A DNA stretch of 51,957 nt from a virus: positions 1-51,957 of IMG/VR virus record IMGVR_UViG_3300044624_000440; one strand, 5' to 3'. The notes below the pieces were generated by a model that was not told where the DNA came from, searched no databases, and saw nothing but the letters and a program-made list of their open reading frames with translations. Below are positions 1-51,957 of the stretch, in pieces (the stretch's first letter is position 1; each line of letters opens with the position of its first letter). The translations under genes and the position numbers were made by a program.

Positions 1-123
1 GAGGCCAAATACAACCCCAACGTCGAGCTGTGCATTGCACTGGGCGAGAAGCTGGACCGTGCCGTGCGTAAGATACAGGACTATCGCTACGACTACGATG
101 TCCAACACTATGACTGCGACTAG
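1..123 (+). CDS. 3' end of an unidentified phage gene (partial)
   Basis: An open frame runs from the first base of the window to a TAG at 121-123 and gives 40 residues ending YDVQHYDCD. The start lies outside the window. The tail is rich in charged and tyrosine residues. I do not recognise a family. It runs in the same direction as the replication block that follows and is separated from it by a 128-base gap with promoter-like and palindromic sequence, so it probably ends an upstream transcription unit. Confidence 0.5.
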   Translation, partial: EAKYNPNVELCIALGEKLDRAVRKIQDYRYDYDVQHYDCD

Positions 124-143
124 CAGCGCATGGCCAAAACCTA

Positions 144-171
144 TTGACTTAGACACTAAACTGTGTTAAAT
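144..171 (+). promoter_or_regulatory. Candidate sigma70-type promoter upstream of the AAA+/VWA cassette
   Basis: TTGACT at 144-149 is followed after 16 bases by TTAAAT at 166-171, with TGTG just before the second hexamer resembling an extended -10. It sits in the 124-251 gap, one of the longest on the + strand, and is placed so that the leader would contain the dyad at 212-229. Read by eye only. Confidence 0.4.
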
Positions 172-205
172 TAAAAAGAAAAAAAGTTCGAGTTTCAGCA
201 AAGGC

Positions 206-238
206 AACCAAGCGTGGCACGTGCCACGCATATCTAAG
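206..238 (+). promoter_or_regulatory. Leader block 1 with an 18-base perfect palindrome
   Basis: The perfect palindrome GCGTGGCACGTGCCACGC fills 212-229, preceded by AACCAA (206-211) and followed by ATATCTAAG. The 33-base block recurs at 2555-2587 with four differences. Both copies end exactly 14 bases before an ATG. It could be a DNA operator for a dimeric regulator or an mRNA hairpin next to the ribosome binding site AAGGAG at 236-241. Confidence 0.7.
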
Positions 239-251
239 GAGTTAGATTACC

Positions 252-1316
252 ATGAGCACAATCAATTTTGGCAAGACCGTTTCGTTCGATGAGACAGTGA
301 ACCTCATTGCGCTATGCCCTGAGCTTAAGGTGCATGTCGAAGGTGAGCCGGGCATTGGAAAGTCTTCCATGTTGCCTGCTATAGCTAAGAAAGCTGGCAT
401 CGACCAATGGCTCTACATCGACGCAACCCAATACTCGACCGGCGACGGCGCAATGCCAGCGGTCAACCACGATACCAAGACATCCAGCTTCTACATCAAC
501 GAGCGGTTCGGCTTCCATACGGGCAAGCCTGTGGTCATATCGGTAGACGAGATGAGCAAGGCCATGCAGTCAGTGCAAAACGAGCTGCATACATTGTTCG
601 AGGAGAAACCCCGCTTCTACGGGTATGACCTGCCAGCGGGTAGCATCGTATACTCATCGGGTAACCTGAGTGGCGATGGCGTGGGCGACAAGACCAAGGA
701 CCACACCATCAACCGGCAGACCCGTGTCCGTCAACGCAAGCCAACTGCGACAGAGTGGATTCACAACTATGCTGTGAATAACGACGTAGAGGGAAGCCTT
801 ATCGCATGGTGCGACAAGAACCCCCAAGCGTTCGCAAGCTATCTGGATGAGGGGCAGGAGGACAATCACCTCATCTTCAACCCGCGCCGTGCGGGTAGGC
901 CGTTCTTCTCACCGCGTTCCGCTGCCAAGGCTAGCCACATCATCAAGCGTCGGCGTGAGATCGGAGCCAACGCCATGACCTGTGCGCTTATCGGCACTAT
1001 CGGTGAGCAAGCAGCGATGGACATAAGTGCGTATATCGAGCACCAGAATGAGCTACCTGCATGGCGCGACATCATCGAAAGTCCGCGTTCGGTCCATGTG
1101 CCAAGCTCTCCGGCTGCCGCGTCTGTGCTTGTGTTTGGTGCAGTGCAGCGGGTGGATGAGAGCAGCATCGACGCTGTGATGCAGTATCTTGAGCGGTTCA
1201 GTGTCAACTGGCAGGCAACCTTCTGCCTCACCCTAGCCAAGTCAGCCAAGCAGAAGATCGGCTTCCGCAACAGCAGCTTCACCAAGTGGGTAGCTGATAA
1301 CCAAGACCTGCTGTGA
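252..1316 (+). CDS. MoxR/CobS-like AAA+ ATPase
   Basis: The 354-residue product has a Walker A GEPGIGKS at residues 31-38 and a Walker B-like VVISVDEM with D99 and E100. This is the layout of MoxR/CobS-type AAA+ ATPases, which remodel protein partners carrying VWA domains. The next gene, 13 bases downstream, encodes exactly such a VWA protein, so the pair probably acts together. The start ATG has AAGGAG at 236-241. Related CobS-like ATPases are known from several groups of tailed phages; cobalt chelation is not implied, as no corrin genes are present. The protein remodelled, if any, is unknown. Confidence 0.8.
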   Translation: MSTINFGKTVSFDETVNLIALCPELKVHVEGEPGIGKSSMLPAIAKKAGIDQWLYIDATQYSTGDGAMPAVNHDTKTSSFYINERFGFHTGKPVVISVDEMSKAMQSVQNELHTLFEEKPRFYGYDLPAGSIVYSSGNLSGDGVGDKTKDHTINRQTRVRQRKPTATEWIHNYAVNNDVEGSLIAWCDKNPQAFASYLDEGQEDNHLIFNPRRAGRPFFSPRSAAKASHIIKRRREIGANAMTCALIGTIGEQAAMDISAYIEHQNELPAWRDIIESPRSVHVPSSPAAASVLVFGAVQRVDESSIDAVMQYLERFSVNWQATFCLTLAKSAKQKIGFRNSSFTKWVADNQDLL

Positions 1317-1329
1317 GAGGGGTAAGCAA

Positions 1330-2556
1330 ATGAACATGGTATCCAAATTCGACACGACTGAGCGTAAGCTCCAACGGGTTAAGATCAACCTGATGCGCGA
1401 CCCGCGATTTGCCTACTGGCGTGGCATCATGATGATCGGCACGACCAGCATCGACGATAACTTTCCTACTGCCTACACCGATGGGTGTAACGAGGTATAT
1501 GGACGGGCGTTCGTTGACTCGCAGGATGACAAGCAGGTGGCGTTCACTGTGCTGCATGAGAACCTGCACAAGATCGGGCGCGACCTGAGCCTATGGGGGA
1601 AGCTCTTTGCCGAGGACCCGCAGCTTGCCAACATGGCATGTGACTACCATCACAACCTGTTGCTTGTGGACATGGACCCGTTGGAAACTGTCATAAGATT
1701 TCCGACTACCCCTGACGGCAAGCGCATGGGCCTGCTCGATGAGCGGTTCCGTAAAATGGACGTGCCCGAAATCTTCCGCATACTTAAGCAGGAGAAGAAG
1801 GACAAGGAAGGCGCGTTCGCACCCAATGGCGATGGCGCGGCAGGCAAGGACAATTTCGACGAGCATGGCTGGGGTGATGCGAAGGCGCGCACCCAAGAAG
1901 AGAGTGACCAGCTAGCCAAGGAGATTGACCATGCCTTGCGTCAAGGTGAGGCGGAGCACCGCAAGGTCAATGGCGATAAGGCTGGCGACTTGGAGCGACA
2001 CTTCTCCGAGATGACCAAGCCCAAGATCGACTGGCGCACAGTGCTGGCTGAGTTCTGGCGGTCTTCATGTGCAGGTGCAGACGACAACACATGGCGTATG
2101 CCCAACCGTCGCTTTGTCGGTATGGATATTCTGCTACCCTCAACGATTTCGCAGCGTGTTGGACGTGGCGTAGTAGGTGTAGACACGTCAGGCTCCATCC
2201 AAAACGCAGAGGTCAACCTCATGCTGTCCGAGGTGGTCTATGTCGCAACCCATGCGCAGCCTGAGAAGCTCGACCTGCTATACTGGGATAGCGCAGTGGC
2301 ACGACATGAGACCTACGACGAGAACAATCTCGACACTCTCGTTACGTCTACCAAACCAGCAGGAGGCGGAGGCACCAGTCCGGCATGTGTCAAACGCTAT
2401 TTGACGCAGCACAAGATCGAGCCTGAGTTCATCATCATGCTGACCGATGGGTATGTGGACAGCTGGCCCGAGTTCGACTGCCCCACATTGTGGGTGGTCA
2501 CAACCAAAAACATAACCGCCCCAACAGGCACGACCATCTACCTCAACCGAGACTAA
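1330..2556 (+). CDS. VWA-domain protein with metallopeptidase-like N-terminal region
   Basis: The 408-residue protein has HENLH at residues 76-80, matching the HExxH zinc-binding pattern of the putative metallopeptidase domain found with VWA-like domains. After a charged, lysine-rich linker (about 150-230) comes a VWA domain with the MIDAS motif DTSGS at 285-289, a downstream GGGGTSP and a LTDGYVD segment. MoxR-type ATPases typically work on VWA partners, and the ATPase gene lies immediately upstream. An upstream AGGGG and AGCAA precede the ATG; a second ATG six bases on is possible. Whether the peptidase-like site is active cannot be judged from sequence alone. Confidence 0.75.
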   Translation: MNMVSKFDTTERKLQRVKINLMRDPRFAYWRGIMMIGTTSIDDNFPTAYTDGCNEVYGRAFVDSQDDKQVAFTVLHENLHKIGRDLSLWGKLFAEDPQLANMACDYHHNLLLVDMDPLETVIRFPTTPDGKRMGLLDERFRKMDVPEIFRILKQEKKDKEGAFAPNGDGAAGKDNFDEHGWGDAKARTQEESDQLAKEIDHALRQGEAEHRKVNGDKAGDLERHFSEMTKPKIDWRTVLAEFWRSSCAGADDNTWRMPNRRFVGMDILLPSTISQRVGRGVVGVDTSGSIQNAEVNLMLSEVVYVATHAQPEKLDLLYWDSAVARHETYDENNLDTLVTSTKPAGGGGTSPACVKRYLTQHKIEPEFIIMLTDGYVDSWPEFDCPTLWVVTTKNITAPTGTTIYLNRD

Positions 2557-2587
2557 CCAACCGTGGCATATGCCACGCATAGCTAAG
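2555..2587 (+). promoter_or_regulatory. Leader block 2 with a 16-base perfect palindrome
   Basis: CGTGGCATATGCCACG at 2562-2577 is a perfect palindrome inside a 33-base block matching 206-238. The two central bases differ between copies (CG at 220-221, TA here), yet both remain palindromic. The block ends 14 bases before the ATG at 2601, the same distance as in copy 1. It separates the VWA gene from the third gene of the cassette. Confidence 0.7.
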
Positions 2588-2600
2588 TAGGAGCAAATCA

Positions 2601-3455
2601 ATGAGCATTTCATCTTCATCAATTCTCGTAGAGCTTAACATCTCTGTATGGACCGCTAACAAGCTGGACAAGCGGATCACCAACGACGTGCTGGTGTCCA
2701 ACGGTGCAACCAAGGCCGATGCTGGGCAATTCCGCAAGAACCTCATGTCCGGTTCAACCCTTCGCAAAGACATTGCTGACTTCGCAGCAAGCTGCCGACT
2801 ATGGCATAACACCATGACGCTGCCTTGGGCTGACCGAGGTCCGCGCCTTCTGCCTACTAGCTTATTCTTTGACTACAAGACTGAGCTTAACAAGCGCAAG
2901 GCGCGGTTCGACCATATGGTAGAGCACTTCGAGCGTGAATATCCGCAGCTATGTGCCGATGCACCTATGCACCTTGGCGCTATGTATGACCCCGCAGATT
3001 ATCCGAGCGTCAATGAGATGCGCAGCAAGTTCGGCTTCCGCACTGTGTTCACCCCGCTGCCTGAGGCTGGCGACTTCCGCTTGGACATTGCCAATGATGA
3101 CTTGGAGCTAATGAAGCAGCAGTATGAGACCGCGCTCAACGAGCGTGTCGGTGAGGCTATGCAGTCGCAGTGGGACAAGCTGCACGACATGGTGGCGCGC
3201 ATGAGTGACAAGCTGGTCGAGCCTGATGGTGACGACAAGCGCCGCTGGCATGATACGTTCATCACCAACGCCCGTGAGATGTGCTCGATGCTTACGCACC
3301 TCAACGTGACCAAAGACCCCAAGCTGGAGGAAGCGCGGCGCAAGCTGGAGCTAGCAGTGCATGGCGTAGACATTGAGGACATCAAGGACGACGCCGTTGT
3401 CCGTGAGGATGTGAAGGAGAAGCTCGATGCCATCCTCAAAGACTATGAGTGGTGA
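2601..3455 (+). CDS. Conserved phage protein of the AAA+/VWA cassette, possibly DUF3150-like
   Basis: This 284-residue acidic, mostly helical protein begins MSISSSSILVELNIS, followed by a WTANKLDKR segment and a central segment with RLLPTS and PADYPSV. Similar proteins sit beside MoxR-like ATPases and VWA proteins in other phages and in mobile elements, where DUF3150 is the usual label; I make that link from memory and tentatively. The C-terminal half (about 170-284) is highly charged and probably coiled coil. It has its own AGGAGCAAA site at 2589-2597 and shares the leader block with the ATPase gene, which suggests common control. Its biochemical role is unknown. Confidence 0.6.
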   Translation: MSISSSSILVELNISVWTANKLDKRITNDVLVSNGATKADAGQFRKNLMSGSTLRKDIADFAASCRLWHNTMTLPWADRGPRLLPTSLFFDYKTELNKRKARFDHMVEHFEREYPQLCADAPMHLGAMYDPADYPSVNEMRSKFGFRTVFTPLPEAGDFRLDIANDDLELMKQQYETALNERVGEAMQSQWDKLHDMVARMSDKLVEPDGDDKRRWHDTFITNAREMCSMLTHLNVTKDPKLEEARRKLELAVHGVDIEDIKDDAVVREDVKEKLDAILKDYEW

Positions 3456-3459
3456 GGGG

Positions 3460-3624
3460 ATGACCATCGACAAGGTGGAGTTGAGGTGGACCGACAGAGG
3501 CAACAAGATGTTCTACGTCTACTACACCCGTGCGGACGGCTCATGCTGGGTAATGCGCCACTGGGCGCGAGATGAGCTGGACGCATACACTATCGCAATA
3601 CGTATCTTAGAAGGAGCAAGCTAA
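3460..3624 (+). CDS. Small conserved hypothetical protein
   Basis: I chose the ATG at 3460, giving 54 residues starting MTIDKVELRW, because GAGGGG lies just before it; an in-frame ATG at 3427 would overlap the previous gene by 29 bases. The product looks like a small beta-rich protein with many aromatics (MFYVYYTRAD, CWVMRHW). The stop overlaps the next start by one base (TAATG), so translation of the two is probably coupled. No family recognised. Confidence 0.5.
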   Translation: MTIDKVELRWTDRGNKMFYVYYTRADGSCWVMRHWARDELDAYTIAIRILEGAS

Positions 3625-4478
3625 TGACTATCGACTATTCCAAATTTACCTACCCCAAGCTGCACAACTACAGCAATGTGGTCAACGAGCTGAAGAAGGA
3701 CCATCAACCCTACCCGTCCGTCGTGCATCCCATGGCGATGCCATTGATCGACAAGCTGGCACTGCGTCACCCCGAGTGGAGTATCGTGGGCTATGAGAGC
3801 ATAAACATGCCGAATGCAGGGGCGTATGTGGTGAAGCGCTTCCGCATATATGACGGGCTGGATGAAGTAGGCACGGTGATGTATTCTAACTGGCGCGACG
3901 AGGATAAGTTCGAGATCAGGAACCCTCGCATATACAAGAGTATGACTAGCCGAGGCTACAAGTCTACCAAGGACGTAGGCAAGGCGCTCAAGATCATCGA
4001 GGAGTTCTTCTCTGCCAAGACCCTTGACGAGCGAGTGATGGAAGCGCGCAGTAGGATCGACTCTGCTATCAATAACGCTGAGTGGAATGCGCGCAGGGCG
4101 TTCGAGAAGACATGGAGCGACCTGACCCCCGCTCTAGCTGCCTATCTGACCCTCAATCTGGATAGGATACGTCCTACGCTAGAAGCGTTTGGCGCACCGG
4201 CTTCCGCTCTCGATGAGATAACCGAGCGCAGCGAGAATAGGAAGATAACCAAGCGTGTCCACACGGCGCACGGCACAGACAAGGGCGTTGCCATCATGCT
4301 GCATGGAGACAGATATGTGGTAGACCGTGGGACTGGCAATGTGGAGACCCTGACACTGTCGCAGCTTAGTGAGGACATGCGCAGCAAGCTAGGTGTGCTC
4401 AAGATGGTAGAAGACGGGCAGGTCATCGACGACTTTGGTATACGCGTCAATCCGACCACATTCTACCTGCTACCGTAA
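3624..4478 (+). CDS. Hypothetical phage protein
   Basis: The 284-residue product starts at an ATG preceded by AGGAGCAAG (3612-3620) that also overlaps the upstream stop. The N-terminal half (about 1-130) looks like a mixed alpha/beta fold, followed by a helical, charged stretch around 135-210 and a beta-rich C-terminus ending NPTTFYLLP. No catalytic motif is visible. It is the last gene before a gap with a promoter-like element at 4484, so it probably closes the first early transcription unit. Function unknown. Confidence 0.55.
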   Translation: MTIDYSKFTYPKLHNYSNVVNELKKDHQPYPSVVHPMAMPLIDKLALRHPEWSIVGYESINMPNAGAYVVKRFRIYDGLDEVGTVMYSNWRDEDKFEIRNPRIYKSMTSRGYKSTKDVGKALKIIEEFFSAKTLDERVMEARSRIDSAINNAEWNARRAFEKTWSDLTPALAAYLTLNLDRIRPTLEAFGAPASALDEITERSENRKITKRVHTAHGTDKGVAIMLHGDRYVVDRGTGNVETLTLSQLSEDMRSKLGVLKMVEDGQVIDDFGIRVNPTTFYLLP

Positions 4479-4483
4479 CACCC

Positions 4484-4498
4484 TTGACAAAGTATAAT
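4484..4498 (+). promoter_or_regulatory. Promoter-like element with closely spaced hexamers, copy 1
   Basis: TTGACAAAGTATAAT holds a perfect -35-like hexamer (4484-4489) and a perfect -10-like hexamer (4493-4498) only three bases apart. The same arrangement occurs at 13431-13445. Both copies lie in the short gaps that open a new gene group. A normal 17-base spacing would put the -10 near 4507, where only a weak TAATTC is seen. Confidence 0.45.
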
Positions 4499-4532
4499 GG
4501 GAATGTAATTCTTATCGCCAAGGAGCAAACAT

Positions 4533-4880
4533 ATGGCAAAGACCCCCGAGAAGGTCGTCAAAGATAAGGTTGTGTCTATCCTCAAAGCAGAGGGCGCATA
4601 CTACTTTTTTCCGGCGACACATGGATATGGACGCAGTGGCGTCCCTGATATCGTAGCCTGTGTAAACGGGCAGTTTCTAGCTATCGAGTGTAAGGCTGGG
4701 AACAACAAGCTCACCGCACTGCAAGAGCGAGAGCTTACGGGCATAATCAACGCCAAGGGCGTTGCGGTAATCATCAATGAGGAGAACTGGGGGACTGTGC
4801 CTGCCCTAGTGCAATGGCTGAAGTCGGGAACTGTCATGAAGGGAGATGGGTTTGTGCATAAGTTGAAGGGGCAACCATGA
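4533..4880 (+). CDS. VRR-NUC domain nuclease
   Basis: The 115-residue protein has the compact PD-(D/E)XK core of VRR-NUC nucleases: a GVPD segment with D39, then E52 and K54 in IECKAG, and Q64 shortly after. Members cut branched or recombination DNA structures, and phages use them in replication, recombination or packaging. It starts at an ATG with AGGAGCAAAC at 4521-4530, directly after the promoter-like element at 4484-4498. The length is typical of stand-alone phage VRR-NUC proteins. Substrate is not deducible. Confidence 0.85.
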   Translation: MAKTPEKVVKDKVVSILKAEGAYYFFPATHGYGRSGVPDIVACVNGQFLAIECKAGNNKLTALQERELTGIINAKGVAVIINEENWGTVPALVQWLKSGTVMKGDGFVHKLKGQP

Positions 4881-5098
4881 TAAACGCAATAGTCGAGATG
4901 GATATCCTCAAGGAAGCCGCTGATGCTCTGCAGGAGCATGACAAGCGGAAGCAGGCAGTAAGGGAGTCGGACGAGGTGCTTCGTGCCCTGTGCCGACGCT
5001 GGGGCGAGGCCGCTGGCCTATGGGGTGTTTCACCTACGCACCTACGCAGAGCATGTGAGGCGCGAGGTCTGTTGAACGAAGGAGCAACTGATGTCTGA
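4877..5098 (+). CDS. Small helical hypothetical protein
   Basis: The 73-residue product starts at an ATG overlapping the VRR-NUC stop (ATGA), so the two are probably coupled. It is charged and helical; the C-terminal part (about 40-68, with WGVSPTHLRRACEARG) has the look of a small helix-turn-helix, but I cannot assign a family. It overlaps the next gene by eight bases. Confidence 0.5.
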   Translation: MINAIVEMDILKEAADALQEHDKRKQAVRESDEVLRALCRRWGEAAGLWGVSPTHLRRACEARGLLNEGATDV

Positions 5099-5441
5099 CT
5101 TTGTTGAGTGGAACCCGAAGCATCACGGCCACAAGCCATTGCACTGGACGCCTGATATGCTGACTAGCGTAGACGGTAAGAACTTCGTGCGCCAGCCAAG
5201 CTGGGCATGGATCGCTGGCTCGACCTACTACGTGCCACATGAGGCTGTGGGAATGGTGCGCGATGCGTCCCCTAAGATCATTACCACGGAAACACCACCC
5301 GACGATTGGATTTTGCTCAAAGCTGCGGAGCTGAGTGACACATGGTGCCGCAGCGTTGAATGGCTACGCGAGTTATATCAGGCTAGTGGCTCGTTCCGCG
5401 CCCTCTGCGACATGATCCAGAAATACGAGAAGCAACCATGA
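5091..5441 (+). CDS. Hypothetical phage protein
   Basis: The 116-residue product has AGGAGCAAC at 5080-5088 before its ATG. It is rich in tryptophan (HWTPDM, SWAWIAG, DDWILL, DTWCRS) and histidine near the N-terminus. No catalytic motif is recognised. It overlaps neighbours on both sides by a few bases (8 upstream, 4 downstream), in a chain of coupled small genes between the nuclease and the DNA polymerase. Confidence 0.5.
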   Translation: MSDFVEWNPKHHGHKPLHWTPDMLTSVDGKNFVRQPSWAWIAGSTYYVPHEAVGMVRDASPKIITTETPPDDWILLKAAELSDTWCRSVEWLRELYQASGSFRALCDMIQKYEKQP

Positions 5442-5668
5442 GTGACTACGGCGACCAGTGCCGAGAACTGCGCGATGCGAAGCGGGAGAGCCGTGCAAAA
5501 TACGGTGAGCCTTGTCCGGTATGCCTAAAGAAATTGCCGAAAGCTAACCCGTCTATTCTGCTACCGCAGCAGGTCTGCAAAATTCACAAATACCGAGACC
5601 CGCGCCCTTATGATTACGCAAAAACTATGTGGGGCGTAGCTGGTTACGAGAGGGAAAAGCGACCATGA
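5438..5668 (+). CDS. Small putative zinc-binding protein
   Basis: The 76-residue protein has CPVC at residues 26-29 and a CKIH segment about 20 residues later, a pattern that could bind a zinc ion (recombination endonuclease VII-like and zinc-ribbon proteins look similar, but there is too little sequence to choose). Its ATG overlaps the upstream stop (ATGA) and its own stop overlaps the next start. Role unknown. Confidence 0.5.
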   Translation: MSDYGDQCRELRDAKRESRAKYGEPCPVCLKKLPKANPSILLPQQVCKIHKYRDPRPYDYAKTMWGVAGYEREKRP

Positions 5669-5742
5669 CCCTGCGGCAATTCCTCTGGGATAATTTTGGT
5701 TTCGACATCTACGAATGGGACGAGGGTGACCTGCGGTTCTAG
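5665..5742 (+). CDS. 25-residue mini-gene before the DNA polymerase
   Basis: ATG at 5665 overlaps the upstream TGA (ATGA), and the frame runs 25 codons (MTLRQFLWDNFGFD, then IYEWDEGDLRF) to TAG at 5740-5742. The stop abuts the polymerase ribosome binding site AGGAGCAAAC at 5741-5750. Without it there would be an 82-base gap in an otherwise tightly packed operon. It could be a real microprotein or mainly a translational coupler. Confidence 0.4.
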   Translation: MTLRQFLWDNFGFDIYEWDEGDLRF

Positions 5743-5750
5743 GAGCAAAC

Positions 5751-7568
5751 ATGAATATAATAACAATCGACTTCGAGACCTTTTACGACCGAGCCTTCTC
5801 GCTCTCCAAGGTAACTACCGAAGAATATATCCGCGACGATCTGTTTGAGGTTATCGGCGTAGCCGTAAAGGTGAATGACGGGGAGACCCAATGGTTCTCC
5901 GGCACCAAGATGCAAACCAAACGGTGGCTGGAGCAGTTCGACTGGGATAACAGCGTAGCTGTAGCTCACAATGCCATGTTCGACATGGCCATCCTTAACT
6001 GGATTTTTGGTATCCGGCCCAAGCGCATTGCGGACACCCTGTCCATGCTGCGCGCCATCGACGGACCTGATGCAGGTAATAGCCTAGCCAAGGCAGCCGA
6101 GCGCTATGGGCTGGGCAAGAAGGGCGACGAGGTTATCAATGCGCTGGGCAAAGGGCGACTGGACTTCACACCGGAAGAGCTACACCGCTACGGCCAGTAC
6201 TGCGTCAATGACGTACAGTTGACCTATGAGCTATTCAAGCAGCTAGCGAAGGGCTTCCCCCTCATAGAGCTACGTCTGATCGACCTGACCATCCGCATGT
6301 TCACGGAACCCGTGCTTGAGTTGGACAAGGACGCGCTTGAGAACCACCTGCTCGACGTGCAGATGAAAAAAGAGGCGCTCATGGCCAAGCTCAACTACGA
6401 GAAGGCCGACCTGATGAGCAACCCCAAGCTGGCTTCACTGCTTGAGTTCCACGGAGTCGCGGTGCCGATGAAGCTCAGCCCTGCAACGGGTAAGGAGACC
6501 CATGCCTTCGCCAAGAATGATGAGGCGTTCAAGGAGTTGTTGGAGCATGAAAACTCACAGGTGCAAGCTATCGTCGCTGCACGGCTAGGCGTTAAGTCTA
6601 CGCTAGAAGAGACAAGGACAGAGAGATTCATCCAGATTGCTGACCGGGGACCATTACCGATACCCCTACGCTACTATGCGGCACACACTGGACGCTGGGG
6701 TGGTGACGATAAGGTCAACATGCAGAACCTACCGCGCAAGTCACCACTGAAGAAAGCAGTCCGCGCACCGCATGGATATGTGTTCATCGACTGTGATAGC
6801 AGTCAGATCGAAGCGCGCACCTTGGCGTGGCTGGCTGGGCAGGATGACCTTGTTGCTGCCTTCGATGCCGGTGAGGACGTGTATAAGATCATGGCTTCTG
6901 CCATCTATGGCGTCCCTGTCGAGGAGGTGACAGACGACCAGCGGTTTGTTGGTAAGACTACCATCCTAGGTGCAGGCTATGGCATGGGGCCAGCCAAGTT
7001 CAAAGCACAGTTGAAAAACTTCGGTGTCGATATGGACCTAGAAGAGTGCACCCGCATCATCTTCGTATACCGCGCTACATATCCCAAGATACCTGCACTG
7101 TGGCGGCAGGCAGGGGAGGCTCTCAAAGCTATAGTTAGCAACCAGACCGCACCACTAGGTCGGGAGGGAGTGCTGACGGTGCGCGGTAGAGCCGGTATAT
7201 ACCTACCCAATGGCCTGAGGCTCCAATACCCCAACCTACGCTGGGTGAACAGGGGCGGTAAGCAAGAGATGGTCTACGACCAGAAGAAGGGTCGGGCTGT
7301 CCTCGATAGCCGCATCTACGGCGGTAAGCTGGTCGAGAATATCTGCCAAGCCTTGGCGCGTATTGTGATCGGTGAGCAGATGCTCAAGATCGCCAAGAAG
7401 CTACGTGTGGTGATGACGGTGCACGATGCCGTGGGCGCTATCGCGCTCGTAGAACAGGCCGATAAGGCACGGGCGTATGTCGAAGCCTGCATGCGGGTCA
7501 GACCAGAGTGGGCGGCAGGGTTGCCGCTGAATTGTGAGAGCAAAATAGGAGCAAGTTATGGCGGATGA
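5751..7568 (+). CDS. polA: Family A DNA polymerase with 3'-5' exonuclease domain
   Basis: The 605-residue enzyme is a replicative phage polymerase. The proofreading exonuclease is shown by D7-F-E9 (Exo I), AHNAMFDMAILN (Exo II) and YCVNDVQLTYE (Exo III). The polymerase domain has motif A with D347 and D349 in DCDSSQIEAR, motif B R398-x3-K402-x7-Y410, and motif C VHDA with D559. The residue matching E. coli Pol I Phe762 is Leu406, and the glutamate usually following HD in motif C is Ala560. There is no 5'-3' exonuclease domain. AGGAGCAAAC precedes the ATG and the 3' end overlaps the next gene by 11 bases. Confidence 0.95.
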   Translation: MNIITIDFETFYDRAFSLSKVTTEEYIRDDLFEVIGVAVKVNDGETQWFSGTKMQTKRWLEQFDWDNSVAVAHNAMFDMAILNWIFGIRPKRIADTLSMLRAIDGPDAGNSLAKAAERYGLGKKGDEVINALGKGRLDFTPEELHRYGQYCVNDVQLTYELFKQLAKGFPLIELRLIDLTIRMFTEPVLELDKDALENHLLDVQMKKEALMAKLNYEKADLMSNPKLASLLEFHGVAVPMKLSPATGKETHAFAKNDEAFKELLEHENSQVQAIVAARLGVKSTLEETRTERFIQIADRGPLPIPLRYYAAHTGRWGGDDKVNMQNLPRKSPLKKAVRAPHGYVFIDCDSSQIEARTLAWLAGQDDLVAAFDAGEDVYKIMASAIYGVPVEEVTDDQRFVGKTTILGAGYGMGPAKFKAQLKNFGVDMDLEECTRIIFVYRATYPKIPALWRQAGEALKAIVSNQTAPLGREGVLTVRGRAGIYLPNGLRLQYPNLRWVNRGGKQEMVYDQKKGRAVLDSRIYGGKLVENICQALARIVIGEQMLKIAKKLRVVMTVHDAVGAIALVEQADKARAYVEACMRVRPEWAAGLPLNCESKIGASYGG

Positions 7569-7932
7569 AGTTACACGCGAGACGCTGATTAAAGACCTGA
7601 AAGCCTCGGTGCGCGTCATCAATGCGCTACTGAACGCATACCCACTACCCGAAGGGCTGAACCGGAGCCTTACCGTAGGTGATGTCTTAGACGTTTCTGA
7701 TCTTGAACTGATACGGGTTCCAAATTTTGGGAGATTCTCATTAGCCGAATGGAAACGTCTGACCGCCCATTTGCGTGAGGGGTATACCGAAGCAGGCAGA
7801 GAACTGAGCGAAGAGTACATCGCCCTCAGACGCGTAAGAGCAATCTTGAACACTGTCGGCGGTACCCACAAAAATCTCGCCCGTCTTTACGAAGAACTGG
7901 CGGAGATCGTACTGCCCTTCGAGCGGACATAG
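7558..7932 (+). CDS. Small protein with RNA polymerase alpha-CTD-like domain
   Basis: Residues about 17-70 of this 124-residue protein resemble the C-terminal domain of the bacterial RNA polymerase alpha subunit. R19 and N22 match E. coli R265 and N268, TVGDVL (39-44) matches the IGDLV segment, and PNFGRFSLAE (55-64) matches PNLGKKSLTE (293-302). Those residues form the helix-hairpin-helix surface that binds the upstream promoter minor groove. K298 is replaced by F60, and the loop before TVGD is eight residues longer. The C-terminal half is a charged helix. It could redirect host transcription or simply bind DNA. AGGAGCAAG precedes the ATG, which lies inside the polymerase gene. Confidence 0.65.
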   Translation: MADEVTRETLIKDLKASVRVINALLNAYPLPEGLNRSLTVGDVLDVSDLELIRVPNFGRFSLAEWKRLTAHLREGYTEAGRELSEEYIALRRVRAILNTVGGTHKNLARLYEELAEIVLPFERT

Positions 7933-7941
7933 GAGCAAGTT

Positions 7942-8394
7942 ATGACTAATGAAATACACCCAGTGGTCGAGTTGCTGATCGCCCGAATGGAAAGCCACCC
8001 CGAGGAGTTTAAGGACGACTACCTGATGTCAGAGGTGAGTCCTGCAAATGGTTCTGGTCGTTGGCTTCGCGCCACCCAAGCTATTCAAGATCATGGTTCG
8101 AAGCGAGACGTAGAAGCGCTCAACGCCGCGCTTTCAAAAATATACATGCAGTACATCCATGAATGGACGATGGACGAGCTACTCAACGGCGAGGATCGTC
8201 GGCGCGAAGAGGAAGAGAGAAAGAAGCAGTTGTGGCAGCAACAACAGCAGCAGCTGTACCAGCAAGCGTATCAGCAATCACCGCACATACGGGCAGGTAC
8301 TACAGGGCTGCAAAACACAGCCGCCGCCACGACTGGCCTACAGCTAGGCGAAGACTCACTGATGCAACAAATTAGAAAGAGGTTAATCAAATGA
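7942..8394 (+). CDS. Hypothetical protein with glutamine-rich tract
   Basis: The 150-residue product has a helical, charged N-terminal region (about 1-85), a basic stretch with RRREEEERKK, a glutamine run encoded largely by CAG/CAA codons around 8230-8280, and a pair of TTGLQ motifs around residues 120-133. The tract suggests a flexible linker or oligomerising segment. AGGAGCAAG at 7931-7939 precedes the ATG; the stop overlaps the next start (ATGA). No known family recognised. Confidence 0.5.
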   Translation: MTNEIHPVVELLIARMESHPEEFKDDYLMSEVSPANGSGRWLRATQAIQDHGSKRDVEALNAALSKIYMQYIHEWTMDELLNGEDRRREEEERKKQLWQQQQQQLYQQAYQQSPHIRAGTTGLQNTAAATTGLQLGEDSLMQQIRKRLIK

Positions 8395-8987
8395 GCGAAT
8401 ATCAATTTACCAAAGACTGGTTCGGCTGGGCACCGCCCGTGTGGGAGCAGCTTATCCCTATGCTATCGGGCGAAGCCGGTAAGCGTAACTTCCTAGAAAT
8501 CGGTTCCTTCGAAGGCCGCAGCACCGTCTGGACCATGGAGAACATGATGCAGAAGGGCGACTACATCTACTGCATCGACACATGGGAAGGCGGCGAGGAG
8601 CACGGTGCAGAGGATATGCAGGCTGTGTTCGAGCGGTTCAAAGCCAACACCGCTATCGCCAAGGATAAGACAAAGGTGGTTCGGGGGTACGCCATGGACA
8701 CTTCCACTACTGAGCTAGCCAGTAAAATCCAAGACGGCTTCCAGTATGACTTCATCTACATCGACGGATCGCACATCGCCAAGGACGTGCTGACCGATGC
8801 GTGTATGGCTTGGCAGGTGCTCAAGCCCAAGGGGATCATAGTGTTTGACGATTATGTGTGGGGTGACCCGCGTGACATCCTGCACCGTCCGAAGGCAGCA
8901 ATCGACGCCTTCACCAATATCTTTGCCGAGGAGGTAGAGATCATCCATGTTGGTTATCAACTGGTGGTACGCAAGAAGGGAGAGTGA
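8391..8987 (+). CDS. Class I SAM-dependent methyltransferase
   Basis: The 198-residue protein has motif I FLEIGSFEGRS (E36, G38), an acidic motif II in IYCIDTW, a central YDFIYIDGSH and GIIVFDDY, as in Methyltransf_24-type small-molecule or O-methyltransferases. Such enzymes transfer a methyl group from S-adenosylmethionine. In phages they often sit near glycosyltransferases, as here (9330-10100), so modification of a glycan or small molecule is plausible, but the substrate is not visible. There is no DNA-methyltransferase catalytic motif (no NPPY or PC motif). It starts in the upstream stop (ATGA). Confidence 0.8.
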   Translation: MSEYQFTKDWFGWAPPVWEQLIPMLSGEAGKRNFLEIGSFEGRSTVWTMENMMQKGDYIYCIDTWEGGEEHGAEDMQAVFERFKANTAIAKDKTKVVRGYAMDTSTTELASKIQDGFQYDFIYIDGSHIAKDVLTDACMAWQVLKPKGIIVFDDYVWGDPRDILHRPKAAIDAFTNIFAEEVEIIHVGYQLVVRKKGE

Positions 8988-8989
8988 GT

Positions 8990-9169
8990 ATGGACTGGGT
9001 TACTATTGTATGTGGCGCGATTGCACTGCTCTTTAGTTTTATACTCGGACGGATAAGCGGCAGTGCCATAGTCGGGCAAATCAAGTATGAGAACGAGCGG
9101 CTCAACAAAGAGCTAAAACGTCTAACCGACCGCGATAGCCGTGGTCGCTTCAAAGGAGACAAGAAATGA
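8990..9169 (+). CDS. Small single-pass membrane protein
   Basis: I prefer the ATG at 8990 (59 residues, MDWVTIV...) with AAGGGAGAG just before it; an in-frame GTG at 8984 is possible. Residues about 4-24 form one membrane segment, followed by a charged coiled-coil-like tail ending RDSRGRFKGDKK. The tail is probably cytoplasmic by the positive-inside rule. Function unknown; it sits between the methyltransferase and a zinc-ribbon gene. Confidence 0.5.
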   Translation: MDWVTIVCGAIALLFSFILGRISGSAIVGQIKYENERLNKELKRLTDRDSRGRFKGDKK

Positions 9170-9327
9170 GTAAGGGTAAAGGTAAATCGAGAGCACCGAC
9201 CGCTCCAGTCAAGGAGATGCCGAAGCGCGCACCGTTCCGTAAGACCTGCACCACCTGCGGTGCTAGCTGGCTGGGCGACCTGATCTACGACTGTGGCCAT
9301 GGGACTGTGATCGAGCAGGATATCTAA
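9166..9327 (+). CDS. Small zinc-ribbon-like protein
   Basis: The ATG at 9166 overlaps the upstream TGA, giving 53 residues to the TAA at 9325-9327. The basic N-terminus (MSKGKGKSRA) is followed by a CTTCG knuckle and a DCGH segment, three cysteines and one histidine that could bind one zinc. It fills the space between the membrane protein and the glycosyltransferase exactly. Role unknown; nucleic acid binding is possible. Confidence 0.45.
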   Translation: MSKGKGKSRAPTAPVKEMPKRAPFRKTCTTCGASWLGDLIYDCGHGTVIEQDI

Positions 9328-9329
9328 CC

Positions 9330-10100
9330 ATGACCGATGAAATCAAAGTGGCCACAAAACGCCCTAAGATGATGATCGCTACCCCCATGTACGGGGGTAT
9401 GTGCACGGGCATGTATGTGCTTGGCCTTCTCAACACTATGAACACCATGCGTGAACTGGGTGTCGAGGTGCGCTGGGCGCATATGACCAACGAGAGTCTT
9501 ATCACTCGTGCTCGTAACGAGCTAGCCCGTGCGTTTCTGGAAACAGATTGCGACTACCTCATGTTTATTGACGCCGATATCGGCTTCGATGGCAGAGCTA
9601 TTCCGACCCTCATGGCGGTGGATGACGATATCGTATGCGGTATCTACCCCAAGAAAGAGGTGAACTGGGAGAGCGTCAAGCGCGCAGCCAAGGCTGGCAA
9701 GGACGACCTACAGGATCATGGCGGTGCGTTCGTGTTCAACATGATAAACGAGCGTCATGCCGAGACGGACGAGCGTGGGGTTATCGAGGTGCGCCATGGT
9801 GGCACTGGTTTCATGCTTATTAAACGTGGGGTGTTCGAGCATCTGATGCCCCACGTACCTACCTATCGGGTGTCATCGTTCATCAAGCCCGATGGCGAGT
9901 ATGAGAAACCACTGACTTATGAGTTCTTCGCTACCAGCATAGACGAGACTGGTGCGCTGCTATCGGAGGACTACCACTTTTGCGAACTGTTTCGCAAACA
10001 CGGGGGGAAGATATACGCCCACCCCTTCGTGAAATTGGACCATGTTGGGACCTACGTCTACAACGGGGACATCCTAAAATCGGGCGGCAATCTCAAGTAA
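9330..10100 (+). CDS. Glycosyltransferase, GT-A fold (early copy)
   Basis: The 256-residue protein has a GT-A type core: an N-terminal MMIATPMYGG strand-loop, a RARNELA helix at 60-66, and the metal/nucleotide-sugar DxD motif D81-A-D83 in LMFIDADIGFD. A second, acidic LLSEDYHFCELF segment and DHVG near the C-terminus match the downstream metal-binding part of the fold. The enzyme should transfer a sugar from a nucleotide donor; the acceptor (phage DNA base, virion protein or cell envelope) is not shown. A paralogue is encoded at 51209-51946 on the other strand with R60 and the DxD at the same residue numbers. Confidence 0.8.
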   Translation: MTDEIKVATKRPKMMIATPMYGGMCTGMYVLGLLNTMNTMRELGVEVRWAHMTNESLITRARNELARAFLETDCDYLMFIDADIGFDGRAIPTLMAVDDDIVCGIYPKKEVNWESVKRAAKAGKDDLQDHGGAFVFNMINERHAETDERGVIEVRHGGTGFMLIKRGVFEHLMPHVPTYRVSSFIKPDGEYEKPLTYEFFATSIDETGALLSEDYHFCELFRKHGGKIYAHPFVKLDHVGTYVYNGDILKSGGNLK

Positions 10101-10112
10101 GGAGCAAATGAA

Positions 10113-10631
10113 ATGGTTAAGAAAAACAAAGCGTATGCAATTAGGAAAATGCTCAAGCAGGGTATGTCTGTGCGGGAAATCCGAGCGCGGATGGCCGTCA
10201 GTGAGGCTTATGTCTACACAATCAAAAAGCTGATGAGGGCTGGGGTGACCGATGTAAAAGCACCCCCCTTGGAACTGACCGAGGAAATGAAGGAAATGGC
10301 ATACGACCTTACGCAGGGTACGGGAAGACCAAAGCCCGGCGAGTTTATCGAAATAGGTACGAGCGTAGGCACAGTGCTCGATGAGCGCGGCGCGCGGTAC
10401 GGCAACTTCATCGACCAAGCGCGCATCGCGCAGCAGCTAAAGAATGTGGCTCACACCTTCGCCATGCAGCAGGGTAAGACTTTCGACGTGGATCAGGCCG
10501 AGGCTATCGACATGATCTTATCCAAGCTGGCTCGTATCCTCAACGGTGACCCCCACTACGCTGATAACTGGATCGACATCGCAGGATACGCCAAGCTGGT
10601 GGCTGACCGTCTCGAAGGGAAAATCCAATGA
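10113..10631 (+). CDS. HTH plus DUF6378-like protein
   Basis: The 172-residue product has an N-terminal helix-turn-helix-like segment (residues about 7-42, MLKQGMSVREIRARM...SEAYVYTIKK), a flexible middle, and a C-terminal domain (about 85-172) with ERGARYGNF, LSKLARILNGDP and WIDIAGYAKLV. The C-terminal pattern is that of DUF6378, widespread in phages and of unknown function. The fusion suggests the DUF6378 part is brought to DNA, or that the first domain is a regulator. AGGAGCAAA precedes the ATG; the stop overlaps the next start. Confidence 0.7.
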   Translation: MVKKNKAYAIRKMLKQGMSVREIRARMAVSEAYVYTIKKLMRAGVTDVKAPPLELTEEMKEMAYDLTQGTGRPKPGEFIEIGTSVGTVLDERGARYGNFIDQARIAQQLKNVAHTFAMQQGKTFDVDQAEAIDMILSKLARILNGDPHYADNWIDIAGYAKLVADRLEGKIQ

Positions 10632-10903
10632 TGACCCCCGATGACGCACTGCGTCAGGCAAGTATGACGGCGCGAGAGTATGCGCGGGAAGGTGTGAAGG
10701 CTTTCGAGGACTACTTCGATATGTCGGCAGCAGATGACCCAAAAGCTGCGGCTACGTTTATAGCAGGATTTATGCAGGCGGCGTCTACTGACTTCACTGC
10801 ATGGGCTATCCAACGTCAATTCGAAAGGGTAAACGGTAGCTTGGATAGCGGCTTCGAAGACCTAATCTCACTCATAGCCGAGCGTCTTCAATCAAGGGAC
10901 TAA
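10628..10903 (+). CDS. Small hypothetical protein
   Basis: The 91-residue product starts at an ATG overlapping the upstream stop (ATGA), with a second ATG codon directly after. It is acidic and helical (MTAREYAREGVKAFEDYF, DLISLIAERLQSRD). I see no motif. Its place between DUF6378 and a RecB-like nuclease suggests a nucleic-acid-related role, but this is only context. Confidence 0.45.
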   Translation: MMTPDDALRQASMTAREYAREGVKAFEDYFDMSAADDPKAAATFIAGFMQAASTDFTAWAIQRQFERVNGSLDSGFEDLISLIAERLQSRD

Positions 10904-10905
10904 TA

Positions 10906-11580
10906 ATGCCAGCATGGTCGTACAGCAGTATCAAGACATTCGAGCAGTGCCCGAAGAAGTATTTTCACCTCAAGGTCGCAAAGGATGTCAAAGATAACCC
11001 GGGGCCGGAAGCGGTTTACGGTACTGAAGTACACCTAGCAGCAGAAGAGTTCATCAGGGATGGCAAGCCGGTCCCCGACAAGTATGGTTTCATCCTGCCT
11101 GTTGTGGAGCGGCTTGCCAAATTTCCCGGCGAGAAGCGTGTCGAGATGAAGTTGGGCCTACGCAAACAGGGCAACGAGTTCTCTCCCTGCAGCTTCTTTG
11201 ACAAGGAAGTCTGGTATCGGGGCATCATCGACTTGCTGATCGTCAACGGCGAACGTGCGCACCTGCTTGACTACAAGACGGGCAAGAATGCCAAGTATGC
11301 CGACATGAAGCAGCTCGACCTTATGGCTGGGGCTGTGTTCGTCCATTACCCCGAGGTGCAGGAGATCAAGTCGGGCCTGCTATACGTCGTGTCAAACGAG
11401 TTCCCGAAGAAGACCCATGTGCGGGAGAAGCTCAACGAGTATCTATCCGTATTCGATGAGCAACTAGGGCGGCTTGACGATGCGATGGAGAATGGTGTGT
11501 TCAACCCCAAGTCTGGCCCTTTGTGTGGCTGGTGTCCTGTGGTAGAATGCGCGCATTGGAAGCCAAAAAGGAAGCGGTGA
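10906..11580 (+). CDS. PD-(D/E)XK nuclease, Cas4/RecB-like, with four cysteines
   Basis: The 224-residue protein begins WSYSSIKTFEQCPKKY, the typical start of the RecB/Cas4-like nuclease superfamily. H43, the aspartate of WYRGIIDLL, the D and K of LLDYKTGK and the following QLDLMAG match its active-site order. C15 plus CGWCPVVEC near the C-terminus gives the one-plus-three cysteine pattern of AddB/Cas4 iron-sulfur clusters. Phage members probably process DNA ends in recombination or replication. There is no cas gene nearby, so a CRISPR role is not suggested. Confidence 0.85.
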   Translation: MPAWSYSSIKTFEQCPKKYFHLKVAKDVKDNPGPEAVYGTEVHLAAEEFIRDGKPVPDKYGFILPVVERLAKFPGEKRVEMKLGLRKQGNEFSPCSFFDKEVWYRGIIDLLIVNGERAHLLDYKTGKNAKYADMKQLDLMAGAVFVHYPEVQEIKSGLLYVVSNEFPKKTHVREKLNEYLSVFDEQLGRLDDAMENGVFNPKSGPLCGWCPVVECAHWKPKRKR

Positions 11581-11888
11581 TGCCGTACAAAGACCCTAAA
11601 GACCGTAAGTACACGGGTGCTCCCGCTGCGTACCAAGCGCAGCCAGAGCAGAAGAAGAACCGTGCAGCGCGCAACGCAGCCCGAGCCAAGATGATGAAGG
11701 CTGGCAAGGTCAAGAAGGGTGACGGCAAGGACGTGGCGCACAAGGTCGCCTTCGACAAGGGCGGCTCTAACAAACACGGGACCCGCATAGAGAGTGCGTC
11801 GGCCAACCGGTCCTTTGCTAGGGATAGCAAGCGCAACCTAGTGTCTGAGACGAGCAAGCGGGAGCGTAAAAAGCGTGGAGATCGTTGA
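11580..11888 (+). CDS. Small basic protein, degenerate HNH-like
   Basis: I use the ATG at 11580, overlapping the upstream TGA, for 102 residues beginning MPYKDPKDRKYTG. The protein is lysine/arginine rich (NRAARNAARAKMMKAG) and has GKDVAHK, FDKGGSNKHGTR and NRSFARD, which resembles the H-N-N arrangement of small phage HNH-like proteins, but without the cysteine pairs and with A where many have D before the H. It may bind DNA without cutting. It sits between the nuclease and helicase genes and overlaps the latter by 14 bases. Confidence 0.5.
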   Translation: MPYKDPKDRKYTGAPAAYQAQPEQKKNRAARNAARAKMMKAGKVKKGDGKDVAHKVAFDKGGSNKHGTRIESASANRSFARDSKRNLVSETSKRERKKRGDR

Positions 11889-13434
11889 GAACAGAGCATT
11901 GCTCTTCGAGACAGAAGACCCAAGACTAATTACCGACATCATCGAAAAGAGTGCGGTAGTTGCAAACGATAGGAGCAAATACAAAGTGTTAGTTAGATGG
12001 GGGCTAGAGGAAGCCCAAACCCTTGCGCGACTTGAGCACAAGGACACACCCTCACCGATCCTACGGGATTACAAATGGACAGGTAAGCTCACACCGTTCG
12101 AGCACCAGAAGACCACAGCGTCATTCCTATCACTGCGCAAGCGCGCGTTCTGCTTCAACGAGCAGGGTACGGGTAAGACGGCCAGTGTCATCTGGGCAGC
12201 CGACTACCTCATGAAGCAAGGGCTGGTGAAGCGAGTGCTGGTGCTGTGCCCCCTGTCGATCATGAAGTCGGCGTGGCAGCAAGACCTGTTCAAGTTCGCC
12301 ATGCACCGCTCATGCGGCGTGGCACATGGTACGGCTACGCAGCGCGCTGCGGTCGTCAACAGCGGAGCCGAGTTCGTCGTCATCAATTTCGACGGTCTCT
12401 CGGTTATCAAAGACCAGATCACAAGCGGTGGCTTTGACCTGATCGTGGTGGATGAGGCTAACGCCTACAAGAACCCACAGACCAACCGCTGGAAGGTGCT
12501 CAATGAGTTGGTCAAGACGAATGATCCTCGGCTATGGATGCTTACTGGTACGCCAGCAGCCCAATCACCTCTGGATGCGTTCGGTCTCGCCAAGCTGGTG
12601 AACCCAGACAAGTCTCCAAAATACTACAGCTACTTCCGTGCTGACACCATGTATCAGCTGACGAAGTTCAAGTGGGTGCCCAAGCCAACCGCACCGGAGT
12701 ATGTGCACAACGTCCTGCAACCGGCGATCCGGTTCGAGAAGAAGGACTGCCTCGACCTACCAGAGGTCACCTACATGGACCGCGAAGCGCCGCTCACCCC
12801 GCAGCAAGCAAAATATTATAAGCAGCTGGCCAGTGAGTTGCTTGTCGAAGCTGATGGGGAGGAGATCAGTGCGGTCAACGCAGCGGTCAAGATCAACAAG
12901 CTCCTGCAGATCAGCGGAGGTGCGGCCTATTCGGATACTGGAGAAGTCATAGAGTTCGATGTGTCCAACCGCCTCAACACGGTGCTGGAAGTCATTGAGG
13001 AGGCTAGCAACAAGGTGCTGGTCTTCGTGCCATTCACCCACACCATCGAGCTTCTACGTACCAAGCTAGAGAAAGAGGGCATCACCTGTGGTGTCATCAA
13101 CGGCAAGGTGTCGGTCAATAAGCGCAGTGAGCTTGTCGATAAGTTCCAGACGGACAAAGACCCTCATGTGCTTATCATCCAGCCACAGGCAGCCAGCCAT
13201 GGGCTTACACTTACGGCAGCAGATACAATCATATGGTATGCGCCGGTCCCATCGGTGGAGACCTACCTACAGGCGAACGCCCGTATCAACCGTCCCGGCC
13301 AGAAGAACGCCATGACCGTCGTGCACATCAAGGGGAGCGAGGTCGAGGGCAGGCTATACTCGTTGCTGCGCAGCAACATCAACAACCATGAGCGCATCAT
13401 CGACCTGTACAGGGACCTGCTGAATACCCCTTGA
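11875..13434 (+). CDS. SNF2-family DNA helicase/translocase
   Basis: The 519-residue protein has the SNF2 motor: FEHQ (Q motif), Walker A NEQGTGKT from residue 95, a DEAN box at 193-196 (DEAH in many relatives), LTGTPAAQSP (motif III), and in the second RecA lobe SHGLTLT and QANARINRPGQ (motifs V and VI). It would use ATP to move on duplex DNA and remodel forks or protein-DNA complexes. The GTG at 11875 is used as start because the N-terminal segment (NRALLFETEDP, PSPI, WTGKLTPF) is conserved in phage relatives. An in-frame GTG at 11986 with AGGAGCAAA just before it is an alternative. Confidence 0.9.
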   Translation: MEIVENRALLFETEDPRLITDIIEKSAVVANDRSKYKVLVRWGLEEAQTLARLEHKDTPSPILRDYKWTGKLTPFEHQKTTASFLSLRKRAFCFNEQGTGKTASVIWAADYLMKQGLVKRVLVLCPLSIMKSAWQQDLFKFAMHRSCGVAHGTATQRAAVVNSGAEFVVINFDGLSVIKDQITSGGFDLIVVDEANAYKNPQTNRWKVLNELVKTNDPRLWMLTGTPAAQSPLDAFGLAKLVNPDKSPKYYSYFRADTMYQLTKFKWVPKPTAPEYVHNVLQPAIRFEKKDCLDLPEVTYMDREAPLTPQQAKYYKQLASELLVEADGEEISAVNAAVKINKLLQISGGAAYSDTGEVIEFDVSNRLNTVLEVIEEASNKVLVFVPFTHTIELLRTKLEKEGITCGVINGKVSVNKRSELVDKFQTDKDPHVLIIQPQAASHGLTLTAADTIIWYAPVPSVETYLQANARINRPGQKNAMTVVHIKGSEVEGRLYSLLRSNINNHERIIDLYRDLLNTP

Positions 13435-13445
13435 CACTGTATAAT
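13431..13445 (+). promoter_or_regulatory. Promoter-like element with closely spaced hexamers, copy 2
   Basis: TTGACACTGTATAAT holds perfect -35-like and -10-like hexamers three bases apart, as at 4484-4498. It overlaps the helicase stop codon and lies 42 bases before the ATG at 13487. A conventional -10 at 16-17 bases would be weak (TAAACC at 13454). Confidence 0.45.
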
Positions 13446-13486
13446 GTAAGCAATAAACCTACCAACCCAACCATAAGGAGCAAACT

Positions 13487-13894
13487 ATGGAAGATGAAGT
13501 AATCCCAGCTGACAAGCTGGTGGCGGTCTACCGTCGCATACGTGCCGCGATAGACGAGAAAGAAACCGAGCATGCCAAAGAGATCGCAGTGCTCAAGGAT
13601 AAGCTGGAGCTTGTTAGTGACAAACTCCTTAAGATTTGCAACGATCAGAACATGGACAGCCTTCGCACCCCCGAGGGTACGGTGACGCGCCGCATCAAGT
13701 CGCGCTACTGGACCACTGACTGGGAGCATATGTACAAGTTCATCAAGGAGCACGATGCGCCGTTCTTGCTAGAGCAGCGTATCCACAACGGGAATATGAA
13801 GCAGTTCCTTGAAGAAAACCCCAACCTGCACCCTGCTGGGTTACAGGCGGACCGCAAATACGCCATCACCGTGCGTAAACCGATGAACAAGTGA
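13487..13894 (+). CDS. Coiled-coil phage protein, possibly Gam-like
   Basis: The 135-residue product has a long charged coiled coil (about 10-55), then a compact domain with TPEGTVTRRIKSRYW, DWEHMYKFIKEHD and a terminal NPNLHPAGL segment. Similar phage proteins lie in DNA-metabolism clusters and are sometimes labelled host-nuclease inhibitor Gam; I consider that possible but unproven. AGGAGCAAAC at 13476-13485 precedes the ATG. It sits just upstream of a probable ssDNA-binding protein. Confidence 0.5.
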   Translation: MEDEVIPADKLVAVYRRIRAAIDEKETEHAKEIAVLKDKLELVSDKLLKICNDQNMDSLRTPEGTVTRRIKSRYWTTDWEHMYKFIKEHDAPFLLEQRIHNGNMKQFLEENPNLHPAGLQADRKYAITVRKPMNK

Positions 13895-13902
13895 GAGAAA
13901 TT

Positions 13903-14793
13903 ATGAGCAACATCACCATTTTTGAAGAGAGCAGCAACCTTCCAACCGTGAAGCGCGAGTCGCGTCTTGCGGACAAGATCAGTTCGGGCGGCGGCTTGCG
14001 CCGTATCGCCACTAACACCAACGGTACGTTCAAGCGCATCGTGGGCGGTGAGCAGATCGGTCGTGCGGTGCCCCATGAGATCAACGTCATTGTCGTGGAC
14101 ATGCTGAAGGATGTGTCGCGCGAATATTATGCCTCTGAGTACGACCCTGAGGGTAAAGCTACGCTGCCTGACTGCTGGTCTGCCGATGGTCGCACTCCCG
14201 ACCCCAAGGCTTCCAATAGGCAAGCAGCCAGTTGCGCGTCGTGCCCGATGAACGTCGATGGTTCAGGCAACAAGGGCCGTGGTAAGGCTTGCCGCTTCAA
14301 GCGCCGCATCGCTGTGCTGGCCGAGGGTGACCCGACCGGTGACGTGTATCAGATGAGCCTCGCAGCCAAGTCGCTGTTCGGTAAGGGCGTCGGTAACACG
14401 CATCCTTTCGAGAGCTACTGCAACTACCTTAAGGCTAACGGCGAAGCGCCGGACACTGTCGTGACCAAGGTTATGTACGATACCGAGGCAGACACGCTGA
14501 CGCTGAAGTTCAAGGCCGTGCGTCACCTGACGCAGGAAGAAGCAGACCTCGTCGACAACGCCTTTGCTGACCCCGATACCCAGCGCTACATCAAGCTCAC
14601 TGCTGCCGAAATGGACGGTGTGACGGCTAAGCCTGCCAAGGCTATCGAGGCACCTAAGCAGTCTGTGTTTGACGAGCCGGAAGAAGCAGAAGAGGAAGTC
14701 GCTGCACCTGCGAAGCGCGCGAAGAAGAGCGCGCCGGTTGAGGTCCCCGCCGAAGACACCGACCTTGCTACTCTCCTTGACGAATGGGACTAA
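13903..14793 (+). CDS. Probable single-stranded DNA-binding protein
   Basis: I prefer the ATG at 13903 (296 residues, MSNITIFEESS); a GTG at 13891 is in frame. The core (about 25-215) matches a widespread phage family with PDCWSADG, PDP, a CASCPMN...KACR cysteine cluster and a beta-rich domain. The last 80 residues are acidic and Ala/Pro/Lys mixed, ending LATLLDEWD, much like the acidic, aromatic-tipped tails of phage ssDNA-binding proteins that recruit replication partners. The position between helicase and primase genes supports this role. The DNA-binding activity itself is inferred. Confidence 0.6.
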   Translation: MSNITIFEESSNLPTVKRESRLADKISSGGGLRRIATNTNGTFKRIVGGEQIGRAVPHEINVIVVDMLKDVSREYYASEYDPEGKATLPDCWSADGRTPDPKASNRQAASCASCPMNVDGSGNKGRGKACRFKRRIAVLAEGDPTGDVYQMSLAAKSLFGKGVGNTHPFESYCNYLKANGEAPDTVVTKVMYDTEADTLTLKFKAVRHLTQEEADLVDNAFADPDTQRYIKLTAAEMDGVTAKPAKAIEAPKQSVFDEPEEAEEEVAAPAKRAKKSAPVEVPAEDTDLATLLDEWD

Positions 14794-14796
14794 GTC

Positions 14797-15030
14797 ATGA
14801 GTTATGGATACAGCCTAAGGTTGGTCCGGCTTAATCGTGAGGCCGATCCTAGCAAACTTGGTGTGCAGCTCGGGCGTCTGTGCATAGAGCACGACATCCC
14901 TGTCACTGAGGTTGCTAGGCGGTTCAAGGTCACTCGGGTGACGGTGTACAACTGGTTCTGTGGGGATAGCTCCCCGAGGCCGAATGTTGCACCGCTACTC
15001 GAAGCCTACATCGCTGACCTCGCGGCTTAA
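14797..15030 (+). CDS. Small helix-turn-helix protein
   Basis: The 77-residue protein has an XRE/Cro-like helix-turn-helix at about 37-58: IPVTEVARRFKVTRVTVYNW, then FCGDSSPRPN. Such proteins bind operators as dimers. No strong ribosome binding site precedes it; it begins three bases after the upstream stop, so it is probably coupled. It is a candidate regulator of this phage and a possible reader of the dyads at 212-229 and 2562-2577, although nothing in the sequence proves that link. Confidence 0.65.
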   Translation: MSYGYSLRLVRLNREADPSKLGVQLGRLCIEHDIPVTEVARRFKVTRVTVYNWFCGDSSPRPNVAPLLEAYIADLAA

Positions 15031-15053
15031 TGCTGTTTATATTAACGCATATA

Positions 15054-15071
15054 CAGGGGGTTTCGCCCCTG
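15054..15071 (+). other. Hairpin in the leader of the primase gene
   Basis: CAGGGG (15054-15059) can pair with CCCCTG (15066-15071) around a GTTTCG loop. No U-run follows, so it is not an intrinsic terminator. It ends 14 bases before the likely primase ATG, where no normal Shine-Dalgarno sequence is visible. Confidence 0.4.
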
Positions 15072-15084
15072 ATGACTGGTGCCC

Positions 15085-17931
15085 ATGAAAGACATAGACC
15101 TCTTGAGCATTGTGCAGCCGCCTGATGGGTGGTTCGCAATAATAGGTATCAAGGGGGCCGGAGCAGACTTAAAACGACAACAACACCTAGTAGAGACACG
15201 GGAAGAGGTAAGCACAATCGCCGCGCGTTTGGTGCGCGGTAAGTGGAATGTGTTCTTCGGCGTAGCCAAATACACCGACGATTCCAGCCGACAGAAATCC
15301 AATGTGAAAGCACTGAGGGCCTTCTGGCTGGACATCGACTGCGGACCGAAGAAGGCCATACCCAACCCCAAGACGGGACGTCCGGAAGGATATATAGACC
15401 AAGCCACCGGACTGCTGGCACTTCGCCAGTTCTGCACGACTGTCGGGCTTCCCAAGCCCATCCTCGTTAACTCAGGGCGCGGTATACACGCATACTGGCC
15501 GCTAACCCGCGATGTCACACGGGAGGAATGGGAGCCTACAGCTGCTCGACTGCGTGACCTATGCGTCACCCACGGGCTTATCGTCGACCCTGCTGTCTTT
15601 GAAGTTGCGCGCGTTCTGCGTATTCCCGGCACCCTTAATTTTAAGGACGACCCGCCTAATCCGGTGTCGATTATAACCACCGCCGACCCGATTGATTTCG
15701 ATGAGTTCCGCAAGCTCCTCGGGGTTAAGGAGTCGAAGGCAATGGAGGTGCCCGAGCGCCCTCGCAGCAATCTCAGCGAGAAGCTGCAGGACAACAGCGT
15801 GTCGAGGTTCTCCAAGATAATGAAGCGTAGCATCAAGGGCGACGGCTGCCAGCAGCTGGTGTCAAGCTATGAGGAGCGCGCCGAGCTATCCGAAGTGCGT
15901 TGGTTTGACGCCTTGTCAGTGGCTAAGTTCTGCGTGGATCGTGACACAGCGATCCAGAAGATGTCGCACGGGCATCCGGACTATGACCCTGTCAAGGCAC
16001 TGGAGAAGACCAAGCATATCTCGGGGCCACATAACTGCGCCACCTTCGAGCGCAACAATCCCGGGGGGTGTTATGGCTGCCCCTACTTGGGTAAGATTAA
16101 GAACCCCATAGTGTTGGGTAGGGAAATAGCGGAAGCCGAGACAGAGGATGGCAACTATGTCGTGCCTGAGGCTGGTGAAGCTGACGTGCCGCAGGACTAC
16201 CGCATACCCGAGTATCCCTTCCCATTCACACGGGGCAAGAAGGGCGGCATCTACATCAAGCCTGAAAAAGATGAGGAGCTACCTACTCTAGTCTACGAGC
16301 ACGACCTATATCTCGTGAAGACGATGACTGACCCTAAAGATGGCGATGTCCTAGTCATGCGGTTGCATCTGCCGAAGGAAGGGGTGCGTGAGTTTATCAT
16401 CACGCAGAAACAGGCGGTCGGGGATGCGGCGGAGCTACGCAAAGTGCTTGCGAGTAAGGGCGTAGCTGCGACCGAGAAACAGTTCAAAAGCATCATCTTG
16501 TTCGTGACCATGTCACTCAAGGCGATCCAATATAAAAGAAAGGCAGAACTTATGCGTATGCAGTTCGGATGGGCAGACAACGACAGCAAATTTATTATCG
16601 GTGACCGCGAGATCAGTCACGACGGTATATTCCACAGCCCTCCATCCTCGGCAACCAAGGAGCTTGCGGACCGCATGCACCCTGCAGGTTCGTACGACAA
16701 GTGGCAGGAAGTGTTCAATCTATATGGGCGTCCGGGGTTGGAGCCACATGCGTTCGCAGCGCTGACTGCCTTTGGTGCACCGCTCTTCAAGTTTACGGGG
16801 CAGTCAGGGGCGATCCTTAACGTCATCCACCCTAGCTCTGGTACAGGTAAGACGACCATCCTGCACATGTGCAACAGCGTGTGGGGCCACCCTCGTGACC
16901 TATGTGCGATCAAGGGGGATACTGCCAACGCAAAGACCATGCAGCTGGGCATCCACAACAACCTGCCATTCTGCGTGGACGAGATCACCAACATGACCCC
17001 CACGGGGCTTTCCGAGATGTCCTACAATATGAGCCAAGGACGTGGGAAGAACCGCATGAAAGCCTCGACCAACGAGCTGCGCATGAACAACACGACGTGG
17101 CAGACGATCAGCCTGTGCTCATCCAACTCCTCGTTCTACGAAAAGCTCGGCCTCCTTAAGAATAACCCGGACGGCGAAATGATGCGCCTAATAGAGTATA
17201 AGATAGGATATAACGACGCGATCCCGACCGACATCGCAAAGGAGATGTTCGACCACCAGCTGCTCGAAAACTATGGGCATGCAGGTGCAATCTTTATCCA
17301 GTGGGTCATCAACAATCTCGAAGAGGTCAAGAACACGCTCAAGGTCGTGCAGGTGAAGATCGACCGAGAGCTGAAGCTGACGCAGCGGGAGCGCTTCTGG
17401 TCTGCGAAGGTCGCAGCCAACATCACGGGTGGCATGATTGCCCGTAGGTTGAAGATCATCGACTGGGACATGGGTCGCATATACCAATGGGCAACCAATA
17501 TGATTTGCGAAACTCGGCAGGATGTCGAGCCACCTAACGTAACCACGACAGCGGTGCTCGGTGACTACCTCAACCGTAACATCCACAACATCCTCATCGT
17601 CAACGACAAGATGGATAACCGCTCCAACATGCAGGCAATTCCGGAACTGGAGCCTAAGGGAGCGCTCTATGTTCGGTTCGAGCCAGATACGAAGCGCCTG
17701 TTCGTCGACTATAAGCACTTCCGTGAGGAGTGCATCAAGGCACAGATCAACTTCAAGGAGGTCCTTAGCGGCCTCAAGAAGTCGGGGGCCTATGTACGCG
17801 CAGGTTCCAAGCGTCTATCAAAGGGCATGCGCATCAACACACTGCCTGTGTACGCCATCGAGTTCGACACCAGCGTCAACGACTTCCTAGATATGGAAGG
17901 CTTTATCCCGGAGAGCGAGGATGCAAGTTGA
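15085..17931 (+). CDS. AEP primase-helicase (DUF927-like)
   Basis: The 948-residue protein (ATG at 15085; a GTG at 15079 is in frame) fuses two activities. The N-terminal 200 residues form an archaeo-eukaryotic type primase with the DxD of FWLDIDCG (D83 and D85), the SGRGIHAYW histidine motif and RVLRIPGTLNFK. A cysteine cluster near residue 315-330 (NPGGCYGCPY) may bind zinc. The C-terminal part resembles DUF927-type helicases, with Walker A HPSSGTGKTT around residue 583 and a FCVDEITNM Walker B. It should prime and unwind DNA at the fork with the polymerase at 5751-7568. Its 3' end overlaps the next gene by 11 bases. Confidence 0.85.
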   Translation: MKDIDLLSIVQPPDGWFAIIGIKGAGADLKRQQHLVETREEVSTIAARLVRGKWNVFFGVAKYTDDSSRQKSNVKALRAFWLDIDCGPKKAIPNPKTGRPEGYIDQATGLLALRQFCTTVGLPKPILVNSGRGIHAYWPLTRDVTREEWEPTAARLRDLCVTHGLIVDPAVFEVARVLRIPGTLNFKDDPPNPVSIITTADPIDFDEFRKLLGVKESKAMEVPERPRSNLSEKLQDNSVSRFSKIMKRSIKGDGCQQLVSSYEERAELSEVRWFDALSVAKFCVDRDTAIQKMSHGHPDYDPVKALEKTKHISGPHNCATFERNNPGGCYGCPYLGKIKNPIVLGREIAEAETEDGNYVVPEAGEADVPQDYRIPEYPFPFTRGKKGGIYIKPEKDEELPTLVYEHDLYLVKTMTDPKDGDVLVMRLHLPKEGVREFIITQKQAVGDAAELRKVLASKGVAATEKQFKSIILFVTMSLKAIQYKRKAELMRMQFGWADNDSKFIIGDREISHDGIFHSPPSSATKELADRMHPAGSYDKWQEVFNLYGRPGLEPHAFAALTAFGAPLFKFTGQSGAILNVIHPSSGTGKTTILHMCNSVWGHPRDLCAIKGDTANAKTMQLGIHNNLPFCVDEITNMTPTGLSEMSYNMSQGRGKNRMKASTNELRMNNTTWQTISLCSSNSSFYEKLGLLKNNPDGEMMRLIEYKIGYNDAIPTDIAKEMFDHQLLENYGHAGAIFIQWVINNLEEVKNTLKVVQVKIDRELKLTQRERFWSAKVAANITGGMIARRLKIIDWDMGRIYQWATNMICETRQDVEPPNVTTTAVLGDYLNRNIHNILIVNDKMDNRSNMQAIPELEPKGALYVRFEPDTKRLFVDYKHFREECIKAQINFKEVLSGLKKSGAYVRAGSKRLSKGMRINTLPVYAIEFDTSVNDFLDMEGFIPESEDAS

Positions 17932-18115
17932 GGGGGTAACCTACGAAATAAACTGGAAAGCCTTCAAGCGGGGCACGGCGATTTTCATCCCGTGCCTCAA
18001 CCCCAAAGTGGCTAGACCACAAGTACTTGCGGTCACCAAACGCCTGAGACTCAAGGTATTGATGCAGGTGGTGATCGAAGACGGAATACGGGGTTTACGC
18101 ATCTGGCGTTTGTAG
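17921..18115 (+). CDS. Small basic hypothetical protein
   Basis: The 64-residue product starts inside the primase gene (11-base overlap) and has a predicted basic, beta-rich character (FKRGTAIFIPCL, KRLRLKVLMQVVIEDG). It is the last gene of the + strand block. No family recognised. Confidence 0.5.
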   Translation: MQVEGVTYEINWKAFKRGTAIFIPCLNPKVARPQVLAVTKRLRLKVLMQVVIEDGIRGLRIWRL

Positions 18116-18169
18116 GTATAACCACCCTCGGAAGTTTGCTCCTTCCTTTGCTGAAACGCACCCTTCTTA

Positions 18170-18201
18170 CCCCCGACTGCTCACTCAGTCGGGGGTTTTT
18201 T
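18170..18201 (+). terminator. Intrinsic terminator between convergent blocks
   Basis: CCCCCGACTG (18170-18179) pairs perfectly with CAGTCGGGGG (18186-18195) around a six-base loop and is followed by six T residues. This fits a strong rho-independent terminator for the + strand operon. The T run overlaps the stop codon of the - strand gene (18200-18202). On the - strand the hairpin lacks a following U run, so it would end only + strand transcription efficiently. Confidence 0.9.
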
Positions 18202-21200
18202 AATCCCTACCGATGGTCTTATCCGCGTAGTAGGACTCGACCTCGTTCAGCCCCATGCCTTGGATATCGTACTTCGCCTCCGACGCAGCGCCGGTCAGGG
18301 ACTTATAGACATTGGCGTAGGTGATACCAAAATACGGATTCCCGACTTTCTTGTTGTAATCCATAATATCCTTGAGCGCCTTCTGGGCTTCTTCTCGCCC
18401 ATCTGCATCACCGTTCTGGAAGCGGCGCACAGCGCGTTTATAGGCACCGAGCAGGTCGCTCTTCTCGTCCTGCAGTTCATTTTTCCGGTTGAGGATATCG
18501 CGGTTTTCTTGCTGCACCTTGGCAACCTGTGTCGGGTTGAAGCCTAGCATTGCACCGATAATCTCAGCGTTACTCATCTCTTCGTTCGCCAGTTTGATCT
18601 TCTCAGTCTGGGTGCGTACGCCCTCGGTTTCCAGTCGATAGGCTTTCAACGGTGCTTTGAGCATCGCAGGCAGGCCGAGTTCGAGGCCCTTGAGTACGTT
18701 ACCTTTGGCAATCTCTTCACCCATGGTGACTACGTTGAGCGAAGCAGACGCACCGGGAATGTTTTCCACCAGCGCATTATTGATCGTCTGGGTCCACGTA
18801 TCGGCATCCTTCGGTGCACGGAACCACATGCCGACTAGGTCGAGCGACACGCGAGAGCCAAAGTTCCAACCGGTTGCCTCTGACACAGCGCCGTTGAGGA
18901 TGATGTCGCCCAACGTGATTTTCTTGCCCTTATCATCGGTCACCATAGGCTGGCCGAAGTGCTCAGGCAGCCACTCATAGCGGAACTGCATCTCGACACT
19001 ATCCGCAGTAATCGGGTTCTGCCTCATTCGCTCCCTGCGGTCCTCGTCGTCATCCGTCATGTCCTGCAGTGCTTGAAGCGTCATCATGCCGAGCGAGTAA
19101 AGCGGAAGCGCAACGACACCACCCATCATGAACGACATGCCCAAGACGCCTGTCATTTCCTTCATAGCCGCAACACGCTCGGCACGGGGTGTATCCTTGC
19201 CGAAGATAGCCCGTGTGCTCTGCACGAAGAAGCGCGTGGTAATAACGGAGTACTGCTTGAAGAGGAACAGCGCCCGCGCAAGCTCACTGCCCTTCATGAT
19301 AGGGGGCCGGTTGAGGTTGGTATAGTTGCCGAGCGTGTAGTTCACCGTGTCCTTGGCGGCGATGATAGCCTTGGTCTGTCGCTCTTCAGGAGACAGCCCT
19401 GCGCTGCCCAGCTTATCATACTCAAGGTCATAGGCAGCCATGAACGCCACCTCGCGCGTCAGCTGCTCCGATGTGTCGAACAGATACGTCATAGCATCAT
19501 ATGCTTTCTGACGGACTTCCGAGATACGCCCTTCCGTTGCTGTCTGCGGAGTGCGTTCCTGACCCATAGTAAATTCAGACAGCGGTATGATAAGCCCATA
19601 CTCATCTGTCGCGCGAACCAGCGCATCCCGATGCCGCTTGCTGTTCTTGACGATGTTCGACTCCAAAAGCGTCGGGATACGGAACGTCTTGCGCGCCCCC
19701 TTCGATTTACTCTCACGCTTAGGAAGGTTGCTAAACACGTTCATATACCGGCCCATGGCACGGGTGGTCGCAGCCATGCCATATTTGCCCCATAGATTAG
19801 GAGCTACGCGGATAGGCAGTGCAGTGACCTGCACAAGCGCAGTTGCAGGCGCAGTGAGGAACGCGATGTAAGCCAGCTGGTTCATCCAAGGGACGATCTT
19901 GTTGACAAACCCGTCAGGCGCTGGCTCCATTTCCCCGTTGATGCGCTCTTGGATGCTGTTGATGAACTCACGCGCAATCACTCTTTGGTTCGGCTCTAGG
20001 CTTTCCATGGCGGAGGTAGCGGCGCTGATTGCCCGGTCAATGTCAGGTGCAAACTGCAGGCGCGCAGCATCCGTCGCATACTCCTCAGCCGTTACGCCTA
20101 CTGTGCGCAGGATATCTGAACTCCAACCAAGGCGGTTCTTCGACTTGATGAACTGCTTGCGGCCAGACCCTTCCGGAGTGCTTTGCAGATACAGCTGGTA
20201 GATGTCCGCACGAAGCCGGGTCTTCTTACCTTCGGTGAACGTGTCTGGGTTAAGATCGGAGATCATTTTCAACGTCTTAACGAGCGCATCACCTGCGTCG
20301 AAGTCAGCGCCTAGGTCTTTCTGGGCGTCGTTGCCGTAATCAACATCCTTGTTGTTGTTGATATCCAGCCCGAACTCTTCCGCAGCTGCTTCTAGGTCAG
20401 CGTCACGCTCGTCCGCAGTCTCGTAGAACTTCAGGATAGGCTCACCAAACTTGGTGCTTTTGATGCGCAGCCAATAGTCGCCGTAGCGGCGCTTTGGGAA
20501 ATACTCCCGGTGGAACAGGCCCAACGGAACCTCAGGATAGTCCTTATGCGCATCCTCTTTGGCAGGTGCGTTTACCTTATCATTAAGGCGCTCCTGCTCT
20601 GCTCGTATAGATACCATCAACTGGGAAATGACATCCTCAGCTACACCCGCATCTCGTAGAGCCTCGATCCGCTTGTCCATAAAGAACTGCCGTGCGGTCT
20701 GCATATCGCGGTTCATATTGCGGATACGCGTGTAGAGCTTACGCCCTTCCTTCCCGAGCTTGCTCAGAATACGCATCGCACCGTCGATATCGGCTTCACG
20801 CTGCTTCCGCTTGTCTTCGTAATCCTTCTTCGTCTTGGCATCCAGCGAAGGGTTTTGAAGTAGCTTGTTATACCGACGCCAAATCTGATCGGACTTGAAC
20901 GCATTCTCGCGTGACGTCACCTCCATGAGTTTGACCATGTCGATATTGTAGTAGTTGCCATGGTCCATAGCGACGGGAAGTGCTTTCAGCTTTTTACCGC
21001 CGACCACGATGGGGTCCGCATTGCTGAGCAGATACTCTTTAAGGTCGCCCACCATCTTATTGAGTGTACGACGCGTAGTGGCGCGACTACCATTCATCCT
21101 GTCCGCAATGTCGATTGCGTTGCGTAGTTCCCGGGTGATCGGCGTATCGCCTAGCATCGTCTCCATAAGGTCAAGCGCACCGTCTGTCGGCATTGCTTTG

Positions 21201-24200
21201 AGACCCTTACGTTCTACCCAACCCCTATCAAAGTTCTTGAGCGAGAAACCTTTGGACCAGTTTTTGGAAGTCTTGCTTTTAAGTGATGCGCCGATACCCC
21301 CAAAGAAACCACGGGAAAAAGTCTCCATATCCTGCTGGTCTGTCGTGGTGGTAGCGACCTTCTCGATGGATTCCTGTGCGGCAATAGCGGCGTCGGCTGT
21401 CTCTTGGCTTGCCTCTTGCTGCTCCGGTGTGCTGAACATCATCGACGAGCTACCCATGACAGTTCCCTCACCAGAGAGAGCTTGCTCATGAGCCATAGCA
21501 AGGATGGTGCGCACCTCGCGGTCATTGAATTTGAGGTCGAGGCCCAAATACTGGCGAGCGAAGTCCTTGATGAACTTGACCAGCTTGTCGAACCGGCTTG
21601 CCCGCAGCGGACCTTTTTCCGACGCAGAAGCGAGCACTTCCTCTACTGCGCGAGCGGTAGGGTTTTCATCCTGCTTGTATAGGTCTTGGTTCGCATTGAG
21701 CCACTTGTCAGCCAGCCCAGCTACATTCTTGTTGGTACGGTAGATATCGGTCAGGACCTTATCCAACCCGTCCCGGAACCGTGCACGTAGGCCAAGGTGC
21801 CCAAGAGCCTCATGGTAGAGCGTAGGCGCTACATCATCAACGCCGTTCATATTGTCAGCGATCAGGTACGCCTTGCCGTCCTTGTAGAAACCGAAAGCAT
21901 CAGTGCGCCCAAGGTCTTCGATCTCTTTGCGGATAGCCGCAGGTAGGTCAGCAGCAGACTGCACCGTCTTAGGTTCGAGCCTCGCACCCCAGCGGCTCGT
22001 GATTTCCTCGACAGCTGCGTTAAGCTCTTCCAGCGTAATACCAGTGGCTTTGCCTTTAGCCTTCCGGAACATATACGACTCTGGCGTCAGGTCGCGCACC
22101 ATGCGGTCATACTGCTGCTTGTTGATCTTGCCTTCAGCTAGGCGCTCTTTTAACTTCTCAATCGCCTCTGCCGGTGCACGCTTAGCTTGTGCAAGTTTAG
22201 CGCGGACCGCTTTGTAGATACCCTCCTTGGCTTTTACCTGCTCTGCACGCTTGGATTTGACACGTCTAGCGAGTTGAGCTGCACGGTTTTTAAGTTCCGC
22301 TTTCTTAGCAGTCTGAGCTTCTTTATCGGTCAACTCTTCCGCCGCCGCTTCCTCGATACGCAGCTGCCGCCCCTCTTTGGTGAGCGCATCAATCTCGTTC
22401 TGGATACGGATGGTCGGGTTCCACACGCTGCGCAGTGCTCGGCGCTTGGCGAGTTCTTCGTCGGTTAGCCCGCGCCTATATATGTCCATCTCTTCTGCGG
22501 TCGGGGTGCGCAGCATATCAATAAGTTCGGTGCGCTGGGCGTCGTTAATGAGTTTCGCCCTACGGTTGCGGTCGATCTCTTCCAGCAACCCTTGCTGTTG
22601 CTCCTGCGCAGGAGTCAGCTTACCCGCACCTGCCGGTCCTTTTGGTTCCGGTTCAGCCTCTACGGGTTTAGCTTCCTCTAGACCCCGTGCTTTACCTGCG
22701 GGCATCTGTTTGACAGGCACGCCCTCGATCACCTGCTTGGGCTGGATCGGCGTCTCGTTCAGGATGCGGTTCTTAACGCTATTAAGGTTGGGGGAGCTGA
22801 ATATAGCTTTGCCACCCGGAAGCCCGTAGGAATACCGACGACGGTCCTTACTCGCATCGTAGCGTATTTCGAAACCGGGATTGTACTGGTCTACCTCAGC
22901 CTGCGCAGCCTGCACTTCAGGCGGCAGCTCGATAGCTGGAGCTGTTTCAGTAGGAGCAGCAATATCCTGTTCCAGTGTTCCAGCAGTTTCGGAAACTTCT
23001 TGCTCGGGCGCAGCTGCAGCCTCTGCGATGGGGGCAGCTTCTTCTACAACTGGTGCAGCCGGTGCAGCCGGTGCAGCGGTAGCTTGCCTTGCTTGTTCGA
23101 TAAACGCGTTAACGGTACCAATTTCGTTCCCAATGAACTCCGAAAGCGCAAGTTCACGGTCAGGGGTTATAATACCTTTAATGCCAGTAGCCGTCATAGC
23201 ATCAACATATTGGCGTGCTATGCTTTCGACGAGCGGAGCAGGGGCAGGTTTTCCTTTGTACGCTATGTACTCGTCTATCTGCGCGTTCAAATCCGGCAGT
23301 GTGCTTTCTACCGGCGCAGCCTCAGGCGCAGGGGCAGGAGCAACTTCAGGCGCAGGCGCAACTTTAGGGGCCAACTGCTCAGCAATCTGGGCTTCAGGGC
23401 TGACTTGCTCGATAGGCGGGATAATCGGTTGGGGTGTTAGTGTAGGCTCGACAACTCCCTCGCCAGCCATAGGTTGTCCAGTAGGAACGCTAGTTCCTCC
23501 CACTGGTCGTCGTCCAGCATCTGCAGGTGGTCCGGCAGGTTCTGCAACGGCATCTGGTTCGCCAACACCCGAAACGTCAGGCTCACTTCCTCCAATGTCA
23601 GGTTCGCTAACAGCACTTGGTGCCTCCTCTTGTCTGCGCGCGGTTTGCTGCTGCTCGCGTTCGTAGACCGCAAGCTCGATTGCTTTGGCCGAGTCAATCC
23701 CACTAAGCAGCTGCATATACTCGGCAGCGCGCGTACGAATTTCAGGGTCTTCAGCTTCCGGTATACCCGTAGCAGCAATGTCTGCTTCAAGTTCTTCGCG
23801 CTCACTAAGGATTTCCTCATCCGAGGTGATGGGACGTGCTCCGCCACGGTCAAACGCACCTAAAGTTCCGCCGAGAATACCACCAGCGAGACCTTCGAAT
23901 GCAGCCTGCCCCGCCACGCCAGCCATGAGGTCAGTCTCATACCCCGCGCGTTGCTGTGCTAAATTCTGTGCAAACCGTTCTTGGCCTGCCTGCGCAGCTT
24001 CAGGAAGAGCTTCAGCCCCAAACCCTGTGACCCCGCGACGGACAACCCCACGCCTGACTTGCTGCTCGACAGCTTCTTCGGCACCCTCTTCGATAACATC
24101 AGTAACCGCACGTTTAGCAATTATACGGCCCAACGCCTTGTCGAAACCAGTAGCACTGGCGACACCACCAAGCACACCGCCCAGCGCGATCATATCGAGG

Positions 24201-24889
24201 TTGTCGCCGCCATAGGCTTGCGCCTGCTCGGCCATCAGCTCTGCTTCTTTTTCCGGTACGCCAGCTTCACGGGCGCGGGCGTATACAGCGTCACTGACAC
24301 TGCCTTTTACGGTACCAACACCTGAAGCGATACCAAGCCCCGCAGCGGCAGGAAGACCAGCACCAGACGCAGCGGCAGCGACAAACGGAATTGCGCCCCC
24401 TGCAACTTCCGCCAGAGTATCAATCGGATTGATGGTAAACGCACGGGCTGCAGCCTTAACTTCCTCCCATATGCCTTTACCCTCAGCTTCCCGCTGGATA
24501 GCCGCTGCGGTCTTGGCGTCTTCACGCGACTGCGCAGAAGTCAGGCTTTCTGCATATTGAGATACATCTTCGAGGAAGTCAGACGCCGCATTATCGGCAC
24601 CAAACAGATCGGTAAAAGACTTACCTGTATTAGCCAACCCAGAGACAACATTGAGCGGGACATCCGCTGCACCCGCAAGCAAACCCCCAACAACGGGGAT
24701 TCCCTCAAGGAAGTTCTCTTCATTCTTGCGCCAGCTTTCCGGGTTCGCTGGGTCGCCTCCGAGAAACTCATACCCATTCTGAAACGTCCCCTTTTTCGGG
24801 GGAAGCTTACTCCAGCTGCTAGGGGACGCAGGGTCGCCGCCCGTATAGCGGTACCCGTCTTTAACTGTACCGACTGTAGGGTTCGCCAT
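18200..24889 (-). CDS. Giant polyvalent (PLxRFG-type) ejection protein
   Basis: The 2229-residue protein is the last late gene. It begins with two copies of a G-Y-x-F/Y-x-GGDPAxPxSW repeat (residues about 10-55), then hydrophobic glycine/alanine segments (about 60-350), then a long Pro/Ala/Glu linker (about 430-730). Around residue 1025 is HEALGH, the HExxGH form of a zincin-like site seen in large phage polyvalent proteins. The last 500 residues, including APLKAYRLETEGVRT, match the PLxRFG-type end of such proteins. They are thought to be carried in the capsid and injected with the DNA. An AAGGAA site precedes the ATG, and the stop overlaps the terminator T run. Confidence 0.75.
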   Translation of the reverse strand: MANPTVGTVKDGYRYTGGDPASPSSWSKLPPKKGTFQNGYEFLGGDPANPESWRKNEENFLEGIPVVGGLLAGAADVPLNVVSGLANTGKSFTDLFGADNAASDFLEDVSQYAESLTSAQSREDAKTAAAIQREAEGKGIWEEVKAAARAFTINPIDTLAEVAGGAIPFVAAAASGAGLPAAAGLGIASGVGTVKGSVSDAVYARAREAGVPEKEAELMAEQAQAYGGDNLDMIALGGVLGGVASATGFDKALGRIIAKRAVTDVIEEGAEEAVEQQVRRGVVRRGVTGFGAEALPEAAQAGQERFAQNLAQQRAGYETDLMAGVAGQAAFEGLAGGILGGTLGAFDRGGARPITSDEEILSEREELEADIAATGIPEAEDPEIRTRAAEYMQLLSGIDSAKAIELAVYEREQQQTARRQEEAPSAVSEPDIGGSEPDVSGVGEPDAVAEPAGPPADAGRRPVGGTSVPTGQPMAGEGVVEPTLTPQPIIPPIEQVSPEAQIAEQLAPKVAPAPEVAPAPAPEAAPVESTLPDLNAQIDEYIAYKGKPAPAPLVESIARQYVDAMTATGIKGIITPDRELALSEFIGNEIGTVNAFIEQARQATAAPAAPAAPVVEEAAPIAEAAAAPEQEVSETAGTLEQDIAAPTETAPAIELPPEVQAAQAEVDQYNPGFEIRYDASKDRRRYSYGLPGGKAIFSSPNLNSVKNRILNETPIQPKQVIEGVPVKQMPAGKARGLEEAKPVEAEPEPKGPAGAGKLTPAQEQQQGLLEEIDRNRRAKLINDAQRTELIDMLRTPTAEEMDIYRRGLTDEELAKRRALRSVWNPTIRIQNEIDALTKEGRQLRIEEAAAEELTDKEAQTAKKAELKNRAAQLARRVKSKRAEQVKAKEGIYKAVRAKLAQAKRAPAEAIEKLKERLAEGKINKQQYDRMVRDLTPESYMFRKAKGKATGITLEELNAAVEEITSRWGARLEPKTVQSAADLPAAIRKEIEDLGRTDAFGFYKDGKAYLIADNMNGVDDVAPTLYHEALGHLGLRARFRDGLDKVLTDIYRTNKNVAGLADKWLNANQDLYKQDENPTARAVEEVLASASEKGPLRASRFDKLVKFIKDFARQYLGLDLKFNDREVRTILAMAHEQALSGEGTVMGSSSMMFSTPEQQEASQETADAAIAAQESIEKVATTTTDQQDMETFSRGFFGGIGASLKSKTSKNWSKGFSLKNFDRGWVERKGLKAMPTDGALDLMETMLGDTPITRELRNAIDIADRMNGSRATTRRTLNKMVGDLKEYLLSNADPIVVGGKKLKALPVAMDHGNYYNIDMVKLMEVTSRENAFKSDQIWRRYNKLLQNPSLDAKTKKDYEDKRKQREADIDGAMRILSKLGKEGRKLYTRIRNMNRDMQTARQFFMDKRIEALRDAGVAEDVISQLMVSIRAEQERLNDKVNAPAKEDAHKDYPEVPLGLFHREYFPKRRYGDYWLRIKSTKFGEPILKFYETADERDADLEAAAEEFGLDINNNKDVDYGNDAQKDLGADFDAGDALVKTLKMISDLNPDTFTEGKKTRLRADIYQLYLQSTPEGSGRKQFIKSKNRLGWSSDILRTVGVTAEEYATDAARLQFAPDIDRAISAATSAMESLEPNQRVIAREFINSIQERINGEMEPAPDGFVNKIVPWMNQLAYIAFLTAPATALVQVTALPIRVAPNLWGKYGMAATTRAMGRYMNVFSNLPKRESKSKGARKTFRIPTLLESNIVKNSKRHRDALVRATDEYGLIIPLSEFTMGQERTPQTATEGRISEVRQKAYDAMTYLFDTSEQLTREVAFMAAYDLEYDKLGSAGLSPEERQTKAIIAAKDTVNYTLGNYTNLNRPPIMKGSELARALFLFKQYSVITTRFFVQSTRAIFGKDTPRAERVAAMKEMTGVLGMSFMMGGVVALPLYSLGMMTLQALQDMTDDDEDRRERMRQNPITADSVEMQFRYEWLPEHFGQPMVTDDKGKKITLGDIILNGAVSEATGWNFGSRVSLDLVGMWFRAPKDADTWTQTINNALVENIPGASASLNVVTMGEEIAKGNVLKGLELGLPAMLKAPLKAYRLETEGVRTQTEKIKLANEEMSNAEIIGAMLGFNPTQVAKVQQENRDILNRKNELQDEKSDLLGAYKRAVRRFQNGDADGREEAQKALKDIMDYNKKVGNPYFGITYANVYKSLTGAASEAKYDIQGMGLNEVESYYADKTIGRD

Positions 24890-24903
24890 GTGTTATTCCT
24901 TTG

Positions 24904-26487
24904 TCACTGGTACTGCGTCCACGGACCGGCGGGGGCTGCTCCCTCTCCCTCTAAACCGAGAAGCGGAGAGCTGCCTTTACCGTTAAGCTTCAACCATTCC
25001 TTAGCAGCTTCTTTAAGGGCTTTGTCCCCACTCATAAACATCTGAAACACCGAAGTGTTGACATCAGCACCTTTGCTTCGGAGCGCGGCGACTTCTGCGC
25101 TGAGTTTCTGTCTGGCCAAAGCCATCTCTTGCGCGGAGACATCCTGACGGAACTTAAGTTCTTTCTCTTGGAATGCCAATGCCCGTTCTGCAGCGTCTGT
25201 GGCCATGCCGGATTTGTAGACATCTATGCCAAGCTCGACGCCAGCCATAGCGGTCTTGCGGTCCACATCTTCGAGCGCCATGAGGGTGCGTACAGCTTCG
25301 TTCTTAGCAGCTTTGCGCTCTTTCTTAGAATCCCCATACACGCCCATTGCGGCTTTAGCGGCCTTCCCGATAGACCCGATAATCCCTTCGCCCTTATAGT
25401 CTTCGGGAGACATTAGGTCGAAGCCAAGGGTAGCTAGCGCTTGAGCCGTGTCATACTTGGCCTGCTTTTCGATATTGGCAGGATCAAGCTCTTCAAGCGC
25501 AACTGCTTTGGCGCGCTCAAGTGCTTCACGAGGGAGACCCGCAAACATTTTCTGGCCAAACGCAATGGAGTCCTCGGCAGACATGCTACGTCCTGCAGCA
25601 GTCGTTGTGTCAGCTTCGCGGGGCATAGGAGCACCCTCCAGCCCAAGACGCCCTAGGATATCACTGCTATACTTCTGGGTTTTCGGTCCCCAGCCCTTAC
25701 GGTCTGGCCCTGCAAAATAGTAAGCAGCGGACTTGCTTGGGTCGCCTTTGCCGTAGCTCCATGCTTCCCGTACCGCTTCGCGGGTAAGCGCATCTTGATA
25801 CTCTCGTGCCGCCTCGTCATCACCCGCCATCAGGTCAGGACGATATTCACGCTTGAGGCGCTTAGCGATAGCCCTAGCCGTGTCCGGCATAATCTGCCCG
25901 ATACCCATTGCACCAGAGCCTTCGGCATTAGGGATACCGTAGCGGCCACCAGACTCTTGCTGGATGATAGCGCGATAGAAGTCGTCAAACCCAGTGCCTC
26001 CGCCTCTTGCAAAGGCGACCAACCCACCACCGGCAAAGCTACCATTGCTAGGTTCGTCAAACATATCGTCAGGCACAGACAGAGAAGCGACGCCGCCCAT
26101 AGCCATACCGGGCATGGGCATCTCAGGTGCAGGCATAGCTGCGGCTTCTGGCGTAGCGCCAAGTCCGGCGGGAGCGGGAGGAGCTTCCCCTCCACGTAGC
26201 ACAGGAATAGAATCCCCAAAGGCTGCTAGCAGATTAGCATCAAGTTGAGATGTTGGAGTCTGTTGGTACTGCGATGGGCGGCCCATGACCTGCTGGGCTA
26301 CAGTCTGCTGAGGGATAGCTTCCGCCTGTGCTGCACCACGCATGCGGTCAATAAACATACCAGCCAACGTGCCAGCAGTCGGGTCAATAACGCCCATCTG
26401 CATAGCCTCAGCGATCTTCTGCTTGTTGCCGCCATAGTCCTTAGCAATCTGCTCAGGGGACTGAAGACTAAAGGGTTTGGTTTCCAT
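24904..26487 (-). CDS. Virion lytic transglycosylase (SLT domain)
   Basis: In this 527-residue protein, residues about 165-270 form a soluble lytic transglycosylase domain. The catalytic glutamate is in IIQQESGG (near residue 177), followed by the conserved AMGIGQIMPDTA and AAYYFAGP. It would cut peptidoglycan during DNA entry rather than at lysis, because it sits among ejection proteins and lysis has its own GH19 enzyme. The N-terminal part is Pro/Ala/Met-rich (PAPEMPMPGMAMGG). The C-terminal part (about 310-500) is a long charged helical region. It overlaps none of its neighbours (6 and 14-base gaps). Confidence 0.85.
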   Translation of the reverse strand: METKPFSLQSPEQIAKDYGGNKQKIAEAMQMGVIDPTAGTLAGMFIDRMRGAAQAEAIPQQTVAQQVMGRPSQYQQTPTSQLDANLLAAFGDSIPVLRGGEAPPAPAGLGATPEAAAMPAPEMPMPGMAMGGVASLSVPDDMFDEPSNGSFAGGGLVAFARGGGTGFDDFYRAIIQQESGGRYGIPNAEGSGAMGIGQIMPDTARAIAKRLKREYRPDLMAGDDEAAREYQDALTREAVREAWSYGKGDPSKSAAYYFAGPDRKGWGPKTQKYSSDILGRLGLEGAPMPREADTTTAAGRSMSAEDSIAFGQKMFAGLPREALERAKAVALEELDPANIEKQAKYDTAQALATLGFDLMSPEDYKGEGIIGSIGKAAKAAMGVYGDSKKERKAAKNEAVRTLMALEDVDRKTAMAGVELGIDVYKSGMATDAAERALAFQEKELKFRQDVSAQEMALARQKLSAEVAALRSKGADVNTSVFQMFMSGDKALKEAAKEWLKLNGKGSSPLLGLEGEGAAPAGPWTQYQ

Positions 26488-26493
26488 CGGCTA

Positions 26494-28209
26494 TTAGCCC
26501 CCTCTGAGCATATTATAAACACCAGCTGCGCCGAGACCAGCACCCAGAAGCTGCTGCCCGATACCCGGCGTCGGTGCGTAGGTTGAAGTCGTAGAAGACG
26601 GAGCGACAGGTACACCGCGCAACAAGCTGCTATACTGCTGGAGCATCTCAAGCGGGTAGTCGCGCTGGCGCAGGAAGTCCTGATACGCCATATCAAGATA
26701 CTGCTGTTGCAATGCCTGCTGCTGTGCAGCCGTCTGGGTCTGCAGACCGAAGCGCGCCTGATCTGCCTGTGACCGGGCCGAGCCGATATTAGTGAGCGTC
26801 TGACCCATCTGGCCAGCCTGAGCAAGACCCTGAAGGCCGAGGTTAGCACCAAACTGGCGCGACTGCTCTCCCATACGTTGACGTTCGAGGTCTGCCTGCT
26901 GGTTAGCCTGCAGTGCCTGCAGTCCTGTCTGAGCACCAAGCTGCTGCGTTTCAAGCGCAGCCTGCAAATTCTGCTGGCCCGTAGTGAGGCCCGCTTGCTG
27001 GTTAGCCAGTGCGGCGCGCAGCGCTTGCTCAGCGTTCATACCCTGTGTCTGCAGCTGCGCTGCTAGGTTCTGGACATTTGCCTGTGAAGCCGCATCGAGA
27101 TTAGCAAGAGCCGAGCGAGAGCCGATATCTGCGCCAAGCTGCTGCACACCCAACTGAGCTGCTAGGTTCTGCTGACCCCGTGTGACGTCCACACCCTGAT
27201 TAGCGAGTGCGGCCTTCATGGCGTTGTCGGCAGACATGCCTTGTGCTTGGAACTGCATAGCCTGATTGTTGACGTTGGCCTGCTGCTCATTGGACAGATT
27301 AGCCAACGCAGCCTGTAGCCCCGTGCTGACACCCAGCTGTTGCTGCTGAAGCGCAGCCTGCAAATTCTCTCGTCCTGCGGTCATACCCGCTGTGCGGTCG
27401 CGCTCAAACTGCTGCTGCGCACTCTCATATGCAGCCTGCAGCCCACGCGCTTGGATGTCACCCATCTGCTGGCCGAGGTTACGCTCGCGCTCCATGGAAG
27501 CGAGAAGCTGGCGGCTACCACCATAGGTGCCCTGACGGGCTGCGCCCAAGTCTTCCGCAAGCTGGCCACGCTTCGCACTATACACAGCTTCCCGCATCTG
27601 CGGTTCCAGCGCCTGCTGGATATACGGCGACATATACTGCTGCGCCTGTGCAAGACCAAAAGACTGCGGGGCGTCCATACGGAACTGCTCAAGCGGACCC
27701 TGACCGTAGGAAGTGCGCGCCGCTTCCATAGTGGGAGCTTCGACGCCGACACCTGCTACATCGCGCACGCCGCCCATCTGGAAATAATTCAGGTCAGGCT
27801 GATATCCAGTCTGAGCAGTCTGCATCTGGGGTGCGCCATACTCACCAGCCTGCACCATGTCCGGTGCCCCCATGCTATACTGCTGGAGGTTAGGCTGGCC
27901 GATCTGCTGCGCGCGGAAACGCGACGGGCCATACTGCGATGCTTGAAGCGAACCAAGACCAGCTGCTGTAGCTAGATTAGACGCAGTGCCAAACTCACCC
28001 GGGGTCTGCTGGCTTAGGATATCCTGCTGGACCTGCTGTTGCTGCGGAGTGAAACCAGCAATTCGCTCTTGGCCGTACGGAGTATAGCCCTGCGTAAACA
28101 GTGACTGCCCACGCTGCATCATGCCTTCGAAATATGGCCGTGCATATTCCGGGAGGTTAGACTGGGTTACTTCCTGTTTGACCGGTTGACTGCTACCGCC
28201 CTTAGCCAT
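26494..28209 (-). CDS. Glutamine-rich internal virion protein with repeats
   Basis: The ATG at 28209 has GGAGG nine bases upstream and gives 571 residues beginning MAKGGSSQPVKQ. The central part (about 250-470) is a set of imperfect repeats of about 35-70 residues rich in Q, A, N and L, with recurrent GQQNLAAQL, QQLGA and ALANQ blocks, predicted as long amphipathic helices. The N-terminal part has PEYARPYFEGMMQRG and FTPQQQQVQQ, typical of a common phage virion protein family. Its placement between the GNAT-like and transglycosylase genes fits an ejection or inner-core protein. The C-terminus is glycine-rich and hydrophobic. Its start overlaps the upstream gene by eight bases. Confidence 0.6.
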   Translation of the reverse strand: MAKGGSSQPVKQEVTQSNLPEYARPYFEGMMQRGQSLFTQGYTPYGQERIAGFTPQQQQVQQDILSQQTPGEFGTASNLATAAGLGSLQASQYGPSRFRAQQIGQPNLQQYSMGAPDMVQAGEYGAPQMQTAQTGYQPDLNYFQMGGVRDVAGVGVEAPTMEAARTSYGQGPLEQFRMDAPQSFGLAQAQQYMSPYIQQALEPQMREAVYSAKRGQLAEDLGAARQGTYGGSRQLLASMERERNLGQQMGDIQARGLQAAYESAQQQFERDRTAGMTAGRENLQAALQQQQLGVSTGLQAALANLSNEQQANVNNQAMQFQAQGMSADNAMKAALANQGVDVTRGQQNLAAQLGVQQLGADIGSRSALANLDAASQANVQNLAAQLQTQGMNAEQALRAALANQQAGLTTGQQNLQAALETQQLGAQTGLQALQANQQADLERQRMGEQSRQFGANLGLQGLAQAGQMGQTLTNIGSARSQADQARFGLQTQTAAQQQALQQQYLDMAYQDFLRQRDYPLEMLQQYSSLLRGVPVAPSSTTSTYAPTPGIGQQLLGAGLGAAGVYNMLRGG

Positions 28210-28642
28210 TCTGACCTCCAAAACCCGTTTCCGCTACGGGCAATTCAAACACCTGCCACAGTACACGATAACCATCATCGCGGAAAGCGCGAGCAAACCC
28301 CGGCCTACCTGATGCTTCAATAACATCGCACCCACTATCTCGTGCCCAGCGCTGGAGAGTGGACAGCATCTCATCCTTCCAGCTGAACCCGTCGTCACCG
28401 GCAAGGAACACCAAGTCCAAGCACTTCTTGCGTGGATACTGCCAGAAACGGGTTATCGTAATACCAATAATATCGTCGCCGTCGAGCACAGCCCATAGAT
28501 GCGCTTGGTTGCTCAGGACGAACTCAATGATGTCCTCTGCCTCATAGCGACCAAAGGTATATTCCGAAGCATTGCTAAGATGCGGAAAGATGCGGGGCCA
28601 AAGCCCTTCAACCAGCTGTGGCGGGACGAGCGACACTTCCAT
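28202..28642 (-). CDS. GNAT-like protein, probable internal virion protein
   Basis: The 146-residue protein has the alpha/beta pattern of a GNAT acetyltransferase: LWAVLDGDDIIGITITRF (strands 2-4), LDLVFLAGDDG, and IEASGRPGFARAFRDDGY at the acetyl-CoA side. The usual Q/RxxGxG/A loop is not clear, so catalysis is uncertain. Similar small GNAT-like proteins lie beside ejection genes in podoviruses. Stop and start overlap the upstream gene by one base (TAATG). Confidence 0.6.
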   Translation of the reverse strand: MEVSLVPPQLVEGLWPRIFPHLSNASEYTFGRYEAEDIIEFVLSNQAHLWAVLDGDDIIGITITRFWQYPRKKCLDLVFLAGDDGFSWKDEMLSTLQRWARDSGCDVIEASGRPGFARAFRDDGYRVLWQVFELPVAETGFGGQNG

Positions 28643-30171
28643 TATGCAAGCCCCCGCAGAAGGTTAGGCCCGTCCTCACCACGCGGCGTTTTTTTACGTG
28701 ACTGCTCTGCCTTACGCATCAAGGAGTAAAGTTTTTTAGTGCCTTTATTATGGTCACCCCCTCCGATACGTTCGACTGCATCGTAGGGAAAGTAGATTTC
28801 GCCCGAAGCTACACGGGCTTCTTGGGTACCGCCAATACGAGCAGGTATAGAGTCACTAGTGCCATCGCCCGGGCCAATAAGCGGGATACCACCCAAGGGG
28901 GCAACTGCTTCGATAGCTGCTGGGAAACTACCTTTACCTATCTCAGCGGCCTCACGGGCGGATATGATGAACCCGCCATCGTCTATATGGACTTCACCGC
29001 CCTTGTTGTAACCTCGACCGCCCGCGTATGGGATTTCTTCGAAGGAATACATCGGCTGACCCTTCTTGGGTCTCGGATTAAACATCGACTTTACAATCGG
29101 CGTACCCGGTTTGGTTTGCGTACCCGGCTGAGCTACCTGACCTTGCGCGTTGTAGATTTCCTGCACATCGACCGGGAAGTAGTCACGCTCCTTAGACGAC
29201 CCAAGGATGTCGCTGGTGTTTTCTGCAAAGACCGGCTTGCGCTCCTGCGCAGTGTATGGACCCTGATATGAGTTGTCGATCTGGCCCGAAGAGGTTTTCA
29301 TACCTGATGGGGTAGCTGCAGCGTTTACGCCACTAAGGACACCTAGCCCTGCTATAGCAGGAGCAGCTTTGGAGACGATACCGGGTGCACCGGCAGGGAT
29401 GCCAGCACGAGCAGCTTCCGCAAATTTACCGAAGAAGCCGGGAGCCTTAGTAGCAGCTTGCTGCGCTACATTACCAACGACTGGGTTTATCGGGCCACCA
29501 GCGAGTATTCCCGGTGTTCCTCCTACACCAGTTACGGTAGAGCTAAGGCCGCGAAGCCCAGACGAAGCCGCTGCAGGAGCAGTAGAAGCGGCAGAACCGG
29601 CGGCAGAACCAGCAGCGCCTGCGGTGGGAAGAGCCGTGCTAGCGGCCTGTGCAGCTTTGCCAATACCAAAAGAGCCAGCGTTAAGGCCAGCTGCCGAGCC
29701 GAGCGCAGCGCCGCCATATGCTTGGAGGCCAGCCATGAGACCTTTACCGAGACTGCCCGTGGCGATACCCGTGCCTGCACCGATGAGAGCACTTGCTGTG
29801 AGTGGATTAATCAGACCCCCAGTAAGCGGCGTGGCGATTGCACCAAGGATCGTTGGAAGCAGTTTGCCAAGCCAACCAGCTTCAGGTAGCCCGGTGCTCG
29901 GGTTGATGGTGAGCGAGCCGCCTGTGGCCATAGCCAGCCCCTGAAGGCTGTTTACCTCTGCGGGTGTCATGTGGACGAGCATGGTATCTTCGCCACGTCC
30001 CTGCGCCTGAAGCTGCTGCGCTATCGGGTTACCAAGCACGGACAGACCACCTTGCGCCGGAGGCGAGTTAGCAGTTACCGGGTTCTGCTGACCGAGCATA
30101 GGTGGGGTACCTGAAGGGGGCATCCCTGCACCAGCGGGTGTATACGGAGACTGTGCCGGTTGAAGGTTCAT
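28642..30171 (-). CDS. Gly/Ala-rich hydrophobic virion protein, ejection-type
   Basis: The 509-residue protein has a Pro/Gln-rich N-terminus, LVHMTPAEVNSLQGLA at about 66-81, and a long glycine/alanine region with several hydrophobic stretches (about 98-245). The C-terminal third has KGGEVHIDDGGFIIS, GPGDGTSDSIPARI and ASGEIYFP, a pattern shared by many phage virion proteins. Such proteins are thought to insert in the host membrane during DNA entry. AGGAAA precedes the ATG. A candidate promoter lies just upstream at 30196-30223. I rate the structural class as likely and the ejection role as inference. Confidence 0.6.
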   Translation of the reverse strand: MNLQPAQSPYTPAGAGMPPSGTPPMLGQQNPVTANSPPAQGGLSVLGNPIAQQLQAQGRGEDTMLVHMTPAEVNSLQGLAMATGGSLTINPSTGLPEAGWLGKLLPTILGAIATPLTGGLINPLTASALIGAGTGIATGSLGKGLMAGLQAYGGAALGSAAGLNAGSFGIGKAAQAASTALPTAGAAGSAAGSAASTAPAAASSGLRGLSSTVTGVGGTPGILAGGPINPVVGNVAQQAATKAPGFFGKFAEAARAGIPAGAPGIVSKAAPAIAGLGVLSGVNAAATPSGMKTSSGQIDNSYQGPYTAQERKPVFAENTSDILGSSKERDYFPVDVQEIYNAQGQVAQPGTQTKPGTPIVKSMFNPRPKKGQPMYSFEEIPYAGGRGYNKGGEVHIDDGGFIISAREAAEIGKGSFPAAIEAVAPLGGIPLIGPGDGTSDSIPARIGGTQEARVASGEIYFPYDAVERIGGGDHNKGTKKLYSLMRKAEQSRKKTPRGEDGPNLLRGLA

Positions 30172-30195
30172 TGCGCTTTCCTACCTATGGCTACG

Positions 30196-30223
30196 CTTAT
30201 AGCGGCAAATTGTTTAAAACCAA
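30196..30223 (-). promoter_or_regulatory. Weak candidate internal promoter for ejection genes
   Basis: On the - strand, TTGGTT (30218-30223) and TATAAG (30196-30201) are 16 bases apart in a 64-base gap, one of the few real gaps in the late block. It could give the ejection genes extra transcription. The -35 match is poor. Confidence 0.3.
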
Positions 30224-30235
30224 AGCTCTTACACA

Positions 30236-30907
30236 TCACGGAATCTCCGAGGTGAACCGCACTTGCACGATGGCTGACGGTGTTGCTGGAATAGCAGGAG
30301 TGGTGCCCGGTACAGCCGTGACTGCTGGGAAGTGCTCCATGTTCACCCCCGTGTTCGATACGCGCCACATGACTTCGGTATAGTCGTTGGACGCCAGCTG
30401 GATCATGACTGGCGTTGTGGTAATCAAGTGCGACGGGTTACCCGTGCTTTTGCGCGCTGGAATAGAGAAGCGGCTATTGGTGTCAGGGATATCGACACCG
30501 TTCTTGCGTATCCAGACGTCGATGTCCTGCGCATCGTTGGTGGTGTTTTTGAACTGCAGGCTAAAGGTAACGGTATAGATGCCCTCGGTTGGGACTGTTA
30601 GGCGCGAGCCACTGCTAAGTGTGATCCCATCCAAGAAGTCCGACTGGGTGTAGGTTACGGCATAGGCAACGTCGATAGCAGCTGCGTTCTGGTCCACATT
30701 ACTCTGAAACTGCCCGAACGGGAAAGACAGGTGCACGCCCGACCCGTAGAAGAAATCAGCCGTGTACTGGGACGCATTGTTGGCTGCCCGCGAGTCCAGC
30801 TGCGAGAAGTAAGTTTCCAACACGCGGATAACCTGCCGCATATATTGCGGGTCCCATTCCCCCGGAGGGCTGGGTAGCGGCGCGGCGCGGAACTTATCTA
30901 GAGCCAT
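30236..30907 (-). CDS. Virion protein with C1q/TNF-like jelly-roll domain
   Basis: The 223-residue protein has a short helical N-terminus (residues about 15-45) and a beta-rich domain with GIYTVTFSLQFKNT, DVWIRKNG and YTEVMWRVS, which matches the C1q-like jelly roll of phage surface and fibre proteins. These form trimers. It starts at a one-base overlap (TAATG) with the nozzle-like gene upstream, so it probably belongs to the tail or head-tail region. Confidence 0.6.
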   Translation of the reverse strand: MALDKFRAAPLPSPPGEWDPQYMRQVIRVLETYFSQLDSRAANNASQYTADFFYGSGVHLSFPFGQFQSNVDQNAAAIDVAYAVTYTQSDFLDGITLSSGSRLTVPTEGIYTVTFSLQFKNTTNDAQDIDVWIRKNGVDIPDTNSRFSIPARKSTGNPSHLITTTPVMIQLASNDYTEVMWRVSNTGVNMEHFPAVTAVPGTTPAIPATPSAIVQVRFTSEIP

Positions 30908-32829
30908 TAGCGCCGCCCATCCGGTCGAACATCAAGGCGCGGTGCACCCAGCTGCCACTTTACCCCAAGGGTGTTTGATCTGATCTGGAACGCCATCTGA
31001 CGAGCACGGGCACGCATGAAGACCTGATCGGTGTAGCGACCTACAGAAGTCTCGATAACGCGCTGAGTATCCGCAGGGTCGGTGCTAAACGGACTGCCGG
31101 GGAAATTGCGGGGGCGTACCGTCAGAGTGACTTCTGGTGTAGCCACGGTAGACCTAGCGAAATTCACGTCAGGCAGTATGCGGCGGATCAGCATGAACTG
31201 ATCGCCTTCGTCAAGATCAAAGTCGGACGACTGGATGTAGCTATCCATAGCCACCCCGTCAGCATCCACACCATCCTCATGATTATACAGATAGCCAGCA
31301 CCTGTGGTCACAACGCCACCGTTGACAGTTATCGTAGTGTTTGCAGCCTGCGGGTTATGCCGCAGTGGAGTATCGAGCCAAGCCGTGCGGTCGAGATAGC
31401 CATAATACCAAATGCGTTCTAGGTAGTTGTAGATAACATAGGCGTTATTAAAGCTGCTGCCCTGCGTTGGGTAGAACCACCAGATTTCATTCCACTGCTC
31501 GTTGGTGCCGCAGATGATCTGGTCAGACTGCTCGAAGTTGATGTCATTGAACACATGGTCACGCAGGGAGCAGGGTAGTGTCTCGACACGACCGGTATAG
31601 GCATAGAATTTATCCTGCCCCATCCAGTAGACCACATTGGCCGCAGAGATCATGCAGCGTGGTGAGGCGACCGAAATATTGTCGGCATACTCCTGAAGCC
31701 CGAAGACGTCCGTTGTCCCAAGGAACTGCAGTGTGTAGAGGTTGGTGTCAGTCCAAACCAAGATTTCCTGTCGGGTCGGCAGTGCGCGCACGATGCGCGA
31801 GCCGCGCGATATACGTAGGTCCCCAGCGGTGTTGGTTTGCGTCGGGGTCCAATCCCCCGGAGTGTCTTGGTCAGCCCAGCGGATCAGCATAGGATCAAAG
31901 TCTAGCGTACTGGTTGAGCCAAACGGGACAGCGCCAAAGGCAATAAGATGCTTGTCCTGCTGTGATACCAGTAGCTGCATGACCTGTACGGGTACCGCCG
32001 TCGAGCTAAACCCCTCGCCAGTTGCATAGTCTTGTAGCGTGATCGCGTGGGTAGCAAGTGAGGTAGACGGGTCGTCCACAGTGCCGCGTGCCCACCAGTA
32101 AGGTGCGCCGTCGCGGATATTCATAACAAGGTCGTTGTCGAAGTTATCAAACCACCAGTCACGTTGGGGTAGGTTCACCCCGCCGTTGGTAGCACCCAGA
32201 CCCCAAGCATTACGACCCCAAGTCCCTGTGCCCCACCCAAGACCTATGACGCTGATAGCGTTGCCCGGTTCGATCTCAGGCCGCACGGTAAAGCCCGCAC
32301 CGCTAACCGACGTGGTAGAAGTAGCTGGAGTTGTAGTGGGGAAAGTGAAGCTGTTGGCACCGGTCTTGGTAATGACGCGTGCGCCGTTAAGCTCGGTGAT
32401 GGGGACACCGCCAAGGGCAGAGACAAAGCCAGCGATGAGGACTGGTTCGCCAGTTACGACCCATGAAGGCAGTGCAGTAGTAGTCGTGACCGTGACGATG
32501 CTCTGTGTGTTGGTTACTGCAAATGTGTTCGACCCGGCTAGCGCAGTACCAAAGGGTGTGATGTCGTAATAGTAACCACCGTTCTCGATATACGCCTTCG
32601 AGTTGGTGCCTAGGGCAAGCAGGTTGTCGCTATAGGAAGTGATCCAGTTCCACATCTGACGGCATACGCCAGCAAAGGGAGTTGGGGTAGTCTTAGCCCA
32701 GCCGCCAATCTTCTCCGGATAACCGGAGCGGAACCTGATCTTGTCGCACTCGTACCAACCACCCTCGTTGGAGTAGTTAGTCTGGTCGCGGTTGAGACCG
32801 GGTTTGAATTGCAGCTTAAGGAAAGACAT
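30907..32829 (-). CDS. Tail nozzle / DNA-stabilisation-like protein
   Basis: The 640-residue protein has an all-beta pattern with repeated aromatic and aspartate-rich strands: MLIRWADQDTPGDW, ILVWTDTNLYTLQF, VVYWMGQDKFYAYTGR, ERIWYYGYLDRT. This resembles the family of P22 gp10-like packaged-DNA stabilisation proteins and podovirus nozzle proteins. It probably forms part of the short tail below the adaptor, closing the DNA channel. GGAGGC lies just before the ATG, which overlaps the upstream stop by one base. There is no tape-measure gene in the window. Confidence 0.7.
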   Translation of the reverse strand: MSFLKLQFKPGLNRDQTNYSNEGGWYECDKIRFRSGYPEKIGGWAKTTPTPFAGVCRQMWNWITSYSDNLLALGTNSKAYIENGGYYYDITPFGTALAGSNTFAVTNTQSIVTVTTTTALPSWVVTGEPVLIAGFVSALGGVPITELNGARVITKTGANSFTFPTTTPATSTTSVSGAGFTVRPEIEPGNAISVIGLGWGTGTWGRNAWGLGATNGGVNLPQRDWWFDNFDNDLVMNIRDGAPYWWARGTVDDPSTSLATHAITLQDYATGEGFSSTAVPVQVMQLLVSQQDKHLIAFGAVPFGSTSTLDFDPMLIRWADQDTPGDWTPTQTNTAGDLRISRGSRIVRALPTRQEILVWTDTNLYTLQFLGTTDVFGLQEYADNISVASPRCMISAANVVYWMGQDKFYAYTGRVETLPCSLRDHVFNDINFEQSDQIICGTNEQWNEIWWFYPTQGSSFNNAYVIYNYLERIWYYGYLDRTAWLDTPLRHNPQAANTTITVNGGVVTTGAGYLYNHEDGVDADGVAMDSYIQSSDFDLDEGDQFMLIRRILPDVNFARSTVATPEVTLTVRPRNFPGSPFSTDPADTQRVIETSVGRYTDQVFMRARARQMAFQIRSNTLGVKWQLGAPRLDVRPDGRR

Positions 32830-33170
32830 TAGGTTGCCTCCATGTTCACCGTAATAGTAGCATTTGCCGTGGCGCTGGAGCTATCAGTTACCGTGCAGCG
32901 GTAGACGCCGGACTTGGGTATACCGACGATCAAAGAAGTCGTGAATGTCGTGGCCGCAGAGGAGGGGGAGTTGATGGTGTAGCTATCCCCAGACACGTAA
33001 GTCCACGCATAGGTGTAGCCTCCGCTACCACCCGCCCCAGTACCGGTTGCAGTCGAACTCGTAAGGCTGCCATTGCCAACGCGAGTGTTGGTCATAGGAG
33101 ACGCGGGAGATATACTAATCGACAGAGGCGTGCCCGCAGCCCCCAGCAATGCCATCTGGATACCACTCAT
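32829..33170 (-). CDS. Small Ig-like domain protein
   Basis: The 113-residue product is a single beta-sandwich: GGYTYAWTYVSGDSYTI, TFTTSLIVGIPKSGVYRCTVTDSSSATANATITV, typical of Ig/PKD-like domains on phage virions that bind carbohydrates weakly. It stands as a separate gene between the nozzle-like and fibre genes, with one-base overlaps (TAATG) on both sides. No signal peptide. Confidence 0.6.
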   Translation of the reverse strand: MSGIQMALLGAAGTPLSISISPASPMTNTRVGNGSLTSSTATGTGAGGSGGYTYAWTYVSGDSYTINSPSSAATTFTTSLIVGIPKSGVYRCTVTDSSSATANATITVNMEAT

Positions 33171-34957
33171 TAGCTTACCCCTGCACCCGAGATGATCGCT
33201 TCGGTCGAACTGTTAAACCAGATCGTAGCCATACCCCGTGCAGCCAGCGTCCGGTTTCCGGTATTAGCCGTGCCTGCTTGGCGGAGCGTAGCCACACCTG
33301 CTGTAATGGTAATGGCCGAAGCGCTATCGTTATAGATCGAGATGGCATCGCCCGCTGCAAAGGTAGAGTTCGGGATCGTGATGCCCGCAGTAGCCGCGAT
33401 GCACCGGCCAACATCTGCGACTACAGCTGTGGTGGTTGTGGTCGAGCGCGGGATATTCCGGAAGCCAATGGTCACACCGTCGATGGTAGCACCGGTCGCC
33501 ACTGAGGTGACGGAACCAGAGAGGGTGAGGTTACCCGATGTGCTGACAGAACCAGAAAGGGTGAGGCCGTTTGTCGAGCCTGTGCCGCCTACACTCGTAA
33601 CCGTACCAAGGTTAGTGGTATAGCCGTTGGGGTTTGTCGCGGGGTATGCACCTAGAGCAGTCAAAGCCAAAGGTGCAGTGGTAGCACCCGTGCCGCCATT
33701 GGCGATGGGTAGGGTGCCTGTCACGTTGGTCGTCAGGTTACAATAAGCAGTAGCGGTAGACCCCGTACCACCATTGGCGATGGGTAGGGCAGTGCCCGAT
33801 AGAGTGACAGCGAAAGTACCCGAGGTAGTGATGCTGGCAGGCGTCACCGACAAGAATGCCGGGACCGTCATGCCGACCGAAGTCACCGTGCCGGTGTTGG
33901 CGGTGTAGCCGCTGGGGTTTGTCGCGGGATAGGCACCTAGAGCAGTCAAAGCCAAAGGTGCGGTAGTAGCCCCTGTGCCGCCATTGGCGATAGGCAGTGT
34001 ACCGGTAACGTTAGTCGTCAAGCTGCAGTAGGCAGTAGCGGTGGACCCAGTGCCGCCATTGGCGATGGGAAGCGTGCCCGAAACCTGCGTGGTAAGGCTG
34101 ACGCCTGACAGAGCGCCGCCAAGAGTTAACGAGCCTGAGGAAGTGACGGTGCCAGTCAGAGTGATGCCGTTGACCGTGCCGGTGCCGCCGACAGAGGTAA
34201 CCGTACCGTTGCCAGTACCCGCTCCGATTGCAGTTCGGAAAGTCGCAGCGTCCAGAGTGCTTACGGTATTGTCAGCATTGATCCGAAGGAACGCAATGGC
34301 TGACGGGTTGGTCAGAGTATATAGGTTACCCCCTGCCGTGGTCGCACCGATAGCAGTCCGGAAAGTCGCGGCGTCCAGAGTGCTGACCGAGTTGTCGGCA
34401 TTGATGCGAGTGAACGCTATGACTGATGGGTTAGCCAGCGTGAAAAAGTTACCGCCTACTGTAGTAGCACCGAGGTTAGTCCGCGCGCCGCCAGCAGTGT
34501 TGGAACCCGTGCCGCCCTGCAAGACAGGGAGTGCAGTGGTCAGTGTGAGCGACGAGAGATGCGTAACCGCGTCGACGACATTCGTACCGTCACCGTATAC
34601 CCACATGGTTCTACCAGCGGGGACCGCTATGCCCGTGCCAGCAGCAGTCTTTACCGTGATCGTGTCGGCGCAGTCGTTCCGCACAATGTAGGGCTTCTCG
34701 ATGCTGGGGACGATGAGGTCGCGGGCACCCCCAGTAGTACCAGTGCAGCGCAAGCGGAGATGGCGCGCAACCTGTGTAGCGTTGGTATTTGTAAGGGTAA
34801 GCGTGACGTTGGCACTGGCGAAAGTGACATTCTCAGAACCGACGATAGCTTCTTCAAGCGCCGTGCCAAGGTTGACGTTAGTGACGTCGCCCCATGTGGT
34901 GGTGTTCTCACCAGTGCCCATAAGCTGGATTTTGATATTACTATATGTGCTTGGCAT
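33170..34957 (-). CDS. Repeat-rich tail fibre protein A
   Basis: The 595-residue protein starts with a conserved fibre head (MPSTYSNIKIQLMGTGENT), then two tandem repeats of 40 residues (about 165-245, each with FRTAIGA), and two copies of a 95-residue block with GTLPIANGGTG and LTALGAYPATNP. The last about 60 residues (LRQAGTANTG, then ISGAGVS) match the end of the giant fibre at 37877-42835. It is Thr/Gly/Ala/Ser rich with no cysteine pair. Such fibres bind host surface receptors. AAGGAA lies before the ATG. Confidence 0.75.
   Translation of the reverse strand: MPSTYSNIKIQLMGTGENTTTWGDVTNVNLGTALEEAIVGSENVTFASANVTLTLTNTNATQVARHLRLRCTGTTGGARDLIVPSIEKPYIVRNDCADTITVKTAAGTGIAVPAGRTMWVYGDGTNVVDAVTHLSSLTLTTALPVLQGGTGSNTAGGARTNLGATTVGGNFFTLANPSVIAFTRINADNSVSTLDAATFRTAIGATTAGGNLYTLTNPSAIAFLRINADNTVSTLDAATFRTAIGAGTGNGTVTSVGGTGTVNGITLTGTVTSSGSLTLGGALSGVSLTTQVSGTLPIANGGTGSTATAYCSLTTNVTGTLPIANGGTGATTAPLALTALGAYPATNPSGYTANTGTVTSVGMTVPAFLSVTPASITTSGTFAVTLSGTALPIANGGTGSTATAYCNLTTNVTGTLPIANGGTGATTAPLALTALGAYPATNPNGYTTNLGTVTSVGGTGSTNGLTLSGSVSTSGNLTLSGSVTSVATGATIDGVTIGFRNIPRSTTTTTAVVADVGRCIAATAGITIPNSTFAAGDAISIYNDSASAITITAGVATLRQAGTANTGNRTLAARGMATIWFNSSTEAIISGAGVS
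33621..34080 (-). repeat. 285-base tandem duplication inside fibre A
   Basis: Sequence starting at 33621 (TAGCCGTTGGGGTTTGTCGC) recurs with few changes from 33906 (TAGCCGCTGGGGTTTGTCGC), a period of 285 bases or 95 codons. Similarity continues for roughly 170 bases. It encodes the repeated fibre block. Confidence 0.75.
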
Positions 34958-34966
34958 CTTCGTTCC

Positions 34967-35584
34967 TTACGTCGGGATTTCCACCCAAACCACTGTATTA
35001 CCGTCTACCACCTGCACCCAGTTCCCAGTCTGAGAGTCATTCACTGCCTGCCAGTTCGGTGTTTGAGCATCGTTAATGGTCGTCCATACCCCACTTTGTG
35101 TGTCATTCACGGGCTGCCAGTTTGGAGTCTGACTATCATCGACGAGACCCCAGACAAGTGGCGTGGCCACAATACCCGCTGCTTGTACACCAACAAGAGT
35201 TACTTTGGAACCACCTACGGCAGTAGCTGTACCGACCGCACCAGTAGCAGACACACCGGTCACGAACACTGTTCTTGGTAGTGATATGGACACCGTGCCT
35301 AGGGCACCGGTAGCTGAGACCCCAGTGAGCGTAGTGTTGGCGCGGCCAGAGACCGTAGCAGTGCCGATGGAGCCGGTAGCCGAGATGCCTGTGGCGGTGG
35401 TGTTTGCCTTAGCGTTGACTGTAACAGTGCCGATGGACCCTGTGGCCGACACACCGATAAGTGTGTTGCTTGAAACAGTGACGGTGCCCACGGCACCGGT
35501 TGCCGAGACGCCAGTAACGGCTACCCCTACAGTAGCGATGCTCCCGGAGAAGGGGGCAGTGGCGAAGGGGACAAACCCAAACAT
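34967..35584 (-). CDS. Virion surface protein with two repeat systems
   Basis: The 205-residue protein contains about six imperfect repeats of roughly 20-22 residues with core TGVSATGAVGTVTV (about 23-140), then five 11-residue repeats of the form VxDxQTxxWxx (about 150-205). The first set should make a beta-stack and the second a tryptophan-spaced stem. There is no enzyme motif. The gene sits just upstream of fibre A and just after the lysis cassette, fitting a fibre or decoration protein. Relatives are common but uncharacterised. Confidence 0.6.
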   Translation of the reverse strand: MFGFVPFATAPFSGSIATVGVAVTGVSATGAVGTVTVSSNTLIGVSATGSIGTVTVNAKANTTATGISATGSIGTATVSGRANTTLTGVSATGALGTVSISLPRTVFVTGVSATGAVGTATAVGGSKVTLVGVQAAGIVATPLVWGLVDDSQTPNWQPVNDTQSGVWTTINDAQTPNWQAVNDSQTGNWVQVVDGNTVVWVEIPT

Positions 35585-35629
35585 GTGTAAGCCCCCCTTT
35601 CTATGTCACGGTTAGCTTATAATATATTA

Positions 35630-35797
35630 TTAGCCGCCAAGGAAGTTCGCACCCGCAGCGGCGATAGCAGCGACGGTACCGAGAACTGCAGCTAGCTTAG
35701 CCTTCTTGCCCAGCTTGGGCTTTTCTGCGTCCATAGGGAGAATCTTGCCAGCTACCCGCTCTACAGCCGCTTTCTTAATGAGTTTCTTCAGGTTCAT
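35630..35797 (-). CDS. Small basic membrane protein after the endolysin
   Basis: An ATG at 35797 with AAGGAGGT just upstream opens 55 codons to a TAA at 35630-35632. The product has a basic amphipathic N-terminus (MNLKKLIKKAAVERVAGK), a second basic stretch and a hydrophobic Ala-rich segment (LAAVLGTVAAIAAAGANFL). It resembles a small one-segment holin, pinholin or structural membrane peptide. Its place directly after the endolysin suggests a lysis role, but this is not proven. Confidence 0.6.
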   Translation of the reverse strand: MNLKKLIKKAAVERVAGKILPMDAEKPKLGKKAKLAAVLGTVAAIAAAGANFLGG

Positions 35798-35806
35798 AAT
35801 ACCTCC

Positions 35807-36418
35807 TTATAACCAAGCAGCGTATTTCTTGGTTTTCAGTTTGCGGTCGTCGAGGCCATGTGTGCCCCCGTTGATCCGCTTCGTCAGCGCGAGGATAGCG
35901 GCGTCATTGACGCCCTGATCGCAGATGCCCCAGAGTTTGTTCCGGTCGAAGAACCATAGCGCGCTCTCAAAGCAGAGTTCACCAGCCACAAGGTCTGGGT
36001 TTGTCATCACGTCGGGGCGGTTCACATAGTTGGCGAAGGCTTGGTAGTTGTCATGTCCGGTGAGTTGAAGGGCACCCCTGCCTCGGAATTTCCACCCGTC
36101 GCCGCTGCTCTCAGGGCCATTGCCCATGCGGTTGGCGTACACGCGGTTTGCGATTTTCATCGGCTGGCGTGCGTAGGCATTGGCCAGAGCGTCAGTCGGG
36201 AAATACTTGCGGAAGATGCCGCGCAGCCCCTTGGCGCTGTAGTTCAGGTTCTCGCTGAACGCCTTGAAGTTGCCCGACTCATGCGCCGTTTGAGCAAAGA
36301 AATGCGCAGCCCGATTAGGTGATAACTTATAGAAAGCCGAAGCCGCCTTAAGTGTTCCCGGACCGAACGCGCCATCTGCGGTTACTCCAATCTTTTGCTG
36401 TAGGTTTACGAGGCTCAT
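35807..36418 (-). CDS. GH19-type endolysin
   Basis: The ATG at 36418 overlaps the upstream stop (ATGA) and gives 203 residues; a TTG at 36436 is less likely. A short peptidoglycan-binding-like start (LQQKIGVTADGAFGPGTLKAA, about 6-26, written here in two parts LQQKIGVT and DGAFGPGTLKAA) leads into a GH19 lysozyme/chitinase-like domain: AQTAHESGNF with E47, SENLNYSAKGL with E56, and GRGALQLTG. The two glutamates fit the GH19 catalytic pair. It hydrolyses cell-wall glycan at lysis after two holin-like genes. It has no signal peptide. Confidence 0.85.
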   Translation of the reverse strand: MSLVNLQQKIGVTADGAFGPGTLKAASAFYKLSPNRAAHFFAQTAHESGNFKAFSENLNYSAKGLRGIFRKYFPTDALANAYARQPMKIANRVYANRMGNGPESSGDGWKFRGRGALQLTGHDNYQAFANYVNRPDVMTNPDLVAGELCFESALWFFDRNKLWGICDQGVNDAAILALTKRINGGTHGLDDRKLKTKKYAAWL

Positions 36419-36930
36419 TTGCCAGCACTCCGCCAATCAGGGAAATCATTTTCGTCGACTACGCCGTCGCCGTTGGCGTCATAGCGCAGGTCGTTGCGGT
36501 ACTTCTCCCACGGCTCCATCTCGTCGTCATCGTCGTCTTCGTCCGACGTGTCGATAAACACGGTACCCTGTGGGTCGTCGTAGGTCTTCAACTTCATATC
36601 GGGCGTCAAATCAAGCGGCGGAGGATCACGCTCCGGCTCAGGTGCGGCGGGTTCCGGTTCAGGCTCTGCCTTGTCACGCGCATTGGCGTTAAGGCTCAGG
36701 CCACCTAAAAGGCCGACGAAGGCACCGATGATCGTCTGGAACGCGGGGTTGACCATGTCGAGGATGGCGGCGCTTTCGACGACGTCGTTCGGCAAGAAAA
36801 GTCCTGCGACAAGAGCCAGCACCACTACAAGGATGACAGCAGACAGCGTTACAATGGCCACGCGGACCACGAACTCGACGGTGTCATTGACGCCCTCTTG
36901 CTTGCTTTCAAAGCCACTAAGAAAACTCAT
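36415..36930 (-). CDS. Holin-like protein with acidic tail and EF-hand-like loop
   Basis: The 171-residue protein has two membrane segments (about 22-46 and 62-80) and a Pro/Glu-rich acidic tail. A DEDDDDDE run at about 130-137 is followed by D151-x-N153-x-D155-G-x-V-D159-x-x-D162, a near-perfect EF-hand/dockerin type calcium-binding loop. It starts at an ATGA overlap with the upstream holin-like gene and overlaps the endolysin start the same way. The membrane part resembles the upstream protein. It may be a holin or a calcium-sensitive regulator of lysis; the tail is unusual for a holin. Confidence 0.6.
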   Translation of the reverse strand: MSFLSGFESKQEGVNDTVEFVVRVAIVTLSAVILVVVLALVAGLFLPNDVVESAAILDMVNPAFQTIIGAFVGLLGGLSLNANARDKAEPEPEPAAPEPERDPPPLDLTPDMKLKTYDDPQGTVFIDTSDEDDDDDEMEPWEKYRNDLRYDANGDGVVDENDFPDWRSAGK

Positions 36931-37211
36931 TGCTTATCCTCTTCCTCTTCCTTCGGTGCGGGCTTGCCATTCATGGGGCCGCTGCCCTGCCCCGCCATCA
37001 ATCCTGCCAATGCGCCGACTATGAATGTAGCAATCGGGTTAATCAGCTTAAAAAACTCTGCGTCATTAGGTGCCTGTCCGTCCATTGGTTGCGACACGAA
37101 AATCAGCGAATACAACACTGTAGCGACAATGAACATGAGTGTGATCGAGAGGACCACGCCCACGATAAATCTCAGCAATTCCTCCGGTGTCCATTCATCT
37201 ACTGGCTTCAT
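36927..37211 (-). CDS. Holin-like protein
   Basis: The 94-residue protein has two hydrophobic segments (about 14-40 and 55-75) with the second in LINPIATFIVGALAGLMAG, and a short charged C-terminal tail ending KEEEEDKQ. Size and topology fit a two-segment holin. It precedes the other holin-like protein and the endolysin in a coupled row. The N-terminus overlaps the lipoprotein gene by 17 bases. It lacks experimental anchors such as a dual start motif. Confidence 0.65.
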   Translation of the reverse strand: MKPVDEWTPEELLRFIVGVVLSITLMFIVATVLYSLIFVSQPMDGQAPNDAEFFKLINPIATFIVGALAGLMAGQGSGPMNGKPAPKEEEEDKQ

Positions 37212-37383
37212 CTGTAGTCTCGTCGGTCGTAACCAGATACTCGGTGCAATAGCCAGACGCTACGCACTTAGGCTTCTGGCATTCGGGCACTTCCCAGTTA
37301 TCTGGGTCTTGGCAATCATAGCGGTAGCGGTCTTGGCAACCAGTAATAGCTACCAAGACCAATAGCAGACTAGCTACCCGCAC
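37195..37383 (-). CDS. Small cysteine-rich lipoprotein
   Basis: The 62-residue product starts at a GTG (no better start in frame) with a lipoprotein signal, LLLVLVAITGC, whose cysteine would be the lipidated residue at position 16. The rest has five cysteines in a YRYDCQDPDNW, PECQKPKC, GYCTE pattern, typical of small phage lipoproteins found in lysis or late regions. It could act as an outer-membrane spanin partner, although it lacks the proline richness of Rz1. Confidence 0.6.
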   Translation of the reverse strand: MRVASLLLVLVAITGCQDRYRYDCQDPDNWEVPECQKPKCVASGYCTEYLVTTDETTDEASR

Positions 37384-37386
37384 GGT

Positions 37387-37548
37387 TTAGTCCTGCTCGA
37401 CCGCAGCTTCTTGTGCTGGTACTTGCGCTTCAGCCTGATGTTTGATTTTGACTACGAGGGGCCACGCACCGCTTGAGGTAGGCAGATTGCCCAATGTCTG
37501 CAGCACAGCGTTGATCTCGTCGACGGTTAGCTTAAGTTCGATTTCCAT
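37387..37548 (-). CDS. Small conserved phage protein
   Basis: ATG at 37548 overlaps the upstream stop by one base (TAATG) and gives 53 residues beginning MEIELKLTVDEINAVLQTL and ending AAVEQD. It is a helical protein of a common small phage family (LQTLGNLP segment) whose function I do not know. The only clear neighbour clue is its place before the lysis cassette. Confidence 0.6.
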   Translation of the reverse strand: MEIELKLTVDEINAVLQTLGNLPTSSGAWPLVVKIKHQAEAQVPAQEAAVEQD

Positions 37549-37877
37549 TATGCACTCCAAGGAAGCGGCGGCGATACCACCGGGGGATCAATCTGGTCGT
37601 TAATCTGCTGGGCCACATTGGCTTCATAGGCATCGACCTGTTCAGTGCCCATAGCATCTTGCACCCACCCAAGGACCTGCGCTTCGGTCAGATCGGCATA
37701 GGGTGTGAACGGCGCGTCGGGGTCGAGACCCACAGCCTGAGTACCGTAGACATAACCGGTGAACCCGGCTTCGCTGCCAGTCAGCGTCCAGTGGACGTTG
37801 AAGACCACATCGGTCTCGCCATCTTCTTCGGGGTATGCGTCCATCTGCACGACGGCCCAAGTGTTGGTAATAGCCAT
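37548..37877 (-). CDS. DUF7936-like conserved phage protein
   Basis: The ATG at 37877 overlaps the fibre stop by one base (TAATG), with GGAG upstream, giving 109 residues. The pattern MAITNTWAVVQMDAYPEEDG, DVVFNVHWTLT, PYADLTEAQVLGWVQDAMG and a PPLPWSA end is the one I recall for DUF7936, frequent next to fibre or lysis genes in many phages. The function is unknown; it may be a virion or chaperone protein. It precedes the 53-residue protein with a one-base overlap. Confidence 0.7.
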   Translation of the reverse strand: MAITNTWAVVQMDAYPEEDGETDVVFNVHWTLTGSEAGFTGYVYGTQAVGLDPDAPFTPYADLTEAQVLGWVQDAMGTEQVDAYEANVAQQINDQIDPPVVSPPLPWSA

Positions 37878-40800
37878 TAACTTACTCCTGCTCCGGAAAT
37901 GACCCACACAGTCGACGTCACTTTGAGGACTGTGGCTACACCATATTGAGCCAAGGTGCGGCTCCCGGTATTAGCTGTCCCCGCCTGACGCAGTGTGTCG
38001 GTCGTGATACTTATAGTCTGATTGCTACCGCTGTTGTTAAAGATTGTAACTGCCGAGCCGATGGGGAATGCGACCGAGCCATTAGCAGGGATGACCACAC
38101 CACCAGTCGTGATGCTGATATGCTTACCCATGTCGGACAGAGCCAGTGTGTATGCAGCAGTCTGGCTGTTCTGCGGTAGACCCTTATAACCGACAGCGTC
38201 GGCCAAGTTCGAAGATGTAATGCCGCCTGTGGAGGTGATGCGGAAGTTCTCTACACCCGCCGCGCCAAAGGCAAGCTGGCTGCCGCCAAACTGGGCGATG
38301 ATCGAGGTAAGGCCCGCTGTAGTGACAGGGTCAATAGCAACAGCAGTGGAGTTGGTTGCGTCGCTAATCCGCGTTATCCCTGCGGCGTGTAGGCGCGAGG
38401 CGGGGGAAGTTGTGCCAATCCCAACGTCGCCGTTGGGATATTTTATCGTCAGACGCGCAGTGGTACCTGCTTCCAAAATCTGGAAATCATCGCCAACCGC
38501 CGACACGGTGTAGTTATAGTTCGTCGAAGAACATAGTTTTATGAAGCGGTTAGCGCCGTTGGTCGTAGCAATGTTGCCCGCGACGGTCAGCAGCTGGTCA
38601 GCAGTGGTAGTCCCAATAAGCAGTCGGCCCGTGGAGTCCATCCGCATACGCTCGCTAAACGTACCCGAGGCCATATGACCAAACCGGATAGTATCACTTG
38701 TACCCGTAAAAATCTGAAGCCCAGATGAAGCGGGTGTCCCCATGCCGTAATCAGCGGTGTAGCAGTAATAAGAGTTGGTTATTGGTACGTAGGCGTTGCC
38801 GTTTACGTGCAGCCTGTGTGACGGGGAAGTGGTGCCGATACCCGTATTACCCGACGAGTCTATAACCTGCCGTATGGTACCACCTACGGTCACCGAATAC
38901 CCGGCATTGGACACACCGGATATGTATGGGTTTATGTCTACCGCGTTGCCGCCGACATAGTTAGTATTCAGGCGGAAAGCGACCGTACTACCCGCGCTTA
39001 CGTATGTCTCAAGCTGCGCACCGGGAGCAGAAGTATTGATACCGACAGCACCTCCACTGGTCACGCGCATGCGCTCCGCACTGTTGGTGAGGAACTGAAG
39101 GGTGTTAGCCCCAGTCGCATGTAGTACGAGGTTCGTGGCGTTCGCCAACATCAAAAGGCCACTGCTACCATGGATGTAGCCGACTGTGGCCCCCGCCTTA
39201 CTGATATTTAGCAAGCCGCCATTAGTAGCGTTGTTGAGATCGAGTGTGGTGAAGTTGGTGTAGTTAGTAGGCGCGGTAGTCCCGATCCCGACATCGCCCG
39301 CTGCGGTGATGCGCATGCGCTCGACTTCGCCCGAACCACTGGCGTTGGTCTGGAATGCGAGGGTCGATCCTGTGGCGTTATATGAGCCAAGGTTGGTAGC
39401 GCCACCAGTTGAGCGCATGGTGAGCACCGTGGCACCGTCTGCGCTGGACGCAATGTTACCAATTACTGCGAGTTTACCGTAACCAGCCGGTGCGGTAGTT
39501 CCGATCCCAACGTCACCCGCTGCGGTGATACGCATGCGCTCAGTATTGGCGGTCTGGAGCCTGAGTATGGCGCTACCGCCGGTCGCAAAGGTAGCATTGA
39601 TATAGGAACCCGAAGCGTCCGCACCCGAAACAAGCTGGTTAGCTCGGGTAGCGTCAGTTTCATGTAGGGTTAGTGTACCGCCGCTACCGACAGTAGTGCG
39701 GATATTTCCGTTTACGTCCAGCCTACCTGTGGGCGTAGTACCAATCCCAACGTTACCCGAGGCGTCGATGCGCATACGCTCGGTGCCTACCAATGTAGTA
39801 GCAGTCGCAGCGGTGAAGAACTGGATAAGGGTAGCGGAGGTCATCGTCGAGACCCCGCCGCCAACAGTAATAGCATTAGCGCCTGAGCTTGAGGCAGACA
39901 TAGCTATGGTAATAGGAGATTGCGCGTTCGTGTAATGGGCAGCGCCAACCACACCGTATTTGGTGGTCGCATCCGTCGTTACATCTTGCAGGCGAAGCTG
40001 GTCAGCGATAGATGAATTTACTACATGCAGCCGAGCAGCTGGCGCAGTTATACCGATCCCGACGTTGCCGCTGGAATTGATACGCATGCGCTCTACACCG
40101 TTTGTGTAGGAGGTTATAGACCTAGAAGGGTCCGCAAGTGTGCGTACCTCATTCGCATCCCAATATAGGTACCCAGCCCTTGTTGCGTTATTGCGGAACT
40201 CAATGCGTGTATCGGCGGAAGTGTTGCTTTCGAAAATGGCATTTATACCGCCCGCACCCCCGTTGGTATGTAGCCGCGCCGCAGGTGAGGTGGTACCAAT
40301 CCCAAAGCTGCCGCCACTGGTAAACTGAGCAATCTCAGTGCTGGAAGCAGATATACGCAGAGCGGTTCCGTCAAAGCGAAGGCCCGCACCCGCCGGAGCG
40401 CCCGTAACCAGTTCTGCTGCGTTACCAAGGTAGGCCGCGTTTGAACCCGCTTGGTCTATACGGACAAAATTACCGTTTACGTGCAGCCTTGAACTAGGCG
40501 AAGTCGTACCAATCCCAACATCACCTGCGCTGGTGATACGCATACGCTCGGCGTTACTGGTACGTAGCCCCAGAAAGCCACCTCTACGGTTGCCTAGCTC
40601 GACATCCGATAGGTTCATGGCGACAAAGAATTGCTCAGAGTCGTTGGTGGTGTTGATGTTGTATATGCTTATCTGTGAAGTACCGTCCTCCGTGCCATCC
40701 TTCACACGAAGCTCTCCAGTGGGTAGCGAATAAACACCAGTGGAATTTTCAGCGAGAGGAGCGCCGACACTGAGAATACCCGCTGCGTCGATGCGCGCAC

Positions 40801-42835
40801 GCTCGGAGCCTGCGGTTTGAAACCTAAGTATAGCACTGCCGCCAGTCACAAAGGTAGCATTGATATAGGAACCCGAAGCGTCCGCACCGGCCACCATAAG
40901 GTTTGCTCGGACAGCGTCCGTCTCATGCAGGGTTAGTGTACCACCGCTACCAACAACAGTACGGATACCACCGTTAACACCGAGCCTATCTATGGGGGAT
41001 GTAGTATTAATTCCGAGGTTGCCTGCGCTGTCGAGGCGCATGCGCTCGGTGTCGCTCCCGCCCCCACCCGTCCTAAAGGTGATGAAACCACTATTGGTTG
41101 TCGCGCCGTAAGACCGTATCGAGGTCTCGTTGCTACCATATTGGAAAGCAGCTTTGTTCGTCTGCCCGACAGACAGCGTACCATTAACCATGAGCGCGCC
41201 AGCAACATCGAGCCGCGACCCCGGTGAGGTGATCCCGATACCAACGTCACCTGTGTTGGTGATGCGCATACGCTCTCCGCGTGTGCTTCCGCTATAAGTG
41301 TATAACGCAAGTTCGCTAGCCACGCTGGTGGCAGCGCTATACACTGCCCCAATGCCGGGGCCTTGTAATACAAACCCGCTCGTAAAATTGCTGTCTCCAA
41401 GGTATATTTGGGAACCAAGCGGAGAACCAACAGATGTCGGTGTGGCTAGTACAGAACGAATACCTGTTCCTACAACGTCCAACTTCGCACTAGGCCCAGT
41501 TGTGCCGATCCCGACATCACCTGCGCTGGTGATGCGCATGCGCTCTGTAGTGCCATTTGTCTGGAATGTGAGGTATGAAGCCGTTAGACTAAACGGGATA
41601 AAAACTGACCCCGTGCGGTCGTAGGCTTGAATATTTGCGAAGCCCGCGCTTAACGGACTAAGTTCAATTCCGTACCCGCCACTGTCGGAAACTTGAAATT
41701 TGCTCGCGGGTGATGTGGTGCCAACACCTACATTCCCTGCGCTGGTAATGCGCATGCGCTCGGTGTTGTTAGTAAAGAAAGCTGTAACGGTAGCCCCCGT
41801 GCTACCTATGGCAAGAGGGTTCGCGCCTGAGTTTATGTTAGCACCCGTGAGGAACGGTGTATCGGTGCTCAGGGTTAGTTTTGGCAGTACTACCGCACCT
41901 GTACCCTCAATACGCATGCGTTCGGCGCTATTGGTATCAAATATTAGCGGGAAAGCAGTGGTCGTGCGTAGGCGCAAAGAGCCGTCCGAAATGCCCTGCA
42001 TGAAGCTGCCATTTGCGAACTGGAGGTAAGGGTTGCTGGTGCTAGTGTTAGTCAGGAGTATCGAAGCCGCACCGGAACCACTATTCACAGTGAGTTGCCC
42101 TGCACCGCTGGTTGCGTTGATTAAAAAATTGCCCCCGCTGTCGAGGCGCATGCGTTCTGTACCGCCGGTAAGAAAGGTAAAACCTCCGACGTTGTTACCA
42201 GTCGATGCAAGCTGCACGATGTTAGCTGTGGGGTCAGCAGATACCGCAAGTCCGTGCGAGTCTGTCCCTGCGACGTTAATAGCTTGAAGGACCGCGATCT
42301 CCGCCATCGTATCGCTGGCTGGGCTACGGACTTGGAACTGTGACCCGGGATCGACATTCACCCCAACCCGGCCATTGCTGCGGATGCGCAGGCGTTCGAC
42401 ACCTGCAGTACTGAGCGCAACAAAGTCAGCGGCGGGGGAGAACATGCCGGTGTTCGTATCCCCAGTGAAGCTATAGCTGGGGGCTGTTACGGTGCCGAGG
42501 GCAGCTGTGATCGAGCCGTCCTGATATACCGCTTTACCGGCAGGGTAGTCGACGAACACGTCCTTGGTGCCAGCAGAGAAGGTAACCTTGGTCGTGCCGC
42601 CTGCGCTAGATGAAAGCACAGTATCACGAGATAGCGTAGTACCTGCAGCGGTGTAGGTGCCGATACCGACTTCCCACTCCGACCCGCCAGCGATGGTGTA
42701 GAAGGTATTGTTGCCGTTGCCGATGGCTGTGCCAAACGTCTGGAACCCAGTAGGTGCAGTCCCGCTGAGCGTTATGGTGCCGGTACCAGTGGTAGTGGTC
42801 GTTTCCCGGACGCGGTCAGCGACGACAAAAGGCAT
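37877..42835 (-). CDS. Giant tail fibre B, 1652 residues of ERMRI/GIGTT repeats
   Basis: After a conserved head (MPFVVADRVRETTTTTG, then EWEVGIGTYTAAGTTLSRDTV) the protein is almost entirely made of about 19 imperfect modules. Each has an ERMRI-like strand and a SAGDVGIGTTSP-like turn, separated by 50-100 residues of variable sequence. This is the classical long-fibre pattern often followed by a C-terminal S74 chaperone, but here the end is LRQAGTANTGSRTL and ISGAGVS, shared with fibre A. It should reach out to bind host receptors. The stop overlaps the next start by one base. Confidence 0.85.
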   Translation of the reverse strand: MPFVVADRVRETTTTTGTGTITLSGTAPTGFQTFGTAIGNGNNTFYTIAGGSEWEVGIGTYTAAGTTLSRDTVLSSSAGGTTKVTFSAGTKDVFVDYPAGKAVYQDGSITAALGTVTAPSYSFTGDTNTGMFSPAADFVALSTAGVERLRIRSNGRVGVNVDPGSQFQVRSPASDTMAEIAVLQAINVAGTDSHGLAVSADPTANIVQLASTGNNVGGFTFLTGGTERMRLDSGGNFLINATSGAGQLTVNSGSGAASILLTNTSTSNPYLQFANGSFMQGISDGSLRLRTTTAFPLIFDTNSAERMRIEGTGAVVLPKLTLSTDTPFLTGANINSGANPLAIGSTGATVTAFFTNNTERMRITSAGNVGVGTTSPASKFQVSDSGGYGIELSPLSAGFANIQAYDRTGSVFIPFSLTASYLTFQTNGTTERMRITSAGDVGIGTTGPSAKLDVVGTGIRSVLATPTSVGSPLGSQIYLGDSNFTSGFVLQGPGIGAVYSAATSVASELALYTYSGSTRGERMRITNTGDVGIGITSPGSRLDVAGALMVNGTLSVGQTNKAAFQYGSNETSIRSYGATTNSGFITFRTGGGGSDTERMRLDSAGNLGINTTSPIDRLGVNGGIRTVVGSGGTLTLHETDAVRANLMVAGADASGSYINATFVTGGSAILRFQTAGSERARIDAAGILSVGAPLAENSTGVYSLPTGELRVKDGTEDGTSQISIYNINTTNDSEQFFVAMNLSDVELGNRRGGFLGLRTSNAERMRITSAGDVGIGTTSPSSRLHVNGNFVRIDQAGSNAAYLGNAAELVTGAPAGAGLRFDGTALRISASSTEIAQFTSGGSFGIGTTSPAARLHTNGGAGGINAIFESNTSADTRIEFRNNATRAGYLYWDANEVRTLADPSRSITSYTNGVERMRINSSGNVGIGITAPAARLHVVNSSIADQLRLQDVTTDATTKYGVVGAAHYTNAQSPITIAMSASSSGANAITVGGGVSTMTSATLIQFFTAATATTLVGTERMRIDASGNVGIGTTPTGRLDVNGNIRTTVGSGGTLTLHETDATRANQLVSGADASGSYINATFATGGSAILRLQTANTERMRITAAGDVGIGTTAPAGYGKLAVIGNIASSADGATVLTMRSTGGATNLGSYNATGSTLAFQTNASGSGEVERMRITAAGDVGIGTTAPTNYTNFTTLDLNNATNGGLLNISKAGATVGYIHGSSGLLMLANATNLVLHATGANTLQFLTNSAERMRVTSGGAVGINTSAPGAQLETYVSAGSTVAFRLNTNYVGGNAVDINPYISGVSNAGYSVTVGGTIRQVIDSSGNTGIGTTSPSHRLHVNGNAYVPITNSYYCYTADYGMGTPASSGLQIFTGTSDTIRFGHMASGTFSERMRMDSTGRLLIGTTTADQLLTVAGNIATTNGANRFIKLCSSTNYNYTVSAVGDDFQILEAGTTARLTIKYPNGDVGIGTTSPASRLHAAGITRISDATNSTAVAIDPVTTAGLTSIIAQFGGSQLAFGAAGVENFRITSTGGITSSNLADAVGYKGLPQNSQTAAYTLALSDMGKHISITTGGVVIPANGSVAFPIGSAVTIFNNSGSNQTISITTDTLRQAGTANTGSRTLAQYGVATVLKVTSTVWVISGAGVS

Positions 42836-43197
42836 TACATAAGGTTCCGTAGTTTGTAGATAGCGGTCAGATATACACTCGTCACACCGTCTACGAGGTT
42901 GGCGACTGCGCGGTTACCCTTGCAAATTTTCTCGTGGTTCTTCTCGATCCAATCAGCATCCTCAATCAGGATCAGCAGGATTTCTTCCGCCTTGGTCTTC
43001 GGCGCTTTGATCGTACCGACAAGCTCGAAGGCACCTTGATACGTCTCTACTAGCGTATCTAGGGCGTCAATGACGCCCTCGTAGAACCCACCCAACGCCG
43101 TATGCCGCGCATAGGCACCGACGCCATTGGCCTGCCAGTGCTCAAAATGCGCAACATTGCGGGCGTAAAATACCCGGGCGATGAGTTCTTCGATCAT
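42835..43197 (-). CDS. Dps/ferritin-like four-helix protein (DUF5856-like)
   Basis: The 120-residue protein has H20-W21, H32, D47 and E51. These spacings (12, 15 and 4 residues) equal those of the Dps ferroxidase residues H51, H63, D78 and E82 of E. coli; the residue matching D67 is a glycine. The pattern of helices (AHFEHW, RHTALGGFYEGVIDALDTLVETYQG split as RHTALGGFYEG and VIDALDTLVETYQG) also fits Dps. Phage relatives are called DUF5856. At 120 residues it is shorter than a Dps subunit. It sits between structural genes with one-base overlaps on both sides, so it may be a virion component or protect DNA from iron-driven oxidation. Confidence 0.65.
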   Translation of the reverse strand: MIEELIARVFYARNVAHFEHWQANGVGAYARHTALGGFYEGVIDALDTLVETYQGAFELVGTIKAPKTKAEEILLILIEDADWIEKNHEKICKGNRAVANLVDGVTSVYLTAIYKLRNLM

Positions 43198-43670
43198 TAG
43201 GCGATCCGGATAATAGCGGTGGTGTTAGTGGCTGACGGGAAGATAACCGTGAAGTCACCAGCAGTCGAGGTACGATCCGCGCCAAAATCAAGCACCGCTA
43301 CCGCAGCATTGGTCAGCGTGGTGTTCGCCGTGCCGTTAGCCGAGGGAGTGTTGTTGTAGATCAGAGCGCCACGAGCCGTGATGGTCGCGTTTGCCCAAGT
43401 CGTGTTGTTGAAGGTCGTGAAACCCGTACCCGCAGAGGCCGATGTATTCGAAGCCGTGACACCACCATTGACGAGCGTGTTACCACCCGCTGTATAGTTC
43501 GTGCCGGTTACTTCGCTGGTCGTGGTGTACGACGTGGTGTTGGCGTCGATGTTAGCCGCCGAGGTGTACAGCGCCATCTTGAAGGTGTCGCCACCCGTGT
43601 TACGAAAATCGTGCACGCAGAGCATGATCTCTGCCTTAAAGCTGGTGCACATCGCTTGTACGATAGGCAT
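43197..43670 (-). CDS. Conserved virion protein
   Basis: The 157-residue protein begins with a short stretch including FKAEIMLCVHDF and DTFKMALYTSAANI, then a Thr/Asn/Gly-rich beta region ending FTVIFPSATNTTAIIRIA. The N-terminal pattern is that of a common phage structural family near head-tail genes. AGGAGA precedes the ATG. The beta-rich, Thr/Asn-rich body suggests a surface or tail component; the exact part is not visible. Confidence 0.6.
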   Translation of the reverse strand: MPIVQAMCTSFKAEIMLCVHDFRNTGGDTFKMALYTSAANIDANTTSYTTTSEVTGTNYTAGGNTLVNGGVTASNTSASAGTGFTTFNNTTWANATITARGALIYNNTPSANGTANTTLTNAAVAVLDFGADRTSTAGDFTVIFPSATNTTAIIRIA

Positions 43671-43681
43671 AAATAATCTCC

Positions 43682-43966
43682 TTAGGAGTCGATCAGTTTT
43701 ACAAGCTCAGGGAAACCAGCTTGGGTAAACTTATTCGCCAGAGTCACGTTCCGCGAGCGCATAGCCTCACGCATGTAGTAGACCAGCACCTCGCGCAGGT
43801 TTTCACGGAAGGCACGGGCCTGATCCGCAATCACCGGGGGTGCATTGTCGCCCACACTGATAATCTGATCCAAGGCACGCTCTGCGAGTTCTTCCGCAGA
43901 GAAACCACGCCCCTGCGTGGTCATGATCTTAACGGTGCCAATGGCGGATTCGATTTCTGTAATCAT
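43682..43966 (-). CDS. Small conserved virion-region protein
   Basis: The 94-residue helical protein has ALDQIISVGDNAPPVIADQA and YYMREAMRSRNVTLANKF. It starts at an ATGA overlap with the adaptor gene. Similar small helical proteins lie beside adaptors in many phages; function unknown. Confidence 0.55.
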   Translation of the reverse strand: MITEIESAIGTVKIMTTQGRGFSAEELAERALDQIISVGDNAPPVIADQARAFRENLREVLVYYMREAMRSRNVTLANKFTQAGFPELVKLIDS

Positions 43967-44643
43967 TTGACGGGGTACCTCACTTGCTGTGTACGATACA
44001 TATCCTGACGATTTTTACCTTCGCCCAGCTGTTTGAGCATGGACAGGGCTTCGTCGTATCGTTGCTGGTAGACCCCCATAACATCAGCTTCACCCTTCAT
44101 AAAGGTATATGCTTCAAGGAGCGACCCGTAGAGCAATACACTGTCGAAATTATCCCCGAGCCACGTCGTACCGGCAGTCACAATGGACGGCGGGTAGTAG
44201 AAATAGTGCAATTCTACCGAGTAGTTTGAGTCCGGGGTAGGACCTAGGATGAAGGAGTTTTCGTCAAAATAGGCGTAGTGGGTGGGAAGCCCAGTGGCGC
44301 TCGGATTGGGAAACGACTCCCGGATGAAGCTGACATCCTTATTGAGGAGGAAGCTGTAGTTCCCAGACCCGTCGATCACTGCCAGCGAGAAGTTAGCAAG
44401 CCAGTCGGTAGGTACCGACAGATACCGGTTCCCCGAGGTAACAAGGCCGGTCACATTTTTCCGCAGGTCCAGAAGCTGGACCATATTGAAGATGCGCTGC
44501 TCAGCCTGCTGGATGAACGTGTTAATCTGTTCGGGACTCGTGAACGTAACAGTCCCCGACCCAGCGGTGTCGCCCCACTGGGTATTCGGGAAGTCGTTTT
44601 CAACGTATCCCTTAATCGTCTCGAACAGAGTAGCGTAGTTCAT
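43963..44643 (-). CDS. Head-tail adaptor-like protein (SU10-adaptor type)
   Basis: The 226-residue protein has a helical N-terminus (NYATLFETIKGYVENDFP; EQINTFIQQAEQRIFNMVQL), a beta part with GNRYLSVPTDWL and a C-terminal helix set (SLLEAYTFMKGEADVMGVYQ). This is the layout of the phage SU10-type adaptor/DUF6682 family, which forms a ring below the portal. The start overlaps the upstream stop by one base. A second adaptor-like gene lies at 45408-46124. Confidence 0.75.
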   Translation of the reverse strand: MNYATLFETIKGYVENDFPNTQWGDTAGSGTVTFTSPEQINTFIQQAEQRIFNMVQLLDLRKNVTGLVTSGNRYLSVPTDWLANFSLAVIDGSGNYSFLLNKDVSFIRESFPNPSATGLPTHYAYFDENSFILGPTPDSNYSVELHYFYYPPSIVTAGTTWLGDNFDSVLLYGSLLEAYTFMKGEADVMGVYQQRYDEALSMLKQLGEGKNRQDMYRTQQVRYPVK

Positions 44644-44840
44644 TAGCCCATCTTCGTGCTATGGCCATAACCCTTCGTGGCGAGCTTAGTGCCCCGAATA
44701 CGCATGGTCTGTGTGTTGGCAACCTTGTTGGGGTAGCCTGTATTGTCCATAGGGACCGTGTAATCCATTGGCTGCTGCCTACGCGACGGGAGCGGGTTAG
44801 CGCTTGCCGGGAGGAACGACCATTTATCTGAGTTAGCCAT
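44643..44840 (-). CDS. Small conserved phage protein
   Basis: The 65-residue product is rich in basic and proline residues with a C-terminal TMRIRGTKLATKGYGHSTKMG segment that recurs in small phage proteins of late regions. It is very likely an accessory virion or assembly peptide. The ATG overlaps the upstream gene by eight bases. Confidence 0.5.
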   Translation of the reverse strand: MANSDKWSFLPASANPLPSRRQQPMDYTVPMDNTGYPNKVANTQTMRIRGTKLATKGYGHSTKMG

Positions 44841-44958
44841 TTTTCACCACCTTACCCATGTCTTTCTTCGGCTTCTTGCCGCTCTTCTGGTTAGCGATTT
44901 TTGCCAGATTGCGTCCCATCTTCAGCATCTGTGCGTTAGTCTTACCACCTTTAGCCAT
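44833..44958 (-). CDS. 41-residue very basic protein
   Basis: An ATG at 44958 opens 41 codons to TAA at 44833-44835. The product starts MAKGGKTNAQMLKMGRN and has a QKSGKKPKKDMGK tail. The frame fills the gap between 44840 and 44968 and overlaps the next ATG by eight bases, as is usual here. GGAGTAAGTC precedes the ATG. The AKGG start recurs in neighbouring proteins. It could bind DNA or RNA. Confidence 0.6.
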   Translation of the reverse strand: MAKGGKTNAQMLKMGRNLAKIANQKSGKKPKKDMGKVVKNG

Positions 44959-44967
44959 GACTTACTC

Positions 44968-45399
44968 CTACGTTTGCACCGTCACGGTGCCGATCTGACC
45001 TGTAGATAATAGCGTATTTGGAAGCCCAGTTAAACCCAAAGGATTACTAAGGCCAACAGGGTTCCATCCCCACTGAATTACCCGGCTACCTTCACTGGGA
45101 GTACCGAAGGCCAGCACGTTAGCGGGAGGCCGTGAGAACTCTTCCGTGCGGATACCAGTCAAACCAGCCTGTTGGTAGCTGACATCTGGGCGCGGATTGC
45201 GCAGCGCCTGAGGATCGTCGACCGGATACATACCGATCTGAAGCTGCGGCTGGTCAGGTTCCCAGCATGACGGACACACGAGGATGTTCGTCGACTTGGT
45301 TTTTATGGTAAGCCTGCGAAGCTCCTTGAGCTTATATTTGAACCCGCAACGGTCGCATATCGCAATGGCCTTCCTACCAGAGGCGAATGGATTAGGCAT
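44968..45399 (-). CDS. Zinc-ribbon structural-region protein
   Basis: I use the ATG at 45399 with AGGAGATG upstream, for 143 residues. CDRCG (about 15-19) and CPSCW (about 42-46) form a four-cysteine zinc knuckle, followed by a linker and a C-terminal beta stretch ending TGQIGTVTVQT. Phage proteins with this knuckle are common next to adaptor genes and their role is unknown. Start and stop are close to the neighbours (8-9 base gaps). Confidence 0.65.
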   Translation of the reverse strand: MPNPFASGRKAIAICDRCGFKYKLKELRRLTIKTKSTNILVCPSCWEPDQPQLQIGMYPVDDPQALRNPRPDVSYQQAGLTGIRTEEFSRPPANVLAFGTPSEGSRVIQWGWNPVGLSNPLGLTGLPNTLLSTGQIGTVTVQT

Positions 45400-45407
45400 T
45401 GCATCTC

Positions 45408-46124
45408 CTAGATAAACGACGGACGCGGAGCTATCCGCAGGGGAGCTTTTTCTCGATCTTCGTCTGCTGCCTGCTGCCAAGCCTCGTCATACATCTGCTT
45501 AAGCATCATGGTGCGCTGCATGGCGTCAGGAATTTTCATCGACAGGTGGTAGGCAAGGCCAGCCACAAGCGCCGGGAGCATACGGAACGGGATGTCCTGC
45601 GTGTTGACGCCGTTACCGGCGTCCTGAAGGCGGCGCAGCCGGTAGTAGAAGAATGTGTAGTAATTGCTCTGATCCGGAGCAGGCCACACGTTGATCTGCG
45701 GGTAAGCTAGGCCAGTCACCGGTTCGAGCGCACCTGACTGACGGTTGATCCACACCTGAATGGGGCGACCCTGCGCGTTCTTATTCGGGATCGTGATGTA
45801 GGTGTCAGAACTGATGCGGTTGATGTTGATATCAAGCTGGTTCGACGTCGTGCCCGCATTCGTGCGGATGACATGCTCCATCAGGTCGATGGTGTCCACA
45901 GGTAGGTCATAGGTGATCTGCCCCTGCACAAGAGGGATCGAGCCTTGCTCGATGGTCCACAGGTTTATGCCTTTATTGGCCCACTCGATGGTCAGCAGGT
46001 TCAGACTGCGGCGCGCAGTCTTGAGGTCATAACCCGTGCGAAGCTCAGCACCGCAGCGCTCGAACGCCTCCTCGACAAGCTCGTTGAGGTTAAGGTTAAA
46101 TGCTGTAGTGCCGGTCGTGGTCAT
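45408..46124 (-). CDS. Head-tail adaptor-like protein (P22 gp4-like)
   Basis: The 238-residue product has LNELVEEAFERCGAELRTGY and ARRSLNLLTIEWANKG, then QGQITYDLPVDTIDLMEHV, and a C-terminal helical part with LPALVAGLAYHLSMKIPD. This fits the head-tail adaptor proteins of podoviruses (P22 gp4-like). It probably connects the portal with the tail. The start overlaps the upstream stop (ATGA). With the gene at 43963-44643 it gives two adaptor-like rings. Confidence 0.7.
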   Translation of the reverse strand: MTTTGTTAFNLNLNELVEEAFERCGAELRTGYDLKTARRSLNLLTIEWANKGINLWTIEQGSIPLVQGQITYDLPVDTIDLMEHVIRTNAGTTSNQLDININRISSDTYITIPNKNAQGRPIQVWINRQSGALEPVTGLAYPQINVWPAPDQSNYYTFFYYRLRRLQDAGNGVNTQDIPFRMLPALVAGLAYHLSMKIPDAMQRTMMLKQMYDEAWQQAADEDREKAPLRIAPRPSFI

Positions 46125-46516
46125 CTGTATCTCGCAGTCTTCTTGGCTATCGCCTTAGGCTGCTTCACGAACTGCTGCCCCTTGGCTTTACCTTCACGCT
46201 TGGCCTTGGTTGTAGCAGCATATTCGGAAGATGTCAGCGCTTCCCGTGCTTTCTTGGGGAGGTACCGCTCACCTGTAGCTTTCGGCCCCTGTGTCGAGGG
46301 TTTGCCCGACTTGGTGCCCCACTTCTCATCCGTCCATTTGGACAGCGATTTCTGTGCTTTTGTCTTGGGGCCGGAATATCCGCCCCCAGACTTCTTATAC
46401 TGCTGGGTGGCCAGCTGGGCTTTGCGCGCGGACCACTGACCCGGATCACCGCCTTTGCCGCCAGCCTTGACACTAGCAACTATGCGTTTCCATTTGGCCT
46501 CGTCCGTGCGCGCCAC
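46121..46516 (-). CDS. DUF5872-like basic protein
   Basis: The 131-residue product begins at a GTG directly after the upstream TAG. The pattern KRIVASVKAGGKGGDPGQWS, KAQLATQQYKKSGGGY, SLSKWTDEKWGTKSGKP and LPKKAREAL is the one I know for DUF5872, found in many phages and larger viruses. It is strongly basic and may bind nucleic acid. Ribosome binding is probably coupled to the upstream gene. Function unknown. Confidence 0.75.
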   Translation of the reverse strand: MARTDEAKWKRIVASVKAGGKGGDPGQWSARKAQLATQQYKKSGGGYSGPKTKAQKSLSKWTDEKWGTKSGKPSTQGPKATGERYLPKKAREALTSSEYAATTKAKREGKAKGQQFVKQPKAIAKKTARYR

Positions 46517-46756
46517 CTACTTACCTTTCTTGAAGCCCTTCAGCAGCTGAGCGAAGCGCGCACGCTGGCCCAGCTTGCCGGGAGCCTTAGCAGCCTTGGC
46601 TAGCTTTCCTGCCGGGATTTTTTCACCCTTTTTAGCGCCAAGCTGCGCACGGAGTGCACCGGGCTTTTTGATCGCTTTGGAGATGTTGAGTTTGGCTTTG
46701 CCGCCCTTAGCCATCTTGGAAGCATTCATAATACCCATACCACGGGAGGGGCGCAT
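46517..46756 (-). CDS. Small very basic protein
   Basis: The 79-residue product is lysine-rich (KMAKGGKAKLNISKAIKKPG, IPAGKLAKAAKAPGKLGQ, RARFAQLLKGFKKGK). The IPAGKLAKAAK...GKLGQRARFA layout recurs in small phage proteins of structural regions. It starts at a TAATG overlap. Nucleic acid binding or packaging support is plausible from charge. Confidence 0.6.
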   Translation of the reverse strand: MRPSRGMGIMNASKMAKGGKAKLNISKAIKKPGALRAQLGAKKGEKIPAGKLAKAAKAPGKLGQRARFAQLLKGFKKGK

Positions 46757-47727
46757 TAGCAGGTCTTGCAGTTGGTCTTGCCCTTACGAGCAATACCGTC
46801 AGCGCGAGAAGAGACCGAACCGCCCTTGGCGTAGCACTTGCCGCCACCGGCTTTCTTGACCATCATGCCCTTCTTAACTTTACCACCTTTTTTCATACCC
46901 AAATTCCCCATTTCTTTGGCGGTCGGCATGACCTTGGTGACGCCACCGGCTGCATATTTCGGCTTCTTTTTCACTGCGCCACCTGCAGCTTTATTAACTT
47001 CGCTTGGGTCCAAACGAGTCGCACGGTTTTCAAGGTAGCTGAAAGGATTCAGGTACGAAAGAGCCGCAGCCCCCCGCGCGCGTGCGCGCTCAGAGCCGGT
47101 TAGTCCGCGACCCGCTGCATCCATCCGGCTGGTGCCAGTGCCTTTTGTGTCCCCAGTCCTCAGACCTTTGGCTTCAAGTCGCTTGGCGGCTGTACCATCC
47201 GCAGCGGCTCCTGAGTGGCTTCCACCACGTACGTAGCGACGGTGCGTAGGCGCGTTTTCCCTGATCTTATCCATATCTTTTTTCTTATACGCAAAGCCTT
47301 GGTCGCCCATACGACTTGACCCACCCGAGGGGCTTTTCGCTTTCGCTTTCGCTTTCGGCGCAGGGGTTTTAGCTGCCATCTGCGGCTTCGGAACGGACTT
47401 CAACACGTCATCCGTAGAGCTAACTTTAGCTACATCATCCGCCTTTACAGCAGACTTCATTGCGCCGAACTTGCGGGTCATCGACAGATTGCGTTCGGCA
47501 GACTTCTCAGCCGCACGGGTCTGTGTGCGGTCACCGCCAGTGCGCTTAGCAAGGTCATCCTTCGCATCAGCGATACGCTGGTCACGCTTCGCAGCAGCTA
47601 CTTCCGCAGCGCGGCCAGTCTTGCCTTTGGACGCCTTAGCAAAATCTTTTTCAATATCAGCCATACGACGGTCATAGCGCCCTTGAGCGCCGCCACCTGC
47701 CGAAAACTTCTTCATCTTCTTGCGCAT
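46756..47727 (-). CDS. Basic repeat-tailed protein with KGGS/RADG motif (long form)
   Basis: The 323-residue protein is Lys/Arg/Ala/Gly-rich with a charged helical N-terminal half and a low-complexity C-terminus. The last part (GMKKGGKVKKGMMVKK, then CYAKGGSVSSRADGIARKGKT, ending NCKTC) shares the GMKKGGKVKK, AKGGS-S-RADG, KGKT layout with the protein at 48244-48576. Such tails are frequent in phage virion-region proteins. GAGAGG precedes the ATG. The charge suggests DNA contact in the capsid. Confidence 0.6.
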   Translation of the reverse strand: MRKKMKKFSAGGGAQGRYDRRMADIEKDFAKASKGKTGRAAEVAAAKRDQRIADAKDDLAKRTGGDRTQTRAAEKSAERNLSMTRKFGAMKSAVKADDVAKVSSTDDVLKSVPKPQMAAKTPAPKAKAKAKSPSGGSSRMGDQGFAYKKKDMDKIRENAPTHRRYVRGGSHSGAAADGTAAKRLEAKGLRTGDTKGTGTSRMDAAGRGLTGSERARARGAAALSYLNPFSYLENRATRLDPSEVNKAAGGAVKKKPKYAAGGVTKVMPTAKEMGNLGMKKGGKVKKGMMVKKAGGGKCYAKGGSVSSRADGIARKGKTNCKTC

Positions 47728-47728
47728 A

Positions 47729-47974
47729 TCAACCTCTCTTATTTAACCCATCGAGTTTGGCCTCAAGCCGCTCGAATGCCTTGTCAAACCGCTCACCGAG
47801 CTTGTCTACGGTGATATTCATTTCCGCACGCGTGACATGATCGCGTGCGACTTCCTCGCGGGTCTTGTTGAGGAGGATGCCTAGGCGGTCCAATTCCTCG
47901 ATCTTCCCTTTAAGAAAGAAGCCCATAAGCCCCACCACCGCGCTGAGGACTATGTTCCATATCAAGAGTTCCAT
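47729..47974 (-). CDS. Membrane-anchored coiled-coil protein
   Basis: The 81-residue protein has one N-terminal membrane segment (about 4-22) and then a charged coiled coil (about 25-76, EELDRLGILLNKTREEVARD and RFDKAFERLEAKLDGL). It starts directly after the upstream TAA. Its small size and topology resemble holin-associated or spanin-like phage proteins, although it lies far from the lysis cassette. No function can be assigned. Confidence 0.55.
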   Translation of the reverse strand: MELLIWNIVLSAVVGLMGFFLKGKIEELDRLGILLNKTREEVARDHVTRAEMNITVDKLGERFDKAFERLEAKLDGLNKRG

Positions 47975-48244
47975 TTAACAGTTCCATGCCCTCAAGCTCT
48001 TGTTGATACGGCTGTTAGGATCGCTCGCGGTCTTGGCGCTGGTGAGCTTCGCCTTCATACCCTTCATACGTTTGCAGAATGACTTACGCCGAGACGCGTC
48101 TTTTTTCGTCTTCGGGTTAGGTGCTGGGGGCTTCAACCCGGGCTTACCCGGGTTGGCCTTATTGTATGACGCGCGCCCCTTGGCATTCAGGCCACCCTTT
48201 TTGGATTTGCCTTCCGCGCGTTGCCAAGCGGGCGTCTTCGCCAT
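47975..48244 (-). CDS. DUF6321-like basic protein
   Basis: The 89-residue product has MAKTPAWQRAEGKSKKGGLN, KGRASYNKANPGKPGLKPP, SFCKRMKGMKAKLTS and DPNSRINKSLRAWNC. This is the pattern of DUF6321, conserved in many phages. It is strongly basic with cysteines near both the middle and the end. The start overlaps the upstream stop by one base. Function unknown; a structural or DNA-binding role is likely from its place. Confidence 0.8.
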   Translation of the reverse strand: MAKTPAWQRAEGKSKKGGLNAKGRASYNKANPGKPGLKPPAPNPKTKKDASRRKSFCKRMKGMKAKLTSAKTASDPNSRINKSLRAWNC

Positions 48245-48576
48245 TAGACAAACCTTCCTTTGGTCTTGCCCTTCGAGCAGCAGCCATCAGCGCGTTTGGA
48301 GGCAGAGCCGCCCTTGGCCATCTTCTTGACCTTGCCGCCCTTCTTCATGCCTTCGTCAGTGCTGCGAGCAGTGCTTCTACCCATCATAGCGTCGACATCA
48401 CCGCGACCACCCATTGCTGGGCGATCTTCCATGCCGCGCTTTTTCTTGGCCATCATCAACCCAGCAAGACCCAGACCACCGTTACGGGCGATTTTGTTCA
48501 TCATGCCGTCTTTGGACGCCGCAAGCCCAGCAACGCCAAACGCGCCTTTTTTTGCGAGATTACGTAAAAAAGCCAT
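48244..48576 (-). CDS. Basic protein with KGGS/RADG tail (short form)
   Basis: The 110-residue protein has a Gly/Ala/Met-rich first half with an FGVAGLAAS...GGLGLAGLMMAKKKRG region, then a basic tail: GMKKGGKVKKMAKGGSASKR, ADGCCSKGKTKGRFV. The tail shares its layout with the protein at 46756-47727. TAATG overlaps link it to both neighbours. Role unknown; it probably belongs to the virion. Confidence 0.6.
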   Translation of the reverse strand: MAFLRNLAKKGAFGVAGLAASKDGMMNKIARNGGLGLAGLMMAKKKRGMEDRPAMGGRGDVDAMMGRSTARSTDEGMKKGGKVKKMAKGGSASKRADGCCSKGKTKGRFV

Positions 48577-51209
48577 TATGCCTGTGCCTCCTTCCAGTTC
48601 AGACGGACACCGTTGAGGGTAACCGCTGCACCGCTGTTGTTCGAAACGACCAAGTAAAGGACGTCTGGGCCATCGGGGTAGAAGCCCGCGCGCGAGTTCG
48701 GAACGGTGTTGACCACACCCCCACCAAGGATCGAGTTGCCAAGATCACGGACGTTGCCAAGGCTGATCGAGTTCACACCGCTGGAGTAGAGAGCCGTAAC
48801 CGACTCACCGCCCGTAATCGTAGCCGTATTGCTGGTGTTCACCGCAATCTGGGCCAGCGACGAGGTAACCTGAGTACCAATGGCAACGGAGCCGAATGCT
48901 CCGGTAAAGCCGGTGCAAAACCCGTTAAGGATGAGGTTGACGAGCAACGCACCCGAGGAAACTGCCGCCATGTCTTGAAGCTGCAGCTGGACACGGTTGA
49001 TGACCTCTTTCACCCCTAGAAGTCCTATCGTACCGTTATCGGTCGAAGGAGCGACACGGATAGCAAGGATCGGGACCGTAGTGGCGTTGTTGATCGAGAT
49101 CGGAGCAGTCGTACCATAGTTGAAGACCAACGACTTATCGTCGTCGAACTCGCCGTCCATGATGACCGACGAACCCCAGTGAGACAGCGAGGCGTTGGTA
49201 TCCGGCGAGGAGAACTCAACTGGTACAGGTGCAGTAGCCGAGAACGTAAACGTCTGTGCAGCACCCTGACCCCCTGCCTGAGCACGGGCTACGACCCGAA
49301 GCGTAGTGTCATTGACGACCGTGTAAGAGATGAACTCCACCACACCAGTGGGGTCCGCTGCAGCAATCCTGAGCGTACCGGTGGGAGCAAAACCTGCCGT
49401 GCTGGCCACGTTAATAAGCGTACCCGCACCCCCATTGCTAAGGGTAGATGTCAGGAATGTAGAAGGCGCAGTACCGTTCGACTCGTAGCGAGCGGGCAAG
49501 TTGCCCGAGCGCATATAGGCTTCGTACTGAATGTTGTTGTTCGTCTGCTGATGGACGTAGGTGATCTGGCCCCTACCGGTACGCATACCCCAGCGTACAA
49601 AGCCCGCACCGTACCACGAATAGTCGATGTAAAACATCTGCATGCGGGTGAGGTCGAGCGTGTAGCCAGACGGACCCCTACCATCGAGAGGGTCGAGCCA
49701 CTGAGACTGAGGTACGCGCGTATCAACAGTTTTCGTGATGATGACGCCTGCACCAGTACCAGTGATGGATGCACCGCGATATTCCGGCGTAATATTCATC
49801 GCCGTATCGCTAGTGATATTCAACACCCGGTAGGACTGACCACGGATGACGATATAGTCACCCGGCTTCAGCTGGCTGCTGAACGCAGTGCCAGTACCGG
49901 TAACAGCGCTCAAACCGTTGGTTACCGTAGCAGTACCCGAAATCTGGAGGACGCTGCTGCGCCATACGGCGTAAAGCTGCTGGCCATCATACTCGAAGAA
50001 CAAGCCATTCTGCGTGTCGTAAAAACCGATACGGTTGGATGAACCGAACCAAGTGTTTGGGCTGACGCGCATCGGGAAACCCGTTGCAGGTGTGGCAGTT
50101 GGGACAGAGTTTGCTATATATGTCAGCGATGTGGAGGTAGGCGTTGTAGCCACCGTCCACGTACCGTTATAAGCAAACTGGTCACAGCCGGTGACAATAA
50201 TCGTAGCACCGGGGGCCATGTTATGCGCATAGCGGGTGTTTACGGTTACCGTGGTACCAGAAGAGGTGATGCTCGTAACAAACAGCGTCGGCTTCAGCGA
50301 CGTACCCGTCGAGAACTGGATGGCTTTACCCGACTGATAACGGAAATAGCGACGTGTCTGGCGGATAAGCTGCGAGTTAGGAACCACAGAACCTGCCGAG
50401 AAGGCGACACCGCCATCAAACGTACGCCCTTCCACATAACCCGGAGGACGTGAATACAGGGTGAGAAGATCAGCAACGTTGGTCAGCGTGCCCGAGGGAG
50501 CCACAGGAACGATGAAAGTGAAGGTGTTGTTGGTGGGCGTGGTCGCCACAATCCAAGCACCGTTGATAGCACCGCCAGCGCTCGACGTCGTGTTGCGGAC
50601 GTAAATCTGTGAGCCGGGGGCCAAACCATGAGCCGAGCCTGTCGTGCAGGTGATGGTCGTACCGACATAGGTAAACGCGCTGGTAGAAGCCAGCGGGATA
50701 CCGCAGTTGGAGTAGAACAGGCCCGTGTAAACATAGGTCAACGCCGGGTTGAAGCAGTTCGCCGCAGCCACAGCGTTGGCAGTGATGACGGTCATCGAGT
50801 TCGTACCGCCAGCGACAGTCCACCACCAGCCATTGGCATTGGGGTCACCTGCGTTCTGGATGTAAATAGGCGTGTTAGCAGCGACTACGAAAGTACCCGC
50901 AATCGTCAAGGTCGTGCCCGAACCAGTGATCGACGAGATCGTCAGCGGCTGCTGGGGGGAGTAATACACCCCCTGCCGGTTGTTCTGAAGAGCGAGGGTT
51001 TCCCACTTTGTCGGCTGCGCGCCATACTCGAAGTCGGTGTCGATCAGCGATTGTGGCGTCGAGATACGCATTTTACCGACTGGGTCCTGCGCAACAGGAG
51101 CCGGGACAATGTAAGGCGCACCAGTGGCTACCGACATACCCGCAGAGGCAGTACCCCCCACCGGCAGTGACTTGTTGGTGTTAATGTCAGAGACGGTCCA
51201 TCCACTCAT
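48576..51209 (-). CDS. Large beta-rich virion structural protein
   Basis: The 877-residue protein begins MSGWTVSDINTNKSLPVGGT and is Thr/Ser/Gly/Val-rich throughout with few charged residues, as in large phage surface proteins. It contains repeated beta modules with STTSLTYI-like and GTWTVATTPTSTSL-like strands (near residues 205-240 and 325-370), and a central region with GYTLDLTRMQMFYIDYSWYG and GQITYVHQQTNNN. I recall such proteins as large structural proteins of environmental phages, but I cannot say whether it is capsid, fibre or baseplate. One-base overlaps join both neighbours. Confidence 0.6.
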   Translation of the reverse strand: MSGWTVSDINTNKSLPVGGTASAGMSVATGAPYIVPAPVAQDPVGKMRISTPQSLIDTDFEYGAQPTKWETLALQNNRQGVYYSPQQPLTISSITGSGTTLTIAGTFVVAANTPIYIQNAGDPNANGWWWTVAGGTNSMTVITANAVAAANCFNPALTYVYTGLFYSNCGIPLASTSAFTYVGTTITCTTGSAHGLAPGSQIYVRNTTSSAGGAINGAWIVATTPTNNTFTFIVPVAPSGTLTNVADLLTLYSRPPGYVEGRTFDGGVAFSAGSVVPNSQLIRQTRRYFRYQSGKAIQFSTGTSLKPTLFVTSITSSGTTVTVNTRYAHNMAPGATIIVTGCDQFAYNGTWTVATTPTSTSLTYIANSVPTATPATGFPMRVSPNTWFGSSNRIGFYDTQNGLFFEYDGQQLYAVWRSSVLQISGTATVTNGLSAVTGTGTAFSSQLKPGDYIVIRGQSYRVLNITSDTAMNITPEYRGASITGTGAGVIITKTVDTRVPQSQWLDPLDGRGPSGYTLDLTRMQMFYIDYSWYGAGFVRWGMRTGRGQITYVHQQTNNNIQYEAYMRSGNLPARYESNGTAPSTFLTSTLSNGGAGTLINVASTAGFAPTGTLRIAAADPTGVVEFISYTVVNDTTLRVVARAQAGGQGAAQTFTFSATAPVPVEFSSPDTNASLSHWGSSVIMDGEFDDDKSLVFNYGTTAPISINNATTVPILAIRVAPSTDNGTIGLLGVKEVINRVQLQLQDMAAVSSGALLVNLILNGFCTGFTGAFGSVAIGTQVTSSLAQIAVNTSNTATITGGESVTALYSSGVNSISLGNVRDLGNSILGGGVVNTVPNSRAGFYPDGPDVLYLVVSNNSGAAVTLNGVRLNWKEAQA

Positions 51210-51946
51210 TATGCGGCATCCTTCTGCGGGGGTACAATCATCGGATACAAGACGTCAGGGCCGAAATGGCCTTCATATTCCTGCACACCCATGTGCCCAA
51301 GTTTAATGGTAGGGTCGATCCAGACCTCGAACCCATGTTCGCGGACCCGGTCACAGAAGAGGAAATCCTCTCCGATATACCCCTCATCGGTTTTCATGAA
51401 ATCGAACATGCACGGCACAGTGCGCTTCGTGCGTTCGTCGTAGTAGCGCCACTCAGGGTGAGCGGCATCCAGAGTCTCGAACACGTCTCGACGGACCATC
51501 ATGAAGGCTGTGGCTACGCGCTGGGCACGGACAAGGCCCATGGCGTTCATCGTAAGCTCTTCATTTTCGTCGTAGTCGAGGGTGGCGATATATACCTTAG
51601 CAGTGCTGCGCGTGCGCGGCACACCTGCAACGATCCCCTTCTTGGGATCAGTGGTCCATGCCATGAGCCGAAAAATGTCCTCAGGCTCAAAGTTGATGTC
51701 AGAGTCGATGAACATGAGGTCCGTACAGTCGGAATCCAGCATGTCCTGCGCAAGCAGGTTCCGCGCACGGGAGACAACAGAGCAGCCGCAAATGCTACCA
51801 ATCTGAATGTCAATCCCGTGCTGCGGAGCAGCTTGGGCAAAACGAGCAAGCGAAACCGCCAGCTTCAAGGATACCTTAAAGTCGTACGCCGGAAGCGCAA
51901 TAAATACGCTGCGTCCGGTTAAATCATAACCTTTTTCGTTCTGCAT
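51209..51946 (-). CDS. Glycosyltransferase, GT-A fold (late copy)
   Basis: The 245-residue protein has FIALPAYD, a SVVSRARNLLAQ helix with R60, the DxD motif D81-S-D83 in LMFIDSDINFE, and EDFLFCDRV plus KLGHMG in the second half. It is a paralogue of the early glycosyltransferase at 9330-10100: residues 60-86 align without gaps. Here it starts the visible part of the late block, so it may act on virion proteins. AGGTGG precedes the ATG. Confidence 0.8.
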   Translation of the reverse strand: MQNEKGYDLTGRSVFIALPAYDFKVSLKLAVSLARFAQAAPQHGIDIQIGSICGCSVVSRARNLLAQDMLDSDCTDLMFIDSDINFEPEDIFRLMAWTTDPKKGIVAGVPRTRSTAKVYIATLDYDENEELTMNAMGLVRAQRVATAFMMVRRDVFETLDAAHPEWRYYDERTKRTVPCMFDFMKTDEGYIGEDFLFCDRVREHGFEVWIDPTIKLGHMGVQEYEGHFGPDVLYPMIVPPQKDAA

Positions 51947-51957
51947 CTGCCACCTAT

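Follow-up and report, generated by a model that had tools for sequence, protein, structure and literature searches.

The gene at positions 7558–7932 of the window (the whole 51,957-nt stretch of viral DNA analysed, IMG/VR record IMGVR_UViG_3300044624_000440) encodes a free C-terminal domain of the RNA polymerase alpha subunit (alpha-CTD), without the N-terminal domain (alpha-NTD) needed for building it into polymerase, as shown by its sequence, by fold prediction and by the lack of an alpha-NTD in the record. The best explanation as a whole, which the evidence slightly favours, is that a dimer of this free alpha-CTD shifts the docking of host RNA polymerase at promoters. The gene starts inside the end of the gene for a family A DNA polymerase (5751–7568), overlapping its final codons, and the features of the region are as follows.

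5751–7568, plus strand: family A DNA polymerase, 605 aa; adjoins the alpha-CTD gene upstream with an overlap and is its conserved synteny partner (PF00476, E = 2e-32; phrog_17)
7547–7551, plus strand: AGGAG ribosome-binding site of the alpha-CTD gene, within the end of the polymerase gene (sequence)
7558–7932, plus strand: free alpha-CTD gene, 124 aa, ATG start (PF03118, AlphaFold2, Foldseek against the PDB, pN/pS)
7576–7773, plus strand: predicted helix-hairpin-helix domain of the alpha-CTD, residues 7–72 (Pfam, alignment, AlphaFold2, Foldseek)
7639–7671, plus strand: loop extended by 8 residues, between helix 18–27 and helix 40–44 (alignment A2, AlphaFold2 secondary structure)
7789–7923, plus strand: long C-terminal helix, residues 78–122, probable coiled coil (AlphaFold2, heptad test)
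7942–8394, plus strand: downstream neighbour, 150 aa, kept in several relatives (no strong Pfam or PHROG match; synteny)
8391–8987, plus strand: methyltransferase-like neighbour (Methyltransf_24), kept in the block (Pfam, synteny)

The 124-aa product matches PF03118 (RNA_pol_A_CTD) over residues 7–64 with 27.0 bits (E = 3.8e-6), above the curated Pfam gathering score of 23.8 bits; its second-best Pfam match is at chance level (0.15), and the generic helix-hairpin-helix model HHH_5 (PF14520) finds no match in it. NCBIfam RpoA models match it weakly and only within the CTD. Its best PDB match (phmmer, E = 0.0019) is an alpha-CTD entry, 9zum, in which the Caulobacter domain is bound on A/T-rich DNA. 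No PHROGs family was found for the protein, and a tblastn search against phages returned chance matches to phage 27 O/CII and nothing else. The alpha N-terminal assembly domain PF01000 is absent from the ORF and from the whole record (13 of 14 control genomes were positive), and it was not found in seven records tested; PF00940 (single-subunit RNA polymerase) gave no match either, nor did it in the control genomes. The preliminary description had presented the product as an untethered mimic of alpha-CTD. The relationship is borne out by the Pfam cut-off and the predicted structure, and the untethered state by the lack of PF01000 in the record; the likeness stands, but 'homologue' is a better word than 'mimic', since the protein is a member of the alpha-CTD family without the rest of RpoA.

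AlphaFold2 returned a confident model when supplied with a 43-row alignment (pLDDT 85.6), though the more canonical alpha-CTDs in this alignment, helpful as they were, may have biased the model toward their fold. The deep alignment was needed because the 3-row alignment of close relatives did not yield a confident model (pLDDT 45). Helices are predicted at residues 18–27, 40–44, 48–52 and 59–72, followed by one long helix at 78–122. In the Foldseek comparison with the PDB, every one of ranks 1–27 is an entry for alpha-CTD or for RNA polymerase (probability 0.91–1.00), with E-values that are weak (0.06–0.9) because the domain, of ~60 residues, is small. They include structures of alpha-CTD on UP/-35 DNA together with sigma region 4 (3n97), with CAP and DNA (1lb2), with Spx (1z3e) and with CII (8igr), as well as 9zum with its A/T-rich DNA. 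The comparison with alpha-CTD that had been proposed as a check on the fold thus returned the helix-hairpin-helix CTD, which the 124-aa protein is predicted to adopt.

The numbering of E. coli alpha-CTD and the role of its '265 determinant' in DNA contact are established. Six counterparts of E. coli residues had been proposed, namely R19, N22, N56, G58, S61 and E64 for R265, N268, N294, G296, S299 and E302, and the alignment confirms all of them, as well as the Phe (F60) at the equivalent of K298. Local spacing is also as previously described, being equal to that of E. coli except in the R265–G279 interval, where 14 positions in E. coli stand against 22 here; the reported loop, longer by eight residues, is therefore real. 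K298 is a DNA contact in E. coli alpha-CTD, and the Pfam family definition does not require it. The position is occupied by K in the nine other clade members, F60 being specific to the window's phage; the scan patterns fixed G279-D280 and N294-[LF]-G296-[KR]-K298-S299, and conservation at fixed positions is uninformative. R265 was absent from the search pattern and is nevertheless invariant in the phage homologues (43/43, alignment A2), so the residue matches are not due to chance. E or D occupies the E302 position in 42/43 and N the N268 position in 29/43; the latter is not strictly conserved in the window's clade (N in six, H in two, Y in two).

Three close relatives of the protein are present in IMG/VR, and two DNA-pattern scans plus an alignment-based scan revealed a free alpha-CTD in dozens of different phage ORFs; a second viral scan, from alignment A1 with N-terminal patterns, found no further relatives. 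Its members are widely distributed among viral contigs, many relatives being contig fragments. PF03118 matches every member of alignment A2 (43/43), HHH_5 reaching E ≤ 0.01 in only 6/43. The identity of a generic helix-hairpin-helix protein was rejected because all 43 homologues and the PDB matches are alpha-CTDs. Salmonella and Acinetobacter 'phage' records with rpoA (INPHARED) look like bacterial contamination and were not counted as evidence. Records OR851339, AFYI01000003, AGRM01000003, CAKLQH020000003 and CAKLQF020000004, filed as phage, carry an ordinary-looking bacterial rpoA and are probably contamination. In Nitrobacter and Xanthobacteraceae contigs (L060:421-1374 and L061:5296-6474), a T5orf172-like domain is followed by two tandem alpha-CTDs; to judge from its sequence, this product is a bacterial multi-alpha-CTD protein.

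The Nei-Gojobori pN/pS of the alpha-CTD gene is 0.33–0.36 when the window is compared with the two relatives nearest to it, and 0.26–0.52 among other pairs of relatives. Identity to the window is mostly 70–79% for the polymerases and 39–63% for the alpha-CTDs. These values indicate that the gene is under purifying selection, yet diverging faster than its neighbours. The order polA, alpha-CTD, homologue of the 7942 gene, methyltransferase, glycosyltransferase-like gene is kept in four relatives (L002, L003, L025 and L031), and the same polA–alpha-CTD block occurs with losses, replacements or on partial contigs in four others (L010, L027, L041 and L066). In phages of the L047 type, the polymerase is related (51%) and the alpha-CTD is near-canonical; as the two genes lie 6 kb apart they may be independent acquisitions, and the pair was not used as evidence of descent. 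The window's polymerase is nearest to those of Rhizobium and Pseudomonas phages, the few bacterial-genome matches are all alphaproteobacterial, and a proteobacterial host is our guess.

Other observations concern the surroundings of the gene. An identical 16-nt start context, ATAGGAGCAAGTTATG, precedes two consecutive genes (positions 7545–7560 and 7930–7945). A promoter scan of window positions 1–8500 found sigma-70 promoter-like sites no more often than expected by chance. Farther along, an SNF2-type helicase (11875–13434, plus strand) is kept in the window's clade, and the glycosyltransferase-like family phrog_1574 has two copies, one per arm (9330–10100, plus strand, and 51209–51946, minus strand). 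A 2229-aa protein (18200–24889, minus strand) has a DarB-like antirestriction match (phrog_10089, E = 1.7e-40) and is likely a polyvalent injected protein.

The long C-terminal helix carries a heptad core (L90, V93, L97, V100, H104, L107, Y111, L114 and V118) which reads L, I/V/L/M, I/L, I/V, H, L, Y, L and I/V in nine clade members, and is thus nearly unchanged though the proteins are only ~40% identical between the two halves of the clade. A heptad test on nine relatives, taking the best of seven phases, gave a shuffle P of 0.008. From the predicted helix and the conserved heptads, the segment probably pairs two copies into a coiled-coil dimer of alpha-CTDs; alternatively it may pack intramolecularly instead of dimerising. 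In five other free alpha-CTD proteins from phages (L022, L038, L040, L042 and L076), a long N-terminal region of helical or coiled-coil appearance takes the place of the C-terminal helix, which suggests that alpha-CTDs may have become dimeric on more than one occasion.

The best functional clue for the free alpha-CTD is its association with sigma region 4. Three phage proteins (L056, L058 and L093) are fusions of Sigma70_r4 with alpha-CTD in which both domains score above the cut-off, and a weaker HTH is found on the same chain in L099/L100. Further cases come from the clade of the window itself. In the polA block of L066, a protein with XRE and Sigma70_r4 domains (57.1 bits) lies two genes, or 0.3 kb, downstream of the alpha-CTD gene. 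The slot between polA and alpha-CTD is occupied by a sigma region-4-like gene in L024 (24.0 bits for the ORF and 26.4 when the genome was searched, against a cut-off of 24.1) and by a short gene of this kind in L003/L072 (19.4–19.7 bits, below the same cut-off). Nine records have a genomic match above the cut-off, and in six of them it lies on the same strand and no more than 2 kb away, as against 1.2 expected (P ~0.0003). This clustering is modest once fused cases are removed (P = 0.02–0.08); leaving out the fusions and one redundant record, three were observed and 0.9 expected (P = 0.04). In the window's record, the 124-aa protein included, Sigma70_r4 (PF04545) has no match at E ≤ 0.001, and the search there for a sigma partner found no recognisable candidate; nor is one recognisable in most clade members, on (partial) contigs. 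Three otherwise different phages, each also with a free alpha-CTD, contain a family of proteins (L066:6680-7297, L012:3322-4446 and L023:7250-7867) with a shared N-terminus, XRE-like in L066, and sigma region 4, without a match to sigma region 2.

In the cellular holoenzyme, the promoter DNA read by alpha-CTD adjoins that read by sigma region 4 (cf. 3n97), and the association therefore points to transcription. Together with the spread of the family, it speaks for a function in transcription rather than in replication or as a generic helix-hairpin-helix protein. A homologue in Bacillus phage Goe8, annotated 'RNA polymerase subunit alpha', lies within the first 2.6 kb of the genome, a region in which related Bacillus phages keep takeover genes. 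The coiled-coil dimer would grip A/T-rich minor-groove DNA upstream of promoters through its R265-N268-N294-G296-S299 surface and, once on DNA, would alter the docking of host RNA polymerase, sigma region 4 or host activators. Host UP elements and activators might thereby be occupied by the phage alpha-CTD, or phage promoters might be marked for the host enzyme; in related phages, the sigma region-4-like HTH, adjoining or fused, may share the task. The earlier suggestion, that a free module could bind DNA and either compete for UP elements or redirect the host enzyme, is plausible on this reading of the sequence, and the phage probably uses the protein to steer host transcription. The earlier description mentioned neither the long C-terminal helix nor the wide family in other phages nor the link to sigma region 4. 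Several findings weigh against the preferred reading: the Phe at K298, the loose conservation of N268 in the clade, a Lys at the sigma-contact residue E261 of the 124-aa protein, the lack of a recognisable sigma region-4 partner in the window and in most clade members, and the chance-level outcome of the promoter scan. A broader proposal, which we put forward only tentatively, is that phages of many kinds possess, as a dispersed kit, just those parts of the host holoenzyme that read upstream promoter DNA. These would be free alpha-CTD and sigma region-4 modules, adjacent or fused and without alpha-NTD, which would build alternative -35/UP recognition at phage promoters and re-aim host RNA polymerase, the coiled-coil alpha-CTD of the window being one version.

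Of the rival explanations, the one that survives best, though we consider it unlikely, is a protein decoy: the chief targets of the free domain would be host activators or sigma region 4, its binding to them would inhibit host transcription, and DNA binding would be secondary. An untethered copy could be dominant-negative, alpha-CTD docks many activators (as in 1lb2, 1z3e and 8igr), and alpha is an established takeover target, since T4 modifies it at R265 with Alt and ModA (PMC2988021) and phiKMV-like phages cleave it with Rac (PMC7552054). However, the activator-contact position 287 and the sigma-contact positions 259/261 vary across homologues, whereas the DNA-contact residue R265 is invariant.

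Somewhat less probable again is a replication accessory, i.e. a helix-hairpin-helix DNA-binding module that helps the family A DNA polymerase to hold DNA. Many proteins of replication and repair contain helix-hairpin-helix domains, the start of the gene overlaps the polymerase gene and the closeness of polA and alpha-CTD is kept clade-wide; this adjacency counts against the transcription role, as it could mean a role in replication. On the other hand, the match is specific to alpha-CTD and not to generic helix-hairpin-helix, many homologues occur in other phages without a polymerase of the window's type alongside, some are fused to sigma region 4, and even where polA is close a sigma region-4-like gene can intervene (L024, L003). 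A captured fragment of host rpoA without function was already disfavoured and is very improbable: phage copies in L005, L008 and L047 are indeed very near canonical rpoA, WPP tail included, but the pN/pS range of 0.26–0.52, the conserved heptads, the conserved gene order and the distinctive C-terminal helix speak against it. Least probable of all is a spare R265-bearing domain that absorbs enzymes, from the host or from competing phages, by which alpha is modified or cleaved, an idea drawn from R265 being the ADP-ribosylation site of T4 Alt and ModA (PMC2988021), since such an enzyme was not seen in the window and the sigma region-4 fusions would be left unexplained.

The alpha-CTD is a main control handle of bacterial RNA polymerase. 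If the preferred reading, a free dimer that shifts polymerase docking, is true, a phage-encoded untethered alpha-CTD, dimerised or linked to sigma region 4, would represent a directly testable route of takeover and would reveal the workings of a polymerase domain once it is detached. Free alpha-CTD phage proteins are already known as database annotations, among which the window's protein is a variant; ORF 40 of Erythrobacter phage vB_EliS-L02 has been named as such (PMC9127768). A functional study of these proteins was not found in the open-access literature and may exist elsewhere.

With bacterial RpoA, the window's protein has in common the domain family (PF03118), the predicted fold and the residues R265, N268, N294, G296, S299 and E302; it differs in having neither alpha-NTD nor linker, in its 8-residue longer loop, in the Phe at K298 and in the added 45-residue C-terminal helix. 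ORF 40 of vB_EliS-L02 and QDP42789 of Goe8 are likewise free or mostly free alpha-CTDs in phage genomes, but their identity to the window's protein is low, their tails are different and they are known as annotations only. The fusions of L056, L058 and L093 contain an alpha-CTD module of the same family, but with a sigma region-4 HTH on the chain that is absent from the window's protein. Finally, sigma appropriation by T4 AsiA/MotA and alpha modification by Alt/ModA aim at the same upstream-promoter parts, sigma region 4 and R265 of alpha-CTD, with proteins that are unrelated to that of the window; here, the phage itself supplies the polymerase domain.
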